Source of the DNA: Clostridia bacterium
GTDB taxonomy: Bacteria; Bacillota; Clostridia; Lachnospirales; Lachnospiraceae
DNA length: 64,000 bases
Reading direction: 5' to 3'
Assembly (NCBI GenBank): GCA_026000945.1
Contig: BNZI01000004.1
Span: 14,176 to 78,175 of the forward strand
Shown piece after piece: positions 1 through 64,000 of the stretch. A model generated the notes under the pieces. That model saw only the letters and a program-made list of their open reading frames with translations, was not told the origin of the DNA and ran no database searches. Every line of letters begins with the position of its first letter. Position 1 is the stretch's first letter. The position numbers and the translations under genes were made by a program.

Positions 1-115
<115 letters not shown>

Positions 116-129
116 TTACCTATCGCCTC

Positions 130-255
130 GTGATATACTCCCACCACCTATGCTAAATCTAAGAAGCAGGAGCTTCTCGCTCAAGACAACTAGTGCCTGA
201 ACCATCCCCGTGTTCCCCACGGTTTTATGCCAATTCATCCTACTACCTTAGAGAT
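130..255 (-). mobile_element. Relic resembling the right end of an IS200/IS605-type element
   Basis: Read on the minus strand, a segment with GGATGAATTGGCATAAAA (247-230) leads into a CCGTG-GGGAA-CACGG hairpin, then an AGAAGCTCC arm and a GGGAGTATATCAC terminus ending at 130. The end resembles the conserved 3' hairpin and TTCAC-like terminus of IS200/IS605 tnpB elements, from which omega-RNA is made. The open frame reading through it (with HKTVGNTGM) faintly resembles a TnpB C-terminus. A diverged relative lies at 50866-50999. No tnpA or tnpB gene is present. The family assignment is inference. Confidence 0.4.
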
Positions 256-320
256 AGCGGATTTCTTGGTAAATTGAATGAAATTCTGAAATCTTTACTT
301 AATTACTTCTTAATCTTTAT

Positions 321-348
321 ATTTTATCACAAAAAAGTTTATTGTCAA
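321..348 (-). promoter_or_regulatory. Sigma-A type promoter for the leftmost GH1 gene
   Basis: On the minus strand TTGACA (348-343) is followed after 16 bases by TAAAAT (326-321). Transcription would start near 315 and leave an untranslated leader of about 225 bases before the GTG at 88. The leader contains the transposon-like relic at 130-255. I looked for a BglG/LicT antiterminator site, common before beta-glucoside genes, and did not recognise one. Confidence 0.5.
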
Positions 349-414
349 AGACAGGTCTGCCTGTTCTCATCTCGTCTATAACAAACTCTCTCATTCTACC
401 CCTGAAGAAAAGCT

Positions 415-1908
<1,494 letters not shown>

Positions 1909-1926
1909 TTATGTTCATTCTAGCAT

Positions 1927-1976
1927 AAAAAAATGGATAATCAAAGGTGTGGTTGCTTTGAATTATCCATTTTTTT
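1927..1976 (-). terminator. Rho-independent terminator downstream of secA
   Basis: A long inverted repeat (ATGGATAAT-CAAAG pairing with CTTTGAATTATCCAT) sits between the secA stop at 1979 and the GH1 start at 1863. It is flanked by seven A on one side and seven T on the other, so it can terminate in either direction. On the minus strand the stem is followed directly by a T7 tract, as expected for the end of secA. Confidence 0.8.
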
Positions 1977-1978
1977 CG

Positions 1979-4426
1979 TTATCCATCCTTTCTAGTCTCT
2001 TGATACACAAGGCGTAAACTCTCTTCCGTTACATTACCCATGATTTGATGAAACAACTGATAAGCCCTTATTTTATACTTAACCAAGGGATTTCCTTTTT
2101 TCCCATAAGACTGCCATCCTCTCCCTCTTTGTAAAACTCTTAATCCCTCCATATACTCCCGCCAATTTTTATCTATCGTTTGAAGATAAATTCGACGTTC
2201 TTTTTCTTGAAGTTGTTCTTCATTTTGCGTTGATTCTTGCTGGTTTTTCCATAAGATTTGAGCTTGTAAAGTGAAATAGTCTTTGAATGCTTTTTTATTG
2301 GGACATTGTTCTTTCATCTCATCCTTTTGAAAAATTTCTACATCCAAGGGTAATACAGAAAGTATCCTATGTTTCAATTTCCTCCAATCCCAACGACTAC
2401 TATTTTTCTCGTCATCTATACATTCTTGTGCCACATCATCTATCCATTTAGCAAACATTTTTTCTCTAACTTCTTCTAAATCTTGCGCATATAAAATATA
2501 TCTACGCTCTTTGTTCATCAAATCTCTTTGTTCATTTAAGATTTGATCGTATTGGAAACATTTCATTCTACTGACATAATGACTTTGTCCAACCCTTTTT
2601 TGTGCATCTTGAACAAATTTTAGAAGTAATTTATGCTGTATCGGCTTATTTTCTTCTCCTTTTAACGCATGGAATACAGAAAGTAAACTCTGCACACCAT
2701 ATTGAGTCAATAAATGATCCTCCAAAGAAAGATAAAAACGAGATTCTCCCGGATCGCCCTGCCTGCCAGAACGCCCCCTAAGCTGATCATCTATTCTAAG
2801 CGATTCATGACGCTGAACACCAATCACTTTTAACCCCCCAGCTGATCTTGACTGTTCATCCAATTGAATATCCGTTCCCCGACCTGCCATATTTGTAGCA
2901 ATCGTCACTGCACCATATCTTCCTGCTTTTGCAATAATGCTTGCTTCCTGTTTATTTTGTTTAGCATTCAGTACTTGATGGGCAATCCCTTTTTTTCTCA
3001 ATAGATCACTCAATAATTCAGATGTATCTATATGCGTTGTACCTACTAGAATAGGTTGTCCTGTTGAATGAGTTTTCGCAATATCTTCTATAATCGCTTG
3101 ATACTTTTCTTTTTTCGTTTTATAAATCAAATCAGGATGATCTATACGCAATATTTTTTTATTCGTTGGAATATCTACAACATCTAAAGCATAAATTTGA
3201 CGCAATTCCATTTCTGCTTGCGCAGCTGTACCTGTCATTCCTGATTTTTGCTTAAATTGGTTAAAAAAGTTTTGAAAACTTATGCTAGACAAAGCTCGGT
3301 TCTCTTCTTTTGCTTCTATTTTTTCTTTTACCTCTATCGCTTCGTGCAAGCCTTCGGAATATCTTTTTGATGGAGTTATACGTCCAGTAGCACTATCTAC
3401 AAGGATGACTTTTTGTTCTTGTACGATGTAATCCCGATCTCTGCGCATAATGTAATGCGCGCGTAAAGCTGCCCTAACATGATAAAAAACATTTAAGCGT
3501 TCAGCCTCTTCTAATTGATCTAGATAAAAAAATTGTTCTACTTTTCGAAATCCTTGATCGGTAAGACTAGCTGTTTGACCATCAACAATAAAATCTCCTT
3601 CTTCTATAATTTCTTCCTCAACTAGTTTATCCAGTTTTGTTAATTTAGGCCCTTTTGTTCCTTGTCTTAAGTGCCGAACCAAAAAATCACAAGATTTATA
3701 TAATTTGTTTTGTTCCTCCTTATCTAATCCATAAACCGAATTTTCATTTTTTCCTGCGATGACCAACGGAGATCTTGCCCGATCAATCAAAATGGAATCT
3801 GCTTCATCAATTAAGGCATAATTTAATCCTCTTAATACAATTTTTTTTACATCCATAACGATATGATCACGTAAATAATCAAAAACTAACTCATGATTTG
3901 TCACATAAGTAATATCACAAGCATAAGCTGCACGACGTTCTGGCTTACTTAATCCGCCTACCACTACACCGACAGATAAACCTAAAAATTCATAAAGATT
4001 TTTCATCAGCTCCGCATCACGTTTAGCCAAGTAGTCATTCACTGTAACAATATGAACTCCCTCTCCACTCAACGCATAGACATAGGCTGGCAAAGCAGCT
4101 ACCAAAGTTTTCCCTTCGCCTGTCTTCATCTGCGCAATACGCCCTTGATACAGCACAATTCCACCTGCTAGTTGGACACGGTAATGCTCCATTCCCAAAA
4201 CACGCCGAGAAGCTTCACGCACTACGGCAAAAGCCTCTACAAGATAAGAATCTGAATTTTCTCCTTTTTTCAATAAGGATTTCCAATTGGAAGTTTTATC
4301 CTTTAATTGTTTATCTGTACATTGCATCATTTCAGTCCGCATACTCTCTATTTCATCTACGATAGGACTAATGGTTTTCAACTCTTTTTCACTGTATGTA
4401 TAAAATAATTGGGGGATAAGACCCAT
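1979..4426 (-). CDS. secA: Protein translocase ATPase SecA (short form, no C-terminal zinc tail)
   Basis: The ATP-driven motor that pushes unfolded proteins through SecYEG. Visible motifs: Walker A MKTGEGKT (about residues 100-107), the DEAD-type Walker B in DEADSILIDRARSP, ATNMAGRGTDI, and the arginine-finger region RIDDQLRGRSGRQGDPG. The protein is 815 residues and ends in YQETRKDG, without the Cys-rich SEC-C zinc motif found in many housekeeping SecAs, so an accessory SecA2-type role is possible; sequence alone does not settle it. The start is placed at the ATG at 4426 (MGLIPQLF) because GAGGAG at 4440-4435 is 8 bases upstream. The GTG at 4435 overlaps that ribosome site and is rejected. 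It appears monocistronic, with a terminator at 1927-1976. Confidence 0.92.
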   Translation of the reverse strand: MGLIPQLFYTYSEKELKTISPIVDEIESMRTEMMQCTDKQLKDKTSNWKSLLKKGENSDSYLVEAFAVVREASRRVLGMEHYRVQLAGGIVLYQGRIAQMKTGEGKTLVAALPAYVYALSGEGVHIVTVNDYLAKRDAELMKNLYEFLGLSVGVVVGGLSKPERRAAYACDITYVTNHELVFDYLRDHIVMDVKKIVLRGLNYALIDEADSILIDRARSPLVIAGKNENSVYGLDKEEQNKLYKSCDFLVRHLRQGTKGPKLTKLDKLVEEEIIEEGDFIVDGQTASLTDQGFRKVEQFFYLDQLEEAERLNVFYHVRAALRAHYIMRRDRDYIVQEQKVILVDSATGRITPSKRYSEGLHEAIEVKEKIEAKEENRALSSISFQNFFNQFKQKSGMTGTAAQAEMELRQIYALDVVDIPTNKKILRIDHPDLIYKTKKEKYQAIIEDIAKTHSTGQPILVGTTHIDTSELLSDLLRKKGIAHQVLNAKQNKQEASIIAKAGRYGAVTIATNMAGRGTDIQLDEQSRSAGGLKVIGVQRHESLRIDDQLRGRSGRQGDPGESRFYLSLEDHLLTQYGVQSLLSVFHALKGEENKPIQHKLLLKFVQDAQKRVGQSHYVSRMKCFQYDQILNEQRDLMNKERRYILYAQDLEEVREKMFAKWIDDVAQECIDDEKNSSRWDWRKLKHRILSVLPLDVEIFQKDEMKEQCPNKKAFKDYFTLQAQILWKNQQESTQNEEQLQEKERRIYLQTIDKNWREYMEGLRVLQRGRGWQSYGKKGNPLVKYKIRAYQLFHQIMGNVTEESLRLVYQETRKDG

Positions 4427-4601
4427 GGTTTCCACTCCTCACACAATCAAAGTTAATCAAATAGTCTCTCCATCCTAAGGTTTAGCCTCATTTTACCGGT
4501 AAAGCCCACGATTTGAGACAATTTTCTTCCATAGGATTTTTTTCTTTCATCGGATCATTTTCTAAACTCAAAAGGAATATTAACTGTTAATTAAATCTAA
4601 A

Positions 4602-4772
4602 TTACTTATACCATTTTTTATAGTGTTCTCTATTGATTTGTTCATCAATAGAGCTTTATTCATGATATCCAATAAATACTAACATCGACAGCTTATGAAT
4701 TTTTCGGATAGCTGCCGCTGAATGAAAGTTTTTTGCCCATAAAGTTAAATAGTCATAAGCAACGTCTTTCAT
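4602..4772 (-). pseudogene. Possible remnant of a small gene with an internal stop
   Basis: Inside the 480-base gap between secA and the ATP-grasp gene, an ATG at 4772 opens a 38-codon frame (starting MKDVAYDYLTLWAKNF) to a TAA at 4658-4656. The same frame then continues 17 more sense codons (ending EHYKKWYK) to a TAA at 4604-4602. The codon content looks protein-like, which suggests a decayed small gene, but there is no clear ribosome site and I do not recognise the product. The rest of the gap (4427-4601, 4773-4864) shows nothing I can name. Confidence 0.25.
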
Positions 4773-4864
4773 TTATTCCACTGTAATAATATAACAAATA
4801 ATTTGAATGCTTTCCACAAAAAAAGCCATGAGTAGATATTGTGTTAAGCAAATTAACACGTAGC

Positions 4865-4894
4865 AAAAAAGAAAGCATTGTCTTTTTGCTTTCT
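4865..4894 (-). terminator. Rho-independent terminator after the ATP-grasp gene
   Basis: AGAAAGCA (4870-4877) pairs with TGCTTTCT (4887-4894), and on the minus strand the stem is followed by a T-rich tract (complement of AAAAAA at 4865-4870). It lies 14 bases beyond the stop codon of the ATP-grasp gene ending at 4908. Confidence 0.7.
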
Positions 4895-4907
4895 TTTTCA
4901 TTTTCTA

Positions 4908-5954
4908 TTAACTTGCTATATTTTTTGGAATGTAATGTTTATAAACTGAATGGTAATATTGAAAGTATGCCATAATTAAATTGGTACCTACATTGCCACC
5001 AAGATTTATCGTCCCAGTAGGAAAACTATTTGCTTCAAACAACCAAAATTTTCTTTTCCCTTCTTTATCTGTATTAATGCTTACATCCAATCCAATTTCA
5101 AAAATTGGATTTCGACAAAAAGACTGATAATAAGCAGGAAATTCTTTTCCAAATCTAATCAATCTCTCCTGTATTTCAGACCATTCACTGTCAAACTCAT
5201 TTTTCAAAAAAAGTTCACATGGCATGGAATAACCACCCGTATGAATATTGGAAACCATCCCATTTGCATTACCAATTCTAGGATATAAATTTACTACAAA
5301 TTCCCCATTGACTGCATTGCGGCAACACCTTACCCGAATATCAAATGGCTCTCCATTTCTCGTTCTGCAATCAATGACAGGTTGCACCAAATGCTCTTTG
5401 GATAATTTTGTGTAATAATCTTTCAATTTAGGCAAATCCAATTCTTTTTTCTCTGCTCCAATAGTCATGAAATATTGATTATTTTTTTGTTGAATTTTCA
5501 CAACTCCATTTCCATTTTCTCCATTGCATGGCTTAACGACAACTTCTCCTTGCCATTCATCCAATGCATTTTTCAAATCCTCAAATTTTTTAAGTAATTT
5601 TGTCGGTATTAACATATTTTTAAACTGATCCGTTTTTGCTTCAGCAAGAGCCTTATAAGCTGTATACTTTGACAATCCTAAACTCTTACGTGTAAGCAGA
5701 GTATATGGTGCAAGTTCTTTATCAATAAGATTAAATTGATTATCCACGAGTGGAGGAATAGGAACAATTTTTCTATAAATATCCCCATTTTCAAAAAATA
5801 TACCATTAATCTCTTGTTTAGTCCAATCCACATCTTTTGGTGCAAATAAAAATAAATCCACATCAAATGCACGAGCCATATACAACATATGATAAAAACT
5901 ATTTGTCCTGTCACTCAAAGGAACATTTTTCAGTAATCGTCCTACAGTTATCAT
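4908..5954 (-). CDS. YheC/YheD-family ATP-grasp protein
   Basis: A protein of about 348 residues matching the YheC/YheD ATP-grasp family, known in Bacillus as spore-coat-associated proteins; the substrate is generally unknown. The ATP-grasp core is visible: the lysine strand WQGEVVVKPCNGENGNGV, then RTRNGEPFDIRVRCC and, near the C-terminus, FEIGLDVSINTD with FWLFEANSFPTG as the metal-binding Glu/Asn segment. The start at 5954 (MITVGRLLKN) is preferred because GAGGT lies just upstream and family members begin at this strand. An upstream ATG at 5999 overlaps the preceding gene's stop (ATGA) and would add 15 residues, so translational coupling is an alternative. It shares an operon with the acetyltransferase at 5996-6856 and is followed by a terminator. 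A ligase role on a cell-surface polymer is speculation. Confidence 0.8.
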   Translation of the reverse strand: MITVGRLLKNVPLSDRTNSFYHMLYMARAFDVDLFLFAPKDVDWTKQEINGIFFENGDIYRKIVPIPPLVDNQFNLIDKELAPYTLLTRKSLGLSKYTAYKALAEAKTDQFKNMLIPTKLLKKFEDLKNALDEWQGEVVVKPCNGENGNGVVKIQQKNNQYFMTIGAEKKELDLPKLKDYYTKLSKEHLVQPVIDCRTRNGEPFDIRVRCCRNAVNGEFVVNLYPRIGNANGMVSNIHTGGYSMPCELFLKNEFDSEWSEIQERLIRFGKEFPAYYQSFCRNPIFEIGLDVSINTDKEGKRKFWLFEANSFPTGTINLGGNVGTNLIMAYFQYYHSVYKHYIPKNIAS

Positions 5955-5995
5955 GATTGATTTACCTCTTTCCTCTTTCATAATGTTAAATTGAT

Positions 5996-6856
5996 TCATT
6001 GAAATTTTTCAAAAAACAAGTTGATATCTTCAAAACAATCTGCATTTTCAGCAATAGTTTGTTCATCCCAATTCCACCATTGAACACGTTGCAAAATTTC
6101 AATCTCTTGTTCACTAAAACGAAATTTTTTTACTTTGCCCGGTACACCTACCACAATCGCAAAAGGCGGGACATCCTCATTCACAACAGCATTTGCTCCA
6201 ATAATCGCACCGTCTCCAATGGTATGTACTTTACTAGCATTGATAAAGACATTTGCTCCAATCCATACATCCGAACCAATTTTAATCGAATGAAAAGACT
6301 CCAAATGTGCATTTAACCCAGATTTTTCTAGTTTATTCAATGAAACTACATCTCTTTCCAAACGATGGCAAGTGGTTAAACTACGCACATGATGATTACC
6401 ATTCATATAGGCTTTTCCATTAATGGATACATATCGTCCAATCGAAGAAATACAGTTATGCTGAGAATGTTGTCCTATACAATTTAAAAAGGTAGAGAAT
6501 CCAGTTGTATATTTTCCAATGGGAACACCATCAAAAACAAAATCATATTCCAACAAATCATCATTCTTCACTAAATAGTCTTCATTAACTACAAACCCTT
6601 TATTTTTCAAGCATTGTACCGTCTGATTATTTTCAATCGTAACACAAAAACAACTTTCTTTATTTAATACTTCCCGACTTTTTACAGGAATTCCCCTAAT
6701 CACCGGAGTACTTTTATAGTGATCAGAAATAAAATACGATGTTGGAATACCATGCGATTTTAAGATAAAATGAATTTTTAATGCAACATTTGTGATTCCC
6801 CACACCACCACACTACGCCCAACCAATTTTTCTTTGACTTTTGTAATAAAATCCAT
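5996..6856 (-). CDS. CatB-related hexapeptide-repeat O-acetyltransferase
   Basis: A 286-residue acyltransferase. Residues from about 110 onward form a left-handed beta-helix of hexapeptide repeats (IGKYTTGFSTFL, IGSDVWIGANVFI, IGDGAIIGANAVVNEDVPPF) and end in the VVGVPGKVKKFRF plus WWNWD signature of the xenobiotic/CatB acetyltransferases. The N-terminal 100 residues (VVVWGITNVALKIHFILK) look like a small Rossmann-like domain, as in sugar O- or N-acetyltransferases that modify surface glycans. The stop overlaps the ATG at 5999 of the downstream frame by four bases, pointing to an operon. The acceptor is unknown; surface polysaccharide is the likeliest target given the neighbours. Confidence 0.85.
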   Translation of the reverse strand: MDFITKVKEKLVGRSVVVWGITNVALKIHFILKSHGIPTSYFISDHYKSTPVIRGIPVKSREVLNKESCFCVTIENNQTVQCLKNKGFVVNEDYLVKNDDLLEYDFVFDGVPIGKYTTGFSTFLNCIGQHSQHNCISSIGRYVSINGKAYMNGNHHVRSLTTCHRLERDVVSLNKLEKSGLNAHLESFHSIKIGSDVWIGANVFINASKVHTIGDGAIIGANAVVNEDVPPFAIVVGVPGKVKKFRFSEQEIEILQRVQWWNWDEQTIAENADCFEDINLFFEKFQ

Positions 6857-6960
6857 AAGCGATTATTCATCACGCATTTTTCAGCGTGTATCCTTTCATG
6901 ATAAATACTTTACTTTTTTACTTAAAGATTGTTTCCCTCTCATCCTCAGTCAATGCTTTC

Positions 6961-7959
6961 TCATTCCATAATCATTACCGCCTTTGTATATAAATTTACT
7001 CCATGCACCCTATTGGGGTGTATGTGATCTAGTAAATACTTTTCTGTAGATTCTCGCTCTAATGTGGCTTTCAAAAACGGATTCGGATTCACATATAAAT
7101 ATCCATTACTTTTACAAAATGCCGATAGTGCATCACTATACTGTAGAAGCAAAGCATCCCGTTCAGAAAGCGATTTACAACGATGAACACGATCATTTGT
7201 CAAAGCTAACCACGGTGCAACAAAAACAAAATCTGTATTCCGATTTTGTACATGAATATGGTTAATTAATTCGGATATTCTTTCAATATACTGTTCCGGT
7301 GTCATTGCACATATAGCAGGATTTCGATAACAGACATCATTTGTCCCAATTGCAATCACATAACCCTCTGCACCAACATTTGCAATGATTTCAGCACGGT
7401 TTAATAAAGTTTGTACCACTCCACTATCATAAGCTTTTTCTGTAATATTGATCGAATCAAAAAGGCTTGCCAAGGGCTGATACCAGCCAATACCTCCATT
7501 TTTTGAACCTGCAGTGATCGAATCCCCAACAAAGCAAACAGACTGCTTTGCCGATAACCATTGATAAATTTTTGTATCGACAAAATCTTCTGGTTTAGGA
7601 TATGCCGGGGCAGGATCCTGTCTGAATCCCTCTCTTGTCTTATAGTACCTTGGTGTCGCAGCTTCAATAGGAAGTTTTTGCCCCAACATGACTTCTGTGA
7701 TCGTTGCATGAACCTGCTTAATTCGCTTAAATTCAGCGGTACTAATTTGTGCATTTAAGTCCGGATTTGTCAAAAGGTCATAAATAGGCAGGGCACGATG
7801 TGTCTTACCTAATAGGCATTGTGCATAAAGCGGAATAATAGATGTTCCCATTATTGATTTGTTCTCACAATCAAAGTAAATTTCTATTAATGCTGAAGCA
7901 TCTCCATCATACTCTGTATAAGAATTCGTAAAGTTTCCAAGTCCATTCACAATCAACAT
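6961..7959 (-). CDS. SGNH/GDSL hydrolase with a CapA C-terminal remnant at its N-terminus
   Basis: A 332-residue reading frame. Residues from about 135 to the end form an SGNH esterase/lipase domain: block I FVGDSITAGS, block III AIGTNDVC and block V LLDHIHPN carry the catalytic Ser, Asn, Asp and His. The first 100 residues (LIVNGLGNFTNSYTEYDG and on) are instead the C-terminal part of a CapA-type metallophosphatase, and they continue in protein sense from the upstream frame ending at 7973. The open frame begins at an internal ATG (7959) of what was probably a single CapA-SGNH fusion. No convincing ribosome site precedes the ATG, so this half may not be made on its own. Its own catalytic residues look intact. 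Confidence 0.75.
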   Translation of the reverse strand: MLIVNGLGNFTNSYTEYDGDASALIEIYFDCENKSIMGTSIIPLYAQCLLGKTHRALPIYDLLTNPDLNAQISTAEFKRIKQVHATITEVMLGQKLPIEAATPRYYKTREGFRQDPAPAYPKPEDFVDTKIYQWLSAKQSVCFVGDSITAGSKNGGIGWYQPLASLFDSINITEKAYDSGVVQTLLNRAEIIANVGAEGYVIAIGTNDVCYRNPAICAMTPEQYIERISELINHIHVQNRNTDFVFVAPWLALTNDRVHRCKSLSERDALLLQYSDALSAFCKSNGYLYVNPNPFLKATLERESTEKYLLDHIHPNRVHGVNLYTKAVMIME

Positions 7960-7972
7960 ATTATTTCGGAAA

Positions 7973-8749
7973 TCAATTGGCTGAACAGCAACATATCACA
8001 ATATCCGCTCCGGCTTCAGAAAAAACTTCATACCACGCTTTTTGCAAATCATCAGGCGCATGTAAAAATTGTCCTCCCATATGTGGCATAACAATGATAA
8101 TATCCGGATTTTCAGCTTTCACTTTGGCAAACTGCCTAAATACTTCTTCTTTTGCAAAAGCAAACTGTTCATTTTGAGGATTTACTACAAAAGAGGATAG
8201 ATAGGCATCGTTCCCTTTCAAATTTCTTTTTGCGGTAGGCGTATAAGCCAAAAAAGCAAATTTAATCCCCTGAAGCTCTACTATTTTCACCTTTTCTTTT
8301 TCTTCTTTTGAACGATATGTACCTATATGGTCAAGTCCAATTGAATCTAAGACATCTAATGTTCTCATTGCCCCTGTTACACCTTTATCTAAAAAGTGAT
8401 TGTTGGCTGTTGTAACTAAGTTAAATCCTGCATTTTTTACTGCTTTCGCAAAACTATCTGGAAAATTCAATGCAAGAGGTTTGCCATCTCCATAATTACT
8501 GGAAGAATAACCCCCACCTGAACCGGCACAAGGACCTTCAAAGACACCGACAGAATAATCTACTTGTGAGATATAAGGTGAAGTATAGGTAAATATAGAA
8601 GAAAAATCGTATTTCTCCCCATCAAAAGCATTCTTTACACTATCTTCAAGTAAAATAAGATCCCCAGCAAAAAGTAATTTCAATGCTGAATCAAACTTAT
8701 GTTTCTCACTTTTAGAAAGCGTTTTATAAATTCTGTTTATTGCCGCCAT
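7973..8749 (-). CDS. CapA-family metallophosphatase, N-terminal part, frameshifted
   Basis: A 258-residue frame with the CapA/PgsA fold: LLFAGDLILLEDS (metal-binding Asp), TTANNHFLDKG (Asn-Asn-His) and VMPHMGGQF (His). CapA proteins support capsule or polyglutamate export, but many homologues modify other surface polymers. The start at 8749 (MAAINRIYK) follows GGAGG with good spacing; a longer frame from 8836 begins with an unlikely Asp/His-rich stretch. The frame ends abruptly in IVICCCSAN, exactly where the family has an H-x-H metal motif. In the next frame the sequence continues as AVQPIDFRNNMLIVNGLGNF, so a small deletion has removed the His motif and shifted the frame. The product is probably inactive. 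Confidence 0.75.
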   Translation of the reverse strand: MAAINRIYKTLSKSEKHKFDSALKLLFAGDLILLEDSVKNAFDGEKYDFSSIFTYTSPYISQVDYSVGVFEGPCAGSGGGYSSSNYGDGKPLALNFPDSFAKAVKNAGFNLVTTANNHFLDKGVTGAMRTLDVLDSIGLDHIGTYRSKEEKEKVKIVELQGIKFAFLAYTPTAKRNLKGNDAYLSSFVVNPQNEQFAFAKEEVFRQFAKVKAENPDIIIVMPHMGGQFLHAPDDLQKAWYEVFSEAGADIVICCCSAN

Positions 8750-9101
8750 CTCTAACCCTCCGTACATCAATCTACCATGATCATGGTCATCATGGTCGCA
8801 CAGACTGCGGCGTACATATGTGAACTCTTTATGCAATCGTATGCGATGATACCAATATGATCAATTTTCTGTGTTATCTTTTTCTGTTTTTTCATGTCTC
8901 ATGAAAATTTTCTATTCTCTTTTAAAAATTCGCCTTACAGATATTCCTTATTTTTACATAATTTAAACAATAATAAAAATACCACCGATAAAGTACTGAA
9001 TATCATCTATTTTTGTCCTATATCCGTAATGCCTTACCATAAATACATTTAACACTTGCTTAGAATATTTCATATACATGGCGCATTCCAGATAAAAGAA
9101 G

Positions 9102-9404
9102 CTATTCAGTATCTGCTGCCCTCCTATAAATTGTTTGTACAGAATGTTCCAGAAATGTAATCAAATCATGTAAATAACGAGAAACTCTAATAACAATATC
9201 TTTAACAACTTCTTCCGTCGTTTCTAGAATTATCCACTTGCCTGCATCCGCTTAAGGACATGCTGTTTTCGATATGCTCCACAAACCTTCTTGTTTTAAA
9301 ATTTTATTTTTTAAAAACTGTAAACATTTCTCTGTGGATAAAAGATTGTCTTTGCTTCTATTCTTCATATTTTTTGAGTGATGATAAGGAATTTTAGTTT
9401 TCAT
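9102..9404 (-). pseudogene. Unrecognised small gene with an in-frame stop
   Basis: AGGAGA precedes an ATG at 9404 that opens a 50-codon frame (MKTKIPYHHSKNMKNRSKDN and on) ending in TAA at 9254-9252. The same frame then runs 49 further sense codons (with ETTEEVVKDIVIRVSRYLHD) to TAG at 9104-9102. Together they look like one protein of about 100 residues broken by a point mutation. I do not recognise the family. The flanks 8837-9101 and 9405-9477 hold nothing I can name except a lone DnaA-box-like TGTGGATAA at 9333-9341. Confidence 0.35.
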
Positions 9405-9477
9405 GATAAAAAATTCTCCTGTTCTTTGATTTTCTTATGTTAGTAAATTATTTTACGCTGTAAAACAAATATGTAAA

Positions 9478-9511
9478 AGACTATACTTCCATAAAAATGG
9501 AAGTATAGTCT
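9478..9511 (-). terminator. Perfect 15-bp hairpin, possible terminator
   Basis: AGACTATACTTCCAT (9478-9492) pairs perfectly with ATGGAAGTATAGTCT (9497-9511) around a four-base loop. On the minus strand it is followed by TTTTAC, a weak T tract. It lies downstream of the large repeat protein and its decayed 3' segment, so it is a reasonable end for that transcript. Confidence 0.5.
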
Positions 9512-9547
9512 AAATAATACCTAAATTAGAGTATTTAGGTATTATTC
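9512..9547. repeat. Second adjacent inverted repeat
   Basis: AATAATACCTAAAT (9514-9527) pairs with ATTTAGGTATTATT (9534-9547) around a six-base loop, directly next to the hairpin at 9478-9511. The pair may act together as a transcript end or RNA-stabilising structure downstream of the repeat protein. Confidence 0.4.
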
Positions 9548-9554
9548 CAATTAT

Positions 9555-9772
9555 TTAATATGGAATCCCTCCATTCCAAAATATATCACTAACACGTAAT
9601 TCAGTTACTTTATCTAATAACTCTTGAACATTGGGATCACTTTCTCCTAAAGTAGTTATATCTTATCCAACGTATTACTTAATCCAGAATTAGCTTCTCT
9701 CCAACTAGTTATTTCAACTGATAAATCTGGATTATTTAATTCAAATAATACATCTTCTAATGAAGTCAACGC
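9555..9772 (-). pseudogene. Decayed C-terminal segment of the Ser-Asp repeat protein
   Basis: Directly after the TAA (9775-9773) that ends the repeat protein, the same frame continues with protein-like sequence ([20 protein letters not shown], then [18 protein letters not shown]) to a TAA. A one-base shift then restores [20 protein letters not shown] and RVSDIFWNGGIPY, followed by a stop at 9557-9555. This looks like a former C-terminal domain of about 75 residues cut off by a nonsense mutation plus a frameshift. Alternatively it is the remains of a separate small gene. I do not recognise the domain. Confidence 0.5.
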
Positions 9773-12700
9773 TTACAATGTGCCTGTAGTATCTCCGTCC
9801 GTGTCGCCGTCCGTATCCCCGTCCGTGTCGCCGTCCGTGTCTCCATCTATATCTCCGTCAGTATCTCCATCGGTATCTCCGTCAGTATCGCCGTCCGTGT
9901 CTCCATCCGTATCTCCGTCGGTATCCCCGTCCGTGTCGCCATCCGTATCGCCGTCCGTGTCTCCGTCCGTGTCTCCATCCGTATCTCCATCAGTGTCTCC
10001 GTCCGTGTCGCCGTCCGTATCCCCGTCCGTATCTCCATCGGTATCTCCGTCAGTGTCTCCGTCGGTGTCTCCGTCGGTATCTCCGTCAGTGTCTCCGTCC
10101 GTATCGCCGTCCGTATCTCCATCAGTGTCTCCGTCCGTATCGCCGTCCGTATCTCCGTCGGTATCTCCGTCGGTATCGCCGTCCGTGTCGCTATCTGAGT
10201 CGCTGTCGCTATCTGAATCGCTGTCGCTATCTGAATCACTATCGCTATCTGAATCGCTGTCGCTATCTGAGTCGCTGTCGGTGTCTGAATCGCTGTCGCT
10301 ATCTGAATCGCTGTCGCTATCTGAATCGCTGTCGCTATCTGTATCGCTGTCGCTATCTGTATCGCTGTCGCTATCTGAGTCGCTGTCGCTATCTGAGTCG
10401 CTGTCGCTATCTGAATCGCTGTCGCTATCTGAATCGCTGTCGGTGTCTGAATCGCTGTCGCTATCTGAATCGCTGTCGCTATCTGAATCGCTGTCGCTAT
10501 CTGAGTCGCTGTCGCTATCTGAATCGCTGTCGCTATCTGAATCGCTGTCGGTGTCTGTATCGCTGTCGCTATCTGAGTCTGAATCGCTGTCGCTATCTGA
10601 ATCGCTGTCGCTATCTGAATCACTATCGCTATCTGAGTCTGAGTCTGAGTCTGAGTCTGAGTCGCTGTCACTATCTGAGTCGCTGTCGCTATCTGAGTCG
10701 CTGTCGCTATCTGAGTCTGAGTCTGAGTCGCTATCTGAGTCTGAGTCTGAGTCGCTGTCGCTATCTGAATCGCTGTCGCTATCCGAATCGCTGTCGCTAT
10801 CTGAGTCGCTGTCGCTATCTGAGTCGCTGTCGCTATCTGAATCGCTGTCGCTATCTGAATCACTATCGCTATCTGAGTCGCTGTCGCTATCTGAGTCTGA
10901 ATCGCTGTCGCTATCTGAATCGCTGTCGCTATCTGAATCACTATCGCTATCTGAATCGCTGTCGCTATCTGAATCGCTGTCGCTATCTGAGTCGCTGTCG
11001 GAGTCTGAATCACTATCGCTATCTGAATCGCTGTCGGAGTCTGAATCGCTATCGCTATCTGAATCGCTGTCGGTGTCTGTATCGCTGTCGCTATCTGAGT
11101 CACTGTCGGAGTCTGAATCGCTGTCGCTATCTGAGTCACTGTCGCTATCTGTATCGCTGTCGCTATCTGTATCGCTGTCAGTGTCTGTATCGCTGTCGCT
11201 ATCTGTATCGCTGTCGGTGTCTGTATCGCTGTCGCTATCTGTATCGCTGTCGGTGTCTGAATCGCTGTCGCCATCGGAGTCACTGTCGCTATCTGAATCG
11301 CTGTCGCTATCTGAATCGCTGTCGGAGTCTGAATCGCTGTCGCCATCGGAGTCACTGTCGCTATCTGAATCGCTGTCGCTATCTGAATCACTGTCGCTAT
11401 CTGTATCGCTGTCGCTATCTGTATCGCTGTCGCTATCTGTATCGCTGTCGCTATCTGAGTCGCTGTCGGAGTCTGAATCACTATCGCTATCTGTATCGCT
11501 GTCGGAGTCTGAATCGCTATCGCTATCTGAATCGCTATCGGTGTCTGTATCGCTGTCGCTATCTGTATCGCTGTCGGTGTCTGTATCGCTGTCGCTATCT
11601 GAATCACTGTCGCTATCTGTATCGCTGTCGGAGTCTGAATCGCTATCGCTATCTGAGTCGCTGTCGGAGTCTGAGTCGCTATCGCTATCTGAGTCGCTGT
11701 CGGAGTCTGAGTCGCTGTCGCTATCTGAGTCGCTGTCGCTATCCGAATCGCTGTCGCTATCTGAGTCGCTGTCGGTGTCTGTATCGCTGTCGCTATCTGA
11801 ATCGCTGTCGCTATCTGAGTCGCTGTCAGAGTCTGAATCGCTGTCGCTATCTGAATCGCTGTCGCTATCTGAATCGCTGTCGCTATCTGAATCACTATCG
11901 CTATCTGAATCACTGTCGCTATCTGAGTCTGAATCGCTGTCGCTATCTGAATCGCTGTCGCTATCTGAATCACTATCGCTATCTGAATCACTGTCGCTAT
12001 CTGAGTCGCTGTCGCTATCTGAGTCGCTGTCGCTATCTGAGTCGCTGTCGCTATCTGAATCACTATCGCTATCTGAATCACTGTCGCTATCTGAATCACT
12101 ATCGCTATCTGAATCGCTGTCGGTGTCTGTATCCGTATCGGTATCCGGTTCTGTTGCTGGCTCCGGTCCTGTCGACGGCGTTTCTGTCTCTGGTTCCGTC
12201 TCTGGTTCTGTTACTGTATCCAATGCTTCAACCACTGTATCTGTCAGCATTTCTGCCACATCTTGAGGATCTACTGCAATTTTTTCCAACTCTTCTTCAT
12301 TGATATCCTCTATTTTCACAGATACATTTTTACCATCAAATTGAATTTCTGTAATTTTTCCTTTGCTATCAACTTTGAATTTATTTCCATCCGCATCTTT
12401 ATTTGTACCTTTTTTGATTTTTCCATTTTCACCAATCAGATACCAGACACCTTTAATTTTAATCGGAGAACATTTTTGTCCATCAATTCCCGTTGCCAAA
12501 ACACCGTCAATATAAATGTAATCTCCCTCTACTCTGGTAGCGCCATGTCCTTTTTCAGCCCTACCTTTTCCTGTAGAAAAATACATCGTAGCGGTTTCTC
12601 CGTTCTCACCCTCTACGTTCTTGACTTTGCCCGTTTTCATCGAACCGTCGCTTGATGAACCAAAATAATATCTTGCTGTTCCCACTCTTTCATTTTTTTC

Positions 12701-13666
12701 CGAAGAACTTAAAGCTCTCGTAGCTGATGCAGGAGCATAGAATAATTTATCGTTCAATTCTTCTGCGTGTAAACGCACTAATCCAGAAAGCATCGTTCCA
12801 TTGACATCAAAACCATAGTCTTTTCCATTTACTGTTTTGATGCTACCTGATGCAGATCCATTTCCTACATAAGGATTTCCTTTTTTATCTACGTAATACC
12901 AATAAGTATCGCCCCCATCATCATCAGGAGCCGCTTGTTTCAACCATGTACTTTTCTTAACTGAACCATCTTCCGCACCACCTGCAAAGACTACCTCTGT
13001 TCTTCCATCAGGTGTAATTTCTTCCTCATAAGAAGAAAAAGCTTCCTTATCTACCCAACCATAAAGCATACGACCGTCATCATCAAAAAGGTAACTTTTT
13101 TGGTTAATAGTTCTCTCTGCTGAGACAACCTTTTTTCCTTTGGCATCAAAGTAATACCAATCGGTTTCTCCCTCATCATCTGCCAGTTTAGCCCATTGAT
13201 TCACTTGTCTTGAGCCATCTTCGGCACTACCATAATAATAGTCATCTATCCAGTCATATTCCATTGCGCCACAAACATTAAAGGAATAAATTTTTCCATT
13301 AATTGTTGCTGTTTGTTCTTTTAACATTTTTCCATCAGAACCAAAGTAAAACCACCTTACCTCCCCGTTCATATGTGCGCAAGGTAGCTTTCTCCATTGG
13401 TTAAGAACTCTTTCTCCCCAAGTATCTACATAATAAGTATCATCAATGACTTGAGAGGTTAGTACTTCTCCATTTTCGCCTAAATAATAGTATTTTTGGT
13501 TTTCTCCAACTTTCCATTGATTTTTCAATGCGTCATTACCGTCATAGAAATACCAATTGCTTCCTTCTTGCACCCAGCCTACAGCAGCGAAGACATTCAT
13601 ACTTGCAGTAGCACTCAGTACACCGGCAGCACCTAAAATTGCAGCCCATTTAGTTTGTTTTCTCAT
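9773..13666 (-). CDS. Secreted cell-wall-binding protein with giant Ser-Asp and Thr-Asp-Gly-Asp repeats
   Basis: A 1297-residue surface protein. Residues 1-27 are a Sec signal peptide ([12 protein letters not shown]... ending VFA-A). Residues about 29-430 are tandem aromatic/Gly cell-wall-binding repeats ([35 protein letters not shown]), the choline-binding type of repeat that anchors proteins non-covalently. A linker (about 430-510, [20 protein letters not shown]) leads to about 650 residues of (SD)n with scattered T, then about 33 copies of TDGD, ending TTGTL. There is no LPxTG sorting signal, so anchoring should be N-terminal. SD stalks occur in staphylococcal adhesins, where they are glycosylated; DTDGD resembles Ca2+-binding Asp loops. 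Both are analogies. AAGGAG lies 5 bases before the ATG. Repeat number may be unstable or misassembled. Confidence 0.88.
9790..10187 (-). repeat. About 33 tandem 12-bp units encoding TDGD
   Basis: On the coding strand the unit is GAYGGNGAYACN with third-base variation only, giving an invariant Thr-Asp-Gly-Asp repeat apart from one Ile substitution. Synonymous scatter with a fixed protein repeat suggests selection on the protein, or repeated duplication of already varied units. Confidence 0.9.
10188..12138 (-). repeat. About 1.95 kb of 6/18-bp Ser-Asp repeats
   Basis: The dominant higher-order unit is an 18-bp block (plus-strand reading CTATCTGAATCGCTGTCG) encoding six alternating Ser/Asp residues. 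Variants swap in Thr at regular places, and two short stretches carry Gly (SDGDSD). The 6-base periodicity with few stop-prone codons leaves other frames on both strands open over more than 2 kb. Confidence 0.9.
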
Positions 13667-14294
13667 TTTTTCTCCTTAAAATAATCAAAAAACTATTTTA
13701 TTAAAATTTACTAAAAGTTTCTCCTATATTTTACTTTTATTTTATTTAATTTTATAGTATTATTTATTTTAAGTTTTTATTTTTTTTGTTTACGAAATTA
13801 ATATAAAAAGTTTATATTTACATTATTTCCAGAACTTTTTGTCCTGTGAAATATTGATATAAAATCTTTTAATATGTCTATATAAGACTAAAAAACAGAA
13901 TTTTCAAGGTGAAATTTTCAAAATCCTATTCCTTAGTTTTCTTAAATCACAAAGCTTATTTTTTCATATTTTATTCTTGATTTATTACTTTTTTCCGTCA
14001 AAATAATCTATAAATTTATCAGATATACTACTTTGACATAGTTTCGCCATGAAAAATCAACGTTTTTAGAATAAATTTTTCTCATTCTTTTTTTATTGTT
14101 TTAATATAGGCAAAAATATTTGAATTTCTTTCTTCTCCTCTCTCAAGTTTTCTTAAAACACCTCCAATATTCCTCCATTGCTACTTCTATAAAAGAAAAA
14201 TATAGTAAAAATTCTCTTCGTTTGAAAATTGGGCTATGTTAGTAAAATAACTATACACAAGTTTTTTCTAAATAAAATTTAAAACCCTTCTAAC

Positions 14295-14351
14295 AAAAAA
14301 GCTCCTGTTTAAGCAGTGTGAATGGATACTTCACTGCTTAAACAGGAGCTT
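14295..14351 (-). terminator. Strong rho-independent terminator with 20-bp perfect stem
   Basis: AAGCTCCTGTTTAAGCAGTG (14299-14318) pairs perfectly with the arm at 14332-14351 around a 13-base loop. On the minus strand a T6 tract follows (complement of 14295-14300). It sits about 950 bases beyond aspS and could end read-through from it across the hairpin repeats. The surrounding region 13667-14290 is AT-rich and holds the promoter of the repeat protein, but I could not place it with confidence. Confidence 0.75.
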
Positions 14352-14700
14352 TGAATTTGCCATAATGATAAAAATTTTTATTCATCATACGTCCACATAC
14401 GAACAATAGATACCAATCCATAAGGTTTACTTTTGGAGATTGACCGCATGCCAAATACAATGTTTACGCTTCATGCGGCGAGAGTAAGTAATAAAAGATT
14501 TCCAATCACTTCCCCAAACAATAGAAATTTGAAAAAATTGAGCAAAGTTCATTCAATTTATGAGATATTTTTAGCATCCGTTAAAATAATGTGATTCATA
14601 AAGTAAATCCTTGAACAACCATTATAGTGTCTTATTGTTGCATCATACAAATCACACAAATAAAAAACACCAAAATGCTTTTTATTTGTTTTTTAGCTTT

Positions 14701-15285
14701 TATTGTCGTATTGTGTCATAATTGTGAAGTCAATCATGGGCGCACCAATTTGAATATGCTTTGCACATCATCTTCCTAATCAAATTGTGTGCATAAACTG
14801 AAGCTTAATCAGCAGGAGTTTTTCTCCACTGCTGATTGTAGCCGAAGCGATCACGTTCTCAAGTCGCTCTTGAACCTATGGTGATTAGAGCGACTTGAGA
14901 ACGTGGTAAACTTCCATGATATAATAAACGTTTTTTGTTTATTATGTCATAATTGCGAAGTCAATCATGGTTGCGCCAATTTGAGTGTGCTTAGCACATT
15001 ATCTTCCTAATCAAATTGTGTGCATAAACGATATAATAAACGTTTTTGCTTATTATATCATGATTACAAAGTCAATCATGATCGCACCAATTTGAGTGTG
15101 CTTTGCACATCATCTTCCTAATCAAATTGTGTGCATAAACGATATAATAAACGTTTTTTGTTTATTATATCATGATTGCGAAGTCAATCATGGTTGCGCC
15201 AATTTGGGTGTGCTTTGCACATTATCTTCCTAATCAAATTGTGTGCATAAACGATATAATAAGCGTTTTTGCTTATTATATCATA
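14701..15285 (-). repeat. Tandem array of a 111-bp unit with three hairpins
   Basis: Units lie at about 14701-14798 (partial), 14918-15029, 15030-15140, 15141-15252, with a final partial at 15253-15284. Each full unit has three foldback segments: ATATAATAAAC/GTTTATTATAT around a short T-rich loop; CATGATTG/CAATCATG around six bases (perfect in some copies); and CAATTTG/CAAATTG enclosing a GTGTGC-TTT-GCACAT hairpin. The array starts 20 bases beyond the aspS stop, so it would be copied as its 3' untranslated region. Related copies lie at 42781-42999. There is no open frame and no spacer-like variation. Confidence 0.8.
14852..14905. repeat. Perfect 18-bp inverted repeat
   Basis: CACGTTCTCAAGTCGCTC at 14852-14869 is repeated in perfect inversion at 14888-14905 with an 18-base loop. 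No T tract follows on either strand, so it is not a typical terminator. It interrupts the 111-bp repeat array between the first partial copy and the first full copy. Confidence 0.7.
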
Positions 15286-15303
15286 TTTAAGTATGGTTGG
15301 TTC

Positions 15304-17088
15304 TTACTCATCAATTCCTTGTGAAAATGTTTCTTTTGTCTTTTCTACTTGAATGTGTACTTCTTTTAACTGTTTATCTTCCACAAAGGACGGTGCGCCC
15401 ATCATGACATCCACACCGTTTTTATTCATCGGAAAAGCAATAACTTCTCGAATATTTTCGTCTCCGGTAAGCAACATAACCATGCGGTCAACACCCGGTG
15501 CAATTCCTGCATGGGAGGGTGCGCCATAGCCAAAGGCGTTATACATCGCAGGAAATTTTTCTTTCACGTCTTTTTCTCCTAGACCAACCAAAGAAAAAGC
15601 CTTAATCATGGTTTCCGGATCATGATTTCTCACTGCTCCAGAAGACAGCTCTATTCCATTACAAACTAAGTCATATTGATAAGCCAAAATTTCTGTAGGC
15701 TCTTTTTGATTTAAGACCTCCAAACCTCCTTGAGGCATAGAAAAAGGATTATGGGAAAACTCCAATTGGCCTGATTCCTCTCCTATTTCATACATAGGAA
15801 AATCTACTATCCAGCAAAATTCATAAGCATCCTGTTTTTGATGAGAGGGACAGGCTTGACCTAGCATTTTCCGGAAAACACCCGCTGTCTTTAATGCCGT
15901 CATATGATTTCCAGACGTTAATCCCACAAAATCTCCAGCTTTCAAACCCAACTCTTGAATAATTTGCTGTTTTTTATCCCCAAGAAATTTAGCAATCCCA
16001 CCAGTCAGTTCTCCTCCATCATCCACTTTAAACCAATATGCTTTTTGATTGGATTGAACTTGCACAGCAGAGCAAAGCTGATCTATCGCTTTTCTGCTCA
16101 ACGTACAATCGCTGACTACAATAGCTTTGACAGATTGTGATACAAAAGGCTCAAAACCACAAGCAGACAAAAGACTACTTGCATCTTGAATCACTAAATC
16201 AATGCGCAAATCTGGCTTGTCCGTCCCATACTTTTCTAGAGACTCCGCATATGAAATTCTCCGAAAAGGTGTAGGAGAAACTTGTGTATATAAGCCATAC
16301 TGTTCAAAAATGGGAGGAAGTACTTGTTCAATGACATAAAACACATCTTCTTGAGAAGCAAATGCCATTTCCATATCCAACTGATAGAATTCTCCCGGGG
16401 AACGATCCGCCCTTGCATCTTCATCTCGAAAACATGGTGCAATCTGAAAATAACGATCAAAACCCGAGGTCATCAAAATTTGCTTAAACTGCTGAGGTGC
16501 TTGTGGCAAAGCATAAAACTGACCATGATGATTTCTAGAGGGTACTAAATAATCCCTCGCTCCTTCTGGAGAAGAGCAAGTTAAAATGGGAGTTGTGATT
16601 TCCAAAAAATCTAACTCGGTCATTTTATTTCTTAATGCTGTAATGACTCTACTTCTTAAGATAATTTTTTCTTTGACTTGTGGATTTCGTAAATCTAAAT
16701 ATCGATAATTCAGACGCAAATGTTCATCAGCTTCTCTCGATTGCCTAATTTCAAAAGGCAAAGCATTATGTATACATTTACCGATTAAAGTAATCTTTTC
16801 AGGTAGAACTTCAATCTCTCCCGTAGGTAGATCTTTATTTTTACTGCTCCTTTCACGAACTGTCCCTTCTATACAGAGGGTGGATTCTTTATTGAATTGA
16901 TCCACCACTTCCATCATTTCCTCTGTTTCAATGACGATTTGCGTTACACCATAATAATCTCTCAATAATAAAAAACCAAGATTTTTACTCACTTTACGTA
17001 TATTTTCAAACCAGCCTACTAACACCACATGTTCATCTATGTGACTTCCTCTTAATGCATTGCAAGTATGAGTTCTTGACTGTACCAT
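15304..17088 (-). CDS. aspS: Aspartate--tRNA ligase
   Basis: Charges tRNA-Asp with aspartate in the cytoplasm. The 594 residues show the bacterial-type layout: an N-terminal OB-fold anticodon-binding domain (VVLVGWFENIRKV ... GFLLLRDYYGVTQIV), class II motif 1 around residues 140-180, motif 2 FRDEDARADRSPGEFYQLDMEM, the bacterial GAD insertion domain in the middle, and motif 3 APGVDRMVMLL. Length is typical. The ATG follows GAAAGGGAAATCG. I looked for a T-box leader between 17089 and 17299 and did not see one. The gene is followed immediately by the 111-bp hairpin repeats and, further on, a strong terminator. Confidence 0.97.
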   Translation of the reverse strand: MVQSRTHTCNALRGSHIDEHVVLVGWFENIRKVSKNLGFLLLRDYYGVTQIVIETEEMMEVVDQFNKESTLCIEGTVRERSSKNKDLPTGEIEVLPEKITLIGKCIHNALPFEIRQSREADEHLRLNYRYLDLRNPQVKEKIILRSRVITALRNKMTELDFLEITTPILTCSSPEGARDYLVPSRNHHGQFYALPQAPQQFKQILMTSGFDRYFQIAPCFRDEDARADRSPGEFYQLDMEMAFASQEDVFYVIEQVLPPIFEQYGLYTQVSPTPFRRISYAESLEKYGTDKPDLRIDLVIQDASSLLSACGFEPFVSQSVKAIVVSDCTLSRKAIDQLCSAVQVQSNQKAYWFKVDDGGELTGGIAKFLGDKKQQIIQELGLKAGDFVGLTSGNHMTALKTAGVFRKMLGQACPSHQKQDAYEFCWIVDFPMYEIGEESGQLEFSHNPFSMPQGGLEVLNQKEPTEILAYQYDLVCNGIELSSGAVRNHDPETMIKAFSLVGLGEKDVKEKFPAMYNAFGYGAPSHAGIAPGVDRMVMLLTGDENIREVIAFPMNKNGVDVMMGAPSFVEDKQLKEVHIQVEKTKETFSQGIDE

Positions 17089-17299
17089 CGATTTCCCTTT
17101 CTTTCAAAAAGCCTATTCATAAGAATCAAGGCTATTGGATACTCCTTATGATAAGAATGTATAAGTCTATTGCTAGCTTTCTCCTACAGTATTGATTTTT
17201 TCTATGCCACTTTATTAGATTTTTTCCACATTGAATGATTCATAATCATCGTCTATACTATACGTAAAATCCTACCCATTTACTGACATGAAATAGACT

Positions 17300-17932
17300 C
17301 TAAGAAAAATATTGACTTTCCAACATTAGACACCACGTGTGATAAATAGGCAAATGTAATTCCTGAATTTTGTACGTTTCTTCTTCAGGTGCGATAACGG
17401 ATACATCTGCTAAATTAGCTAGTTTTCCTCCATCCTTACCACTTAATGCAATGACTTTGAGTCCTTTTGCTTTGGCTGTCACTGCTGCCAATAAAACATT
17501 GCGAGAGTTCCCCGAAGTAGATATACCTAAAAAAACATCCTCTGCTTGTCCGTATCCATACACCTGTTGGGCAAAAACGGATAAACCATCTATATCATTT
17601 AAATATGCTGTCGTTAAAGCAAAATGATTAGATAAAGAGATAGCAGGCAAAGCCCCTTGTAACTTTTTAGATAGCTCTTTTCCCATTTCTTCATCTACGG
17701 CAAGCAATTTTTGAGTAAAGTCTTCTTTGACTGCTCGAGGAAGAACAAAACCTTTCATCAATTCTCCTACCATATGGTCAGAATCCGCACTGCTTCCTCC
17801 ATTTCCTGCAATCAAAAGTTTTTTCCCCTGATCATAAGCTTTGGACATAAAATGATACGCAGCTTCAATCTGTTCTTTGATCTCTGCCAATTTTGGATAT
17901 CTATTGATTAATTCTTCTAAATGTTTATGCAT
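17300..17932 (-). CDS. gmhA: Phosphoheptose isomerase (SIS domain)
   Basis: Converts sedoheptulose 7-phosphate to D-glycero-D-manno-heptose 7-phosphate, the first step of activated heptose synthesis. The 210 residues carry the SIS fold with LLIAGNGGSSADSDHMVGELMKGF, the GISTSGNSRNV phosphate loop and the C-terminal YKIQELHLPIYH helix that supplies catalytic Gln/His in GmhA. The start at 17932 (MHKHLEEL) has AAAGGA seven bases upstream; longer starts at 17938 or a GTG at 17974 are less likely. A 190-base gap separates it from gmhB, but the order gmhA/gmhB/hddC is that of a GDP-heptose cluster. The enzyme is well known from Gram-negatives and from the S-layer glycans of some Gram-positives. Confidence 0.9.
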   Translation of the reverse strand: MHKHLEELINRYPKLAEIKEQIEAAYHFMSKAYDQGKKLLIAGNGGSSADSDHMVGELMKGFVLPRAVKEDFTQKLLAVDEEMGKELSKKLQGALPAISLSNHFALTTAYLNDIDGLSVFAQQVYGYGQAEDVFLGISTSGNSRNVLLAAVTAKAKGLKVIALSGKDGGKLANLADVSVIAPEEETYKIQELHLPIYHTWCLMLESQYFS

Positions 17933-18122
17933 CCTCATTTCCTTTCCAGTCTTTCCAATTTTAAAATTGACCACAACCCAAGTCTAAATCCAGTAAATTC
18001 TTAGTTCATCGTCTGTTGCAATCAAGAAAACAATCGTCTTACCTAGAGTGTAGATCTTCCTCGTATCCTATGGTATAAGCAGTATGCATCTTATACATCT
18101 TTTGCTTGATCTTGCAAATTTT

Positions 18123-18680
18123 TTATTTTTCCTTCGCTAAAATCCATTCCACGGCTTCAGCTAAATTTTCAGCGCAATACAAATAATCCTTTTCCAGCTG
18201 TTTTTCTACACTTTTGCCATGACCCGTTCTAACTAAGATGGAGGGTATACCAAAATTTTTAGCTGCCAAAATATCACCTTGATTGTCCCCAATCAGAAAA
18301 GACTTTTTCCGATCAATGAAAAAATCTGTACAAGCCCTCTCCAGCATTCCAACATTTGGCTTTCTGCAAAGACACTCTTTTTTATACTTTCCTTTTCCTT
18401 GTGGATGGTGAGGACAGTAATAAAAACGGTCAATCTGCACGGACTGTTTAAAAAGGCATTGATTGATATAGGAATGCAAAAGTTGTACATCACTTTCCGT
18501 ATAGTACCCCCTTGCAATCCCCGCTTGATTCGTAACCACCAACAATAAATACCCAGCTTTTTTTAATTGTGCTAAAGCTTCAGGCACTCCCGGAATAAAG
18601 GCAAATTTTTCTATTTCATAAAGATAATTTACTTCTTCATTGATCGTACCATCCCGATCTAAAAAAATTGCTTTTAACAT
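18123..18680 (-). CDS. gmhB: D-glycero-D-manno-heptose 1,7-bisphosphate 7-phosphatase
   Basis: A 185-residue HAD-superfamily phosphatase that removes the 7-phosphate from heptose 1,7-bisphosphate. HAD motif I is FLDRDGTIN, motif II VVTNQAGIARG and motif IV IGDNQGDILAA. The zinc-binding loop typical of GmhB is present as YYCPHHPQGKG...ECLCRKP (Cys/His ligands). The ATG overlaps the stop of the nucleotidyltransferase upstream by one base (TAATG), so the two are translationally coupled. Length and motifs match the family closely. The anomer handled cannot be read from sequence, but the hddC-like neighbour favours the alpha route toward GDP-heptose. Confidence 0.92.
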   Translation of the reverse strand: MLKAIFLDRDGTINEEVNYLYEIEKFAFIPGVPEALAQLKKAGYLLLVVTNQAGIARGYYTESDVQLLHSYINQCLFKQSVQIDRFYYCPHHPQGKGKYKKECLCRKPNVGMLERACTDFFIDRKKSFLIGDNQGDILAAKNFGIPSILVRTGHGKSVEKQLEKDYLYCAENLAEAVEWILAKEK

Positions 18681-19423
18681 TATAATAAATTCAACACTTT
18701 CATATCTTCTACAAATTGAAAATAATCATGAGGCACACCGATGTCCATAAAATAACCCTCTCTAACTAGTCCTCCTATTTTCTTTTGCGGATCTTCCAAA
18801 ATTTTTGGGAAAATCTCTTGTTCCAAAGAAATTTTCTGCTGCGCTGGAATCATATTCAATAAATCTTTTTTGATGTAGTATACTCCTCCGTTAATCAAAC
18901 CCGTTTTTCTTGGTGTATCCAAAGAACCTAATTCTTGATGTGATTTTTTTACTTGAGGTTCACAAAATTCTGTAATCCGATTTCCTTCCAATAACACTTG
19001 ACCATATCGGGAAATGTCTTCCACTTCTCTCAATACCATAACTGCATCAAAGTTTTCACTTTCCGCTAAATTTTTTAGCTGAATGTAAGAAAACTGAAAA
19101 AAAGTATCCGCATTGAGTAAAAAAAATCGATCCTGCAAAAACGGCTCAGCTTGTTTGATTGCCCCCGCTGTACCTAATGCTTCTTTTTCTTTGGAATATT
19201 GAAAATGCATTCCATAGCTTTCTCCTGAACCAAAATATTCCTGAATCATTTCTCCACGGTAACCAATAGCAAAAAGAATCTCTAAAATCCCATTTTGTTT
19301 TAATTGGACTAATAGGTAATGCAAAAAAGGATGCTGATCCACCATTGCCATTGGCTTTGGACGATCTGATACCACTGACTGTAAACGGGTTCCAAACCCT
19401 CCCGCTAATAATACTGCTTGCAT
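18680..19423 (-). CDS. hddC: Sugar-1-phosphate nucleotidyltransferase, probable heptose 1-phosphate guanylyltransferase
   Basis: A 247-residue cytoplasmic nucleotidyltransferase with the Rossmann signature LLAGGFGTRLQSVVSDRPKPM, the sugar-binding EALGTAGAI and the metal-binding NADTF, plus the second Asp near YFMDIGVPHDYFQF. Clustering and translational overlap with gmhB, and closeness to gmhA, point to HddC, which makes GDP-D-glycero-alpha-D-manno-heptose. The kinase HddA that makes the 1-phosphate is not in the window. A generic NDP-sugar pyrophosphorylase is the alternative if the pathway is incomplete. The ribosome site is weak (GGTGAAAGT before the ATG). Confidence 0.85.
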   Translation of the reverse strand: MQAVLLAGGFGTRLQSVVSDRPKPMAMVDQHPFLHYLLVQLKQNGILEILFAIGYRGEMIQEYFGSGESYGMHFQYSKEKEALGTAGAIKQAEPFLQDRFFLLNADTFFQFSYIQLKNLAESENFDAVMVLREVEDISRYGQVLLEGNRITEFCEPQVKKSHQELGSLDTPRKTGLINGGVYYIKKDLLNMIPAQQKISLEQEIFPKILEDPQKKIGGLVREGYFMDIGVPHDYFQFVEDMKVLNLL

Positions 19424-19581
19424 ACTTTCACCATTCCAAAACTTATCCTATCTTTTTTCCTGCTCTCAAATATCTTTTTTCCTATTAGCAAACGAAGAGA
19501 TTTTTAAATTTATTTTTCTTATACACGAAAAAGTGTCACAAAATATCATTGACTGCAATGGAAAATTTGTTTGAATAAAGT

Positions 19582-22500
19582 CTAAGCAAAATCTTCCTCA
19601 ATTAATCGCCACGCACTTTCTACACTATAGTATCTTTTCACATATTCTAATCCATTATTTGACATACTAGATAAAGTTTGTACATCTGAATATAAAGAAA
19701 GAATTTTCTCTGCCATTTGCATAGGTGAATCTATCACTTCCATGACACTTTCTGCCCCTAAAATACCTTCCGCTCCTACGGAAGTAGTCACGACTGGTAC
19801 ACCATAATAAAGTGCCTCAATGATTTTTCCTTTAACTCCCGCTCCATACCGTAAAGGTACAACAGACATACGGCACTCCTTATACAAGCGTTTCAATTCA
19901 TCTTCTGGAACATAACCCCTTACATGAATACCTTTTTGTCCATTCTCATGCTTTTCATCTAATTCTTCTATTTCTTTCGGCACTTGTGAACCAGCAATCA
20001 CCAAAGGAATTTCTTGCTCTCTAGAAATAAGAGGATAAATTTCTTTGCAAAACCATAACATAGCATCTTTATTTGGTAAATGGGTAAAACCACCAACAAA
20101 AAGCATTCCTTTTCTTTTTTCCATATCTTCTGCGAAAATATGTTCCTCACTAAAATGCTCAAAAATATAAGGTCTGATTGCCTTAACTGCCAAAGAAGCG
20201 TCAATCACTTCAATCGCTTTAATTTCAATAACAGACGGGTAATAAGAAATATCCATTTTAGATAATAACGCTAATTCCATTAACTTTATACTATCTGCAA
20301 ATTTTCTTTTTTCTTCATCACCTGTAAGTTTATATTCCCTATATTCTCTTAAAAAATGCAGATCATGTCCATAATAAATTAATTTTATCTGCGTATAATC
20401 TCTTAAATAATCTACATATTTTGAAGCAATATGCGGACGATTCAAATAAGCAAATTGAATAAAATCTTTATGCTGTTGTATCCAATCCCAAATACCCGAT
20501 TCATATTGCGCACCGTATAGGACTTCAATACCCATTTGTTGTAACTGTGTCGTGTACGGCTCTTCTTTTAAGTAGTTATCAGTAATAAATTTTACGATAA
20601 AACCTTTTTGTAAAAAAAGCTTTAAATACTGAAAAGTTGTCTTAGAACCTGCGTCTTGATCAAAGCGCGGCACGTAATGATCTACAAATAAAATAAATTT
20701 TTTCTTTCCCGCTCTTTCTTTTGCTAAAAAAAGATTAGCTTGCGGATCTGGAGGATACTGTTTTTCAAACTCATCTTTCCATTTTTCTACTAATTTTTTC
20801 GTATTTTCTACCTGATAAGCCTTTATTCCTGTTTCTTCATCTTTCCCATGAGAAATTCCCTCGTGATGAACCACCACAGACAAAGGTTGGTATACGACTT
20901 GTAAACCCTTTTTTCTCACAGAAAAGGCTAAATCTGAATCTTCACAATAAGCCGGCGCATAGCGTTCGTCAAAGCCGCCTATTTCTTCCCATAAATTTTT
21001 AGGAAGTAAAATGGAAGCCCCAGAAAGATAATCCACTTCTCGTACATAGTTATATTCTTCTTTAGTCGGATCATCACCTCGTCCGTAATTCCATCCGCTT
21101 CCATCACTCCATAAAATCCCTCCGGCTTCCTGCAATTTCCCGTCCGGATAGACTAGCTTAGAACCCACCATACCGATTTGACTATTGGATTCAATTAAAT
21201 CCACTAAAGATCTTAGCCAGTTTTCACAAACTTCGGTATCATTATTTAAAAATAGCAAATATTGACCTTTTGTCGCTTTCGCTGCTTCATTACAACTTTT
21301 TAAAAAACCAAGATTTTTCTCCCAATGTATAATCCTTACATTTTTCGTATAACGTTCTAAATCTTTTGTTGCATCATCAGAACAATCGTCCGCCACGACC
21401 ACTTCATAAGAAATATTTTTCGTATTCTTTAAAATAGACAAAAGACAAGCATAAGTATAATGAATTTGGTTATAGACCGGAATGATAATACTTACTTTTG
21501 GTTTTTCCTCAATAGAAAATTCCAAAACACCATGTTCCAAATATCCGGAACCAATATTAAAATCACCTTGAATTTTATTTCTGCCTTCTTCCGATAAATA
21601 TAACTTGGTGCTTTTGATCGGGTGCAAAAGACTTTTCTTGGTATAACTTAAAAATTTTCTTTTCTTTGAACCAACTGGCAAAACATTACTCATCTGCTCT
21701 TTCACGGTTTGTTTTGCTTTACTACTTAATGATTCATGTTCTTTATAATACTCAATTTGTTGTTTTTGTTCCTCTGACTTTGTATTTAAGTCTAAAATCA
21801 TACTTTCTAAATTTTGTACATGGTTTTGCGTTAAACGGTATTTCTCCTGTACTTGACGCAATTGATAATTTCTTTCTTTTACTTCTGCTTGCAGTTCCAA
21901 TATTCTTTCTAGCTGTTCTTGTATTTTCCCTTCCGCTTTTTGTAAATCAGAAAAATAACTTTTTTCTTGTGCATATTTTACTAAGTAAGCATCTTCTCTA
22001 CCTAAGCCATGAACATACTCTTGAAAATGATTCTCCATATCTTGATAGAGATCTAACTTTTCTAGAGAGATACCAAATTCAGCTAAAAATTCTAGCATAC
22101 TATCATATTTTAAAATGTCCTGGTAATGCAAGTAAAAATAATATAGCATCCGGTAAGTGATAAATTCAACTGGTATAGGGAAAGGGAATACCCATTCATA
22201 GTCTAAACAAATAAATCCATCTCCCGCCACTAAAATATTATCAAATAAACAATCAATATTAGATATTTTCAGTGCAGGCGTATCAGGGGGAAATACCTGT
22301 TCTCCAAATACCTGTACAAAATGCTCACTCAAGGAAAAATTTACTTGATATTCTTTTTTAACATCAAAAATAAGATGCAAGACACTGCGAAGATTTTGTA
22401 AAAACTCCTTGGGGTTTTGCGTTTGGATATTTTCATACAGACAATGAGATAAAAGCTTTCCTTCCACATAAGGGTATCTCATCGCCCCATCATATAAAGA

Positions 22501-22701
22501 AGGCTTTAACAATTCAATATTTTCATTGCAATTTTTCATTTTTTCATATTTAATTGCAAATGACTGTATATGCACTTTTCCGATTTCATGTAAAGCTGCT
22601 TTTTCTACATAAATAACCCCATTTTCTTCATATATAGTCGTTTTTAATTGAAATTGTTTTTTACGCATTTTGTTGTATTTTACAAATTTAATTTGTTGCA
22701 T
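19582..22701 (-). CDS. Large fusion: kinase-like domain, coiled coil, GT2 and GT4 glycosyltransferases
   Basis: A 1039-residue protein with no signal peptide. Residues 1-245 are a kinase/phosphotransferase-like domain: a lysine strand near FAIKYEK, a catalytic-loop pattern NIDCLFDN (D150, N155, as in HxDxxxxN) and LDYEW (D167) in place of DFG. Residues 250-330 are a heptad-rich coiled coil. Residues 400-640 are a GT2 domain (VSIIIPVYNQ, DDCSDD, NNDTE, acceptor-side ED at 587-588). Residues 665-1039 are a GT-B domain with VPLRYGAGVKGKIIEALYYG. It lies 25 bases after a methyltransferase and next to Wzt/Wzm. The MT-kinase-coiled-coil order matches WbdD, the chain-terminating protein of O9a-type O-antigens. 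A terminating or length-setting role is inference; the glycosyltransferase role is well supported. Confidence 0.85.
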   Translation of the reverse strand: MQQIKFVKYNKMRKKQFQLKTTIYEENGVIYVEKAALHEIGKVHIQSFAIKYEKMKNCNENIELLKPSLYDGAMRYPYVEGKLLSHCLYENIQTQNPKEFLQNLRSVLHLIFDVKKEYQVNFSLSEHFVQVFGEQVFPPDTPALKISNIDCLFDNILVAGDGFICLDYEWVFPFPIPVEFITYRMLYYFYLHYQDILKYDSMLEFLAEFGISLEKLDLYQDMENHFQEYVHGLGREDAYLVKYAQEKSYFSDLQKAEGKIQEQLERILELQAEVKERNYQLRQVQEKYRLTQNHVQNLESMILDLNTKSEEQKQQIEYYKEHESLSSKAKQTVKEQMSNVLPVGSKKRKFLSYTKKSLLHPIKSTKLYLSEEGRNKIQGDFNIGSGYLEHGVLEFSIEEKPKVSIIIPVYNQIHYTYACLLSILKNTKNISYEVVVADDCSDDATKDLERYTKNVRIIHWEKNLGFLKSCNEAAKATKGQYLLFLNNDTEVCENWLRSLVDLIESNSQIGMVGSKLVYPDGKLQEAGGILWSDGSGWNYGRGDDPTKEEYNYVREVDYLSGASILLPKNLWEEIGGFDERYAPAYCEDSDLAFSVRKKGLQVVYQPLSVVVHHEGISHGKDEETGIKAYQVENTKKLVEKWKDEFEKQYPPDPQANLFLAKERAGKKKFILFVDHYVPRFDQDAGSKTTFQYLKLFLQKGFIVKFITDNYLKEEPYTTQLQQMGIEVLYGAQYESGIWDWIQQHKDFIQFAYLNRPHIASKYVDYLRDYTQIKLIYYGHDLHFLREYREYKLTGDEEKRKFADSIKLMELALLSKMDISYYPSVIEIKAIEVIDASLAVKAIRPYIFEHFSEEHIFAEDMEKRKGMLFVGGFTHLPNKDAMLWFCKEIYPLISREQEIPLVIAGSQVPKEIEELDEKHENGQKGIHVRGYVPEDELKRLYKECRMSVVPLRYGAGVKGKIIEALYYGVPVVTTSVGAEGILGAESVMEVIDSPMQMAEKILSLYSDVQTLSSMSNNGLEYVKRYYSVESAWRLIEEDFA

Positions 22702-22726
22702 AAATCCTCCGGCTTCCCCCTTTTTT

Positions 22727-23635
22727 CTACATTGTACTAAAAATCAAAAAGGAATTCGCAAAATATTCAAATTGTCCATCTTCACATAACTGCTTGTATA
22801 CTGCTTCTTCATTGAATAACTGGTATCTTTTCCGATCATAAGTCACACTAACATTTCCAATATCCCCTTTTTGAGGTAAATACTGCTCTGAATACACAGT
22901 ATCCGGCAATTTGTAATCTGGCAAAGGATAATAGAAAGTGTTTTTTTGAAAACCACCTTGCTTTAATAACTTACAAATTTCTGGTTTCGATAAAGTACGT
23001 ACATGTGACGTAGTCGGATAATTTTCTATACTTTCAAAAAACTTCCCTGTATGGTCTTCTGCCGCTCCTGAAAAATATTTTAAACCAAACTTATTTTCTA
23101 TTGCAATGATTAATGTCCCTTGAGGCTTTAAGTAACTTTTAGCTAAGTCCAGCATTTTTAAAAAAGGCTCTTCTCCCGTACTCATATAACTTGGTGCATA
23201 TTCTAAAACACCGATAAGTGTAACAAAATCAAATTTTTCTTCCAAGTGAACATCTTCTAGATTTCCTACCATAATTTCTAAGTTCTGATATTTTCCATGA
23301 CGCAAGGCATTAATACTAGAACGTCTTTTTGATAAATCAATACCTACTACCCGCTGTAATTTCCGGCAAAATAGACCCGTCAATGCTCCACAACCTGATC
23401 CAATTTCTAATAAAGTTCCGGATTTAGGAAAATCAAACCACTCTAATAAATTTTCCCTCATATCCGAAAGATGATACAAAATTGCCCATTCTGAATTCTT
23501 TTTGACCACTTCATCTAAACTATCCGGATATTTTTTGCACAGCTCCATCAGCTGTTCTTCTACATCCCCATCGCTATAAATATCTTCCCCTGGATAAAAT
23601 GTTAAGTTCAATACTTTTTGGATATACTCTTCCAT
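22727..23635 (-). CDS. SAM-dependent methyltransferase in the polysaccharide cluster
   Basis: A 302-residue class I methyltransferase. SAM-binding motif I is LLEIGSGCGALTG (residues 75-87), with acidic D100 ending the next strand in VVGIDLSKRR, followed by EKFDFVTLIGVLEY and LIIAIENKFGLKYFSG. The NKFGLKYFSGA signature is common in methyltransferases beside glycan-export genes. The ATG follows GAGGG with 7 bases. It lies between wzt and the kinase-like fusion protein with gaps of about 15 and 25 bases, clearly in one operon. Capping of the glycan's non-reducing end by methylation (possibly of a phosphate added by the neighbouring kinase-like domain) is the attractive hypothesis; internal sugar methylation is the alternative. 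Confidence 0.85.
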   Translation of the reverse strand: MEEYIQKVLNLTFYPGEDIYSDGDVEEQLMELCKKYPDSLDEVVKKNSEWAILYHLSDMRENLLEWFDFPKSGTLLEIGSGCGALTGLFCRKLQRVVGIDLSKRRSSINALRHGKYQNLEIMVGNLEDVHLEEKFDFVTLIGVLEYAPSYMSTGEEPFLKMLDLAKSYLKPQGTLIIAIENKFGLKYFSGAAEDHTGKFFESIENYPTTSHVRTLSKPEICKLLKQGGFQKNTFYYPLPDYKLPDTVYSEQYLPQKGDIGNVSVTYDRKRYQLFNEEAVYKQLCEDGQFEYFANSFLIFSTM

Positions 23636-23649
23636 TCTCCTACCCTCAT

Positions 23650-24978
23650 CTATTCTAGTATTACCCTAACTTGTGAATCCATATCAAAAATACCAACAGT
23701 ATTTTTATTGGAAATAACTGTAATATTTAAAATGTCATAAAGTCTTTGTAAAACAACAAACTTCCCCTCTTCAAAACCCGTGCATCCTAAAGAAATGAGA
23801 TACTCTCCTCCTTGAAGCTGCATTTTTTGTGTAAAAGATACGATATAACAAGAACCTTTTTCCACTTTTTCAAGCTGTTTTTCTTCAATAAGTGTATTTG
23901 TTCCTGAAATTTCTGTTCCCATCTTATCTTTAATCGTAAAAGCAAAAATAGGAGAAACAAAATTTTCATGAAAATGCACTTTCATTTTAACGGTAAACTC
24001 TTCATTTTTCATTACCAAATTTGTAATTTCTTCATTTTCATTGAAAAGAGCAAAATCAATAATTTCTCCTCTACCATCCCCATAAGGTTTGACTTGCCTA
24101 TTCCAATTGATTTCTTCTTTCCACAATAAATTTTGGATATTTTTCTCATTTTTCTTAGAAAACGTAGGTTCTTTTTTCAAGCTAGCCTGTGACAGAGATA
24201 ATTGTTCTTCCCAATTTTTATTTTGCTCTTGTTGTTGATCTGGATCATACTGATTGACTAATATTTTTTTATAAACATCTACTACTTCTTTTGGGCTGGC
24301 ATCCATCACCAGTTTCCCTTGATTAAATAAAATCGTGCGATGACAATATTTTAAAATACTACCCATATCATGAGTCACCATTAAAATAGTTGTTCCAGAT
24401 TTTCGGATTTCTTCCATGCGTTTATAACATTTTGCTTGAAAAAAAACATCACCTACGGATAAGGCTTCGTCTACAATTAAAATCTCTGGTTCTACATTGA
24501 TCGCTAAAGCAAAAGCCAAACGTACAAACATACCACTAGAATACGTTTTGACCGGCTGATGTACAAATTCTCCAATATCAGCAAAATCCAAAATTTCCGG
24601 CAACTTTTTGGTCATCTCTTGCTTACGGTAGCCCATCATTGTACCATTCATATAAATATTTTCTACGCCAGTATAATCCATATTAAAACCTGCGCCAAGC
24701 TCCAAAAGGGCGGAAATCTTTCCTTGTATTTTTACTTCTCCATTTGTAGGAGAAAGTACACCGGTAATAATCTTTAAAATCGTAGATTTACCTGCTCCAT
24801 TCGTACCAATAATGCCTACTGTTTCCCCTTTTTTAATTTGAAAGGAAATATCTTGCAAAGCATAAAAATCCTGATGATAAGAACGCCTAGAAAACTGCAA
24901 GGATTCCTTCAAACGGTCGATCGGCTTATGATATAGCTGATAAACCTTGTTTACTTGGCTTACCTGTATGGCATACAT
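23650..24978 (-). CDS. wzt: Polysaccharide ABC transporter ATP-binding protein with C-terminal glycan-recognition domain
   Basis: The nucleotide-binding half of a Wzm/Wzt exporter, 442 residues. Walker A is GTNGAGKST (58-66), the signature is YSSGM (146-150), Walker B is ILIVDEA, and the switch histidine lies in VTHDMG. This ATPase part resembles TagH and Wzt. Residues about 290-440 form a Wzt_C-type beta-sandwich (RGEIIDFALFNENEE ... FAFTIKDKMGTEISGTNT), which in O9a-type systems binds the capped end of the glycan before export. The presence of this domain, absent from simple TagH-like ATPases, argues for a chain-terminated glycan. AAGGAG precedes the ATG. The permease lies 90 bases upstream. 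Confidence 0.92.
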   Translation of the reverse strand: MYAIQVSQVNKVYQLYHKPIDRLKESLQFSRRSYHQDFYALQDISFQIKKGETVGIIGTNGAGKSTILKIITGVLSPTNGEVKIQGKISALLELGAGFNMDYTGVENIYMNGTMMGYRKQEMTKKLPEILDFADIGEFVHQPVKTYSSGMFVRLAFALAINVEPEILIVDEALSVGDVFFQAKCYKRMEEIRKSGTTILMVTHDMGSILKYCHRTILFNQGKLVMDASPKEVVDVYKKILVNQYDPDQQQEQNKNWEEQLSLSQASLKKEPTFSKKNEKNIQNLLWKEEINWNRQVKPYGDGRGEIIDFALFNENEEITNLVMKNEEFTVKMKVHFHENFVSPIFAFTIKDKMGTEISGTNTLIEEKQLEKVEKGSCYIVSFTQKMQLQGGEYLISLGCTGFEEGKFVVLQRLYDILNITVISNKNTVGIFDMDSQVRVILE

Positions 24979-25068
24979 TTTTTACTCCTTAATCAAGTAT
25001 TACGAAAATCGATCATCAGCTGAAACTTAAGTCAGCAGTTAATTTGAGACAGAAAAATTCTTAACAGG

Positions 25069-25878
25069 TTAAAGTACATCAGAAAAATGCGGTTTCATCT
25101 TCATAAATAAACGATATCCCACAGTAAATAACACAACAACAACGCCCCAAAAGTAAAGGGCCAACAAAGGTCTTTCCCAAAATGCCTTGCCTAAAAGCAT
25201 ACTTTCCCGATACCCGTTCATAAAATAGTAACTTGGATTAAACTTTACCACTGCTTGCAATACTGGATAAAAAGAACGTCCCTCAAACATATCTAAATTC
25301 CACATAATTGGGATTAGCCACATGCCGAATTGTAAAATAATACTGATAATCTGCTGTATATCTCGAAAAAAAGCATAAACTGCACTACTTAAATACACAA
25401 TCGCCAAAGAAAACATACTTGCCGCAAAGCTATAATAAAGTATACCTAACCAATAAAGCGAAGGAACTACCTGATAAAGAAAAAAAGTGATTAGCATAAT
25501 CAGAATAAAAATAACATGCACGAAATAAGCTGAAAATAATTTAATTAACGGCAATACTTCGATAGGAAAAACCACTTTTTTTACCAAATAATGGTATTCA
25601 TGCAAACATCCTACTCCTACATTCAAGCTATCACTTAAAAAAAACCAAGGAATCATCCCAGAAACTAACCAAAGCACATAAGGAATTCCTTCATAGGGGG
25701 CCGGGCTACGAAAACCCACCCCAAAAATCAAAACATAAATCAAAATCGTCACTAAAGGCTGAATAAATTTCCACGCCAAACCAAAATATGAACCTACAAA
25801 CTGCTTACGAAAATCTGATTTTGATAATTCCCAGATCATCTGTCCATGTTTTTTTACTGCTCTCCCCAAAGACAACAT
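25069..25878 (-). CDS. wzm: Polysaccharide ABC transporter permease
   Basis: The membrane half of the exporter, 269 residues, with an ABC-2 type core of about six membrane helices. The N-terminal SDFRKQFVGSYFGLAWKFIQP and the segment MIPWFFLSDSLNVGVGCLHEYHYLVKKVVFPIEVLP are characteristic of Wzm/TagG/KpsM permeases. It should move lipid-linked glycan across the cytoplasmic membrane together with the adjacent Wzt. Its ATG has AAGGAG five bases upstream and follows rfbC by about ten bases, so rfbC, wzm, wzt, the methyltransferase and the large fusion gene are probably one transcript. Confidence 0.92.
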   Translation of the reverse strand: MLSLGRAVKKHGQMIWELSKSDFRKQFVGSYFGLAWKFIQPLVTILIYVLIFGVGFRSPAPYEGIPYVLWLVSGMIPWFFLSDSLNVGVGCLHEYHYLVKKVVFPIEVLPLIKLFSAYFVHVIFILIMLITFFLYQVVPSLYWLGILYYSFAASMFSLAIVYLSSAVYAFFRDIQQIISIILQFGMWLIPIMWNLDMFEGRSFYPVLQAVVKFNPSYYFMNGYRESMLLGKAFWERPLLALYFWGVVVVLFTVGYRLFMKMKPHFSDVL

Positions 25879-25887
25879 CAGCTCTCC

Positions 25888-26442
25888 TTATTCACGTGGC
25901 AAATCGGATAATTTTCCCCATTTCTGGTCTTTTTCAGAAATGAGCAAAGTCATTCCCTCTAAAACAGGCCACTGTATATTAACTTCTGGATCATCAAACG
26001 CCAGTCCACCTTCGTCATTCGGATGATAAAAATCCGTACACTTATAAGCAAATTCAGCTGTCTTAGATAAGACCAAAAATCCGTGAGCAAATCCTGGAGG
26101 GATATAAAATTGCTTTTGGTTTTCAGCAGACAAAATCACTCCAAAATGCTGTCCATAGGTCCGTGAATTTGGGCGTAAATCTACAGCTACATCATAGACT
26201 TCTCCAGAAATTACTCGAACTAATTTCCCTTGTGGAAATTTTTTTTGAAAATGTAAGCCCCTTAACACTCCATAAGCAGACATAGACTGATTATCCTGTA
26301 CAAAATGTGCAGTTAGACCTAATTCCTGATATTTTTGTTCATGATAAGTTTCTAAAAAATACCCCCGTTCATCACGGTAAATTGTGGGTTCAATGACGAG
26401 TAAACCCTCTATATCATTTCTACTAACTCGAATATTTGACAT
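25888..26442 (-). CDS. rfbC: dTDP-4-dehydrorhamnose 3,5-epimerase
   Basis: A 184-residue cupin epimerase, third enzyme of dTDP-L-rhamnose synthesis. Recognised by YRDERGYFLETYHEQKY, the QDNQSMSAYGVLRGLHFQ stretch containing the catalytic His, VRVISGEVYDVAVDLR and YIPPGFAHGFLVLS. Length and motifs are typical. No rfbA, rfbB or rfbD appears in the window, so either those lie elsewhere or this enzyme serves a related dTDP-sugar. The nearby rhamnosyltransferase-like GT2 supports rhamnose. It is the first gene of the wzm-wzt operon, directly downstream (in transcription) of a MITE-like element. Confidence 0.93.
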   Translation of the reverse strand: MSNIRVSRNDIEGLLVIEPTIYRDERGYFLETYHEQKYQELGLTAHFVQDNQSMSAYGVLRGLHFQKKFPQGKLVRVISGEVYDVAVDLRPNSRTYGQHFGVILSAENQKQFYIPPGFAHGFLVLSKTAEFAYKCTDFYHPNDEGGLAFDDPEVNIQWPVLEGMTLLISEKDQKWGKLSDLPRE

Positions 26443-26526
26443 ATTACTTTATCTCCATTAAATTTATTCCGTCAAAGGAAAATCTTTAGCTATTATAAAG
26501 GTTTAGCCTTTTCTTGTAAAGCTAGG

Positions 26527-26833
26527 ACGTATTTACACTACCGCGAAGTGTCTATCTTTTGGATAGATTTTGTGCTGGTCTGTATTTAAAGCCTGTTTTC
26601 ATATCTCCCTTACGGAAGAATATTGGTCTATTTTCCCTTCTATGGTTCCTTAAATGCCTTGAAATACTTCTAGTATTCCAGCTCACCTCTTGGTGTAGGA
26701 AAAAACTATACACAAATACTCCTTGCCCGAAAATACTAAATAAGCTCTTGATTTTCTTGAAATACGCATGCTTGTCTGAAAAAATTTGCCTTGCAGGCAA
26801 AAATCCGGGCATTTCGAACAATAAGAACACTCC
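26527..26833 (-). mobile_element. MITE-like element, about 307 bp (inverted copy)
   Basis: Ends resemble those of the copy at 34931-35243: ACGTATTTACACTAC at 26527-26541 against GCGTATTCACACTAC there, and a degenerate AGTGTTC end near 26833. The interior (26601-26700, minus strand) carries the shared core with GAGGTGA, GTATTTCAAGG, CACCGTAGRAGGGAAAATAGACCA-like sequence and TTCTTCCGTAAG. It has no convincing gene. It fills the gap between the GT2 gene and rfbC together with about 80 bases of unremarkable flank. Confidence 0.6.
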
Positions 26834-26852
26834 CTAGAGATTGAATTAAGCG

Positions 26853-27788
26853 TTATTCTTTGTTCCAATATTCTTTGTTCATACTTAATGCTCGAACCCA
26901 TTTAGTCGGCAAACGCCGGTATTCCTTGCCCAAGCGATATCCTAAGTATTTTGCCCCAGTTTGAGCAACCAACGGAAAAATTTCTTGAACATAGCCATTT
27001 TTTATACAGCCTCTTAAAACATCAAGCACATATTTCTTTCCCTCATCTTCGGAAGATACAGAAGAAAAAATACTTGCATATTCGGCTTGTGATACGCCAA
27101 TATCAAAATTTCTCATGAATTGCTCTTTTAGCGTGTATTGATGAAAATGTCGCACTTTCGCTTTAGCACAATAAGCAATGCGATATCCTGCTTGAACCGC
27201 TTTCGCCGCAAATAACATATCTTCATTAAAAATTGTTTTTTCCGGAAACCCCTGTAATTCTTCCCAAACCTCTTTGCGATACATTGCACAAGCATTAGAA
27301 GCAAAAAACGTCTTGATTCCCAAACGAGATAAATCTTTTTTACTTTTATTCTGACTCTTTTTCGGATAATTAAATAAACGACTATTTTTTTCTAAAAAAC
27401 TTGCTTCTTTTCCCGCAATTTGCCTAGCATAAGAAATTGCCGTTCGTTTTTCTCCTTTTAAAAAAGGCTGGATCAATTCTTCAACTAAATAAGGATTTAC
27501 TGGAACAGCATCCTGTGTCATCAACAAAACCAAATCTGTACGACTAAGCCCTACGCCTAAATTTCTTGTCCCTCCATGATCGAAATCTTCTTTGCGAAGA
27601 TGCCTAAGATAAACATTTGGAAAAACTCTTTTAATTTTCTCTTTTAACTTCGCCTTTTCAAAATATTTCTCTTCTGTATTCATTAAAATTAATTGATGAA
27701 TCGGATAAGTTTGTTTAGCTAAATTTAAGATTAAAGTTTCAAATCTTTTATCCGGTTTGTATGTAGGAATAATTACACTAACCTGCAC
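26853..27788 (-). CDS. Rhamnosyltransferase-like GT2 glycosyltransferase
   Basis: A 311-residue cytoplasmic glycosyltransferase that should add a sugar, plausibly rhamnose, to the growing lipid-linked glycan. The GT-A family 2 features are VSVIIPTYKPDKRF at the N-terminus, the FDHGGTRNLGVGLS substrate loop, the LLMTQDAVPVN strand in the DxD position, and FNEDMLFAAKAVQAGYRIAY with the catalytic acidic pair. The FDHGGTRN...MTQDA combination is typical of rhamnosyltransferases. The start is GTG at 27788 with AAAGGAG seven to eight bases upstream. A MITE separates it from rfbC and a DnaA-box cluster lies upstream, so it may be in its own transcription unit. Confidence 0.87.
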   Translation of the reverse strand: MQVSVIIPTYKPDKRFETLILNLAKQTYPIHQLILMNTEEKYFEKAKLKEKIKRVFPNVYLRHLRKEDFDHGGTRNLGVGLSRTDLVLLMTQDAVPVNPYLVEELIQPFLKGEKRTAISYARQIAGKEASFLEKNSRLFNYPKKSQNKSKKDLSRLGIKTFFASNACAMYRKEVWEELQGFPEKTIFNEDMLFAAKAVQAGYRIAYCAKAKVRHFHQYTLKEQFMRNFDIGVSQAEYASIFSSVSSEDEGKKYVLDVLRGCIKNGYVQEIFPLVAQTGAKYLGYRLGKEYRRLPTKWVRALSMNKEYWNKE

Positions 27789-27850
27789 TGTATTCTCCTT
27801 TTTCTTTGCGGCAAAATATCTTCCTCAACGGAAATTGAAAAAAATTGAGT

Positions 27851-27954
27851 TATCCATTGAGTTATCCACAATATTTAACTTATTTCTGTGGATTTTGTGG
27901 ATAAAGTAAAATAAATTAATCAATTATTGTGGATAAGTCGCTTTTTATCAACAG
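27851..27954. promoter_or_regulatory. Cluster of DnaA boxes
   Basis: Three perfect matches to TTATCCACA (27863-27871 plus; 27897-27905 and 27929-27937 as TGTGGATAA) and three near matches (TTATCCATT 27851-27859; TGTGGATTT 27888-27896; TTATCAACA 27946-27954) lie within about 105 bases of the flippase-GT2 gap. The density is far above chance. dnaA and dnaN are not nearby, so this may be a titration or regulatory site rather than the replication origin. Confidence 0.65.
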
Positions 27955-29222
27955 AAAATCAAAATTAAAAAAGTTATACATAAAATAAACATTAATAAAA
28001 AATGTGAAAAAGCTGCTCCAACCAAGCCATAAAATTGCACACCAAACGGACAAAGTACTAAACTAAATAAAAAAACGAGCAAATAAACAATAAGAATATT
28101 TCGTTGTTTTTCTCGAGCTACCAAAGCATAATAGAAAATCGTATTAAAAGCATTAACAATACCACCTAAAATAATCCATAGCAATACCAAAATATACTGA
28201 TTCAAATTTTTATGATAAATCCAACCTAAAACTTGCACGCCTAGTGTAACAGACAATAATATAGCTAAAATTCCACAGCTAAATATAATCATACAAAGCC
28301 TCAAAACAGAACGCTGAAATTCTCTTTTTTGTCCATCTTTCCAATATTGCGCAAAAACAGAAATATAAGGACGAACTAAAAAAGCAGTCACTAAATTGAT
28401 GACAGAAGTAGGCATAAATAAAGTAGCATAATCTCCATATAAAGCTTTTTCTGCTTGAATTTCCACTGCATAACGTGAAGCACTGAATAAATAAATTTCT
28501 AAAAATCCACCTGCAAATAAAGAAAAAGATTGTTTGAAAATTTTTATACAATAAGCTAAGTCAAACTTTTCTCTACTTTGAATCAATTGTAAATCATGAT
28601 TTTCATCACTTTCTAAATTTTCTTTTTTCAATCGATTTTCTTTGTTTTCTTCTGATAAGCTTATTTGCCTTAAAGGTAGTACATTAAAAAGCCAAATCGA
28701 CACTATCGCTGCTACATTCAAGCAAACACAGGCCAATAAAATATTTTTACTTGTCCATAAAACAATTAAATATATACTAATCGCAAATAAAGTACGAAAA
28801 GCATTAGACTGACCAGTCAAAAATAAAAAACCTTTGCGCTGAAACTCACATTCATATACATCTGCAAAACCATCAAAAATTTTATAAGTCATCGTCAAGC
28901 AAATCACCCAAAAATCAATCGGCTGATACTGCCGGAAAGCTAAAAAAATTAGTCCAAAACCTAAAGAAATTAGACAACCGATAATACGCAAAAAAACATA
29001 CTCTCCAAAAAGGTATGTTTTTTTTACGTCAGTAATCTGCAAAGGACGCATACCCAAATACGAAATGTTCAACAACTGCTGTCCTAACGTACTCATACCA
29101 AAGAAAAAAACTCCTCCTATGGTATTTCCCATTAGGCGATTTGTTGCTACAGTAAATAGCATAGAGGAAAGGGCAAAAATTACACTTCCAGCAATATTCC
29201 AAAAAATATCTTTTTTACTCAT
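27948..29222 (-). CDS. Polysaccharide flippase-like membrane protein (Wzx/MATE-type)
   Basis: A 424-residue integral membrane protein with about 12 hydrophobic helices, a charged cytoplasmic loop near the middle (SEENKENRLKKENLESDENH) and the MOP-superfamily start KKDIFWNIAGSVIFALSS. Such proteins flip lipid-linked oligosaccharides outward. Its ATG lies inside the 3' end of glf (8-base overlap), so the two are translationally coupled. Having a flippase in the same cluster as an ABC exporter suggests two glycans or a side-branch building block. Sequence identity to true Wzx is low, as is usual, so the substrate is unknown. Confidence 0.82.
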   Translation of the reverse strand: MSKKDIFWNIAGSVIFALSSMLFTVATNRLMGNTIGGVFFFGMSTLGQQLLNISYLGMRPLQITDVKKTYLFGEYVFLRIIGCLISLGFGLIFLAFRQYQPIDFWVICLTMTYKIFDGFADVYECEFQRKGFLFLTGQSNAFRTLFAISIYLIVLWTSKNILLACVCLNVAAIVSIWLFNVLPLRQISLSEENKENRLKKENLESDENHDLQLIQSREKFDLAYCIKIFKQSFSLFAGGFLEIYLFSASRYAVEIQAEKALYGDYATLFMPTSVINLVTAFLVRPYISVFAQYWKDGQKREFQRSVLRLCMIIFSCGILAILLSVTLGVQVLGWIYHKNLNQYILVLLWIILGGIVNAFNTIFYYALVAREKQRNILIVYLLVFLFSLVLCPFGVQFYGLVGAAFSHFLLMFILCITFLILIFC

Positions 29223-30321
29223 GCAATTCTTTTTGGGCTAAAGCTAAAGCTGATTCTATCACTTTATCCATATCGTAATACTTATACTCCGCTAATCTTC
29301 CACCAAATAAAATTCTTTTCTCCTGCTCCGCCAAACGTGCATAATCCTGATAAAGTTTTTGATTTTTTTCATTATTGATCGGATAATATGGTTCTAAACC
29401 TTTTTCCCATACTGCCGGATATTCTCTTGTAATAACCGTCTTATCTTGCTTACCAAAATCAAAATGTTTATGTTCAATAATACGGGTATAGGGCACTTCT
29501 TTTTCAGTATAATTAATAACCGCATTTCCCTGAAAATTCTGCATATCCAAAACTTCTGTTTCAAAAGATAAACTGCGATATTCCAAAGCACCAAAACAAT
29601 AATTATAAAATTCATCAATCATTCCAGTATATAAAATTTTCTTACCCATTTCATTATAGGTAGTTCTTTTTTCTAAATAATTGACATTACATTCAATATC
29701 ACAGCCTTTTAGCAATTCCTGAATAAGATGGTTATACCCCTGCGTCGGAATTCCTTGATACGTATCCTCAAAATAATTATTATCAAAAGTATATCTTACT
29801 GGTAAACGCTTGATGATAAAGCTCGGTAGGTCTTTGCACGAACGTCCCCATTGTTTTTCTGTATAACCTTTAATTAAAATTTCATAAATATCTTGTCCCA
29901 CTAGATAAATGGCTTGTTCTTCTAAATTTTTCGGCTCTTTTTTTGCTTTCTTACGTTGTGATTCAATTTTTTCTTTTGCTTCCTGAGGTGTCTTTGTTCC
30001 CCACAAAGTATAAAAAGTGTTCATATTAAATGGAAGATTGTAATATTTTCCTTTATAACAAGCCATAGGTGAATTGATAAAACGGTTGAATTTCACAAAC
30101 TGATTGACAAAATCCCAAACTTTTTGATTGCTCGTATGAAAAATGTGCGCACCGTACTGATGCACAGATATACCTTCAATTTCTTCACAATAGATATTAC
30201 CGCCTATATGGCTTTTTTTCTCTACAACAAAACACGTTTTTCCTTGTTTAATTGCCTCATGGGCAAATACAGCGGAAAAAAGCCCGCTTCCTACTAAAAC
30301 ATAGTCATATGTTTTCAACAT
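29215..30321 (-). CDS. glf: UDP-galactopyranose mutase
   Basis: A 368-residue flavoenzyme that converts UDP-galactopyranose to UDP-galactofuranose. The FAD-binding motif is VLVGSGLFSAVFAHEA with VEKKSHIGGNIY. The diagnostic Arg/Tyr-rich active-site stretches include YTEKQWGRSCKDLP, RLPVRYTFDNNYFEDTYQGIP and TREYPAVWEKGLEPYYPIN, and the C-terminus has FGGRLAEYKYYDMDKVI. Length is typical. AGGAGGAAAA precedes the ATG. It implies galactofuranose in the surface glycan. It overlaps the flippase gene downstream. Confidence 0.96.
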   Translation of the reverse strand: MLKTYDYVLVGSGLFSAVFAHEAIKQGKTCFVVEKKSHIGGNIYCEEIEGISVHQYGAHIFHTSNQKVWDFVNQFVKFNRFINSPMACYKGKYYNLPFNMNTFYTLWGTKTPQEAKEKIESQRKKAKKEPKNLEEQAIYLVGQDIYEILIKGYTEKQWGRSCKDLPSFIIKRLPVRYTFDNNYFEDTYQGIPTQGYNHLIQELLKGCDIECNVNYLEKRTTYNEMGKKILYTGMIDEFYNYCFGALEYRSLSFETEVLDMQNFQGNAVINYTEKEVPYTRIIEHKHFDFGKQDKTVITREYPAVWEKGLEPYYPINNEKNQKLYQDYARLAEQEKRILFGGRLAEYKYYDMDKVIESALALAQKELHE

Positions 30322-30365
30322 TTTTCCTCCTACCTATAAAAGGCTTGAAAATCCCACTATCCATA

Positions 30366-31175
30366 CTATCTTTGGTAAATGATGAAACGAACCACAATAA
30401 TGGCCATTAAATGCACTGGATAAAAAATATAAAATGCCCATTTGCTCGCTTTTGTGGTTTTTCCTCTTTTCCCTCGGTAAAACCATAATAAAAACATAGG
30501 TAACAATAAACCCAACTCAGGCAAAAAAATAATCCTCAATACATCTAAAATATATTGGCTACTGTTGGGTATGCTCACCATTTGCTCTACGATATAACGA
30601 ATTGTATCTAATTTTTCGATGAAAGAAAGAGCAAATAAAATAATAAGATATAGAGACCATTTAATCTTAGGCCGATCTCTGAACTGATCAAAGATCACCA
30701 CCATAAAAAGACCAAGAAAAAACCAATCTCCAATCAATGAACAATAAAATAATAAGACAATCAAAGCTAAACGCAAAACTAAATTTTCAACATGATGTTT
30801 TACCCACAGCAATAATAAACCCAAAAGCAATGTATACATAACGTTTAGATGATAGTAGTTGTATATATTAGGTAGTGCGCCCATAAAACACCAAATAAAA
30901 GGGACATAACTGATTACAGCAAAAAGTGCTAAACGAAATGCATATTTTTTAAAATTTTTTGTATGATGGTATCCCTCCACCAGAAGATAGAACATTACAG
31001 GACCAGTAATCCTTCCAATTGTACGCATGAGAGAATGCAGCCAAAGTCCCCCTGGTACAAAAACATACGCAACATGGTCTAAGAACATAGCGACAATTGC
31101 AATCATTTTCAATTGACTAGAAGATAATTCCAAAAATGCTTTTTCTTCTGACCCTTGTATTGTTTCTTCACCCAT
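30366..31175 (-). CDS. TraX-family membrane protein
   Basis: A 269-residue protein with about eight membrane helices. The SSSQLKMIAIVAMFLDHVAY start and RTIGRITGPVMFYLLVEGYHHTKN are the hallmark of the TraX family, named for the F-pilin acetylation protein; chromosomal homologues in Firmicutes are common and of unknown function, probably acyltransferase-like. It lies between the glycan cluster and the two-component system, all in the same direction, with gaps of about 45-55 bases on each side. Acylation of a surface molecule is a reasonable but unproven guess. Confidence 0.8.
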   Translation of the reverse strand: MGEETIQGSEEKAFLELSSSQLKMIAIVAMFLDHVAYVFVPGGLWLHSLMRTIGRITGPVMFYLLVEGYHHTKNFKKYAFRLALFAVISYVPFIWCFMGALPNIYNYYHLNVMYTLLLGLLLLWVKHHVENLVLRLALIVLLFYCSLIGDWFFLGLFMVVIFDQFRDRPKIKWSLYLIILFALSFIEKLDTIRYIVEQMVSIPNSSQYILDVLRIIFLPELGLLLPMFLLWFYRGKRGKTTKASKWAFYIFYPVHLMAIIVVRFIIYQR

Positions 31176-31227
31176 CTTCTTTTATCCTTTTCCTTTTTCT
31201 TTTCCTCTATCATATGAGAGAGCTATT

Positions 31228-32718
31228 CTATCTGTCAAGTGCTTTCATCTTCACACTAAACCAAAATTCTACTCCATCATCTTTATTGATCACGCCCAAA
31301 CTTTGCCTATGAGCCTCTATAATTGCTTTTACGATAGATAAGCCAACTCCGCTTCCTCCATATTCTCTTGTTCTAGATTTATCTACTTTGTAGAATTTAT
31401 CCCATATTTGTCCTAAATCTTTTTCCGGTATTGCTTTCCCTGTATTAAAAACAAACACTTTTACTTGATGAGCAATAAAGTCTTTTTCTATGCTAACTCG
31501 AATTTGTTTTTTCCCTTCTGCATGATTCAAGGCATTACTCAAATAATTCATTAAAACTGTTTCGATTTTAAACTCATCTGCATAGACAAACAAACTTTCT
31601 TCTTCAACAAAAATCACTTCTATGCCTTTTTGCTGAAACAATATAGTTAAGGAATTTAACATAGTTTTCAACAATTGAATTAAATCAAAGTCTCTATATT
31701 CTAAAATATCTTTTCCACTTTCTAAATGACTTAATGTTAATAACTGTTGAACAATTTTAGACATCTTTTCCGCTTCTTCTTGAATCACTTGATAGTAGTT
31801 TTGTTTGCTTTGCTCATCTTCTAAAATATTTTCCGTTAATCCTTCCGCATAACCTTGAATCAAAGCAATAGGCGTTTTTAATTCATGGGAAACATTAGAC
31901 AAAAATTCTTTTCTTTGCTGATCAATACGAATCTTTTCTTGGATGTCTTTTTGTAATTGCACATTAGCCGATTGAAGTTGAGAAATCGTCAATTCCAAGG
32001 TCTGTGCAAGATGATTGAAATTATCTCCCAAAACCTGTATTTCATCATGGGAATTGCCGTGATAAATTTCAGTAAAATCTAAAGAAGACATTTTCTTAGA
32101 AATTGCTGTCAAACGCAAGATAGGCTTAGTAATCCCCCTAGTGGTCCAAAGAATCGCCAATGCACTTAAAAAAACGACAATCACACTAATATAAACAAAA
32201 AAACGATTAGAAATAGCAATGCTATCACGGATACTTGCTAAGGGCATAGACATCAAAAATAAAGCCCTATCAGAAAAAAAACCCCACATTTCAATATAAT
32301 AAGACTGCGAACGCTGGTCATAGTCTTTGACAATTTGATAATTATCCGTTTTTTTTAATACTTCGAATTGATTTGTAGGATCTTCTAAAAGATAGCTTTG
32401 TAACTTACTCCACATATAATCAATATCTTGCGTAGAAGAAAAAACAGGTATACCCTCACTAGAATATAAAATCATAGCCAAATGGTTACGATCACAAAAC
32501 TGACTCAAAAAACGATAAAGCAACTCCCAACTCATAGAACTATCTTCTGTACGAAATACTTTATCAATCGTTTGATAGGCTTTTTTGAAATGATTTTGCT
32601 TTTCGCTCATATAATAAGGCTCTAGACACCAACTATTTAGCAACCAGCAAAATAAAAAAGCCGCTGTAGTCAATCCTACAAATAAAACCATTAATTTAAC
32701 TTGAATAGAATGTTTCAT
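31228..32718 (-). CDS. Sensor histidine kinase, OmpR-partner type
   Basis: A 496-residue membrane kinase. TM1 spans about 9-28, an extracytoplasmic sensor about 30-170, TM2 about 172-192, a HAMP linker to about 250, then the HisKA domain with phospho-acceptor H278 in NVSHELKTPIALIQG. The HATPase domain shows NYLSNALNHAEG (N box), VFNTGKAIPEKD and SGVGLSIVKAIIEAH. The start is taken at ATG 32718 (MKHSIQVKL), nine bases after GGAG; a TTG at 32733 overlaps that ribosome site. An 11-bp hairpin (32732-32758) abuts the ribosome site and may tune expression relative to the regulator. The signal is unknown; phosphate is possible because pst/phoU lie upstream. Confidence 0.9.
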   Translation of the reverse strand: MKHSIQVKLMVLFVGLTTAAFLFCWLLNSWCLEPYYMSEKQNHFKKAYQTIDKVFRTEDSSMSWELLYRFLSQFCDRNHLAMILYSSEGIPVFSSTQDIDYMWSKLQSYLLEDPTNQFEVLKKTDNYQIVKDYDQRSQSYYIEMWGFFSDRALFLMSMPLASIRDSIAISNRFFVYISVIVVFLSALAILWTTRGITKPILRLTAISKKMSSLDFTEIYHGNSHDEIQVLGDNFNHLAQTLELTISQLQSANVQLQKDIQEKIRIDQQRKEFLSNVSHELKTPIALIQGYAEGLTENILEDEQSKQNYYQVIQEEAEKMSKIVQQLLTLSHLESGKDILEYRDFDLIQLLKTMLNSLTILFQQKGIEVIFVEEESLFVYADEFKIETVLMNYLSNALNHAEGKKQIRVSIEKDFIAHQVKVFVFNTGKAIPEKDLGQIWDKFYKVDKSRTREYGGSGVGLSIVKAIIEAHRQSLGVINKDDGVEFWFSVKMKALDR

Positions 32719-32731
32719 TGGCACAAACTCC

Positions 32732-32758
32732 AAAAGGGACGATATACTCGCCCCTTTT
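32732..32758 (-). promoter_or_regulatory. Hairpin between regulator and kinase genes
   Basis: On the minus-strand RNA, AAAAGGGGCGA pairs with TCGTCCCTTTT (11 bp, one G-U) around a five-base loop. The stem ends one base before the GGAG ribosome site of the histidine kinase. It could act as a partial terminator or restrict kinase translation. The T tract is only four bases, so full termination is unlikely. Confidence 0.45.
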
Positions 32759-32856
32759 TTTCTACTGATCTATTGTAGCTACTATAGGGTAGGTTGACAT
32801 ATCCGAAATTCCAGATTTTGAATAGATCTTTCGTTAAACGCTTAAATTAACAAACC

Positions 32857-33528
32857 CTAAGGTTCAAATTTATAGCCCATGCCCCATATGGTTTTAATAT
32901 ATTCACCTTTTTCCCCCAATTTATTCCTCAGTTTTTTTACATGCGTATCAATCGTCCTAGCATCACCAATATAGTCATAATTCCACACATAATTCAGAAT
33001 TTTTTCCCTTGATAAAGCAATACTTTTATTTTCAATAAAATAAGCAAGCAATTCAAATTCTTTTACACTTAAATCAATAGCTTTACCATCCACTGCAACG
33101 GTATGAGCCGTTTTATCTAAGACTATACCTCCCTCATCTTCTTTGCCGCTTTGAAGCACTTGACTTCTACGTAAAATGGCTTCTACCCGTGCAACTAAAA
33201 TTTTAAAACTAAAAGGTTTTGCAATATACTCATCTACACCTAACTGGAAACCTCTTAATTCATCTTTTTCATCTGTGCGTGCAGTCAGCATAATAATAGG
33301 TACTGCGGAGTGCTTACGAACAGTTTGACAAACTTCCCAACCATCAATTTCCGGCATCATAATATCTAGTAAAATCAAACGAATATCTTTATGCTGAAAA
33401 AACAAAACTAATGCTTCTTCTCCATTTTTTGCTTCAATTATTTGATAAGTTTTTTTACTCAGAAAATCCCGGACTAACTTTCTCATCCGTTCTTCATCAT
33501 CTACCACTAAAATTTTAATTTGTTCCAT
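32857..33528 (-). CDS. OmpR/PhoB-family response regulator
   Basis: A 223-residue regulator with an N-terminal receiver domain (acidic VVDDEERM, phospho-acceptor Asp in LILLDIMMPEIDGW, Thr/Ser and Lys in MLTARTD and IAKPF) and a C-terminal winged-helix DNA-binding domain (VKEFELLAYFIENKSIALSR ... DARTIDTHVKKLRNKLG). The start is ATG 33528 (MEQIKILVVDDE) after AAGGA, rather than the longer frame from 33561. Its partner kinase follows after about 140 bases. glyA lies just upstream in the same direction. The pst-phoU block further upstream makes a PhoP/PhoR role possible, but the family is large and the signal is not readable. Confidence 0.92.
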   Translation of the reverse strand: MEQIKILVVDDEERMRKLVRDFLSKKTYQIIEAKNGEEALVLFFQHKDIRLILLDIMMPEIDGWEVCQTVRKHSAVPIIMLTARTDEKDELRGFQLGVDEYIAKPFSFKILVARVEAILRRSQVLQSGKEDEGGIVLDKTAHTVAVDGKAIDLSVKEFELLAYFIENKSIALSREKILNYVWNYDYIGDARTIDTHVKKLRNKLGEKGEYIKTIWGMGYKFEP

Positions 33529-33598
33529 GACATCAGTTCCTTGAATTTTAATAGAATACACTAATCAGCAAGTTCTTATATCTCACTACCACTGCTTA

Positions 33599-34867
33599 TC
33601 AATGCGAAGCATTAGAGAAAACTGGCACATGGTAAAGCGGATAACGATCCGTTAATCCTTTCACTAAGTCCAAAGCTTGCTGCCCATTTTTCTTCCCATC
33701 TTGAATCACTAACCAAATTGCCTCTGCAATAACTTCCATATCTTTTTCTTTCATACCCCTAGCCGTTACTGCAGGTGTGCCTAAGCGGATCCCACTCGTA
33801 ATAAACGGAGATTGTGGATCATTAGGAATTGCGTTTTTGTTACAAGTAATATTCGCCAAATCTAAATTTTTCTCTGCTTCTTTGCCCGTAACATTAAAGT
33901 TTTGTAAATCTACTAAAAGTAAGTGATTATCTGTTCCCCCAGAAACTAAGTGAAATCCTTTATTTAACAAACTTTCTGCCAGTTTTTTTGCATTGCTTAC
34001 CACTTGTTTTTGATAAGTATAAAAATCAGGTTCTAGGGCTTCTTTTAATGCTACCGCTTTTGCAGCAATCACATGTTCTAAAGGTCCTCCCTGTATTCCA
34101 GGAAATACCGCTTTATTAAAATTAAACTTTTTAGCAGCTTCTGCACTAGATAAAATCATTCCCCCCCGTGGTCCTCTTAGGGTTTTATGGTTAGTCGTTG
34201 TACAAACATCTGCATAGGGAATTGGACTCATATGTAAACCTGTAGCAACCAAACCCGCAATATGCGCCATATCTGCCATCAAATACGCCGAAACTTCATC
34301 TGCAATTTCCCTAAATTTTTTAAAGTCAATTTCCCTTGCATAAGCACTTGCTCCAGCAATAATCATTTTGGGTTTATGCTCTTTAGCCATTTGTCTTACT
34401 TCTTCATAGTCTATCCTGCCCTCTGCATTCGTTCCATAAGAAACCACTTCAAAGTAATCACCAGAAATATTAACCGGACTACCATGCGTCAAATGACCTC
34501 CATGATTTAAACTCATACCCATGATTTTGTCACCAGGTCTTAGCATCGCAAAAAATACCGCCATATTTGCCTGCGCTCCTGAATGAGGCTGTACATTAGC
34601 ATACTCACAACCAAAAAGCTTCTTTGCCCGTTCAATTGCCAAAGTTTCAATAATATCTACGCATTCGCAACCACCATAGTAACGCTTCCCGGGATAACCT
34701 TCTGCATATTTGTTAGTCAAGGTACTTCCCATCGCAGCCATCACCGCAGGGCTTACAAAATTTTCTGAAGCAATCAACTCAATGTGACTGTTTTGTCTGA
34801 CCGTTTCCGCTAAAATTGCCTCTGCTACCTCAGGATCTTTATTTTTCACTTCTTGTAAATCGTACAT
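33599..34867 (-). CDS. glyA: Serine hydroxymethyltransferase
   Basis: A 422-residue PLP enzyme that interconverts serine and glycine and loads one-carbon units onto tetrahydrofolate. Signatures: [20 protein letters not shown], the substrate/PLP contacts in [28 protein letters not shown], and the PLP-lysine motif [14 protein letters not shown]. Length is typical. The start is ATG 34867 ([11 protein letters not shown]), eight bases after AGGAGAG; the GTG at 34876 lies too close to that site. A MITE occupies the region upstream (34931-35243), so its promoter is probably within or just beside that element. Confidence 0.97.
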
Positions 34868-34930
34868 TGGATACACTCTCCTATTCTTTACATAATCACT
34901 AATCCCTGAAAATAAAATATCTCTGTTAAG

Positions 34931-35243
34931 GCGTGTTCACACTACCCAAAATATCCAGATTTTGAGTAAATTTTTGATTAGACAAGGCATGCTCTTGCAA
35001 GTATGCGTATTTCAAGAAAACCCCAGAGCGTGTTCAGTATTTCCGAGCAAGAAAATTGTTGTATATCGTTCTTCTCCTGCACAAAAAGGTGACACGGAAA
35101 TCTGGAAATATTTCAAGGAATTCAGGCACCATAGAGGGAGTAGATCAACATTTTCCCGTAAGTAAGAGTCGCAAACAGGCCCTAAACGCAGAGCAAAGGA
35201 AAATCTACCAAACAATAAATGCCTCGCAGTAGTGTGAATACGC
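34931..35243 (+). mobile_element. MITE-like element, 313 bp, with 15-bp terminal inverted repeats
   Basis: GCGTGTTCACACTAC at 34931-34945 matches 14 of 15 bases of the inverted end GCGTATTCACACTAC (complement of 35229-35243). The interior shares with the copy at 26527-26833 the strings GTATTTCAAGAAAA near one end and the core TTTCAAGGAATTCAGGCACC with a following GGGAG-TAGA and CCCGTAAG. No gene is recognisable. It lies between phoU and glyA. Flanks 34877-34930 and 35244-35392 show nothing further. Confidence 0.7.
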
Positions 35244-35392
35244 TCAAAGTGGTTAAACTCTGTAAAAGCCAATTGAATATGTCTAAACGAGGTCAATTAT
35301 ATAGACTGTTTTTTTTCGATGGTCAATCCCCAGCTTGGAGCAATCAAACGAAACGATGTATCAGATTTTTGGATTGAGAATAAATCTAACAG

Positions 35393-36058
35393 TTATAATA
35401 TTCTTTCATATTTATAAACGCCTGTTTTATAAAACTCTACCCACTCACAAAGATTCTCCGCATGATCACCAATACGTTCCAAATATTTAATAATCATCAC
35501 ATAATCCATAGCTTCATCCATAATTTCAATATCTTCCCGTATTTTTTCTCCCAAGATTCCACGGATACGAAGGAAATGCTCATCCACCAAATCATCTTTT
35601 TCCCGTGTTTTCTGTGCTAAATCTAAATCTTCTTTAACGTAAGAGTCAATAGCATCTGAAACCATTTCTCTAGCTATTTTTGCCATATTTGTAATATCTT
35701 CAAGTACACCTAGAGAAGAGGGAATATTCAAATGCAAACTAATCTCTGCTATATCTGCTGCTGCATCACCTATGCGCTCAATATCCGTAATCATCTTAAT
35801 TGCAGTACTAATCTTGCGCAAATCGCTTGCAACTGGCTGCTGCTTTAATAATAGCCTTAAACATCTTTGTTCAATATTCCTCTCCATTTCATTGATTTTG
35901 CGGTCACCTTTGACCACTTTTTTCATCAGCTCTTTGTCGCCTGTATGAAAAGCATCAATTGCCCGATCAATCGCAGTTGTTGCGCTTTCTCCCATTTTGA
36001 TTAAATCTTCAGATAATTCTTCCAATTCTGTATCAAAATTTTGTCTGCTATTTATCAT
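35393..36058 (-). CDS. phoU: Phosphate transport system regulator PhoU
   Basis: A 221-residue cytoplasmic protein made of two PhoU three-helix repeats, each with the E/DxxxD metal-cluster pattern (RKINEMERNIEQRCLRLL and DDLVDEHFLRIRG; IKMITDIERIGDAAADIAE and IMDYVMIIKYLERIGDHAENL-type segments). PhoU couples the Pst transporter to the Pho two-component kinase and restrains phosphate uptake. The start at 36058 (MINSRQNF) follows GGGGAG with good spacing. It ends the pstSCAB-phoU block, with a hairpin in the pstB-phoU gap that may set its level. Confidence 0.95.
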   Translation of the reverse strand: MINSRQNFDTELEELSEDLIKMGESATTAIDRAIDAFHTGDKELMKKVVKGDRKINEMERNIEQRCLRLLLKQQPVASDLRKISTAIKMITDIERIGDAAADIAEISLHLNIPSSLGVLEDITNMAKIAREMVSDAIDSYVKEDLDLAQKTREKDDLVDEHFLRIRGILGEKIREDIEIMDEAMDYVMIIKYLERIGDHAENLCEWVEFYKTGVYKYERIL

Positions 36059-36113
36059 CATAGACTCCCCTTTCCTTCTCATTAAATTTCAATTTTTTTA
36101 ATACCTAGGTTCA

Positions 36114-36159
36114 ATTTACCTGATGAGCAGTATACATTTACCTTACTCATCAGGTAAAT
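36114..36159 (-). promoter_or_regulatory. Perfect 14-bp hairpin between pstB and phoU
   Basis: ATTTACCTGATGAG (36114-36127) pairs with CTCATCAGGTAAAT (36146-36159). No T tract follows on the minus strand, so it is more likely an RNA-processing or stability element, or an attenuating structure, than a plain terminator. It lies in the 170-base gap before phoU. Confidence 0.5.
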
Positions 36160-36251
36160 CATACAATGTACTGCCCTTCTTCGCACTTTGATTTACCAAA
36201 ATGTTTATCACAATTACAGCAGCTCTGTTCACCATAAATATAAATTCTCAA

Positions 36252-37004
36252 TTAACCAAATCTTCCTGTAATATAATCTTCCGTACGCTTATCTTTAGGC
36301 AAAGAAAAAACATCATCTGTTTTTCCCATTTCAATTAATTCCCCTACAAGGAAAAACGCTGTTTTATCAGAAATACGTGTAGCTTGCTGCATATTATGGG
36401 TCACAATCACCACTGTGTAATCTTTCTTAAGTTCAATCATTAACTCTTCTATTTTCATCGTACTTGCTGGATCTAGTGCCGAAGTCGGCTCATCCATGAG
36501 CAACACATCTGGAGAAACACTGAGTGCTCGAGCAATACATAGCCTTTGCTGCTGTCCTCCGGACAAACCTGATGCACTTTTTTTTAATCTATCTTTGACT
36601 TCATCCCATAGAGCAGCTCCTCTTAGTGATTTTTCCACTAAGTCATTCAGTTGCGCTTTATTGGTATTACCATGCAATTTAGGACCATAAGCAATATTAT
36701 CATAAATACTCATTGGAAACGGATTTGGCTTTTGGAATACCATTCCAATATTTTTCCTTAAATTCGTTTCATCGATTGTATTTGATAAAATATCTTTTCC
36801 TCGATAGCTAACCTCACCAGTGATTTTTACACCAGGTACCATATGTATCATACGATTTAAGGTTTTTAAAAACGTACTTTTTCCACAACCGGAAGGTCCG
36901 ATAAAAGCTGTGATTTCCTTCTCTGCAATGTCCATATCTATTCCTTTTAAGGCTTGGAAAGTACCATAATATAAATTTAATTTCCTCGTCTTTATAATAT
37001 CCAA
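36252..37004 (-). CDS. pstB: Phosphate ABC transporter ATP-binding protein
   Basis: The 250-residue ATPase of the high-affinity phosphate importer. Walker A is [10 protein letters not shown], the Q loop lies in [16 protein letters not shown] (a PstB hallmark), the signature is [15 protein letters not shown], Walker B is [13 protein letters not shown], and the switch is VTHNM. Start is TTG at 37004 ([10 protein letters not shown]), with AGGTG seven bases upstream; pstA ends ten bases earlier. The C-terminus EDYITGRFG is the normal PstB ending. Confidence 0.97.
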
Positions 37005-37014
37005 AACTATTCAC

Positions 37015-37860
37015 CTATATTTTCTTCTTCACTGCTTTCGTTGCTACATTCACCGTGAAAACAATGAGCATTAAAATAGAAGCAATGGCAAAGCCTACGC
37101 CAAATTCCCCATGTTCATATACATACACATAAAGAGCCACACTCAAAGAACCTCCACTAGTTTGCAGGGCCTCGAAATAATTCTTCACTAAAACATAACC
37201 TGTACCTGCTGTGAAAATCAAAGCTGCACTTTCACCTACAATACGTCCAATAGAAAGAATCGCTCCGCTTAAAATTCCATCTAAACTGCTGGGAATTAAA
37301 ATCGTACGGATCATATACCATTTTGTCGCTCCTAAAGCAAAAGAACCTTCACGGTAGGTATTAGGAACAGTTTTTAGTGTCTCTTGGGTAGTTCTAATAA
37401 TCGTCGGCAAAATCATAATTGACAAAGTAAGAGAGCCCGCTAAAATACTAGAGCCTAATTTTAATTTTTGACAAAAAAACATATAGCCAACCAAACCAAA
37501 AATAATAGAAGGGATTCCCGATAAAGTTTCTGCAGCAAATTCTATAATTTGGACAAAACGTTTATTGACCACATATTCATTTAAATAAATTGCCGCCCCT
37601 ACACCTATAGGTATAGCAATTAATAAAGTTGTAAAAATAATATAAAGGGTATAAATAATATTAGGTAGGATCCCAATTGTATCTTCTAAAGCACTCCGTG
37701 CTGTACTCAATAATTTCCATGAAATATGTCCTAAGCCCTGATAAAAAATATAACCTAATAAACCGACTAATAAAGCTACTGTAATACCGGTGCAAAGAAA
37801 AATGAAACCTTGTAAAAGTACTCCATATACTTTTCTCTTAGGGGATAAAGACTCATTCAT
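37015..37860 (-). CDS. pstA: Phosphate ABC transporter permease PstA
   Basis: A 281-residue membrane subunit with six helices and the binding-protein-dependent transport signature EGSFALGATKWYMIRTILIPSSLDGILSGAILSIGRIVGE-like segment (coupling helix to PstB). It pairs with PstC to form the phosphate channel. Its ATG overlaps the pstC stop by four bases (ATGA) and GGGAGGAAGG lies just upstream, so translation is coupled. Length and order match the classical pst operon. Confidence 0.95.
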   Translation of the reverse strand: MNESLSPKRKVYGVLLQGFIFLCTGITVALLVGLLGYIFYQGLGHISWKLLSTARSALEDTIGILPNIIYTLYIIFTTLLIAIPIGVGAAIYLNEYVVNKRFVQIIEFAAETLSGIPSIIFGLVGYMFFCQKLKLGSSILAGSLTLSIMILPTIIRTTQETLKTVPNTYREGSFALGATKWYMIRTILIPSSLDGILSGAILSIGRIVGESAALIFTAGTGYVLVKNYFEALQTSGGSLSVALYVYVYEHGEFGVGFAIASILMLIVFTVNVATKAVKKKI

Positions 37861-38729
37861 TTTTCCTTCCTCCCTTTTAATAAAATATTTAATACCATAT
37901 TTATGACCATAATAAAAATAAACAATACCAAAGCTATACTATACAAGGCTTGTTTTTGTAAGCTTCCATTGGGAGCATATGCCATTTCCTTAGCAATAGC
38001 AGTAGTCAAAAATGTCACACTTTTAAAGAAAGAAGGCATATTTGCCACATTTCCCGCTACCATCATCACTGCCATAGCTTCGCCGACTGCACGACCTATT
38101 CCTAAAACAATTCCTGCTGCTATTCCACTCTTTGCCGCCGGTATACTTACTTTGAAAATTGTTTCAATTTTCGTTGCCCCCAATGCATAACTTGCCTCTT
38201 CATATTCTTTAGGAACCGCTTTCAAAGCAGTTACACTCACATTGATAATACTAGGCAAAATCATAATCGTCAAAACAATAATAGCAGAAAATAAAGTAGT
38301 ACCCGTTTTTAAATGAAATATTGTCCGAATATTTGGCACTAAAACCAACATACCAATTAAACCATAAACGACAGAGGGAATACCTGCTAATAATTCTACT
38401 GCACCAGTCACCACACCAGCAATCTTAGAATTTGCAATTTTCGCTAAAAAAACCGAAGTCATCAGTCCTATTGGTACTCCAACCAGACAAGCTCCAAATG
38501 TTCCATAAACAGAAGTGAGTAAAAAGGGAAGTATTCCATATTCAGGATTGGAACCAGTACTCCTCCAAGTCTGCCCAAATAAAAAAGGGACTAAACCAAC
38601 TTTTTGAATCGCCGGCACGCCATTAATCAGCATATATAAAGAAATGACAAATACCGCAGCAATAGCAGTCACGCCAGATAAACATAAGATAACATTCATT
38701 ACCTTTTCCAACATCACTCTAATTTTCAT
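37857..38729 (-). CDS. pstC: Phosphate ABC transporter permease PstC
   Basis: A 290-residue membrane subunit with about six helices and the PstC signature YEEASYALGATKIETIFKVSIPAAKSGI... GRAVGEAMAVMMVAGN. The N-terminal region keeps the periplasmic loop with FGQTWRSTGSNPEYGILPFLLTS, typical for PstC. It starts two bases after the pstS stop with AAAGGAAAATAGA before the ATG, and its stop overlaps pstA. Confidence 0.95.
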   Translation of the reverse strand: MKIRVMLEKVMNVILCLSGVTAIAAVFVISLYMLINGVPAIQKVGLVPFLFGQTWRSTGSNPEYGILPFLLTSVYGTFGACLVGVPIGLMTSVFLAKIANSKIAGVVTGAVELLAGIPSVVYGLIGMLVLVPNIRTIFHLKTGTTLFSAIIVLTIMILPSIINVSVTALKAVPKEYEEASYALGATKIETIFKVSIPAAKSGIAAGIVLGIGRAVGEAMAVMMVAGNVANMPSFFKSVTFLTTAIAKEMAYAPNGSLQKQALYSIALVLFIFIMVINMVLNILLKGRKEK

Positions 38730-38730
38730 T

Positions 38731-39576
38731 CTATTTTCCTTTCACCTGTACCGCGCCGGCTTTACGAATAATATCTTCCGCTTCTTTTGAAAGGGCAAAC
38801 TCCATAAATGCTTTTACCTTGTCATCTATCTCTTTATCCGCCGCTGTAACCATTAAAAACGGTCGTTGAATTTGATAAGTTCCGTCTAATATCGTTGCCT
38901 CTGTACACTCTACGCCTCCTACACTTAATGTGCTAATTTTACTACTCACTGAAGCAATAGAAGCATATCCGATAGCATTAGAATTTGCAGCAATCGCCGT
39001 AATGACTGCCCCCGTAGAAGTATGTTCCTGATCATAAACACATACATCCATCACATCCAAAATTGATTCAAAACCCTCTCTAGTACCAGAACCAGCTTCC
39101 CTGCCAACAATTTGGATTAACTCATCTTTTCCGCCTACTTCATTCCAATTTGTAATTTTCCCAGAAAAGATTTTACCCAGTTGCTCTACTGTTAAATTTC
39201 TCACTTGATTTTCATTATTTACAATAACTGCAATACCGTCTAGGGCAACGACAGTGGCCTTAGCTGCTTCCTCACCCTCCTTTAAATTCCTACTAGATAA
39301 ACCAATATCTGCCACACCTTCTAACGCTGCAGTGATACCTGCACCCGAACCTGTAGCATCAAAACTCATTTTCAATGACGGATTCTTCTTTGTAAATGCT
39401 TCAATCAAAGAGGCCACAACCTTTTCCATAGATGTGGATCCGCTGGTAGAAATCTTACCGCTTAACCCCTCTTGCTCCGAACTTGCACCAGGAGAAACTC
39501 CTGTATCATTACTGCAAGCATTTAACATCAATACAGCGATACAGACGAAGAGGATGCAGCTAAGATATTTTTTCAT
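38731..39576 (-). CDS. pstS: Phosphate-binding lipoprotein PstS
   Basis: A 281-residue substrate-binding protein, first gene of pstSCAB-phoU. The lipobox LMLNAC places the lipidated Cys at residue 21. The phosphate-binding loops are visible: ISTSGSTSMEKVVASL, DATGSGAGITAALEGVADIGLSSR and GREAGSGTREGFES. AAAGGAG precedes the ATG by ten bases. Expression is expected to rise under phosphate limitation through a Pho-type regulator, but I could not identify a Pho box in the upstream region, which is occupied by repeats. Confidence 0.96.
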   Translation of the reverse strand: MKKYLSCILFVCIAVLMLNACSNDTGVSPGASSEQEGLSGKISTSGSTSMEKVVASLIEAFTKKNPSLKMSFDATGSGAGITAALEGVADIGLSSRNLKEGEEAAKATVVALDGIAVIVNNENQVRNLTVEQLGKIFSGKITNWNEVGGKDELIQIVGREAGSGTREGFESILDVMDVCVYDQEHTSTGAVITAIAANSNAIGYASIASVSSKISTLSVGGVECTEATILDGTYQIQRPFLMVTAADKEIDDKVKAFMEFALSKEAEDIIRKAGAVQVKGK

Positions 39577-39631
39577 TTACACTATCTCCTTTTTCCAATA
39601 AACCTCGTAAGCAAGGACTTTTAACCCTGCT

Positions 39632-40005
39632 AGAGCGTGTTGACACTAGCCAAAATGCCCAAATCTTAAGTGCGTTTTTTCATTAGCACGACAAATTTTT
39701 GCGGCTATGCGCGCGCATTTCAAAAAATCAAAAGCTTTGTATCCCCAAAAGTAGCAAATGTTGTGTACGATTTTCCTTCTACAAAAAATACGAGAGATAT
39801 TTCCAAAAATTTAGGTGCGATAGGAAGAAAATATGAGTAAGAAGAAAATAAAACGAACATTCTGCCCAAGTGAAGATACAGAAATCAGTTCAAATACTTA
39901 CACAAAGAGATGACGCAGGAATAGAATACCAGGGTCTTTCAAAAAATCTCAATATCGTAAAAAGAAAAACAGACCAAATATTCTTCCCTAAGTGAAATTA
40001 CGAAA
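39632..40005 (+). repeat. Two degenerate MITE-like copies upstream of the pst operon
   Basis: The first (about 39632-39860) begins GCGTGTTGACACTAGCCAAAATGCCC, close to the left end of the element at 34931, and continues through a decayed core (ATTTCCAAAAATTTAGG, AGGAAGAAAATA). The second (about 39897-40005) contains only the core (GAGATGACGCAGGAATA, ACAGACCAAATATTCTTCCC). Neither has an open frame. The stretch 40006-40200 is AT-rich with nothing else recognised. Confidence 0.5.
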
Positions 40006-40200
40006 AACTAGCTCTAAGCGTATACTAAGAAAAATCTTACAAAATATGGGCAAGCCCTTGTATCAATACACCTTAGTACAAGCAACTCTGCTTTGATCAA
40101 TAATAACCTACTTACAGGAGCAATAACCAACTATATACTATCACACTTTTTAAAATCTATGTATATTTTTACGGAAAAAATTTTTCCTCTAGATCTGTGT

Positions 40201-40229
40201 TTGACATCAAGACAAAAATTCAGTACAAT
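40201..40229 (+). promoter_or_regulatory. Sigma-A promoter of cysS-rlmB
   Basis: TTGACA (40201-40206), a 17-base spacer and TACAAT (40224-40229) form a near-consensus promoter. Transcription would start near 40236, leaving a leader of about 75 bases before the GTG of cysS. I saw no T-box element in the leader. Confidence 0.85.
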
Positions 40230-40310
40230 GAGCCATATTCTCTCAGGCAATCCTATGCCTATGAAAGGCAAACAAAAATGAATTGCTATATGGTAGAAAA
40301 GGAGGAAAAA

Positions 40311-41717
40311 GTGAAGATTTATAACACTTTGACGAAAAAAAAAGAAGAATTTATTCCTTTAGAGCCTAACCAAGTAAAAATGTACGTCTGTGGACCCACT
40401 GTTTATGATTATATTCACATCGGAAACGCTAGACCTATGGTTATTTTCGATACAGTGAGACGCTATTTTGAATATAAAGGTTACCAAGTAAACTATGTTT
40501 CCAATTTTACAGACATTGACGATAAACTAATTCAAAAAGCAAAACAAGAACAAACCGAAGTTTCTCTCATTGCTCAACATTTTATTCTTACTTGTAAGCA
40601 AGATATGGAAAGCTTAAATATACGCCCAGCTACTGTCCATCCCTTGGCTACAAACGAGATGGATTCTATCATTGAAATGATTACTATGCTCATTCAAAAA
40701 GGATATGCCTACCCAAAAGAGGGAACGGTCTATTTTAGAACAAAGAAATTTTCTCATTATGGTTCATTATCTCATAAAAATTTAGAAGATTTACAAAGTG
40801 GAAACCGTACCCTTCTAGTATCCGGAGTGGCACAAAAAGAAGACCCTTTGGATTTTGTTTTATGGAAGCCAAAAAAAGAAGGTGAACCTTTTTGGTCTTC
40901 TACTTGGAGTGAAGGTAGACCCGGTTGGCACATTGAATGTTCTGCCATGTGCAAAAAGTACTTAGGGGATCAAATTGATATCCATGCAGGCGGGGAAGAT
41001 TTGATTTTCCCTCATCATGAAAACGAAATTGCACAAAGTGAAGCTTTAAGTGAAACACAGTTTGCTCGTTATTGGATGCATAACGCTTTTTTAAATATCA
41101 ACCATAAAAAAATGGCAAAATCAGAAAAGAATTTCTTTACTGTGCGAGAAATTGCAGAAAAATACTCCGGAAACATTCTCCGTTTCTTTCTTCTAAACGC
41201 CCACTATCGTAGCCCCTTAAACTTTAGTGAAGATTTAATGCTTTCTGCTAAAAATGCTCTAGAGCGTTTAATTACTGGCATAGAAAAACTTTCTACTTTA
41301 GAAGCACAAAATTTATCACCTGATTTACAAGAAAAAGAAAGAAATGATCAAAAACAGCTGCATTCTCTCATCCAAAAATATGAGCAAGCTATGGAAGATG
41401 ACTTTAACACAGCAGATGCAATTGCCGCTATCTTTGAATGTATCAAACTCAGTAACTCTACAGCAAACCAAAATAGTAGTTTAGCTTATGTAAAAGAATG
41501 CAAAACCTGCATTGTTCAGTTATGCTCTGTTTTAGGTATTGACACAGAACGTGCAAATGAAATCTTAGATGAAGAAATTGAAGAATTGATTGCCCAACGA
41601 ACACAAGCCCGAAAAGAAAAAAATTTTACTCTCGCCGACGATATTCGTAAGCAATTAGAAAAAATGGACATTATTTTAGAAGATACACGTAATGGTGTAG
41701 TCTGGAAAAGGTTGTAA
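40311..41717 (+). CDS. cysS: Cysteine--tRNA ligase
   Basis: Charges tRNA-Cys. The 468-residue class I synthetase shows the HIGH motif as YDYIHIGNARP, zinc-ligand segments VCGPTVYD, WHIECSAMC and HHENE, and the KMSKS loop as KKMAKSEKNF. The GTG at 40311 is taken as the start because AAGGAGG lies five bases upstream and KIYNTLTKKKEEF is the normal N-terminus; frames reaching further upstream (to 40197) begin before the promoter and give a non-homologous extension. rlmB follows one base after the stop, a common pairing in Firmicutes. Confidence 0.97.
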   Translation: MKIYNTLTKKKEEFIPLEPNQVKMYVCGPTVYDYIHIGNARPMVIFDTVRRYFEYKGYQVNYVSNFTDIDDKLIQKAKQEQTEVSLIAQHFILTCKQDMESLNIRPATVHPLATNEMDSIIEMITMLIQKGYAYPKEGTVYFRTKKFSHYGSLSHKNLEDLQSGNRTLLVSGVAQKEDPLDFVLWKPKKEGEPFWSSTWSEGRPGWHIECSAMCKKYLGDQIDIHAGGEDLIFPHHENEIAQSEALSETQFARYWMHNAFLNINHKKMAKSEKNFFTVREIAEKYSGNILRFFLLNAHYRSPLNFSEDLMLSAKNALERLITGIEKLSTLEAQNLSPDLQEKERNDQKQLHSLIQKYEQAMEDDFNTADAIAAIFECIKLSNSTANQNSSLAYVKECKTCIVQLCSVLGIDTERANEILDEEIEELIAQRTQARKEKNFTLADDIRKQLEKMDIILEDTRNGVVWKRL

Positions 41718-41718
41718 G

Positions 41719-42468
41719 ATGAAAAATGAGAACTCTGCTTTAATGATTGAAGGAAGAAACCCTGTTTTAGAAGCATTTCATGCAGGAAAAACGGTAGAAA
41801 AAATCTATATTTTGTCCGGCGGTAAAGACAGTATTCTGCAAAAAATCATTGCACAAGCCAAGCAACAAGGAAGTACAATCCATTTTGTTTCTCAAGAGCG
41901 TTTATCTCAACTTTCTTCCCATAAGCATCAAGGTGTCATTGCCTATACTTCTGAGTATCATTATGTAGAATTTGATGATTTACTCAATTTAGCAAAAGCA
42001 AAATCCGAAGATCCTTTCCTCATTTTTTTAGATGGTGTGGAAGACCCTTATAACTTAGGAGCAATTATCCGAACAGCCAACCAAGCCGGAGTACATGGTA
42101 TTGTGATCCCCAAACGCCGAGCAGTCGGACTCACTGCTGCCGTAGCCAAAGCTTCTGCTGGTGCAATCAACTATACACCTATCGCTAGAGTAAGCAATCT
42201 TGTATCTGCCATTGAACAAGGGAAAAAAGCCGGTTTATGGTTTGTCTGCGCAGAAACTAAAGGACAAAGCCTATATCAACTGGATTTAAAAGGTCCTATT
42301 GCTTTAGTGATGGGAAATGAAGGAGATGGAGTATCTAGATTAATTCAAGAGAAATGTGACTTTATTGCTTCTATTCCATCTTGTGGAGAAATTGACTCTT
42401 TAAATGTTTCTGTTGCTACAGGAATTTTTACTTATGAAATTTTACGACAACGAACACGATCAAGCTGA
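41719..42468 (+). CDS. rlmB: 23S rRNA (guanosine-2'-O-)-methyltransferase RlmB / TrmH-family SPOUT methyltransferase
   Basis: A 249-residue SPOUT enzyme expected to 2'-O-methylate a guanosine in the peptidyl-transferase region of 23S rRNA. The N-terminal substrate-binding domain (IEGRNPVLEAFHAGKTVEKIYI) is followed by the knotted methyltransferase domain with LDGVEDPYNLGAIIRTANQAGVHG, ALVMGNEGDGVS and the terminal IPSCGEIDSLNVSVATGI. The start is one base after cysS, so translation is likely coupled. Family members include TrmH and RlmB; the N-terminal domain and the cysS neighbourhood favour RlmB. Confidence 0.92.
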   Translation: MKNENSALMIEGRNPVLEAFHAGKTVEKIYILSGGKDSILQKIIAQAKQQGSTIHFVSQERLSQLSSHKHQGVIAYTSEYHYVEFDDLLNLAKAKSEDPFLIFLDGVEDPYNLGAIIRTANQAGVHGIVIPKRRAVGLTAAVAKASAGAINYTPIARVSNLVSAIEQGKKAGLWFVCAETKGQSLYQLDLKGPIALVMGNEGDGVSRLIQEKCDFIASIPSCGEIDSLNVSVATGIFTYEILRQRTRSS

Positions 42469-42524
42469 AAGCTTGTACAATATTTCTACTCATGGTGAAT
42501 GTTAGAGAATTGATCTTGTGCAAA

Positions 42525-42755
42525 TTCCCTCACATTCTCTCATTCACTGAATAAATAAACCCACAACTATACTCCTATGGATTCAGCCACAAACATATAG
42601 ACAAAAAATTCCCGCTAATTGAGCTTGAATTTTCCACATATGCTCAATTCACTCTCATTCACTCATAGAGTTTAAAAGTAACTATACTCCTAATTGTTTT
42701 AGCTAGACATTAATAGATAAAATCCCTTCAAATTAAACCTTCAACTTTTCCATGT
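42525..42755. repeat. Diverged tandem repeat of about 120 bp
   Basis: Two loosely similar stretches follow rlmB. Each has a CTCATTCACT segment, then about 30 bases later AACTATACTCCTA, and closes with AGACA(A/T)-rich sequence and a (T/A)CCC end. Between them AATTGAGC...GCTCAATT forms a small inverted repeat. No coding potential. The pattern is too diverged for firm boundaries. Confidence 0.35.
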
Positions 42756-42780
42756 CCCATTTCACCTTCATTCAACCATA

Positions 42781-42999
42781 ATTGCGAAGGAATCATGGTT
42801 GGCCGATGTGGCGAGAACGTAGTGAGTAAATTCTTTACGCAATCGTGTGCATGAACTGTATAATAAGCGTTTTTTGTTATTATACCATGATGACAAAGTC
42901 AATCATGGCCGCACCAATTTGAATGTGCTTCGCACATCATCTTCCTAATCAAATTGTGTGCGTAAACGGTATAATAAGTGTTTTATGCTTTATTATACC
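42781..42999 (+). repeat. Second cluster of the 111-bp hairpin repeat
   Basis: A full unit at about 42857-42967 has the same three foldbacks as the array at 14918-15252 (TATAATAAGCG stem, CATGATG-ACAAAGT-CAATCATGG, and CAATTTG...CAAATTG enclosing GTGC-TTC-GCAC). A partial unit precedes it (42781-42850), and the first hairpin is repeated after it (42968-42999). A decayed inverted copy may lie at about 43090-43150. Confidence 0.7.
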
Positions 43000-43228
43000 T
43001 AGAATTCAAAAGCGGCTAGATTTCAGACTACTTTAACAATAAATCAACAAACAAAAATTCTTACTGATATACGCTTCTCGTTGATGTTAATCACACCATC
43101 TGATTAGGATATTTTACGCAAAGTGTATTCACTGGATTAATTTCTCTATCACCGTATATTTTTGTTTTTCCTTTACAGATGCCTCACAAATTCTAAAATC
43201 AAAAAACATCTTGATCACCTATTATATA

Positions 43229-43257
43229 TTGACAATTGTTAATTTTTAGACTATAAT
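43229..43257 (+). promoter_or_regulatory. Consensus promoter of tRNA-Thr
   Basis: TTGACA (43229-43234), exactly 17 bases, then TATAAT (43252-43257), placing the start of transcription near 43264, about 17 bases before the tRNA. This is a perfect consensus sigma-A promoter, as expected for a stable RNA gene. Confidence 0.9.
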
Positions 43258-43280
43258 TAAGGGTATTATATATTTGTTTT

Positions 43281-43353
43281 GCTGGCGTGGCACAGTCGGT
43301 AGCGCACCTCATTGGTAGTGAGGAGGTCACGGGTTCGATTCCCGTCGCTAGCT
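43281..43353 (+). tRNA. tRNA-Thr (anticodon GGT)
   Basis: A cloverleaf folds: acceptor GCTGGCG pairs with CGCTAGC (one G-T), the D arm GCAC...GCGC has one mismatch, the anticodon stem CCTCA/TGAGG holds the loop TTGGTAG with anticodon GGT, and the T arm ACGGG-TTCGATT-CCCGT is perfect. The discriminator is T and the 3' CCA is not encoded (CTA follows). It decodes ACC/ACU threonine codons. Confidence 0.95.
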
Positions 43354-43438
43354 CTAACAAGAAACTGAAAGCTCTGCATATTCTAAGTTTAGCAGGTTTG
43401 TTGATAAAGGGCTTACTAGCTGATGTCTATTGATACTT

Positions 43439-43466
43439 AAAGCACCTCTAGGGGTGCTTTCTTCTA
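43439..43466 (+). terminator. Terminator after tRNA-Thr
   Basis: AAAGCACC (43439-43446) pairs with GGTGCTTT (43453-43460) around a short loop, followed by a T-rich CTTCT tail. It lies about 85 bases beyond the tRNA end and fits as its transcript terminator. Confidence 0.75.
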
Positions 43467-43529
43467 TCTCCTATTATAAGTTTGTTTCCCTCTCTCTATG
43501 CATTGAGAACCAGTAAATCCGCTCATTGC

Positions 43530-43865
43530 GAGATATCATGATCTATTTTCTCTACTTACGGTGTGGAATTTCGTTGAAATACTGAAAGTAATCCTATTCT
43601 TACACACTTCTTCATGTGTAAGAATCTGCGAAGTATCTTAAATTACGCTCAAAAGTTATGGTCTATTTTTCTCCCTATGGTGTAGAAACTCATTAAAATA
43701 TTCTTACGCCATCTCTTTGCGTGTAAGGACCTGCGAAATATCTCAGTCATGATAGAACATCATTGGTCTATTTTCTTTCCACGGTGTAGAAGCTCGTTGA
43801 AATACTAAAAATATTCCTACGTCTCACCGCTTCATGTATAAGAGTTGGAATATTTCATTCACGGA
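43530..43865 (-). repeat. Three tandem copies of the MITE core, inverted
   Basis: Three successive segments (about 43530-43620, 43645-43735 and 43760-43865) each read, on the minus strand, as CATGAAG-like start, then GTATTTCAACGA, ACACCGT and GAAAATAGA. This matches the core of the elements at 26601-26700 and 54880-54970. Between them CTTACACATGAAG/CTTC...GTGTAAG foldbacks occur. No terminal inverted repeats are present here, so only the core was amplified. Confidence 0.55.
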
Positions 43866-44018
43866 TGTGCGGAATTTAATATAGTTTTTTCACTCTGAGA
43901 CACTCCACAGAATCTTATCAACACGATATATAAATTTTTTATTCTAGGAATTAAATAAGCTATCAGAAAAAACTCTGTAAAAAAAGATAATCAGACTAGT
44001 CTCAAAGAAAGGATAAAA

Positions 44019-44573
44019 ATGGAACATACACAATATAGCACAAAATACATATCACCGATAGGTACACTCACTATATCAGCTATGAATAATAAAATCACCG
44101 GTCTATGGATAGAAAATCAGAAATATGATCAATCAACTTTGGGAGAACATGTTCAAAAAGATTCTCTTCCACTGTTTGAAGAAGTAAAACAGTGGCTAAA
44201 TCATTATTTTAATGGAGAAAAACCAGAAATCAAATTCCCTATAGAACCTGTAAAAAACAGCAGTTTTCGACATTTAGTTTGGAACATCCTATCTTCCATT
44301 CCTTATGGACAAGTAACTACTTATGGAAAAATTGCTAAGCAACTTGAAAAAGAATTACGTGGACAAAGAGTATCTGCACAAGCCGTAGGCGGAGCAGTTG
44401 GGCACAATCCTATATCTATTCTAGTGCCTTGTCATCGAGTAATAGGTACTGACGGAAAATTAACAGGATATGCTGGCGGAATCGACAAAAAACGTTATTT
44501 ACTAAAATTAGAAAATATACGTCTTGAAGGCGATTTAGTGTGCATGAAAGATCATTTCATGAAAAATAATTAA
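44019..44573 (+). CDS. ogt: Methylated-DNA--protein-cysteine methyltransferase
   Basis: A 184-residue suicide repair protein that removes O6-methyl groups from guanine (and O4 from thymine). The active site is VPCHRVIG, with the helix-turn-helix IPYGQVTTYGKIAKQL and the asparagine hinge GGAVGHNPISI. An N-terminal ribonuclease-like domain is present, so it is a full-length Ogt type. AAAGGA precedes the ATG. It stands alone on the plus strand, followed by DnaA boxes and a terminator shared with the convergent efflux operon. Confidence 0.95.
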   Translation: MEHTQYSTKYISPIGTLTISAMNNKITGLWIENQKYDQSTLGEHVQKDSLPLFEEVKQWLNHYFNGEKPEIKFPIEPVKNSSFRHLVWNILSSIPYGQVTTYGKIAKQLEKELRGQRVSAQAVGGAVGHNPISILVPCHRVIGTDGKLTGYAGGIDKKRYLLKLENIRLEGDLVCMKDHFMKNN

Positions 44574-44588
44574 ACTTTTCATCGCAAG

Positions 44589-44639
44589 TTATCCACAATA
44601 ATACGATACTTATCCACATTATCCACCAAGTTATCCACA
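44589..44639 (+). promoter_or_regulatory. Cluster of four DnaA boxes
   Basis: TTATCCACA occurs at 44589-44597, 44610-44618 and 44631-44639, with TTATCCACC at 44619-44627, all in the same orientation within 51 bases. They lie between the convergent ogt and ABC permease genes, where promoter regulation is unlikely, which favours a DnaA-titration or replication-related role. A lone further box is at 50070-50078. Confidence 0.65.
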
Positions 44640-44650
44640 GAATAACGACA

Positions 44651-44697
44651 GGCAGACTTGCATTCCATTTTTGAGTGCAAATTCGCCTATCTTTTTT
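44651..44697 (+). terminator. Terminator between convergent ogt and the efflux operon
   Basis: GGCAGACTTGCA pairs imperfectly with TGCAAATTCGCC and is followed by TATCTTTTTT, a good T tract for plus-strand transcripts ending ogt. The stem may also serve the convergent operon from the other side. Confidence 0.55.
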
Positions 44698-45877
44698 AAT
44701 CGCTTTTTAATGCATCAATAGGATTCATTTTAGATGCTTGATTCGCCGGCAAAAATCCAAATAATATGCCAGTTCCCACGGATATACCAAAAGAAATAAT
44801 AATAGAAGTTAATGTAGGAAAAGCATGTAATTGAACAATTCTTCCTATCACAATGGTCAAAACTGCTCCTAAAATAATTCCAACTAAGCCTCCTAAGCTA
44901 CTGATCAACCCAGCTTCTAAAATAAACTGCCACATAATATCCGCTCGCTTAGCTCCTAACGATTTCCGTATACCGATTTCCCTTGTACGTTCGGTAACCG
45001 AAACAAGCATAATATTCATAATTCCGATTCCAGCAACAAACAGAGCTATACTAGCTATACCTAATAGCACATTGGACAACATACCTAACTGATCTTCCGC
45101 CATATCTAGAATTTCTTTCATCGTTCGCACAATAAAGTGATCTTCATCTTTAAGAAAAGCATATAAAGCATCTGTTACAATATTCTTTGCTTCCTCAGAA
45201 ACGCGATTATTATGAAAAGCAAATAAAAAAATAGGGATAAATTTACTTTTATTTAACTTCATCGCATTCGTGTAAGGAATTTGGATATTATCATCTGCGC
45301 CATATTCTACGGAATCTACTTTTTGTCGGAGTACTCCCACAACTGTATAAACCTCATTGTTAATTTTTATTGTTTTTCCAATGGGATTTTGATTTTCAAA
45401 TAATGTTTTTTCAATATAACTTCCAATAATGCAAACATTACTACGATTACTAATATCCGAATACTCTAAATAGCGTCCTCCTTCTTTGATATGCCAGTTA
45501 TCTATGCTATTATGATTTTCCGTCACACCCACGACATACGTAGAAACACTAGTTTGATTGTCTTTTTTTACAATTGCATTAGATACTGGTACTCGTAAAC
45601 CCATTTGGTAAAAAACATCTGAGTGATCATCATAAACTTTTTTCATATATTCAAAATCTACAATATTAGGAGCTGTAGGACGAACAGTGGCTGTAACATT
45701 ATTTGCTCCCTGTTGACGATACAAATCCAAAATATAATCTGACATTGCTGTCATTAAACTAACCAAAGCAATAACAGAAGCAACTCCAATAAGCATACCC
45801 AGCATCGTTAGAAAAGAACGCATTTTATTTTCTACAATACTGCTTAGGGCCAAACGCAGAGATTGAACAAAATTCAT
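44696..45877 (-). CDS. MacB-like ABC transporter permease
   Basis: A 393-residue membrane protein with the MacB/FtsX layout: TM1 in MRSFLTMLGMLIGVASVIALV, a large extracytoplasmic domain of about 230 residues (MacB periplasmic core), then three C-terminal helices around LLGIASIALFVAGIGIMNIMLVSVTERTREIGIRKSLGAK. The ERTREIGIRKSLGAK loop is diagnostic. With the adjacent ATPase and fusion protein it should form an efflux or mechanotransmission system for peptides, antibiotics or lipids. Start overlaps the ATPase stop by four bases. Confidence 0.92.
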   Translation of the reverse strand: MNFVQSLRLALSSIVENKMRSFLTMLGMLIGVASVIALVSLMTAMSDYILDLYRQQGANNVTATVRPTAPNIVDFEYMKKVYDDHSDVFYQMGLRVPVSNAIVKKDNQTSVSTYVVGVTENHNSIDNWHIKEGGRYLEYSDISNRSNVCIIGSYIEKTLFENQNPIGKTIKINNEVYTVVGVLRQKVDSVEYGADDNIQIPYTNAMKLNKSKFIPIFLFAFHNNRVSEEAKNIVTDALYAFLKDEDHFIVRTMKEILDMAEDQLGMLSNVLLGIASIALFVAGIGIMNIMLVSVTERTREIGIRKSLGAKRADIMWQFILEAGLISSLGGLVGIILGAVLTIVIGRIVQLHAFPTLTSIIISFGISVGTGILFGFLPANQASKMNPIDALKSD

Positions 45878-46599
45878 AAATTATATTCCACCTTATACTT
45901 TTCTGTATTTCCATCAAAAATAATTTTACCATCTTGTATACGTACAATTCTTTCTGCTTCCACAGCCACACTGTTATCATGGGTAATCATCACAATTGTA
46001 CTACCTTCTTGATGAATCTGCTGTAAAAATCCCAAAACTTCTCTTGTAGTTTTCGAGTCTAAAGCTCCGGTAGGTTCATCTGCTAAGATCAAAGAAGGAT
46101 CTCCTGCTAATGCTCTAGCAATAGATACCCTTTGTTGCTGCCCTCCTGATAATTGTTTGGGCTTATTTTTATGTTTATCAAGCAGACCAACCTTCTCTAA
46201 TGCAGCCAAAGCTCTTTCTCTACGTTCTGATTTTTTTACTCCTGCATACATCAATGGCAATTCCACATTTTCTACTAAACTTTGTTTAGGCAATAAATTG
46301 TATTGTTGAAAAATAAATCCAATCATTTTATTGCGGATACCCGCTAACTCATCGTCTTTCATTTTGCTAACATCATGGCCATTAAGAATATACTGCCCAG
46401 ATGTAGGAATATCTAATGCTCCGATTATATTCATTACAGTTGATTTTCCACTTCCTGATTTACCTAAGATAGCGACGAATTCTCCTGAATAAATGGTAAG
46501 ATTTAGATTGTCATTTGCTTTAACCACTAAATCACCCATTGTGTAAATTTTACTAATATTAATCAGTTGGATTAAAGGTGTTCTTTGACTATTTCTCAT
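45874..46599 (-). CDS. MacB/LolD-type ABC transporter ATP-binding protein
   Basis: A 241-residue ATPase with Walker A GKSGSGKST, signature [17 protein letters not shown], Walker B LILADEPTGALDSKT and the switch MITHDN. The GALDSKTTREVLGFL segment is typical of the LolD/MacB (Type VII ABC) group. It is co-translated with the permease downstream and preceded by the fusion protein, with a 15-bp hairpin at 46621-46654 in the gap. AAGGA lies nine bases before the ATG. Confidence 0.94.
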   Translation of the reverse strand: MRNSQRTPLIQLINISKIYTMGDLVVKANDNLNLTIYSGEFVAILGKSGSGKSTVMNIIGALDIPTSGQYILNGHDVSKMKDDELAGIRNKMIGFIFQQYNLLPKQSLVENVELPLMYAGVKKSERRERALAALEKVGLLDKHKNKPKQLSGGQQQRVSIARALAGDPSLILADEPTGALDSKTTREVLGFLQQIHQEGSTIVMITHDNSVAVEAERIVRIQDGKIIFDGNTEKYKVEYNL

Positions 46600-46620
46600 A
46601 GCAGTACTTCCTTATCGTAC

Positions 46621-46654
46621 AAGTTAGACCCATCTGAATAGATGGGTCTAACTT
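46621..46654 (-). promoter_or_regulatory. Perfect 15-bp hairpin inside the efflux operon
   Basis: AAGTTAGACCCATCT (46621-46635) pairs perfectly with AGATGGGTCTAACTT (46640-46654) around GAAT. It lies 22 bases upstream of the ATPase start and 85 bases beyond the fusion-protein stop. No T tract follows on the minus strand. It may protect the upstream message or reduce downstream expression. Confidence 0.55.
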
Positions 46655-46739
46655 GTGTTTTATCACGTACTAACTCGCCCTAATTCCCACCTTCACGATA
46701 ATATAGGAACTAGAGCGCTAAAAAAACGCTAAAAATCTT

Positions 46740-48296
46740 TTACTTAATATAAATTTCTTGTCCTTCGGACAAACCACTAATAATTTCTATATATTGAGAG
46801 TTTGCAGCACCTACTACAACTTCTACTTTACTGTATCCAGCAGGTACATCACCATCTGCCACCGTAGAAAGTTCATCTCTTACATAAACAAAATTCCCTC
46901 TCATCAAGGCAGCTACTGGAATAGCTAATACAGCTTCTTTCTTACCCACAATAATATCTGCATTTACTGTCATGGATGGCAAAAGAGTTCCTTTTTCTGC
47001 CATTCGAACAATAACAGGATACTGTGTAATTCCATTATTATTAGCAGCTTCTAAACTAATCTTTTCAATATAACTATTAAAAACTTGACCAGGAGCAGCG
47101 TCAGCACTAACTTCTACTTGCTGTCCTACTGTCACTTTAGCAATATCTAGTTCATCAATATACATTTTAAAACGATAGATAGACATATCATAAACTACAG
47201 CTAAAGGTGTCATTGCCGCAATATGCTCTCCTGTAGTCATTTGTTTTGTAATTACTTGTCCAGTAACGGGAGATTTAATCTGGTAGTTATCAGAATTAAT
47301 CTGTAGATTCTCCAAAGCTTTTTTTGCATCAATTACCGCATCGTAAGCAACCGTAACAGAATTTTTATAAGATTCAATTTGTTTTTCTACAGAACGTGTA
47401 TCTAAACTTAAAATCAATTGATTTTGTGTTACTTGAGAATTTACTTGTACAGAGACTGACTTTACTTCTCCAGAACTTTTAGCAATAATCGGTTTTTGTT
47501 TTGATGGTTCAAATGCTCCAGGGGATATGGACGATATCTCATTTATTCGAGCGATCGCTATGGCTCCAATACTAATATTATCTGTATTAATTACATCAAT
47601 CGTTACCGTTTTTGCACTTTGATTCTCAATCATTTCTTCATTTTGACTGACTGCACTGATCGTTCCAGTGAAACTTTGCAAAGTTTGCGGTAATTCAATA
47701 TGAGCAGATTGACCAACAAGCGAACTGTCTACTTTATTAGCCGGAAAAAAAAGATTAAGATGAAGAATATTGCTTTCTATAATTTGCCCAATCGGTACAC
47801 CAGCAGTGACTAAATCTCCAACTTCTACATTTAATGCAACAAGCTGTCCGGATGTTCCGGCACGAACTTGCAGACTTTCACGAAGAGATTGGGAATCATT
47901 ATATTCTTTAACTGCATTATTATAATTACGTTCTGCACGCAAAATACCAAGTTGAGCTTCTTCTATTTTAGAATCCAAATTCTTTGTATTGATACGATAT
48001 AATACTTGATCTTTTTCAACAAAATCTCCTTCTTCAAAGTTCGCTTCTGTGATTTCCCCCTCAATAAGCGCTGTAATCGTATAAGTATCCAAAGGTTCAA
48101 TGATACCGGACCCAGAAATACTGCTAGAAAGATTAACACGCTCCACGTACGCCTTATCCGTTGCTTCCGCAGCTATTGCTTTTCGGGTATCGTTCGTAAA
48201 CATTTGCACCAGACTACCTAAAGCAATCAATATGACAGGAAGTATAATAATAATTTTTAGTCCATGTTTTTTTAAAGTACTTAATATATTTTTCAT
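46740..48296 (-). CDS. Membrane fusion protein (MacA/HlyD family) of an efflux system
   Basis: A 518-residue protein anchored by one N-terminal helix (LKIIIILPVILIALGSLVQM). It has two lipoyl-like/HlyD half-motifs (ITALIEGEITEANFEEGDFVEKDQVLYRI and IKSPVTGQVITKQMTTGEHI), two coiled-coil stretches, and a C-terminal beta domain with VLAIPVAALMRGNFVYV and GLSEGQEIYIK. It is longer than usual and carries apparently two lipoyl-type units. It partners the ATPase and permease downstream, as in Gram-positive three-gene MacA-like systems. Promoter at 48455-48482. AGGAG precedes the ATG. Confidence 0.9.
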   Translation of the reverse strand: MKNILSTLKKHGLKIIIILPVILIALGSLVQMFTNDTRKAIAAEATDKAYVERVNLSSSISGSGIIEPLDTYTITALIEGEITEANFEEGDFVEKDQVLYRINTKNLDSKIEEAQLGILRAERNYNNAVKEYNDSQSLRESLQVRAGTSGQLVALNVEVGDLVTAGVPIGQIIESNILHLNLFFPANKVDSSLVGQSAHIELPQTLQSFTGTISAVSQNEEMIENQSAKTVTIDVINTDNISIGAIAIARINEISSISPGAFEPSKQKPIIAKSSGEVKSVSVQVNSQVTQNQLILSLDTRSVEKQIESYKNSVTVAYDAVIDAKKALENLQINSDNYQIKSPVTGQVITKQMTTGEHIAAMTPLAVVYDMSIYRFKMYIDELDIAKVTVGQQVEVSADAAPGQVFNSYIEKISLEAANNNGITQYPVIVRMAEKGTLLPSMTVNADIIVGKKEAVLAIPVAALMRGNFVYVRDELSTVADGDVPAGYSKVEVVVGAANSQYIEIISGLSEGQEIYIK

Positions 48297-48454
48297 CTTT
48301 ACTCCTACTTACTTTAGAATTATCTACTTTGGATACCTTTCAATTTTCAATAATCTTTAACATATGTAAGAGAAAACTATATTTTAGAAAGAAAAACTAA
48401 AATATAACTTCCTTCTACGAAAGAATTTTAAATCAACGATAAATCTAAGTTTAA

Positions 48455-48482
48455 TTATACTTTTTTTTAATAGTTTGTCAAG
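48455..48482 (-). promoter_or_regulatory. Promoter of the efflux operon, with a palindrome in the leader
   Basis: On the minus strand TTGACA (48482-48477), a 16-base spacer and TATAAT (48460-48455). About 50 bases downstream, TATATTTTAG (48378-48387) pairs with CTAAAATATA (48397-48406), which could be a regulator-binding palindrome or leader hairpin. The leader to the ATG at 48296 is about 150 bases. Confidence 0.7.
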
Positions 48483-48491
48483 TTTCTACTA

Positions 48492-49904
48492 CTAAATAGA
48501 AGAACATAAATTCACAATGGCCAAAGCAAAAATTTCAATACTGAGCCACAAATCAGATAAACGAGCAAATTCATCCGGTCCATGTAAATGATAATCAATA
48601 TCTAAATTCATACAACCAAATGCTACACCTCTTTGTAACTCATGAACATAGGTACCACCGCCAATAGATAAACAGCGTCCTTTTTCTTGTGTACAAGCCT
48701 CATAGCAGTCTAACAAGGTTTGGATAAATGGAGTGTCTTCTGGTACATGATGGGCAAATGAGCAGTGCTTTTTCTTAATGGAAATATCATATTGTTTAAA
48801 TTTTTCTTCTACAATGTCTTCTGTATTTTCTTTTGTTGAACATACAGGAGTACGTGAATCAAAATTTGCAAAAAATCCTGTTGATGTTAGATGCAAGATA
48901 CCAAAATTCATTGTTAACTTTTTCGCAATCGGTTCAGACATCTCTATACCTAAACTTTTTCCATAATAATCTCCATGAGGAAAAAGCTTAGCCAATTGCC
49001 TCACTTTAGTAAAACTTTCCGAAGATCGAAAAGGAAGTACACTTAATAAAAGCAATAATGCCGTAATCGCATTATTTCCTTGCTCAGGAGTAGAAGCATG
49101 AGCACTTTTCCCCGTACAAAGCACATGAGTAAACTGCTCTTCTTGCCAGTAAGTAAATTGGGCTTTAGTCAATGATTCTACTTGTTTGATTTCTTCTTTC
49201 AATATGATTTCTGGAATACCAATAAAAACAACTTCCGCTTTTTGAGGTACTACATTACTTTTTATACCCCCTTCAATAGAAAGAATCCGTCTATCTTGTG
49301 TTTCTTCTTCCCAATGAGCAACAAAATCGACTTCAAGCCTTCCTTTTTCAACATTAATCAAAGGATATTCTGCATCCGGACTAAACGTAGCCGGCGCTTC
49401 TTCTTCCAGAGAATAATAATAAGCTACATCTGAACTTCCGCATTCTTCATCTGTACCTAAAAGTAATCGAACATTGAGATCCAAGGGTATAGCTAAATCT
49501 TTAATCATTTTCATCGCATAAAGTGCAGCCATAGCCGGACCTTTATCATCTATACTACCCCTTGCATAAATTTTGTCCTCTAAAATTTTTGGTTCAAAAG
49601 GAGTCGTAACCGTCCATCCTTCTCCACCAGGTACCACATCTAAATGGGCCAAAATATCCAGACCTTTTTTCTTCTCAGAAAAATCAACAGCTAAGACTCT
49701 TTGATCATAATTTTTTGTGATAAATCCCATTCTTTGAGCTATTTTATTTGCTTCTTGCAAAACAAGAAAATTCCCTTTTCCGTAAGGCATATTTTCTTGT
49801 TTCGGCATTTTTTCACTATTAATTTTCAATAAAGACACTAAATCTGATAAAAACTCTGCCTCGTGCTGTTTAATATATTTCTTAAATTCTGCTTGATAAC
49901 GCAT
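48492..49904 (-). CDS. pepV: PepV-like Sapep-family dipeptidase (M20)
   Basis: A 470-residue cytoplasmic metallopeptidase expected to cleave dipeptides and some tripeptides. M20 metal ligands are visible in DILAHLDVVPGGEGW, RGSIDDKGPAMAALYAM, LLGTDEECGSSD, FSPDAEYPLINVEKGR and, near the C-terminus, GGGTYVHELQRGVAFG. The lid domain occupies roughly residues 190-400 with the CTGKSAHASTPEQGNNAI helix. Length matches PepV. AAAGGAG precedes the ATG. It is a single gene between the efflux system and the V-ATPase operon. Confidence 0.93.
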   Translation of the reverse strand: MRYQAEFKKYIKQHEAEFLSDLVSLLKINSEKMPKQENMPYGKGNFLVLQEANKIAQRMGFITKNYDQRVLAVDFSEKKKGLDILAHLDVVPGGEGWTVTTPFEPKILEDKIYARGSIDDKGPAMAALYAMKMIKDLAIPLDLNVRLLLGTDEECGSSDVAYYYSLEEEAPATFSPDAEYPLINVEKGRLEVDFVAHWEEETQDRRILSIEGGIKSNVVPQKAEVVFIGIPEIILKEEIKQVESLTKAQFTYWQEEQFTHVLCTGKSAHASTPEQGNNAITALLLLLSVLPFRSSESFTKVRQLAKLFPHGDYYGKSLGIEMSEPIAKKLTMNFGILHLTSTGFFANFDSRTPVCSTKENTEDIVEEKFKQYDISIKKKHCSFAHHVPEDTPFIQTLLDCYEACTQEKGRCLSIGGGTYVHELQRGVAFGCMNLDIDYHLHGPDEFARLSDLWLSIEIFALAIVNLCSSI

Positions 49905-50213
49905 AAAGCTCCTTTTTTTAATTTTACATTTATCAATAGCAAATCAAGAGCATTCATCCTTGCGGCGTAACTTTGCGCAAGCGTGAATTACGTCGACTAA
50001 AGAATAAATAACATCAGTTGAACTCCCTTTCTCCTGAATTTGCAAAAAAATTCACCAAAATTACGGGTATTATCCACAATGAATAACGAATAGAGGTTCT
50101 TAGTTTCCCACATCCTAAGCACTCTAATACACTCTTAAATAAAAGAAATACCAAGCATCTATTACGGCTTTCCAATCAGCAGATTAAAAACTCCTGACGA
50201 TATAGGTTTTCAG
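49905..50213. other. Intergenic region between V-ATPase and pepV
   Basis: A 309-base gap. It holds an imperfect foldback near 49965-49995 (CGGCGTAA with TTACGTCG) and one perfect DnaA box, TTATCCACA, at 50070-50078. I found no terminator with a clear T tract for ntpD and no gene. Confidence 0.5.
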
Positions 50214-50846
50214 TTACACTCGTTCCATCGTTTTCACTTTAATTAAACGGGTTAAATCTGATCTTTCATTTTCTTCCAATTTCATTTTAATGTAATGAAT
50301 AGTTTCTTTTAATTGTGGAATCGTCATATATTCCAAAGCATTTACTCTTCTACGGGTTTTTTCTATTTCTGCAGCCAATAAACTAGATGTTTTTTCTATT
50401 TCCGCGAGCAAAAATAATTTTTCCAACAAATTTGAAAATTTTTCAATCGTCACATCTAACTCTCTCGTAGAATATAAAAAACCATAACTTAAAGTATCAG
50501 CAATCATTTTTGCATCATAGTCAAAATTCATATGAGGGACAATGACACTCATAATATTTTTTTCCACGATATCCACTGAAGACTCCATAAAAGGCAAGAT
50601 CATAAATTCCTCTAAATATTCCACAGGGACTGAAGCGCTGGCAAGGGCAAAAGCCAGCATAGCATCTACTGTTTCCGCCTCTACTTGCCGGCGTAAAACA
50701 TCATTTTTCTGTACTAGAGTAATAAATTGACGCATGAGTTCATCTTGCTTATTTTTCATCAATTTATGCCCTTTGCTTGCTGTAGACAAGCGACGTTTTA
50801 ACCTAGTTAGTTCCATTCTTGTTGGATTTACATTCAGTTTTGCCAT
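50214..50846 (-). CDS. ntpD: V-type ATPase subunit D
   Basis: The 210-residue central-stalk subunit that rotates inside the A3B3 head. The paired long helices with [36 protein letters not shown] at the N-terminus (seen over its first 50 residues) and [31 protein letters not shown] near the C-terminus are the signature of the family. It is the last gene of the operon, about 180 bases after ntpB, with an IS605-like relic inserted in that gap. AGAGAGTAGAAT precedes the ATG. Confidence 0.95.
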
Positions 50847-50865
50847 ATTCTACTCTCTCTTTTAC

Positions 50866-50999
50866 GTGACGTACTTCCTCCGCTTAAGCCCGACGGTATC
50901 TGAAGTGGAAATTTATTGAAACTTGAACTCTTCTTAGAGAGTTATTACCGATCTATCCCCATGTATCCAATTTTACACCAATTCATCCCACCGCCTTAA
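50866..50999 (-). mobile_element. Second IS200/IS605 right-end-like relic
   Basis: On the minus strand it starts AAGGCGGTGGGATGAATTGG and continues TGTAAAATTGG...ATGGGGATAG, aligning with the relic at 130-255. It ends in a hairpin region closed by GGAGGAAGTACGTCAC at 50866. It sits just upstream of the ntpD ribosome site inside the V-ATPase operon. No transposase remains. Assignment is inference from the shared segment and the TCAC-type end. Confidence 0.4.
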
Positions 51000-51023
51000 A
51001 GCGAAAAATTTTAATAATAAATA

Positions 51024-52403
51024 CTAAATTTTTACAGATGGCAAATACTCATCCAACAGCTCATCTTTGATTCTTTTCAACTCTGTTTTCGGCAACATAG
51101 CCAAGAGCTTCCATCCTAAATCCAATGTTTCTTCTATACTTCGATTAGTCATAAATCCCTGATTAACATATTCTTTTTCAAATCTTCTTGCGAATTCCGC
51201 ATAAATTTTATCTAAATCTGAAAGAGCGGATTCCCCTAAAACCACTGCTAGTTCTTTTGCCTGCTTACCTTGTGCATAAGCAGAAAAAAGCTGATTCATG
51301 GTTGGAGCGTGATCTTTCCTCGTTTTTCCCTCTCCAGTCCCCTTATCTTTCAAACGAGATAACGACGGTAACACATCAATAGGAGGCTGAATTCCACTTT
51401 TATAAAGTTCTCTAGATAAAATAATCTGTCCCTCTGTTATATATCCCGTTAAATCTGGAATAGGATGGGTTTTGTCGTCTTCCGGCATAGTTAAAATGGG
51501 AATTTGGGTTACTGAACCTTTACAACCTCTGATTCTACCAGCACGTTCATATAGAGTAGACAAATTGGTATACAAATACCCCGGATAGCCTCTCCTACCT
51601 GGTACTTCTCGCCTAGCTGCTGAAATTTCCCTTAATGCTTCACAGTAATTTGTCATATCAGTTAAAATGACTAGAACATGCATATCTTTTTCATAAGCAA
51701 GATATTCAGCGGCAGTTAAAGCTACTTTTGGAGTTGCAATACGCTCAATTGCAGGATCATTTGCTAAGTTCATAAACATTACTGAACGGTCTATAGCTCC
51801 TGTTTGGCGAAAATTATCCCTGAAAAACTCCGCCTCTTCAAAAGTAATACCAATAGCAGCAAAAACTACTGCAAAATCTTCTCCTGAACCCCTAACTGTC
51901 GCCTGTCTGGCAATTTGTGCTGCTAATTCCTTATGTGGTAAACCTGAAGCTGAAAATATCGGAAGTTTTTGTCCACGCACTAAAGTATTTAAATGGTCAA
52001 TAGATGAAATACCCGTTTGAATAAACTCATCGGGATAATCTCTAGCTACGGGATTAATAACCTGTCCATTAATGTCCAGCATTTTTTCTGGAATAATATC
52101 CGCTCCATTATCCCTTATTCTGCCTAAACCATCAAAAACCCTTCCCACAATATCTTCTGAGACGGCAAATTTTAACGGATGTCCAAGAAAACGTACTTTA
52201 GAATCTTTGATATTGATTCCTCCCGTACCCTCAAAGATTTGCACCATCGCCCGATCACCATCTATTTCCAAAACCTGTCCTTTTCGTATTTCTCCATTTT
52301 GCATACGTACTTCTATTAATTCTTCATACTTTACGCCAGAAACTTTTTCTACTGCCATCAAAGGACCGATTACTTTACTTATTGTTCTATATTCTTTAAT
52401 CAT
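51024..52403 (-). CDS. ntpB: V-type ATPase subunit B
   Basis: The 459-residue non-catalytic (regulatory) head subunit. It lacks a full Walker A, as expected, and shows [28 protein letters not shown], the [42 protein letters not shown] stretch and [28 protein letters not shown]. The start is ATG 52403 ([11 protein letters not shown]), which overlaps the ntpA stop by eight bases with AAAGGAC and GGAGG just upstream; a longer start at 52427 would run well into ntpA. Confidence 0.96.
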
Positions 52404-54174
52404 GTCCTTTGATTCCTCCCTCTTCAATCACCTTTTGAAGTGTTTCACAAATTTCTTTTTCTAGAGCTTCCAAATTGGACAACTGATTTTCAGGAACATA
52501 TTTACTACGGGCAATTTTATCCCTTAATGCAACTGTTCCTTCTAAAAGTTCATGAAAATAAGAGCCTAAACGTAATGCCCTTTCCCCCTCATGAAAAAAA
52601 GTCAGAATATTATTCAAAAGGATGCCCTGTTTTTTTAAAGAAGTAAAGGTATCTACATCATCAAATGCATTCTGTTGCAAGTAGTCTTCCCGAATAGATT
52701 TTGCTACTTCCAAACTTAATCTATCCTTATCCGATAAAGAATCTATACCAACTAATCGTACAATTTCTTCTAGTTGAGCTTCTTCTTGTAAAATACTCAT
52801 CGCTTCTATTACCATTTCAGACCAATTTATCTGCAATTTTTCATCCAAAACTTTTCCTACATCCGCTAGATACAAAGAATAACTTTGTAACCAATTGATT
52901 GAAGGAAAATGTCTTTTTTGCGCTAAAAGGGCGTCCAATCCCCAAAATACCTTAACCACACGCAAAGTATTTTGTGTTACTGGTTCAGATATATCTCCTC
53001 CAGACGGCGACACTGCGCTAATTGCGGTAATACTACCTTCTCTTTTCTCTTTCCCCAATACGATAGCATTTCCTGCACGCTCATAGTATTCTGCTAAACG
53101 ACTGCCTAAATAAGCTGGATAGCCTTCATCGCCAGGCATTTCTTCCAAACGTCCGCTCATTTCCCGCAAAGCTTCCGCCCAACGAGAAGTAGAATCCGCC
53201 ATAATGGCCACAGAATACCCCATGTCTCGAAAATATTCAGCAATCGTAATTCCAGTATAAATAGAAGCTTCCCTAGCAGCTACCGGCATATTTGAGGTAT
53301 TCGCAATGAGTACAGTACGCTCCATTAAAGATTCTTTGGTATTTGGGTCAATTAATTCCGGAAATTCATTCAATACATCCGTCATTTCATTCCCCCGCTC
53401 TCCGCAACCTACATAGACTACAATATCCACATCCGCCCACTTTGCTATTTGATGCTGTACTACTGTCTTTCCTGCTCCAAATGGTCCAGGCACAGCTGCA
53501 GCTCCACCTTTCATTACCGGAAAAAATGTATCAACCACTCTTTGTCCGCTGATTAAGGGTTCTATTGGATTTAGTTTTTGATAAACGGGACGTAAACGCC
53601 TAACCGGCCATTTTTGCAACATCGTCAATGATATTTCACCGTTTGTACTGTCCACAAAAGCAATTTTTTCATCTATGGTGTATTCACCTGAAGCAATTTT
53701 TGTAATTTTTCCATAAATACCGTAGGGAACGAGAATTTTATGCACAATTACTTTTGTTTCTTGCACAGTACCCAAAATATCCCCGGCTTCCACTTCATCC
53801 CCAACTTGAGCTAAAGGAGTAAAAAACCATTTTTTTTCATGATCTAAAGCAGACAAACGTACTCCACGAGCCAAAAAATCATTCTTTGTTAACTCTCTAA
53901 AACGATCTAAGGGTCTTTGTATACCATCAAACATTTGTTTTAAAATTCCCGGAGCTAATTCTACAGATAGCGGCTCACCTGTACTGATTACCTCTTCTCC
54001 GGGACCGATACCTGAAGTTTCTTCATACACTTGTAAAGAAGCAACATCTCCCCGCATTTCTATAATTTCTCCGATAACACCCAATTCACCTACATAGCAA
54101 ATATCCTGAATGCTGGATTCTGACATCCCTTTTGCCATGACCAACGGTCCGGATACTTTGGTTACTTCTCCCAT
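52396..54174 (-). CDS. ntpA: V-type ATPase catalytic subunit A
   Basis: The 592-residue catalytic subunit of the head. Walker A is [10 protein letters not shown], the catalytic Glu segment is [16 protein letters not shown], and the arginine-containing [43 protein letters not shown] and [13 protein letters not shown] are family hallmarks. The A-specific insertion (bulge domain) is present at about residues 115-190. GGAGGGG precedes the ATG. It is separated from ntpF by 920 bases of tandem repeats, unusual for this operon. Confidence 0.97.
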
Positions 54175-54209
54175 GAATAGCTTTCCCCTCCTTTGACTAG
54201 AGTCAGTTT

Positions 54210-55120
54210 AATCTATCCGAACGCTCGAATTTCTCTAAGTTGCTTTTACAAAGAAATTCCACTAATTAGGTTCGTAAAATCCCCGAGTTCAATCTTTACT
54301 AACGCTTGCTTTCTCTAAATTACTTTTTCAAAAAAATTCTGCTAAATTCACCAAAACCTCGCCAAGAGTCAATTTAACCTCTCCGAACGAAAAAACTTGT
54401 GTATATTTTGCGTTCCATCAATCTCATTAAATCCTCGACTTTAATCTTCGCTAACCCTTAATTTCTCTAAATTTCTTTTATAAAAAATTTCTACTAAACT
54501 CACCAATACCTCGCCAAGAGTCAGTTTAACCTCTCCGAACGAAAAACTCGTGTATATTTTTTCTTTCAACTAAACTCGTTAAATTCCTGAGTTTAATCTT
54601 CGCTAACCCTTAATTTCTCTGAATTTCTTTTTCAAAAATTTCTACTAAACTTGCCCAGATCTCGCTAAGAGTCAATTTTATTTCTCCGAACGAGAAGAAT
54701 TTTGTGCATATTTTTTCTTTCAACTAAACTCGTTAAATTCCTGAGTTTAATCTTTGCCAATACTTAATTTCTCTAAATTGCTTTTATAAAAATTTCTACT
54801 AAATTCACCAAGACCTCGCTAAGAGGCAGTTTAATTTCTTCGAACGAGAAGAATTTTGTATATATTTTTTCTCCTACACGAAGAGGTGACGCAGGAATAC
54901 TGGAGGTATTTCAAGGAATCTCGACACCGTAGGAGGGAAAATAGACCATAAATTCTTCCGTAAGCGAGAGATGAAACTGGCTCTAAAATTCAATCTTCGC
55001 TGGCGCTTGATTTCTCTAAGTTGCTTTTACAAAGAAGTTCTTTCAACTAAGCTCGTCCAGACTCGCTAAGGTTCAAGAACGACCTCGCACTAAGTTCAAT
55101 CTTCGCTGACGCTCGATTTC
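54210..55120 (-). repeat. Tandem 151-bp repeat array between ntpF and ntpA
   Basis: A landmark (CTCGC[CT]AAGAG) recurs at 54361, 54512, 54663 and 54817, giving a unit of 151-154 bp in at least four copies. A second landmark, AATTTCTCTAAATT[TG]CTTTT, recurs at the same spacing and again near 55009 and 55108. An insertion of MITE core lies at about 54870-54975 (CCTACACGAAGAGGTGACGC, then GTATTTCAAGGAATC). The last copy overlaps the final codons of ntpF, whose C-terminal SNLEKSSVSED is encoded by the repeat sequence itself. The array has no other coding potential. Confidence 0.75.
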
Positions 55121-55446
55121 TCTAAGTTGCTTTCGGTCAGTATATTTTGTCCTACTGCTTTTTCCACATCTTGCTGGATTTGCGCTAATCCTATACCTAA
55201 GCTTCCCAAATGTCCAGGAAATAAAATAATGGCCGGCGTAAGCCTAGATTTATATTTTTGAATGGTTTTTCTTACTTTTTCTGCTACTGTTTCAGTAATA
55301 AAAATCACGCCATAATCTTCTTTAACCATTTCCTCTATTTTTTCTTGAACAGCTAAGGATTCCGAATCAAAACAAACGGTAAAACCAAATAACTTAAACG
55401 GTAAAACGGAATCTTTTTCTCCAATCACACCAATTTTTTTAGACAT
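55096..55446 (-). CDS. ntpF: V-type ATPase subunit F
   Basis: A 116-residue small central-stalk subunit, CheY-like fold, that binds subunit D. Recognised by KKIGVIGEKDSVLPFKLFGFTV, DYGVIFITETVAEKVRKTIQKYK and LTPAIILFPGHLGSLG. It starts within the 3' end of ntpC (8-base overlap). The last 11 residues (SNLEKSSVSED) match the 151-bp repeat downstream, so the natural C-terminus may have been replaced or extended by repeat sequence; F subunits usually end close to the preceding helix. Confidence 0.92.
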   Translation of the reverse strand: MSKKIGVIGEKDSVLPFKLFGFTVCFDSESLAVQEKIEEMVKEDYGVIFITETVAEKVRKTIQKYKSRLTPAIILFPGHLGSLGIGLAQIQQDVEKAVGQNILTESNLEKSSVSED

Positions 55447-56443
55447 AACAAATTCTCATCCTTTCTCGAATTTGTTCTTGTGAAAATCTATGTCTTTTAC
55501 CCACAAATAACAAGCGTAGATTTTTTTGTTCAATCGTCTTTGCATGAATAAATGCCATTACTGGTAATGGCCCAAAAGGCATAGTTTTTGCCATTTTATA
55601 CAAGTCAGTCAAATAGTCATCCCGCAAACGAGAAAAAACAACAAAATCCAAAACGGAACCCTCACGTATAGCCTCTTTTAATACATGCCCATAAGGACAT
55701 TTCAACAAGTATTGACTATATTCTTCTAAAGAAGTATCTGCATAAGAAAACAACGTTTCTTGGGAAATCTGACCAAATGAAGTAATCACTGCTTTCATAA
55801 AACGTTTACTTCTCTTTTGTGCAATTCCTCTTGCCATCATAGATAAATTATATAAGTCTTGCATAGAAGAAAAAATAGTTTGTACAACAGGATAATCTAA
55901 CTTCCTACTACGTCTTCTTTGCTCTTGTAAAAAACAGCGATCATAAATAAAATCTAAACCAAACCAATGTCTATTTTCCTGTAAATATTCATCTACTTCA
56001 ATAACAGCGGATAATAACTCTGATTCTAAAACAGATGAATTTTTTGTATAAACCGCACTTTTAATCGTATCCAAAGAATATTTTCCATCTGGCAGAAATA
56101 AATGATCAAAATCATTTTGTGTCTGTTTTGCCTTAGTTAAAATTTTTAAATTATGAAAAGTGTATTCTAAAGTATAAAGTGAAATCAAATCTGGTTCCGG
56201 AGCATAGGTATATAGCCAACGGAAAAATTCCTCTTGATTTTCTTTATCATATTGTTCAAAATTTTTTTCAAAATGATCTTGTGTTACGGCAGGGGCATAA
56301 ACGGTAGAAAGCAAAATTTGTTTAATCTCTGCAAAATTTTTTGCCAAAATTAACTTTTCCATTTTTTCTGTAGACAACAACTCATTTTCTTTTACACGAA
56401 CTAAGGTATTAAGCTGGTGATAGGCGATGTCTTTCAACTTCAT
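55439..56443 (-). CDS. ntpC: V-type ATPase subunit C
   Basis: The 334-residue funnel-shaped subunit (subunit C/AC39, equal to archaeal AtpC) that joins the central shaft to the membrane rotor. Recognised by repeated three-helix units, the N-terminal YHQLNTLVRVKENELLSTEKMEKLI and the C-terminal GPLPVMAFIHAKTIEQKNLRLLFVGKRHRFSQEQIRERMRICYV. Start overlaps ntpE by four bases (ATGA); end overlaps ntpF. Confidence 0.94.
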   Translation of the reverse strand: MKLKDIAYHQLNTLVRVKENELLSTEKMEKLILAKNFAEIKQILLSTVYAPAVTQDHFEKNFEQYDKENQEEFFRWLYTYAPEPDLISLYTLEYTFHNLKILTKAKQTQNDFDHLFLPDGKYSLDTIKSAVYTKNSSVLESELLSAVIEVDEYLQENRHWFGLDFIYDRCFLQEQRRRSRKLDYPVVQTIFSSMQDLYNLSMMARGIAQKRSKRFMKAVITSFGQISQETLFSYADTSLEEYSQYLLKCPYGHVLKEAIREGSVLDFVVFSRLRDDYLTDLYKMAKTMPFGPLPVMAFIHAKTIEQKNLRLLFVGKRHRFSQEQIRERMRICYV

Positions 56444-57042
56444 CCCTCCCCAAACAATTTTCGAATAACCTCATGGCTTTGCATTTCCTGAATCTGTTTG
56501 ACCAAAACACTAAACAAAAAATTATATTCTATACCACCTTGACGAACCAAAAAACCACTTTTCCCTTCTACAAAATCTTGTGCCAAAAGATATTTTCTTT
56601 GACTTTGCTGATTAAGTCTATTCAGCCATTTTTGCGAAAGCAAATGTTTAGATTTTTCTCCCGGTACAATCTCCGCTTCTACTGCTTCTTCTAATTCTAA
56701 ATCGACCAAAGCTTCTAAGGCAAACTGTTCCACAACTTCACTTCCCCAATTTTCCATTTCTAAAACGACTTCATGAAATAAGGAATCTAAATGCTTTTGT
56801 TTTGCCTTAAGTAAAAACTGTCGTTGTTCCACTTGATTCTTAGCACTTTTTTGTTTATATTCTTGTTCTATCTGCTTTTTTGTTTTTTCTCTCCTATTTT
56901 GGTCTTGCTTTGAAAACTGCTCTCTTTCTCTTGCCATTTCCTCATCTATTTTTTTCTTTTCTCTTTGCCGTTCTTTCTCTATTTCTACTTCTGCAACAGA
57001 TAAAATTTTTTCGGTCATTTTTTGTATGATTTCTACACTCAT
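56440..57042 (-). CDS. ntpE: V-type ATPase subunit E
   Basis: A 200-residue peripheral-stalk subunit: a long N-terminal charged helix (EVEIEKERQREKKKIDEEMAREREQFSKQ) that pairs with subunit H/G, then a globular C-terminal domain ending VKQIQEMQSHEVIRKLFGEG. The start is ATG 57042 (MSVEIIQKM), five bases after GAGGG; an in-frame GTG at 57054 overlaps the ntpK stop and is less likely. Stop overlaps ntpC. Confidence 0.92.
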   Translation of the reverse strand: MSVEIIQKMTEKILSVAEVEIEKERQREKKKIDEEMAREREQFSKQDQNRREKTKKQIEQEYKQKSAKNQVEQRQFLLKAKQKHLDSLFHEVVLEMENWGSEVVEQFALEALVDLELEEAVEAEIVPGEKSKHLLSQKWLNRLNQQSQRKYLLAQDFVEGKSGFLVRQGGIEYNFLFSVLVKQIQEMQSHEVIRKLFGEG

Positions 57043-57050
57043 TTTTACCC

Positions 57051-59544
<2,494 letters not shown>

Positions 59545-59563
<19 letters not shown>

Positions 59564-59874
59564 AAACTTTTCACCCTTTCGATCACATATTTTTTCGCCT
59601 CTTTTTGTTTAGCTTGATATTCCTGCTGAAAGGTTTCTTTTAAGTTTTTTTCTTCTACCTCCCATTCCCTTTTTTCTAGATTTATTTTTTGCTGAGCTTC
59701 TTCTTTCCATTGCTTGCTGTCCTGCATAAATTTCTGCTGCAAAGCCTCTTTAAATGCTTCTAATTCATTTTGTTTACTTTGCCTATATTGAATCAGTTCT
59801 GCTTGCAAAGCTTCTTTTCTTTTTTTTGCCTCATCTTCTGCCTGCTGAATCTGCTTTAACACTTCTAATGCCAT
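59545..59874 (-). CDS. ntpH: V-type ATPase subunit H/G (peripheral stalk)
   Basis: A 109-residue, almost wholly helical and charged protein (MALEVLKQIQQAEDEAKKRK ... KKYVIERVKSLW), matching the G/H stalk subunit that pairs with subunit E. It is the first gene of the operon. AGGAGG lies six bases before the ATG. A perfect palindrome at 59901-59924 lies just upstream and may regulate the whole operon. Confidence 0.85.
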
Positions 59875-59900
59875 TTCACGCCTCCTTTAGGTTTAAAATG

Positions 59901-59924
59901 ACCCCTTTCAATATTGAAAGGGGT
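59901..59924. promoter_or_regulatory. Perfect palindrome upstream of the V-ATPase operon
   Basis: ACCCCTTTCAATATTGAAAGGGGT is a perfect 24-base palindrome 26 bases before the ntpH start. With no loop and no T tract it looks more like an operator than a terminator. On the minus strand a TATAAT lies further upstream (about 60037-60032) with a poor -35 (TTACGA) 17 bases before it, so the palindrome would be in the transcribed leader. That TATAAT is itself part of a sequence resembling the first hairpin of the 111-bp repeat. Confidence 0.55.
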
Positions 59925-60059
59925 TCTCAAAACAAAATATTCATGAAATCTGCATTGCACAATCAGCAGATCGCTGACAAGCCTTTGTGTATTGTACATA
60001 CATGGCAGATTAAACATTTTTTGTTTATTATACCTTAGTTTAATCTTTTTCGTAAGTAT

Positions 60060-61976
60060 TTATCCAAGAAAAAAAATATTTTCGGCAACTTGCATAAAAA
60101 AATTCACGAAAATACATAAAACTATTCCAATTAAAGCAGGAATTAAAATAGAAAACAGTACAATTTTCCAACTCTTCGTTTCTTTTCGTATACTTAGACA
60201 CGTTGTAGCACAAGGCCAGTGAAATAAAGTAAATATTATGCAAGAAAGAGCTGTCTTTACTGTCCATCCGTGCGTTACCAGCAAAGTCTTAATTGATTCT
60301 AAATTTTGTATATTTACTAGATGTGTCACATTCTCATAAATCATAAAGGCAATAGGCAAAACAATTTCATTAGCCGGAAAACCCAAAAGAAAAGAGAAAA
60401 AAATAACACCATCCATACCCATTAATTTGCCTAAAGGGTCAAAAAATTTTGTGCAATAGGATAATAAATTCATTCCTTTAAATTGAATATTTGCCATTAA
60501 CCAAACCACTATACCGGCAATAAAAGCTGAACTAACTGCCCTCCCTAATACCAAAAAGGTTCTATCCCAAAAAGAACGAATCAGTACTTTGCGAACTCGA
60601 GGTTTACGAAAAGGGGGTAATTCCAAAGCGAAAGAAGAAGATTCTTTTTGTAAAAAATGTTCAGAAATCCATTTGCAACTTTTTAAGGTTACTACTACAC
60701 TAAACACTAAACAACAAGTCAATCCAAAAGCCAGTAACAAATTTCCCCAAATTCCATAACCAAAAGGTAAAAAAAAGATTAACATGACCGTAATCAAGAT
60801 GGGAAAACGCCCGTTACAAGGTACGAAACTATTTGTTAGAATCGCAAGTAGTCTTTCCCTTGGTGAATCAATAATTCTACACCCAGTAACTCCTACTGCA
60901 TTGCATCCAATTCCCATACACATAGTCAAAGCTTGTTTCCCACAAGCATGACAACGGGCAAAGGCACTATCTAAATTAAAAGCAATGCGAGGTAAATATC
61001 CATAATCTTCTAATAAAGTAAATAAAGGAAAAAAAATTGCCATAGGAGGAAACATCACTGCAATAATCCATGCCATAATATGATAAATTCCGCCTATACA
61101 TAAGTCCGCAAAAACTGGAGGAATAGATAAAAATTGACTAATCTTATATAGATAAGACTCCGCAGAAAATAAAAAATCAGCTATCCACTGCGAAGGATAA
61201 TTTGCTCCGACTAAAGTAATCCAAAATAAAAGAGATACCAAAATCACCATACATAAAATACCTGTAATTTTTCCAGTAAAAATTCTGTCTAATCTTTCTT
61301 CTTTTTTTCGAAAATCTGGATTGCAAAATTTCATCACTTCTTTTGCAATAATTTCTGCTTCTTGTATATAATTTTCTGATAAATCAGATAAATTTTCTTC
61401 TTCTAAAATTTCATCATCTGTTTTCTTTTTTTGTTCATAAAGTTTACTTTTTCCTCCATCTAAATTTTGTATTTGTTGTTTTTGACATAGATAAGAAATT
61501 TCTTTTTTTAACTGTTTTAATCCTTTTCTCTCTGCAGCAGAAATAGAAACAATAGGTAAGTCTAAAGCGTTTGATAAGTATTGAAAATTAATATGAATTT
61601 TTCTTTTTTCCGCCTCATCACACAAATTCACGCATACAATAATAGAAGAAATAATATCTCTAATTTGTAAAACTAAAATTAAATTTCTTTCTAATGAAGC
61701 AGCATCACAGACTAATACTACCACATCAACTTGTTCTTTTAATAAAAAATCTTTAGCTATTTTTTCTTCTAACGAATGAGTAAATAAAGAATATGTTCCC
61801 GGTAAATCAATCACTTGATAGATTTGCTTTTGATCTATATATTGCCCTTCACTACATTCCACTGTTTTTCCTGCCCAGTTGCCTGTGTGCTGCCTCCCTC
61901 CTGTTAAAGCATTAAAAACCGTACTTTTCCCTACATTAGGATTTCCAGCTAATGCTACTCTAAAAACTTTTTTCAT
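60060..61976 (-). CDS. feoB: Ferrous iron transport protein B
   Basis: A 638-residue Fe2+ transporter. The N-terminal G domain has G1 GNPNVGKST, the G2 region TGNWAGKTVE, G3 DLPGTYSL and G4 NLCD. The membrane part has Gate motifs with conserved Cys (GCNAVGVTGCRIIDSPRERLLAILTNSFVPCNGRFPI) and about eight to ten helices, ending near EIVLPIAFM and FHWPCATTCLSIRKET. Length is within the family range. ATG overlaps the feoA stop (ATGA). It lies just upstream of the V-ATPase operon. Confidence 0.95.
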   Translation of the reverse strand: MKKVFRVALAGNPNVGKSTVFNALTGGRQHTGNWAGKTVECSEGQYIDQKQIYQVIDLPGTYSLFTHSLEEKIAKDFLLKEQVDVVVLVCDAASLERNLILVLQIRDIISSIIVCVNLCDEAEKRKIHINFQYLSNALDLPIVSISAAERKGLKQLKKEISYLCQKQQIQNLDGGKSKLYEQKKKTDDEILEEENLSDLSENYIQEAEIIAKEVMKFCNPDFRKKEERLDRIFTGKITGILCMVILVSLLFWITLVGANYPSQWIADFLFSAESYLYKISQFLSIPPVFADLCIGGIYHIMAWIIAVMFPPMAIFFPLFTLLEDYGYLPRIAFNLDSAFARCHACGKQALTMCMGIGCNAVGVTGCRIIDSPRERLLAILTNSFVPCNGRFPILITVMLIFFLPFGYGIWGNLLLAFGLTCCLVFSVVVTLKSCKWISEHFLQKESSSFALELPPFRKPRVRKVLIRSFWDRTFLVLGRAVSSAFIAGIVVWLMANIQFKGMNLLSYCTKFFDPLGKLMGMDGVIFFSFLLGFPANEIVLPIAFMIYENVTHLVNIQNLESIKTLLVTHGWTVKTALSCIIFTLFHWPCATTCLSIRKETKSWKIVLFSILIPALIGIVLCIFVNFFMQVAENIFFLG

Positions 61977-62221
61977 GATTTTTTTCTGTAAAAACTAATT
62001 TTTATTTTTACAGAATCCTCCTTTCTTAGGGCGATTACCGTATTCCGTATTAGAAAAGCGGTAGGATCACCTGAATAGGAGCGAAATAAAGCACGAATTG
62101 GTGTATTTTTGGTAAATCCCAAATCTAATAAACGTTGTGTCATTTCTTTTGAATGCTGAATTTCTGTAATATAAGCATTGATTCCTAATGTCAATTCCGC
62201 TAAAGATAAAGATTTCTCCAA
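61973..62221 (-). CDS. feoA: Ferrous iron transport protein A
   Basis: An 82-residue SH3-like protein that supports FeoB. It shows SLAELTLGINAYITEIQ, the TQRLLDLGFTKNTPIRALFRS segment with the conserved LGF, and the closing VIALRKEDSVKIKI. The start is TTG at 62221; no in-frame ATG or GTG exists nearby, and GAGGG lies about 12 bases upstream, longer than ideal. The stop overlaps feoB. I looked for a Fur-type box between 62222 and 62413 and saw none convincing. Confidence 0.88.
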   Translation of the reverse strand: MEKSLSLAELTLGINAYITEIQHSKEMTQRLLDLGFTKNTPIRALFRSYSGDPTAFLIRNTVIALRKEDSVKIKISFYRKKS

Positions 62222-62413
62222 AATCCATTCACACCCTCAATTCTTCTTTATTGTATATTATCCAATTTCTATTTTTTGGTTATTCTCATCAAAAAATTTT
62301 ACATAAAAATATCAATATAGACTAGAGAGTTTGGACTCTCACTCTTAAACTTGACCTTGAATATACCCTAAATAGAATATCAATAAAAGTAAAATCAAGA
62401 TAGGAGTTTTTAT

Positions 62414-64000
62414 ATGGAAAGACGTTCAATACCCCATCTAGAAAATTGTAAATCTTATGTTAAGTATACGATTAAAAATGGTGACAATCTTTATCAAATT
62501 TCTAAGGTTTTTCATACTAGCGTTCATGCGATTCTTTCCCTTAATCCAGGGATTGTTCCAGTACAACTGAGGCCTGGAACAGAAATTACCATTTGCCCTG
62601 GACCGGGTTATGTACAAACAACACCATCTACTCCCATTAATCCATTAGAAGAAACTCGTTCTAGATCTTTTTCTAGTACAACAGCTGAATCTCAGGTAAA
62701 TCTTACCCCTCCTATTCCCCCGATAAATCAAACACCAAATTATGTACAATATTCGGATATAGATCAAATCAATGTACACCCTAGCACGTCAAATACAACG
62801 ATGAATTCATCTTATACAAAGAAAATTTCTTATCCTACAAGACCAGATATAAATTTAACCAATGAATACACTACTCAAAATAATGGAGAAAATATTGTAT
62901 TTCCTAGAAATACTACTTCTACTTACACAAACAATATTTCTTATCCTACAAAACCAGACATGAATTCAACGAATGAGTACACTACTCAAAACAATAAAGA
63001 AAATATTGTATTTCCTAGAAATACTACTTCTACTTACACAAACAATATTTCTTATCCTACAAAACCAAACATGAATTCAACGAATGAGTACACTACTCAA
63101 AACAATAAAGAAAATATCGTATTTCCTAGAAATACTACTTCTACTTACACAAACAGTATTTCTTATCCTACAAAACCAGACATGAATTCAACGAATGAGT
63201 ACACTACTCAAAACAGTAAAGAAAATATCGTATTTCCTAGAAATACTACTTCTACTTACACAAACAATATTTCTTATCCTACAAAACCAGACATGAATTC
63301 AACGAATGAGTACACTACTCAAAACAATAAAGAAAATATCGTATTTCCTAGAAATACTACTTCTACTTACACAAACAATATTTCTTATCCTACAAAACCA
63401 AACATGAATTCAATAAATGAATACACTACTCAAAACAATAAAGAAAATATCGTATCACCTAGAAATAATGTTTCCGCATCTATGGAAAACTGTGGCTGTA
63501 CAGCTTCCTATGATCGCACCTGTCATTGTTCCTCTCCCGCCCCTTATACTTCACAGATAAATGTACCCGTTCAAAAACCTCACCCTGTGACCCCTGAATC
63601 TGCAAGCAACAAACCTTCTTATATTCCACCAGTTGTTAAGATTTCAAAAGAAGCACCTATCTCTATTTCTCCCGTTACCCCTGTAGTTCCCCAAACTACT
63701 AATGTCATTCCCGAAACTCCTGTTTCTCCTATATTTCCTGCTCCTACTGCAATCAAAAAACCTATACCTGTTATTCCTCCCGCTCCTACTGCAATAGAAA
63801 AACCTGTACCTATTATTCCTCCCACTCCTACTGTGCTAGAAAACCCTGTACCTGCTACTCCTCCAGCTAATTCAGTTGTGGAAAAAGTTATCTTTTCTTC
63901 TAATGCACAAGCTCTACCCTCTATACCATCCAATTTAGAGAAAAACCGAACAATGATTAACCACAGATCGGAAACTTCTGCTCCCTTTGCTCCTCAATCC
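62414..64000 (+). CDS. LysM protein with 37-residue repeats and a proline-rich tail, cut by window edge
   Basis: Open from ATG 62414 to the window end (529 codons, no stop). TAGGAG lies seven bases before the ATG. Residues about 15-65 are a LysM domain (YTIKNGDNLYQISKVFHTSV, then LNPGI and LRPGTEITICPGPGY), with no signal peptide in front. A diverged repeat and then five near-identical 37-residue repeats (NTTSTYTNNISYPTKP, DMNSTNEYTTQN, NKENIVFPR) follow at 62909-63463, then a Cys cluster (ENCGCTASYDRTCHCSS) and a Pro/Val/Ile-rich tail with about 15-residue repeats (APTAIKKPIPVIPP). LysM first, no signal and Cys residues recall spore-coat proteins such as SafA; that link is a guess. The function is otherwise unknown. 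Confidence 0.85.
   Translation, partial: MERRSIPHLENCKSYVKYTIKNGDNLYQISKVFHTSVHAILSLNPGIVPVQLRPGTEITICPGPGYVQTTPSTPINPLEETRSRSFSSTTAESQVNLTPPIPPINQTPNYVQYSDIDQINVHPSTSNTTMNSSYTKKISYPTRPDINLTNEYTTQNNGENIVFPRNTTSTYTNNISYPTKPDMNSTNEYTTQNNKENIVFPRNTTSTYTNNISYPTKPNMNSTNEYTTQNNKENIVFPRNTTSTYTNSISYPTKPDMNSTNEYTTQNSKENIVFPRNTTSTYTNNISYPTKPDMNSTNEYTTQNNKENIVFPRNTTSTYTNNISYPTKPNMNSINEYTTQNNKENIVSPRNNVSASMENCGCTASYDRTCHCSSPAPYTSQINVPVQKPHPVTPESASNKPSYIPPVVKISKEAPISISPVTPVVPQTTNVIPETPVSPIFPAPTAIKKPIPVIPPAPTAIEKPVPIIPPTPTVLENPVPATPPANSVVEKVIFSSNAQALPSIPSNLEKNRTMINHRSETSAPFAPQS
62909..63463 (+). repeat. Five tandem 111-bp coding repeats in the LysM protein
   Basis: Copies begin at 62909, 63020, 63131, 63242 and 63353, each 111 bp (37 codons) and differing by only a few bases, with a more diverged copy before them. 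High DNA identity implies recent duplication or homogenisation. The unit length equals that of the intergenic hairpin repeat by coincidence; the sequences are unrelated. Confidence 0.9.

Follow-up and report, generated by a model that had tools for sequence, protein, structure and literature searches.

What stops a growing surface glycan, and what lets it leave the cell, is the question raised by four adjacent genes in the window (the whole 64,000-nucleotide stretch analysed here), whose host is Gram-positive and probably gut-dwelling. The first-pass annotation had read them, in order, as wzm, a wzt bearing a Wzt_C domain, a methyltransferase and a kinase protein, and Pfam matches and coordinates bear this out. 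We consider it probable that this group of four (25878-19582) is a cap-dependent module for assembling and exporting a cell-surface polysaccharide, working by the capping mechanism described below. Their features, and those of three neighbouring genes, are as follows.

25069..25878, minus strand: Wzm, the ABC-2 permease of the glycan exporter (PF01061, 40.6 bits, cut-off 26.9)
23650..24978, minus strand: Wzt, the exporter ATPase with a C-terminal carbohydrate-binding domain (ABC_tran and Wzt_C above cut-offs)
23680..24087, minus strand: Wzt_C domain, residues 298-433, predicted reader of an anionic cap (136.8 bits, cut-off 30.4)
23743-23745, minus strand: codon of Arg412 of Wzt, which aligns with Trp362 of the A. 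aeolicus protein
22727..23635, minus strand: stand-alone SAM methyltransferase, 302 aa (Pfam Methyltransf_23/11/12/25/31 above cut-off)
22706..22710, minus strand: GGAGG, a ribosome-binding-site-like motif of the kinase-GT gene, from the sequence
19582..22701, minus strand: kinase-coiled coil-GT2-GT4 protein, 1039 aa
21967..22701, minus strand: predicted APH-type kinase domain, residues 1-245 (K34, D150, N155, D167)
21682..21954, minus strand: long helix, residues 250-340, predicted coiled coil (ruler)
20782..21492, minus strand: GT2 domain, about residues 404-640 (PF00535, 87.9 bits)
19600..20724, minus strand: GT4 domain of two lobes, about residues 660-1034 (PF13692, 88 bits, in the second lobe)
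17300..19423, minus strand: gmhA, gmhB and hddC homologues (GmhB over cut-off)

The two glycosyltransferase domains seen in the first pass are thus GT2 and GT4 by Pfam, whose matches span residues 404-525 and 864-1006; the first lobe of GT4 was placed by alignment and by eye. The gap between the methyltransferase and kinase genes is exactly the 25 bases reported before, and the GGAGG motif lies inside it, 4 bases ahead of the ATG of the kinase-GT gene. HddC (185.6 of 300 bits) and GmhA (135.8 of 209 bits) both score below cut-off; from sequence likeness, these three genes may supply GDP-D-glycero-D-manno-heptose as donor for the glycosyltransferases.

The kinase call went beyond annotation, since no kinase family covers residues 1-245 in Pfam or among the 25 of 33 NCBIfam matches listed. 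Failure of this region to fold as a kinase had been set beforehand as refuting the proposal; AlphaFold2 predicts a kinase fold there, and a single helix at 250-340, with a mean pLDDT of 86.9 over residues 1-345. Conservation of the catalytic residues among orthologues, also expected, is complete: K34, D150, N155 and D167 are unchanged in all 78 aligned proteins. Across 37 diverse kinases, K34 and D167 are each retained in 37, N155 in 36 and D150 in 35; the one kinase without both D150 and N155, at L055, is also the only one without a methyltransferase, and D150 is gone in the second kinase at L057. Given the predicted fold together with the catalytic Lys, Asp-xxxx-Asn and Asp, residues 1-245 can be predicted with good confidence to be an APH-type kinase. 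A PDB sequence search with the kinase profile gave chance-level matches only, and a search of genome contigs with the whole protein gave two planctomycete GT fragments and nothing else.

The methyltransferase was described as split from the kinase, aptly so, as relatives carry the two as one polypeptide: 28 of the 120 listed homologues are longer than 1200 aa, and the window methyltransferase aligns to the N-termini of all 29 proteins tested (those 28 and P0104) at 28-38% identity over 275-301 columns. Among the names seen, these fused members are called just methyltransferase or hypothetical protein. We assembled a set of 42 kinase proteins (41 loci), for which 40 of the 46 kinase-bearing genomes besides the window's own were used, and found the methyltransferase fused to or adjoining the kinase in 41 of the 42. 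Fusion has come or gone repeatedly, with at least eight split/fused changes on the tree, three of them forced by starred branches. The split in the window looks real, because the kinase gene has its own ribosome-site motif and the same split is present in other genera; on these two observations a sequencing frameshift was rejected as its cause. A beta-rich-looking domain follows the kinase in 18 of the 42 relatives and is lacking from the window protein. On the coiled coil-GT2-GT4 chassis the putative capping heads differ: the window pairs methyltransferase and kinase, L111 and L128 have a methyltransferase alone, and L114 has a sulfotransferase.

As for the coiled coil of about 80 residues in the first-pass annotation, the helix and its heptad pattern hold up, at a length nearer 91. 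The helix is predicted to start some 5 residues past the kinase end, and its heptad patterning exceeds that of shuffled sequences in 78 of 78 aligned proteins (0 of 500 shuffles for the window protein). By a strict coiled-coil rule, a coil is found in 8 of 42 kinase proteins versus 5 of 472 other ORFs. In 72 of 77 relatives the spacer from kinase to GT2 is 169-170 residues long.

Other members of the family (probably Lachnospiraceae) repeat the order wzm-wzt-methyltransferase-kinase, and the kinase was found in 47 of 145 genomes drawn from the window's kin, its own included; in the proteins scanned it bears neither a Pfam nor an NCBIfam name. Both kinase and Wzt_C occur in 42 of the 145 genomes, kinase only in 5, Wzt_C only in 15 and neither in 83 (Fisher P = 2.7e-18). 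A kinase lies within 6 kb of 40 of the 42 Wzt_C matches above 120 bits versus none of the 27 at or below that threshold, which was picked after the data were seen. Three weak kinase matches (G005, G130, G089:C222), 8 of the 48 Wzt_C places outside the window and 7 of the 27 weaker Wzt_C matches were left out before the counts. The Wzt_C subtype tracks the kinase in tight co-occurrence.

The mechanism we favor runs as follows. The GT2 and GT4 domains would extend a lipid-linked chain until it outgrew the reach of helix 250-340, whereupon its non-reducing end would meet the N-terminal kinase and be phosphorylated, a step suggested by the kinase fold, by the conservation of its catalytic residues and by what has been published on O7 and O9a. 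Next the stand-alone methyltransferase would methylate the terminal phosphate, giving a putative methyl-phosphate cap, and growth would stop. Wzt_C, as a homologue of the O9a domain from E. coli, would bind this charged cap and license export through Wzm/Wzt. Alternatively, the kinase and methyltransferase might act on residues inside the chain or on its linkage region, adding, e.g., a phospho-methyl group per repeat without setting the chain end, the helix being merely a tether; GT2 and GT4 do share the kinase's protein, which would permit modification of every repeat, and P. alvei reportedly has a large multidomain enzyme that attaches glyceric acid phosphate to its S-layer glycan (PMC2943079). 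We nevertheless regard this as unlikely, in view of the tight linkage of the kinase to one Wzt_C subtype close to the cap-binding O9a domain, the spacer held at 169-170 residues, and the biochemically proven terminators that have the same layout (PMC11231755).

Terminal capping also accords with the Wzt_C domain itself. Its profile places it in the same carbohydrate-binding domain family as the solved structures of E. coli O9a (2r5o, the best match, 52 bits, E = 4.7e-13) and A. aeolicus Wzt (41 bits), with 5hno at 19 bits, and the window domain groups with E. coli O9 and O99 (methyltransferase-kinase), apart from O8 (methyltransferase only). In the A. aeolicus protein Trp362 stacks on the 3-O-methyl cap (PMC9445017), whereas the window has Arg412 at the aligned position. 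This Arg occurs in 35 of 35 kinase-linked Wzt_C domains and also in E. coli O9 and O99; O8 and O60 have Trp, and an aromatic occupies the position in 18 of 20 loci where neither kinase nor sulfotransferase was found. In a further test set, an aromatic was present in 24 of 30 such loci; divided by kinase alone, Arg was found in 6 of 7 kinase loci (the other, L136, has His) versus 2 of 32 others, both with a sulfotransferase. This set was scored unblinded, and sulfotransferase was counted as anionic only once its Arg had been noticed. Kinase calls were weak at L118 (Pfam APH 17.1 bits, cut-off 23.2), weak or manual at L124 and L126 (16 and 21 bits plus a motif by eye) and made by eye at L136, and L107 (Arg) was set aside since the kinase of that genome lies on a different contig. 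Two further exceptions were L087, which has Arg with a methyltransferase only, and L130 (Ile, methyltransferase only), which falls inside the Arg group on the tree. Kinase absence rests mainly on our own profile, because Pfam misses the kinase family; Pfam scans of the neighbours of 14 of the 30 test loci at which no anionic terminator had been found gave no kinase, a methyltransferase at 13 and GTs only at L109, while the neighbours of 7 of the 20 kinase-less loci included a methyltransferase in 5, and neither in L082 and L085. The protein beside E. coli O8 Wzt, missed by our profiles, is a methyltransferase per annotation and PMC3482155.

We tentatively suggest, with slightly less than even confidence, that Arg412 marks anionic caps and an aromatic (Trp, Tyr or Phe) neutral methyl caps, in a scheme with exchangeable heads on the coiled coil-GT2-GT4 chassis. 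Mapped on the tree, Arg and terminator type each change three times, with one independent pair on starred branches and no significance, and the idea that the switch to Arg was convergent was dropped because the Arg group is essentially one clade.

Could the cap be made by methylation alone, as with E. coli O8 and Geobacillus WsaE, leaving the kinase-like domain an inactive scaffold? A methyltransferase does stand beside Wzt in 18 of the 21 Pfam-scanned Wzt_C loci without a found kinase, including L087 with its Arg, but for the window we judge this very improbable: the catalytic Lys, Asp, Asn and Asp are invariant in the 78 aligned proteins and kept in at least 35 of the 37 diverse kinases, and its Wzt has Arg where loci without found kinase or sulfotransferase mostly (18 of 20; 24 of 30) have an aromatic. 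Least probable of all is that the kinase makes another charged group, e.g., a sugar phosphate later joined to choline or glycerol as by LicA, given that a shared fold shows no substrate and APH, macrolide and AmiN kinases have similar scores, that Pfam scans of nine cluster proteins recognised no transferase for such a group, and that the methyltransferase is fused or adjoining in 41 of 42.

Three things look new: an unannotated Gram-positive terminator family, the exchange of heads on a GT2-GT4 chassis, and the Arg/aromatic cap-charge rule, of which the parts of PMC9445017 and PMC6286764 consulted hold no earlier statement, its newness being unproven. If these readings are true, measured, capped and quality-checked glycan export, a mode known in Gram-negative O-antigens and certain S-layer glycans, would be a common coating route in this Gram-positive family; the sulfotransferase head of L114 would point to a sulfate-capped, ABC-exported glycan; and how Wzt tells caps apart could be put to the test with a laboratory protein carrying a single point mutation.

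Comparison with known systems shows how far the label WbdD-like carries. WbdD of E. coli O9a (PDB 4azs, 4uw0), a chain terminator (PMC3482155), has the same order of methyltransferase, kinase and coiled coil, and in the window a coil is likewise predicted directly past the kinase. The kinase itself, of APH type, has no found sequence relation to that of WbdD (hhalign probability 0.6, a 37-sequence profile against one WbdD sequence), which is tyrosine-kinase-like and, unlike the window's, has Pfam APH/Pkinase matches. WbdD is absent from the 50 matches listed for the kinase model, which excludes nothing; a search with the fused P0104 model filled its list with methyltransferases and was uninformative on the kinase part. 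A matching domain arrangement of P0104 and WbdD is not established, as their superposition over 515-586 columns gave an rmsd of 15.9-17.5 and a TM of 0.18-0.20 of the query. WbdD is, moreover, one chain where the window has separate methyltransferase and kinase genes, fused only in its relatives, and its polymerase WbdA is a separate protein, whereas GT2 and GT4 share the window's kinase chain. As the WbdD kinase was not matched in sequence and the ruler is fused to the polymerase, the window system is not WbdD proper. In E. coli HS the presumed wbdD, directly after wzm-wzt, is annotated solely as a methyltransferase.

The head of WbbB, from K. pneumoniae O12, adds Kdo. Like the window system, WbbB is a single protein that combines a terminator with a coiled coil and polymerising GTs, its head being a glycosyltransferase instead of a kinase (PMC11231755). 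WsaE, for the S-layer glycan of Geobacillus stearothermophilus, shares the Gram-positive setting and Wzm/Wzt export and fuses a methyltransferase terminator to two GT domains, with methyl only and no kinase described in the portion of PMC2943079 drawn on here.

The nearest published design, likened here by its published description and not by sequence, is ORF6 of K. pneumoniae O7, shown experimentally in 2024 to be methyltransferase-kinase-coiled coil-GT2-GT2 and to make methyl-phosphate on terminal rhamnose in vitro; its kinase, too, had escaped annotation, with AmiN as best fold match (PMC11231755). It differs in being one polypeptide where the window methyltransferase stands apart, in having an Ig-like CBM between kinase and coil, and in ending GT2-GT2 in a Gram-negative where the window ends GT2-GT4 in a Gram-positive. 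The first-pass proposal that kinase and ruler are built into the polymerising enzyme is supported, and the layout is not new, because O7 ORF6 already has it: a single chain running from kinase through coiled coil to two GT domains, with ABC export.

The module lies in a cluster transcribed in the order wzm, wzt, methyltransferase and 1039-aa gene, with intergenic gaps of 90, 14 and 25 bases, which Pfam annotates as follows:

25878-25069, minus: wzm, ABC-2 permease
24978-23650, minus: wzt, ABC ATPase with the carbohydrate-binding C-terminal domain Wzt_C
23635-22727, minus: SAM methyltransferase
22701-19582, minus: 1039-aa gene, GT2 + GT4

The gene coordinates confirm the 25 bases that the first-pass annotation saw between the methyltransferase gene and that of the large glycosyltransferase (GT) protein, and GGAGG precedes the ATG of the latter inside this gap. 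For residues 1-245 of the 1039-aa protein, predicted to fold as an APH-type kinase, there was no kinase family match in Pfam, nor in NCBIfam among the 25 matches listed of 33. All conclusions on the window module rest on sequence and prediction, and the source genome is 68% complete; the names that homologues bear suggest a Lachnospiraceae-like organism.

Kinase loci were sampled from other genomes (40 loci) and the window, yielding 42 kinase proteins: 19 split, with the methyltransferase in a separate gene, and 23 fused in one polypeptide. A methyltransferase was adjacent or fused in 41 of the 42; at the sole exception, L055, neither methyltransferase nor Wzt_C was seen within the 12 kb read, and its kinase alone among 37 has lost both D150 and N155. 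At least 28 homologues (in the best 120 of 196) exceed 1200 aa. The window methyltransferase aligns full-length to the N-terminal end of each, and to that of P0104, a fused relative (29 of 29, 28-38% identity). The kinase tree (55 rows) requires at least eight split/fused changes, three of them forced by well supported branches, and the layouts comprise split with GTs (the window), split without GTs, methyltransferase-kinase, often with a beta-rich-looking domain, beside separate GT proteins, and all in one chain (e.g., L062 and L065). A profile search with the methyltransferase-kinase-beta form gave 4292 matches among 7998 scored, of which the 120 listed span 97-100% of the query and others may match the methyltransferase part alone. 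Methyltransferase and kinase, the two putative capping activities, evidently belong together.

The beta-rich-looking domain (~110-130 residues, LRIDP motif) follows the kinase in 18 of the 42 kinase proteins (e.g., L066, L072) and had no Pfam match in the four scanned (L045, L049, L066, L072). Locus L057 has two methyltransferase-kinase proteins side by side (10207-12120 and 5905-10206); in the first, Gln has replaced the catalytic Asp (D150), and this copy is perhaps decaying or regulatory.

Among 145 genomes, kinase and Wzt_C occurred together in 42, kinase alone in 5, Wzt_C alone in 15 and neither in 83. Above a Wzt_C cut of 120 bits, set afterwards, the kinase lay at most 6 kb away for 40 of 42 matches (median ~990 bases) and on another contig of the same genome for the other two; for weaker matches it was within 6 kb in 0 of 27. 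Scores against the window Wzt_C form two groups despite the after-the-fact cut, at 126.6-339.6 bits in 35 kinase loci and no more than 28.1 bits in kinase-less loci (20 of 27 read), and 36 of the 42 kinase proteins share their stretch with the subtype. This exporter subtype accompanies the kinase. Of 398 phylum genomes searched, 10 match the kinase profile (own genome counted, several weakly), so that the kinase is chiefly observed in the family to which the window belongs. A search of the open-access literature found no description of these Gram-positive proteins.

The kinase-linked Wzt_C profile best matched E. coli O9a Wzt-C (2r5o, 52 bits), with A. aeolicus at 41 and 5hno at 19. O9a carries methyl-phosphate, and in O8 the WbdD protein is a methyltransferase only (PMC3482155). 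Eighteen columns distinguish the kinase-linked domains from 20 domains without a kinase; 7 of these columns are shared by E. coli O9, 6 by O99, 3 by O60 and none by O8, and kinase-less relatives, left out in turn, share 0-18%. Both O9 and O99 loci have, by profile, a methyltransferase and a WbdD-type kinase. Window Arg412 falls opposite A. aeolicus Trp362 (register matched on five named pocket residues, chain numbering one higher), the residue against which the 3-O-methyl cap stacks (PMC9445017). All 35 kinase-linked domains, like those of O9 and O99, have Arg at 412; O8 and O60 have Trp, and 18 of 20 kinase-less domains an aromatic residue. Another 40 Bacillota loci were read, out of 48 places. 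With L107 (Arg) set aside, Arg was present in 8 of 9 loci with an anionic terminator (kinase 6/7, sulfotransferase 2/2) and in none of the remaining 30, which have Trp (12), Tyr (11), Phe (1) or another residue (6). On the Wzt_C tree the Arg domains form what is essentially a single group, with three changes; this is common descent of one cap-reading type rather than repeated evolution, and an independent-contrast test of Arg against terminator was without power. Common descent of the Arg type notwithstanding, the window Wzt is placed by these residues with the predicted methyl-phosphate readers.

The coil-GT2-GT4 chassis of the window recurs with other heads. In L111 (8052-11741) and L128 (8769-12401) a methyltransferase precedes the coil without a kinase, the coil is roughly 260 residues by eye, much longer than the window's, and residue 412 is Trp. 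L114 (8121-11684) has a sulfotransferase head (25.2 bits, just under the Pfam cut-off of 27) and Arg at 412. In L115 (6554-7750) a sulfotransferase-coiled coil protein, its Pfam match also just under cut-off, lies beside an Arg-type Wzt_C. A sulfotransferase adjoining Wzt is published for Aeromonas salmonicida, with no role assigned (PMC4483657). We infer that the L114 and L115 glycans are possibly sulfate-capped.

The neighboring genes are as follows:

17300-19423, minus: gmhA, gmhB and hddC homologues, downstream of the 1039-aa gene
within 25888-30321, minus: rfbC and a GT2 gene (Pfam)
27948-29222, minus: membrane protein, flippase-like by eye, without Pfam match
29215-30321, minus: UDP-galactopyranose mutase

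Since the genome has these gmhA/gmhB/hddC homologues and an HddA-like GHMP kinase, the organism may make GDP-DD-heptose; the latter (L145 1279-2262, on another contig) scores 125.9 bits, below the cut-off of 600, and adjoins an undecaprenyl-phosphate sugar transferase. Galactofuranose may be part of the glycan, given the mutase and its neighbors at 25888-30321. About 3.6 kb past the gmhA end, a 1297-aa candidate surface protein (9773-13666, minus) has N-terminal repeats resembling, by eye, cell-wall-binding repeats and a very long Ser-Asp / Asp-Gly-Asp-Thr tract; an ORF on the opposite strand (9780-12266) looks like a repeat artefact.

The layout would work in the manner of WbdD, in keeping with the first-pass description of the module as WbdD-like. 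Even so, the module does not count as WbdD, since two features that were tested are absent from it, namely, methyltransferase and kinase in one chain and a separate polymerase. The closest published system is O7 ORF6, ordered methyltransferase, unannotated kinase (best fold match AmiN), CBM, coil and GT2-GT2, which makes methyl-phosphate and requires its catalytic Asp (PMC11231755). Compared with it, the window has the methyltransferase split off, no CBM and a GT4 at the end; in relatives the beta-rich-looking domain occupies the place of the CBM. Among Gram-positive bacteria, WsaE sets the precedent for fusing a methyl-only terminator with GTs (PMC2943079).
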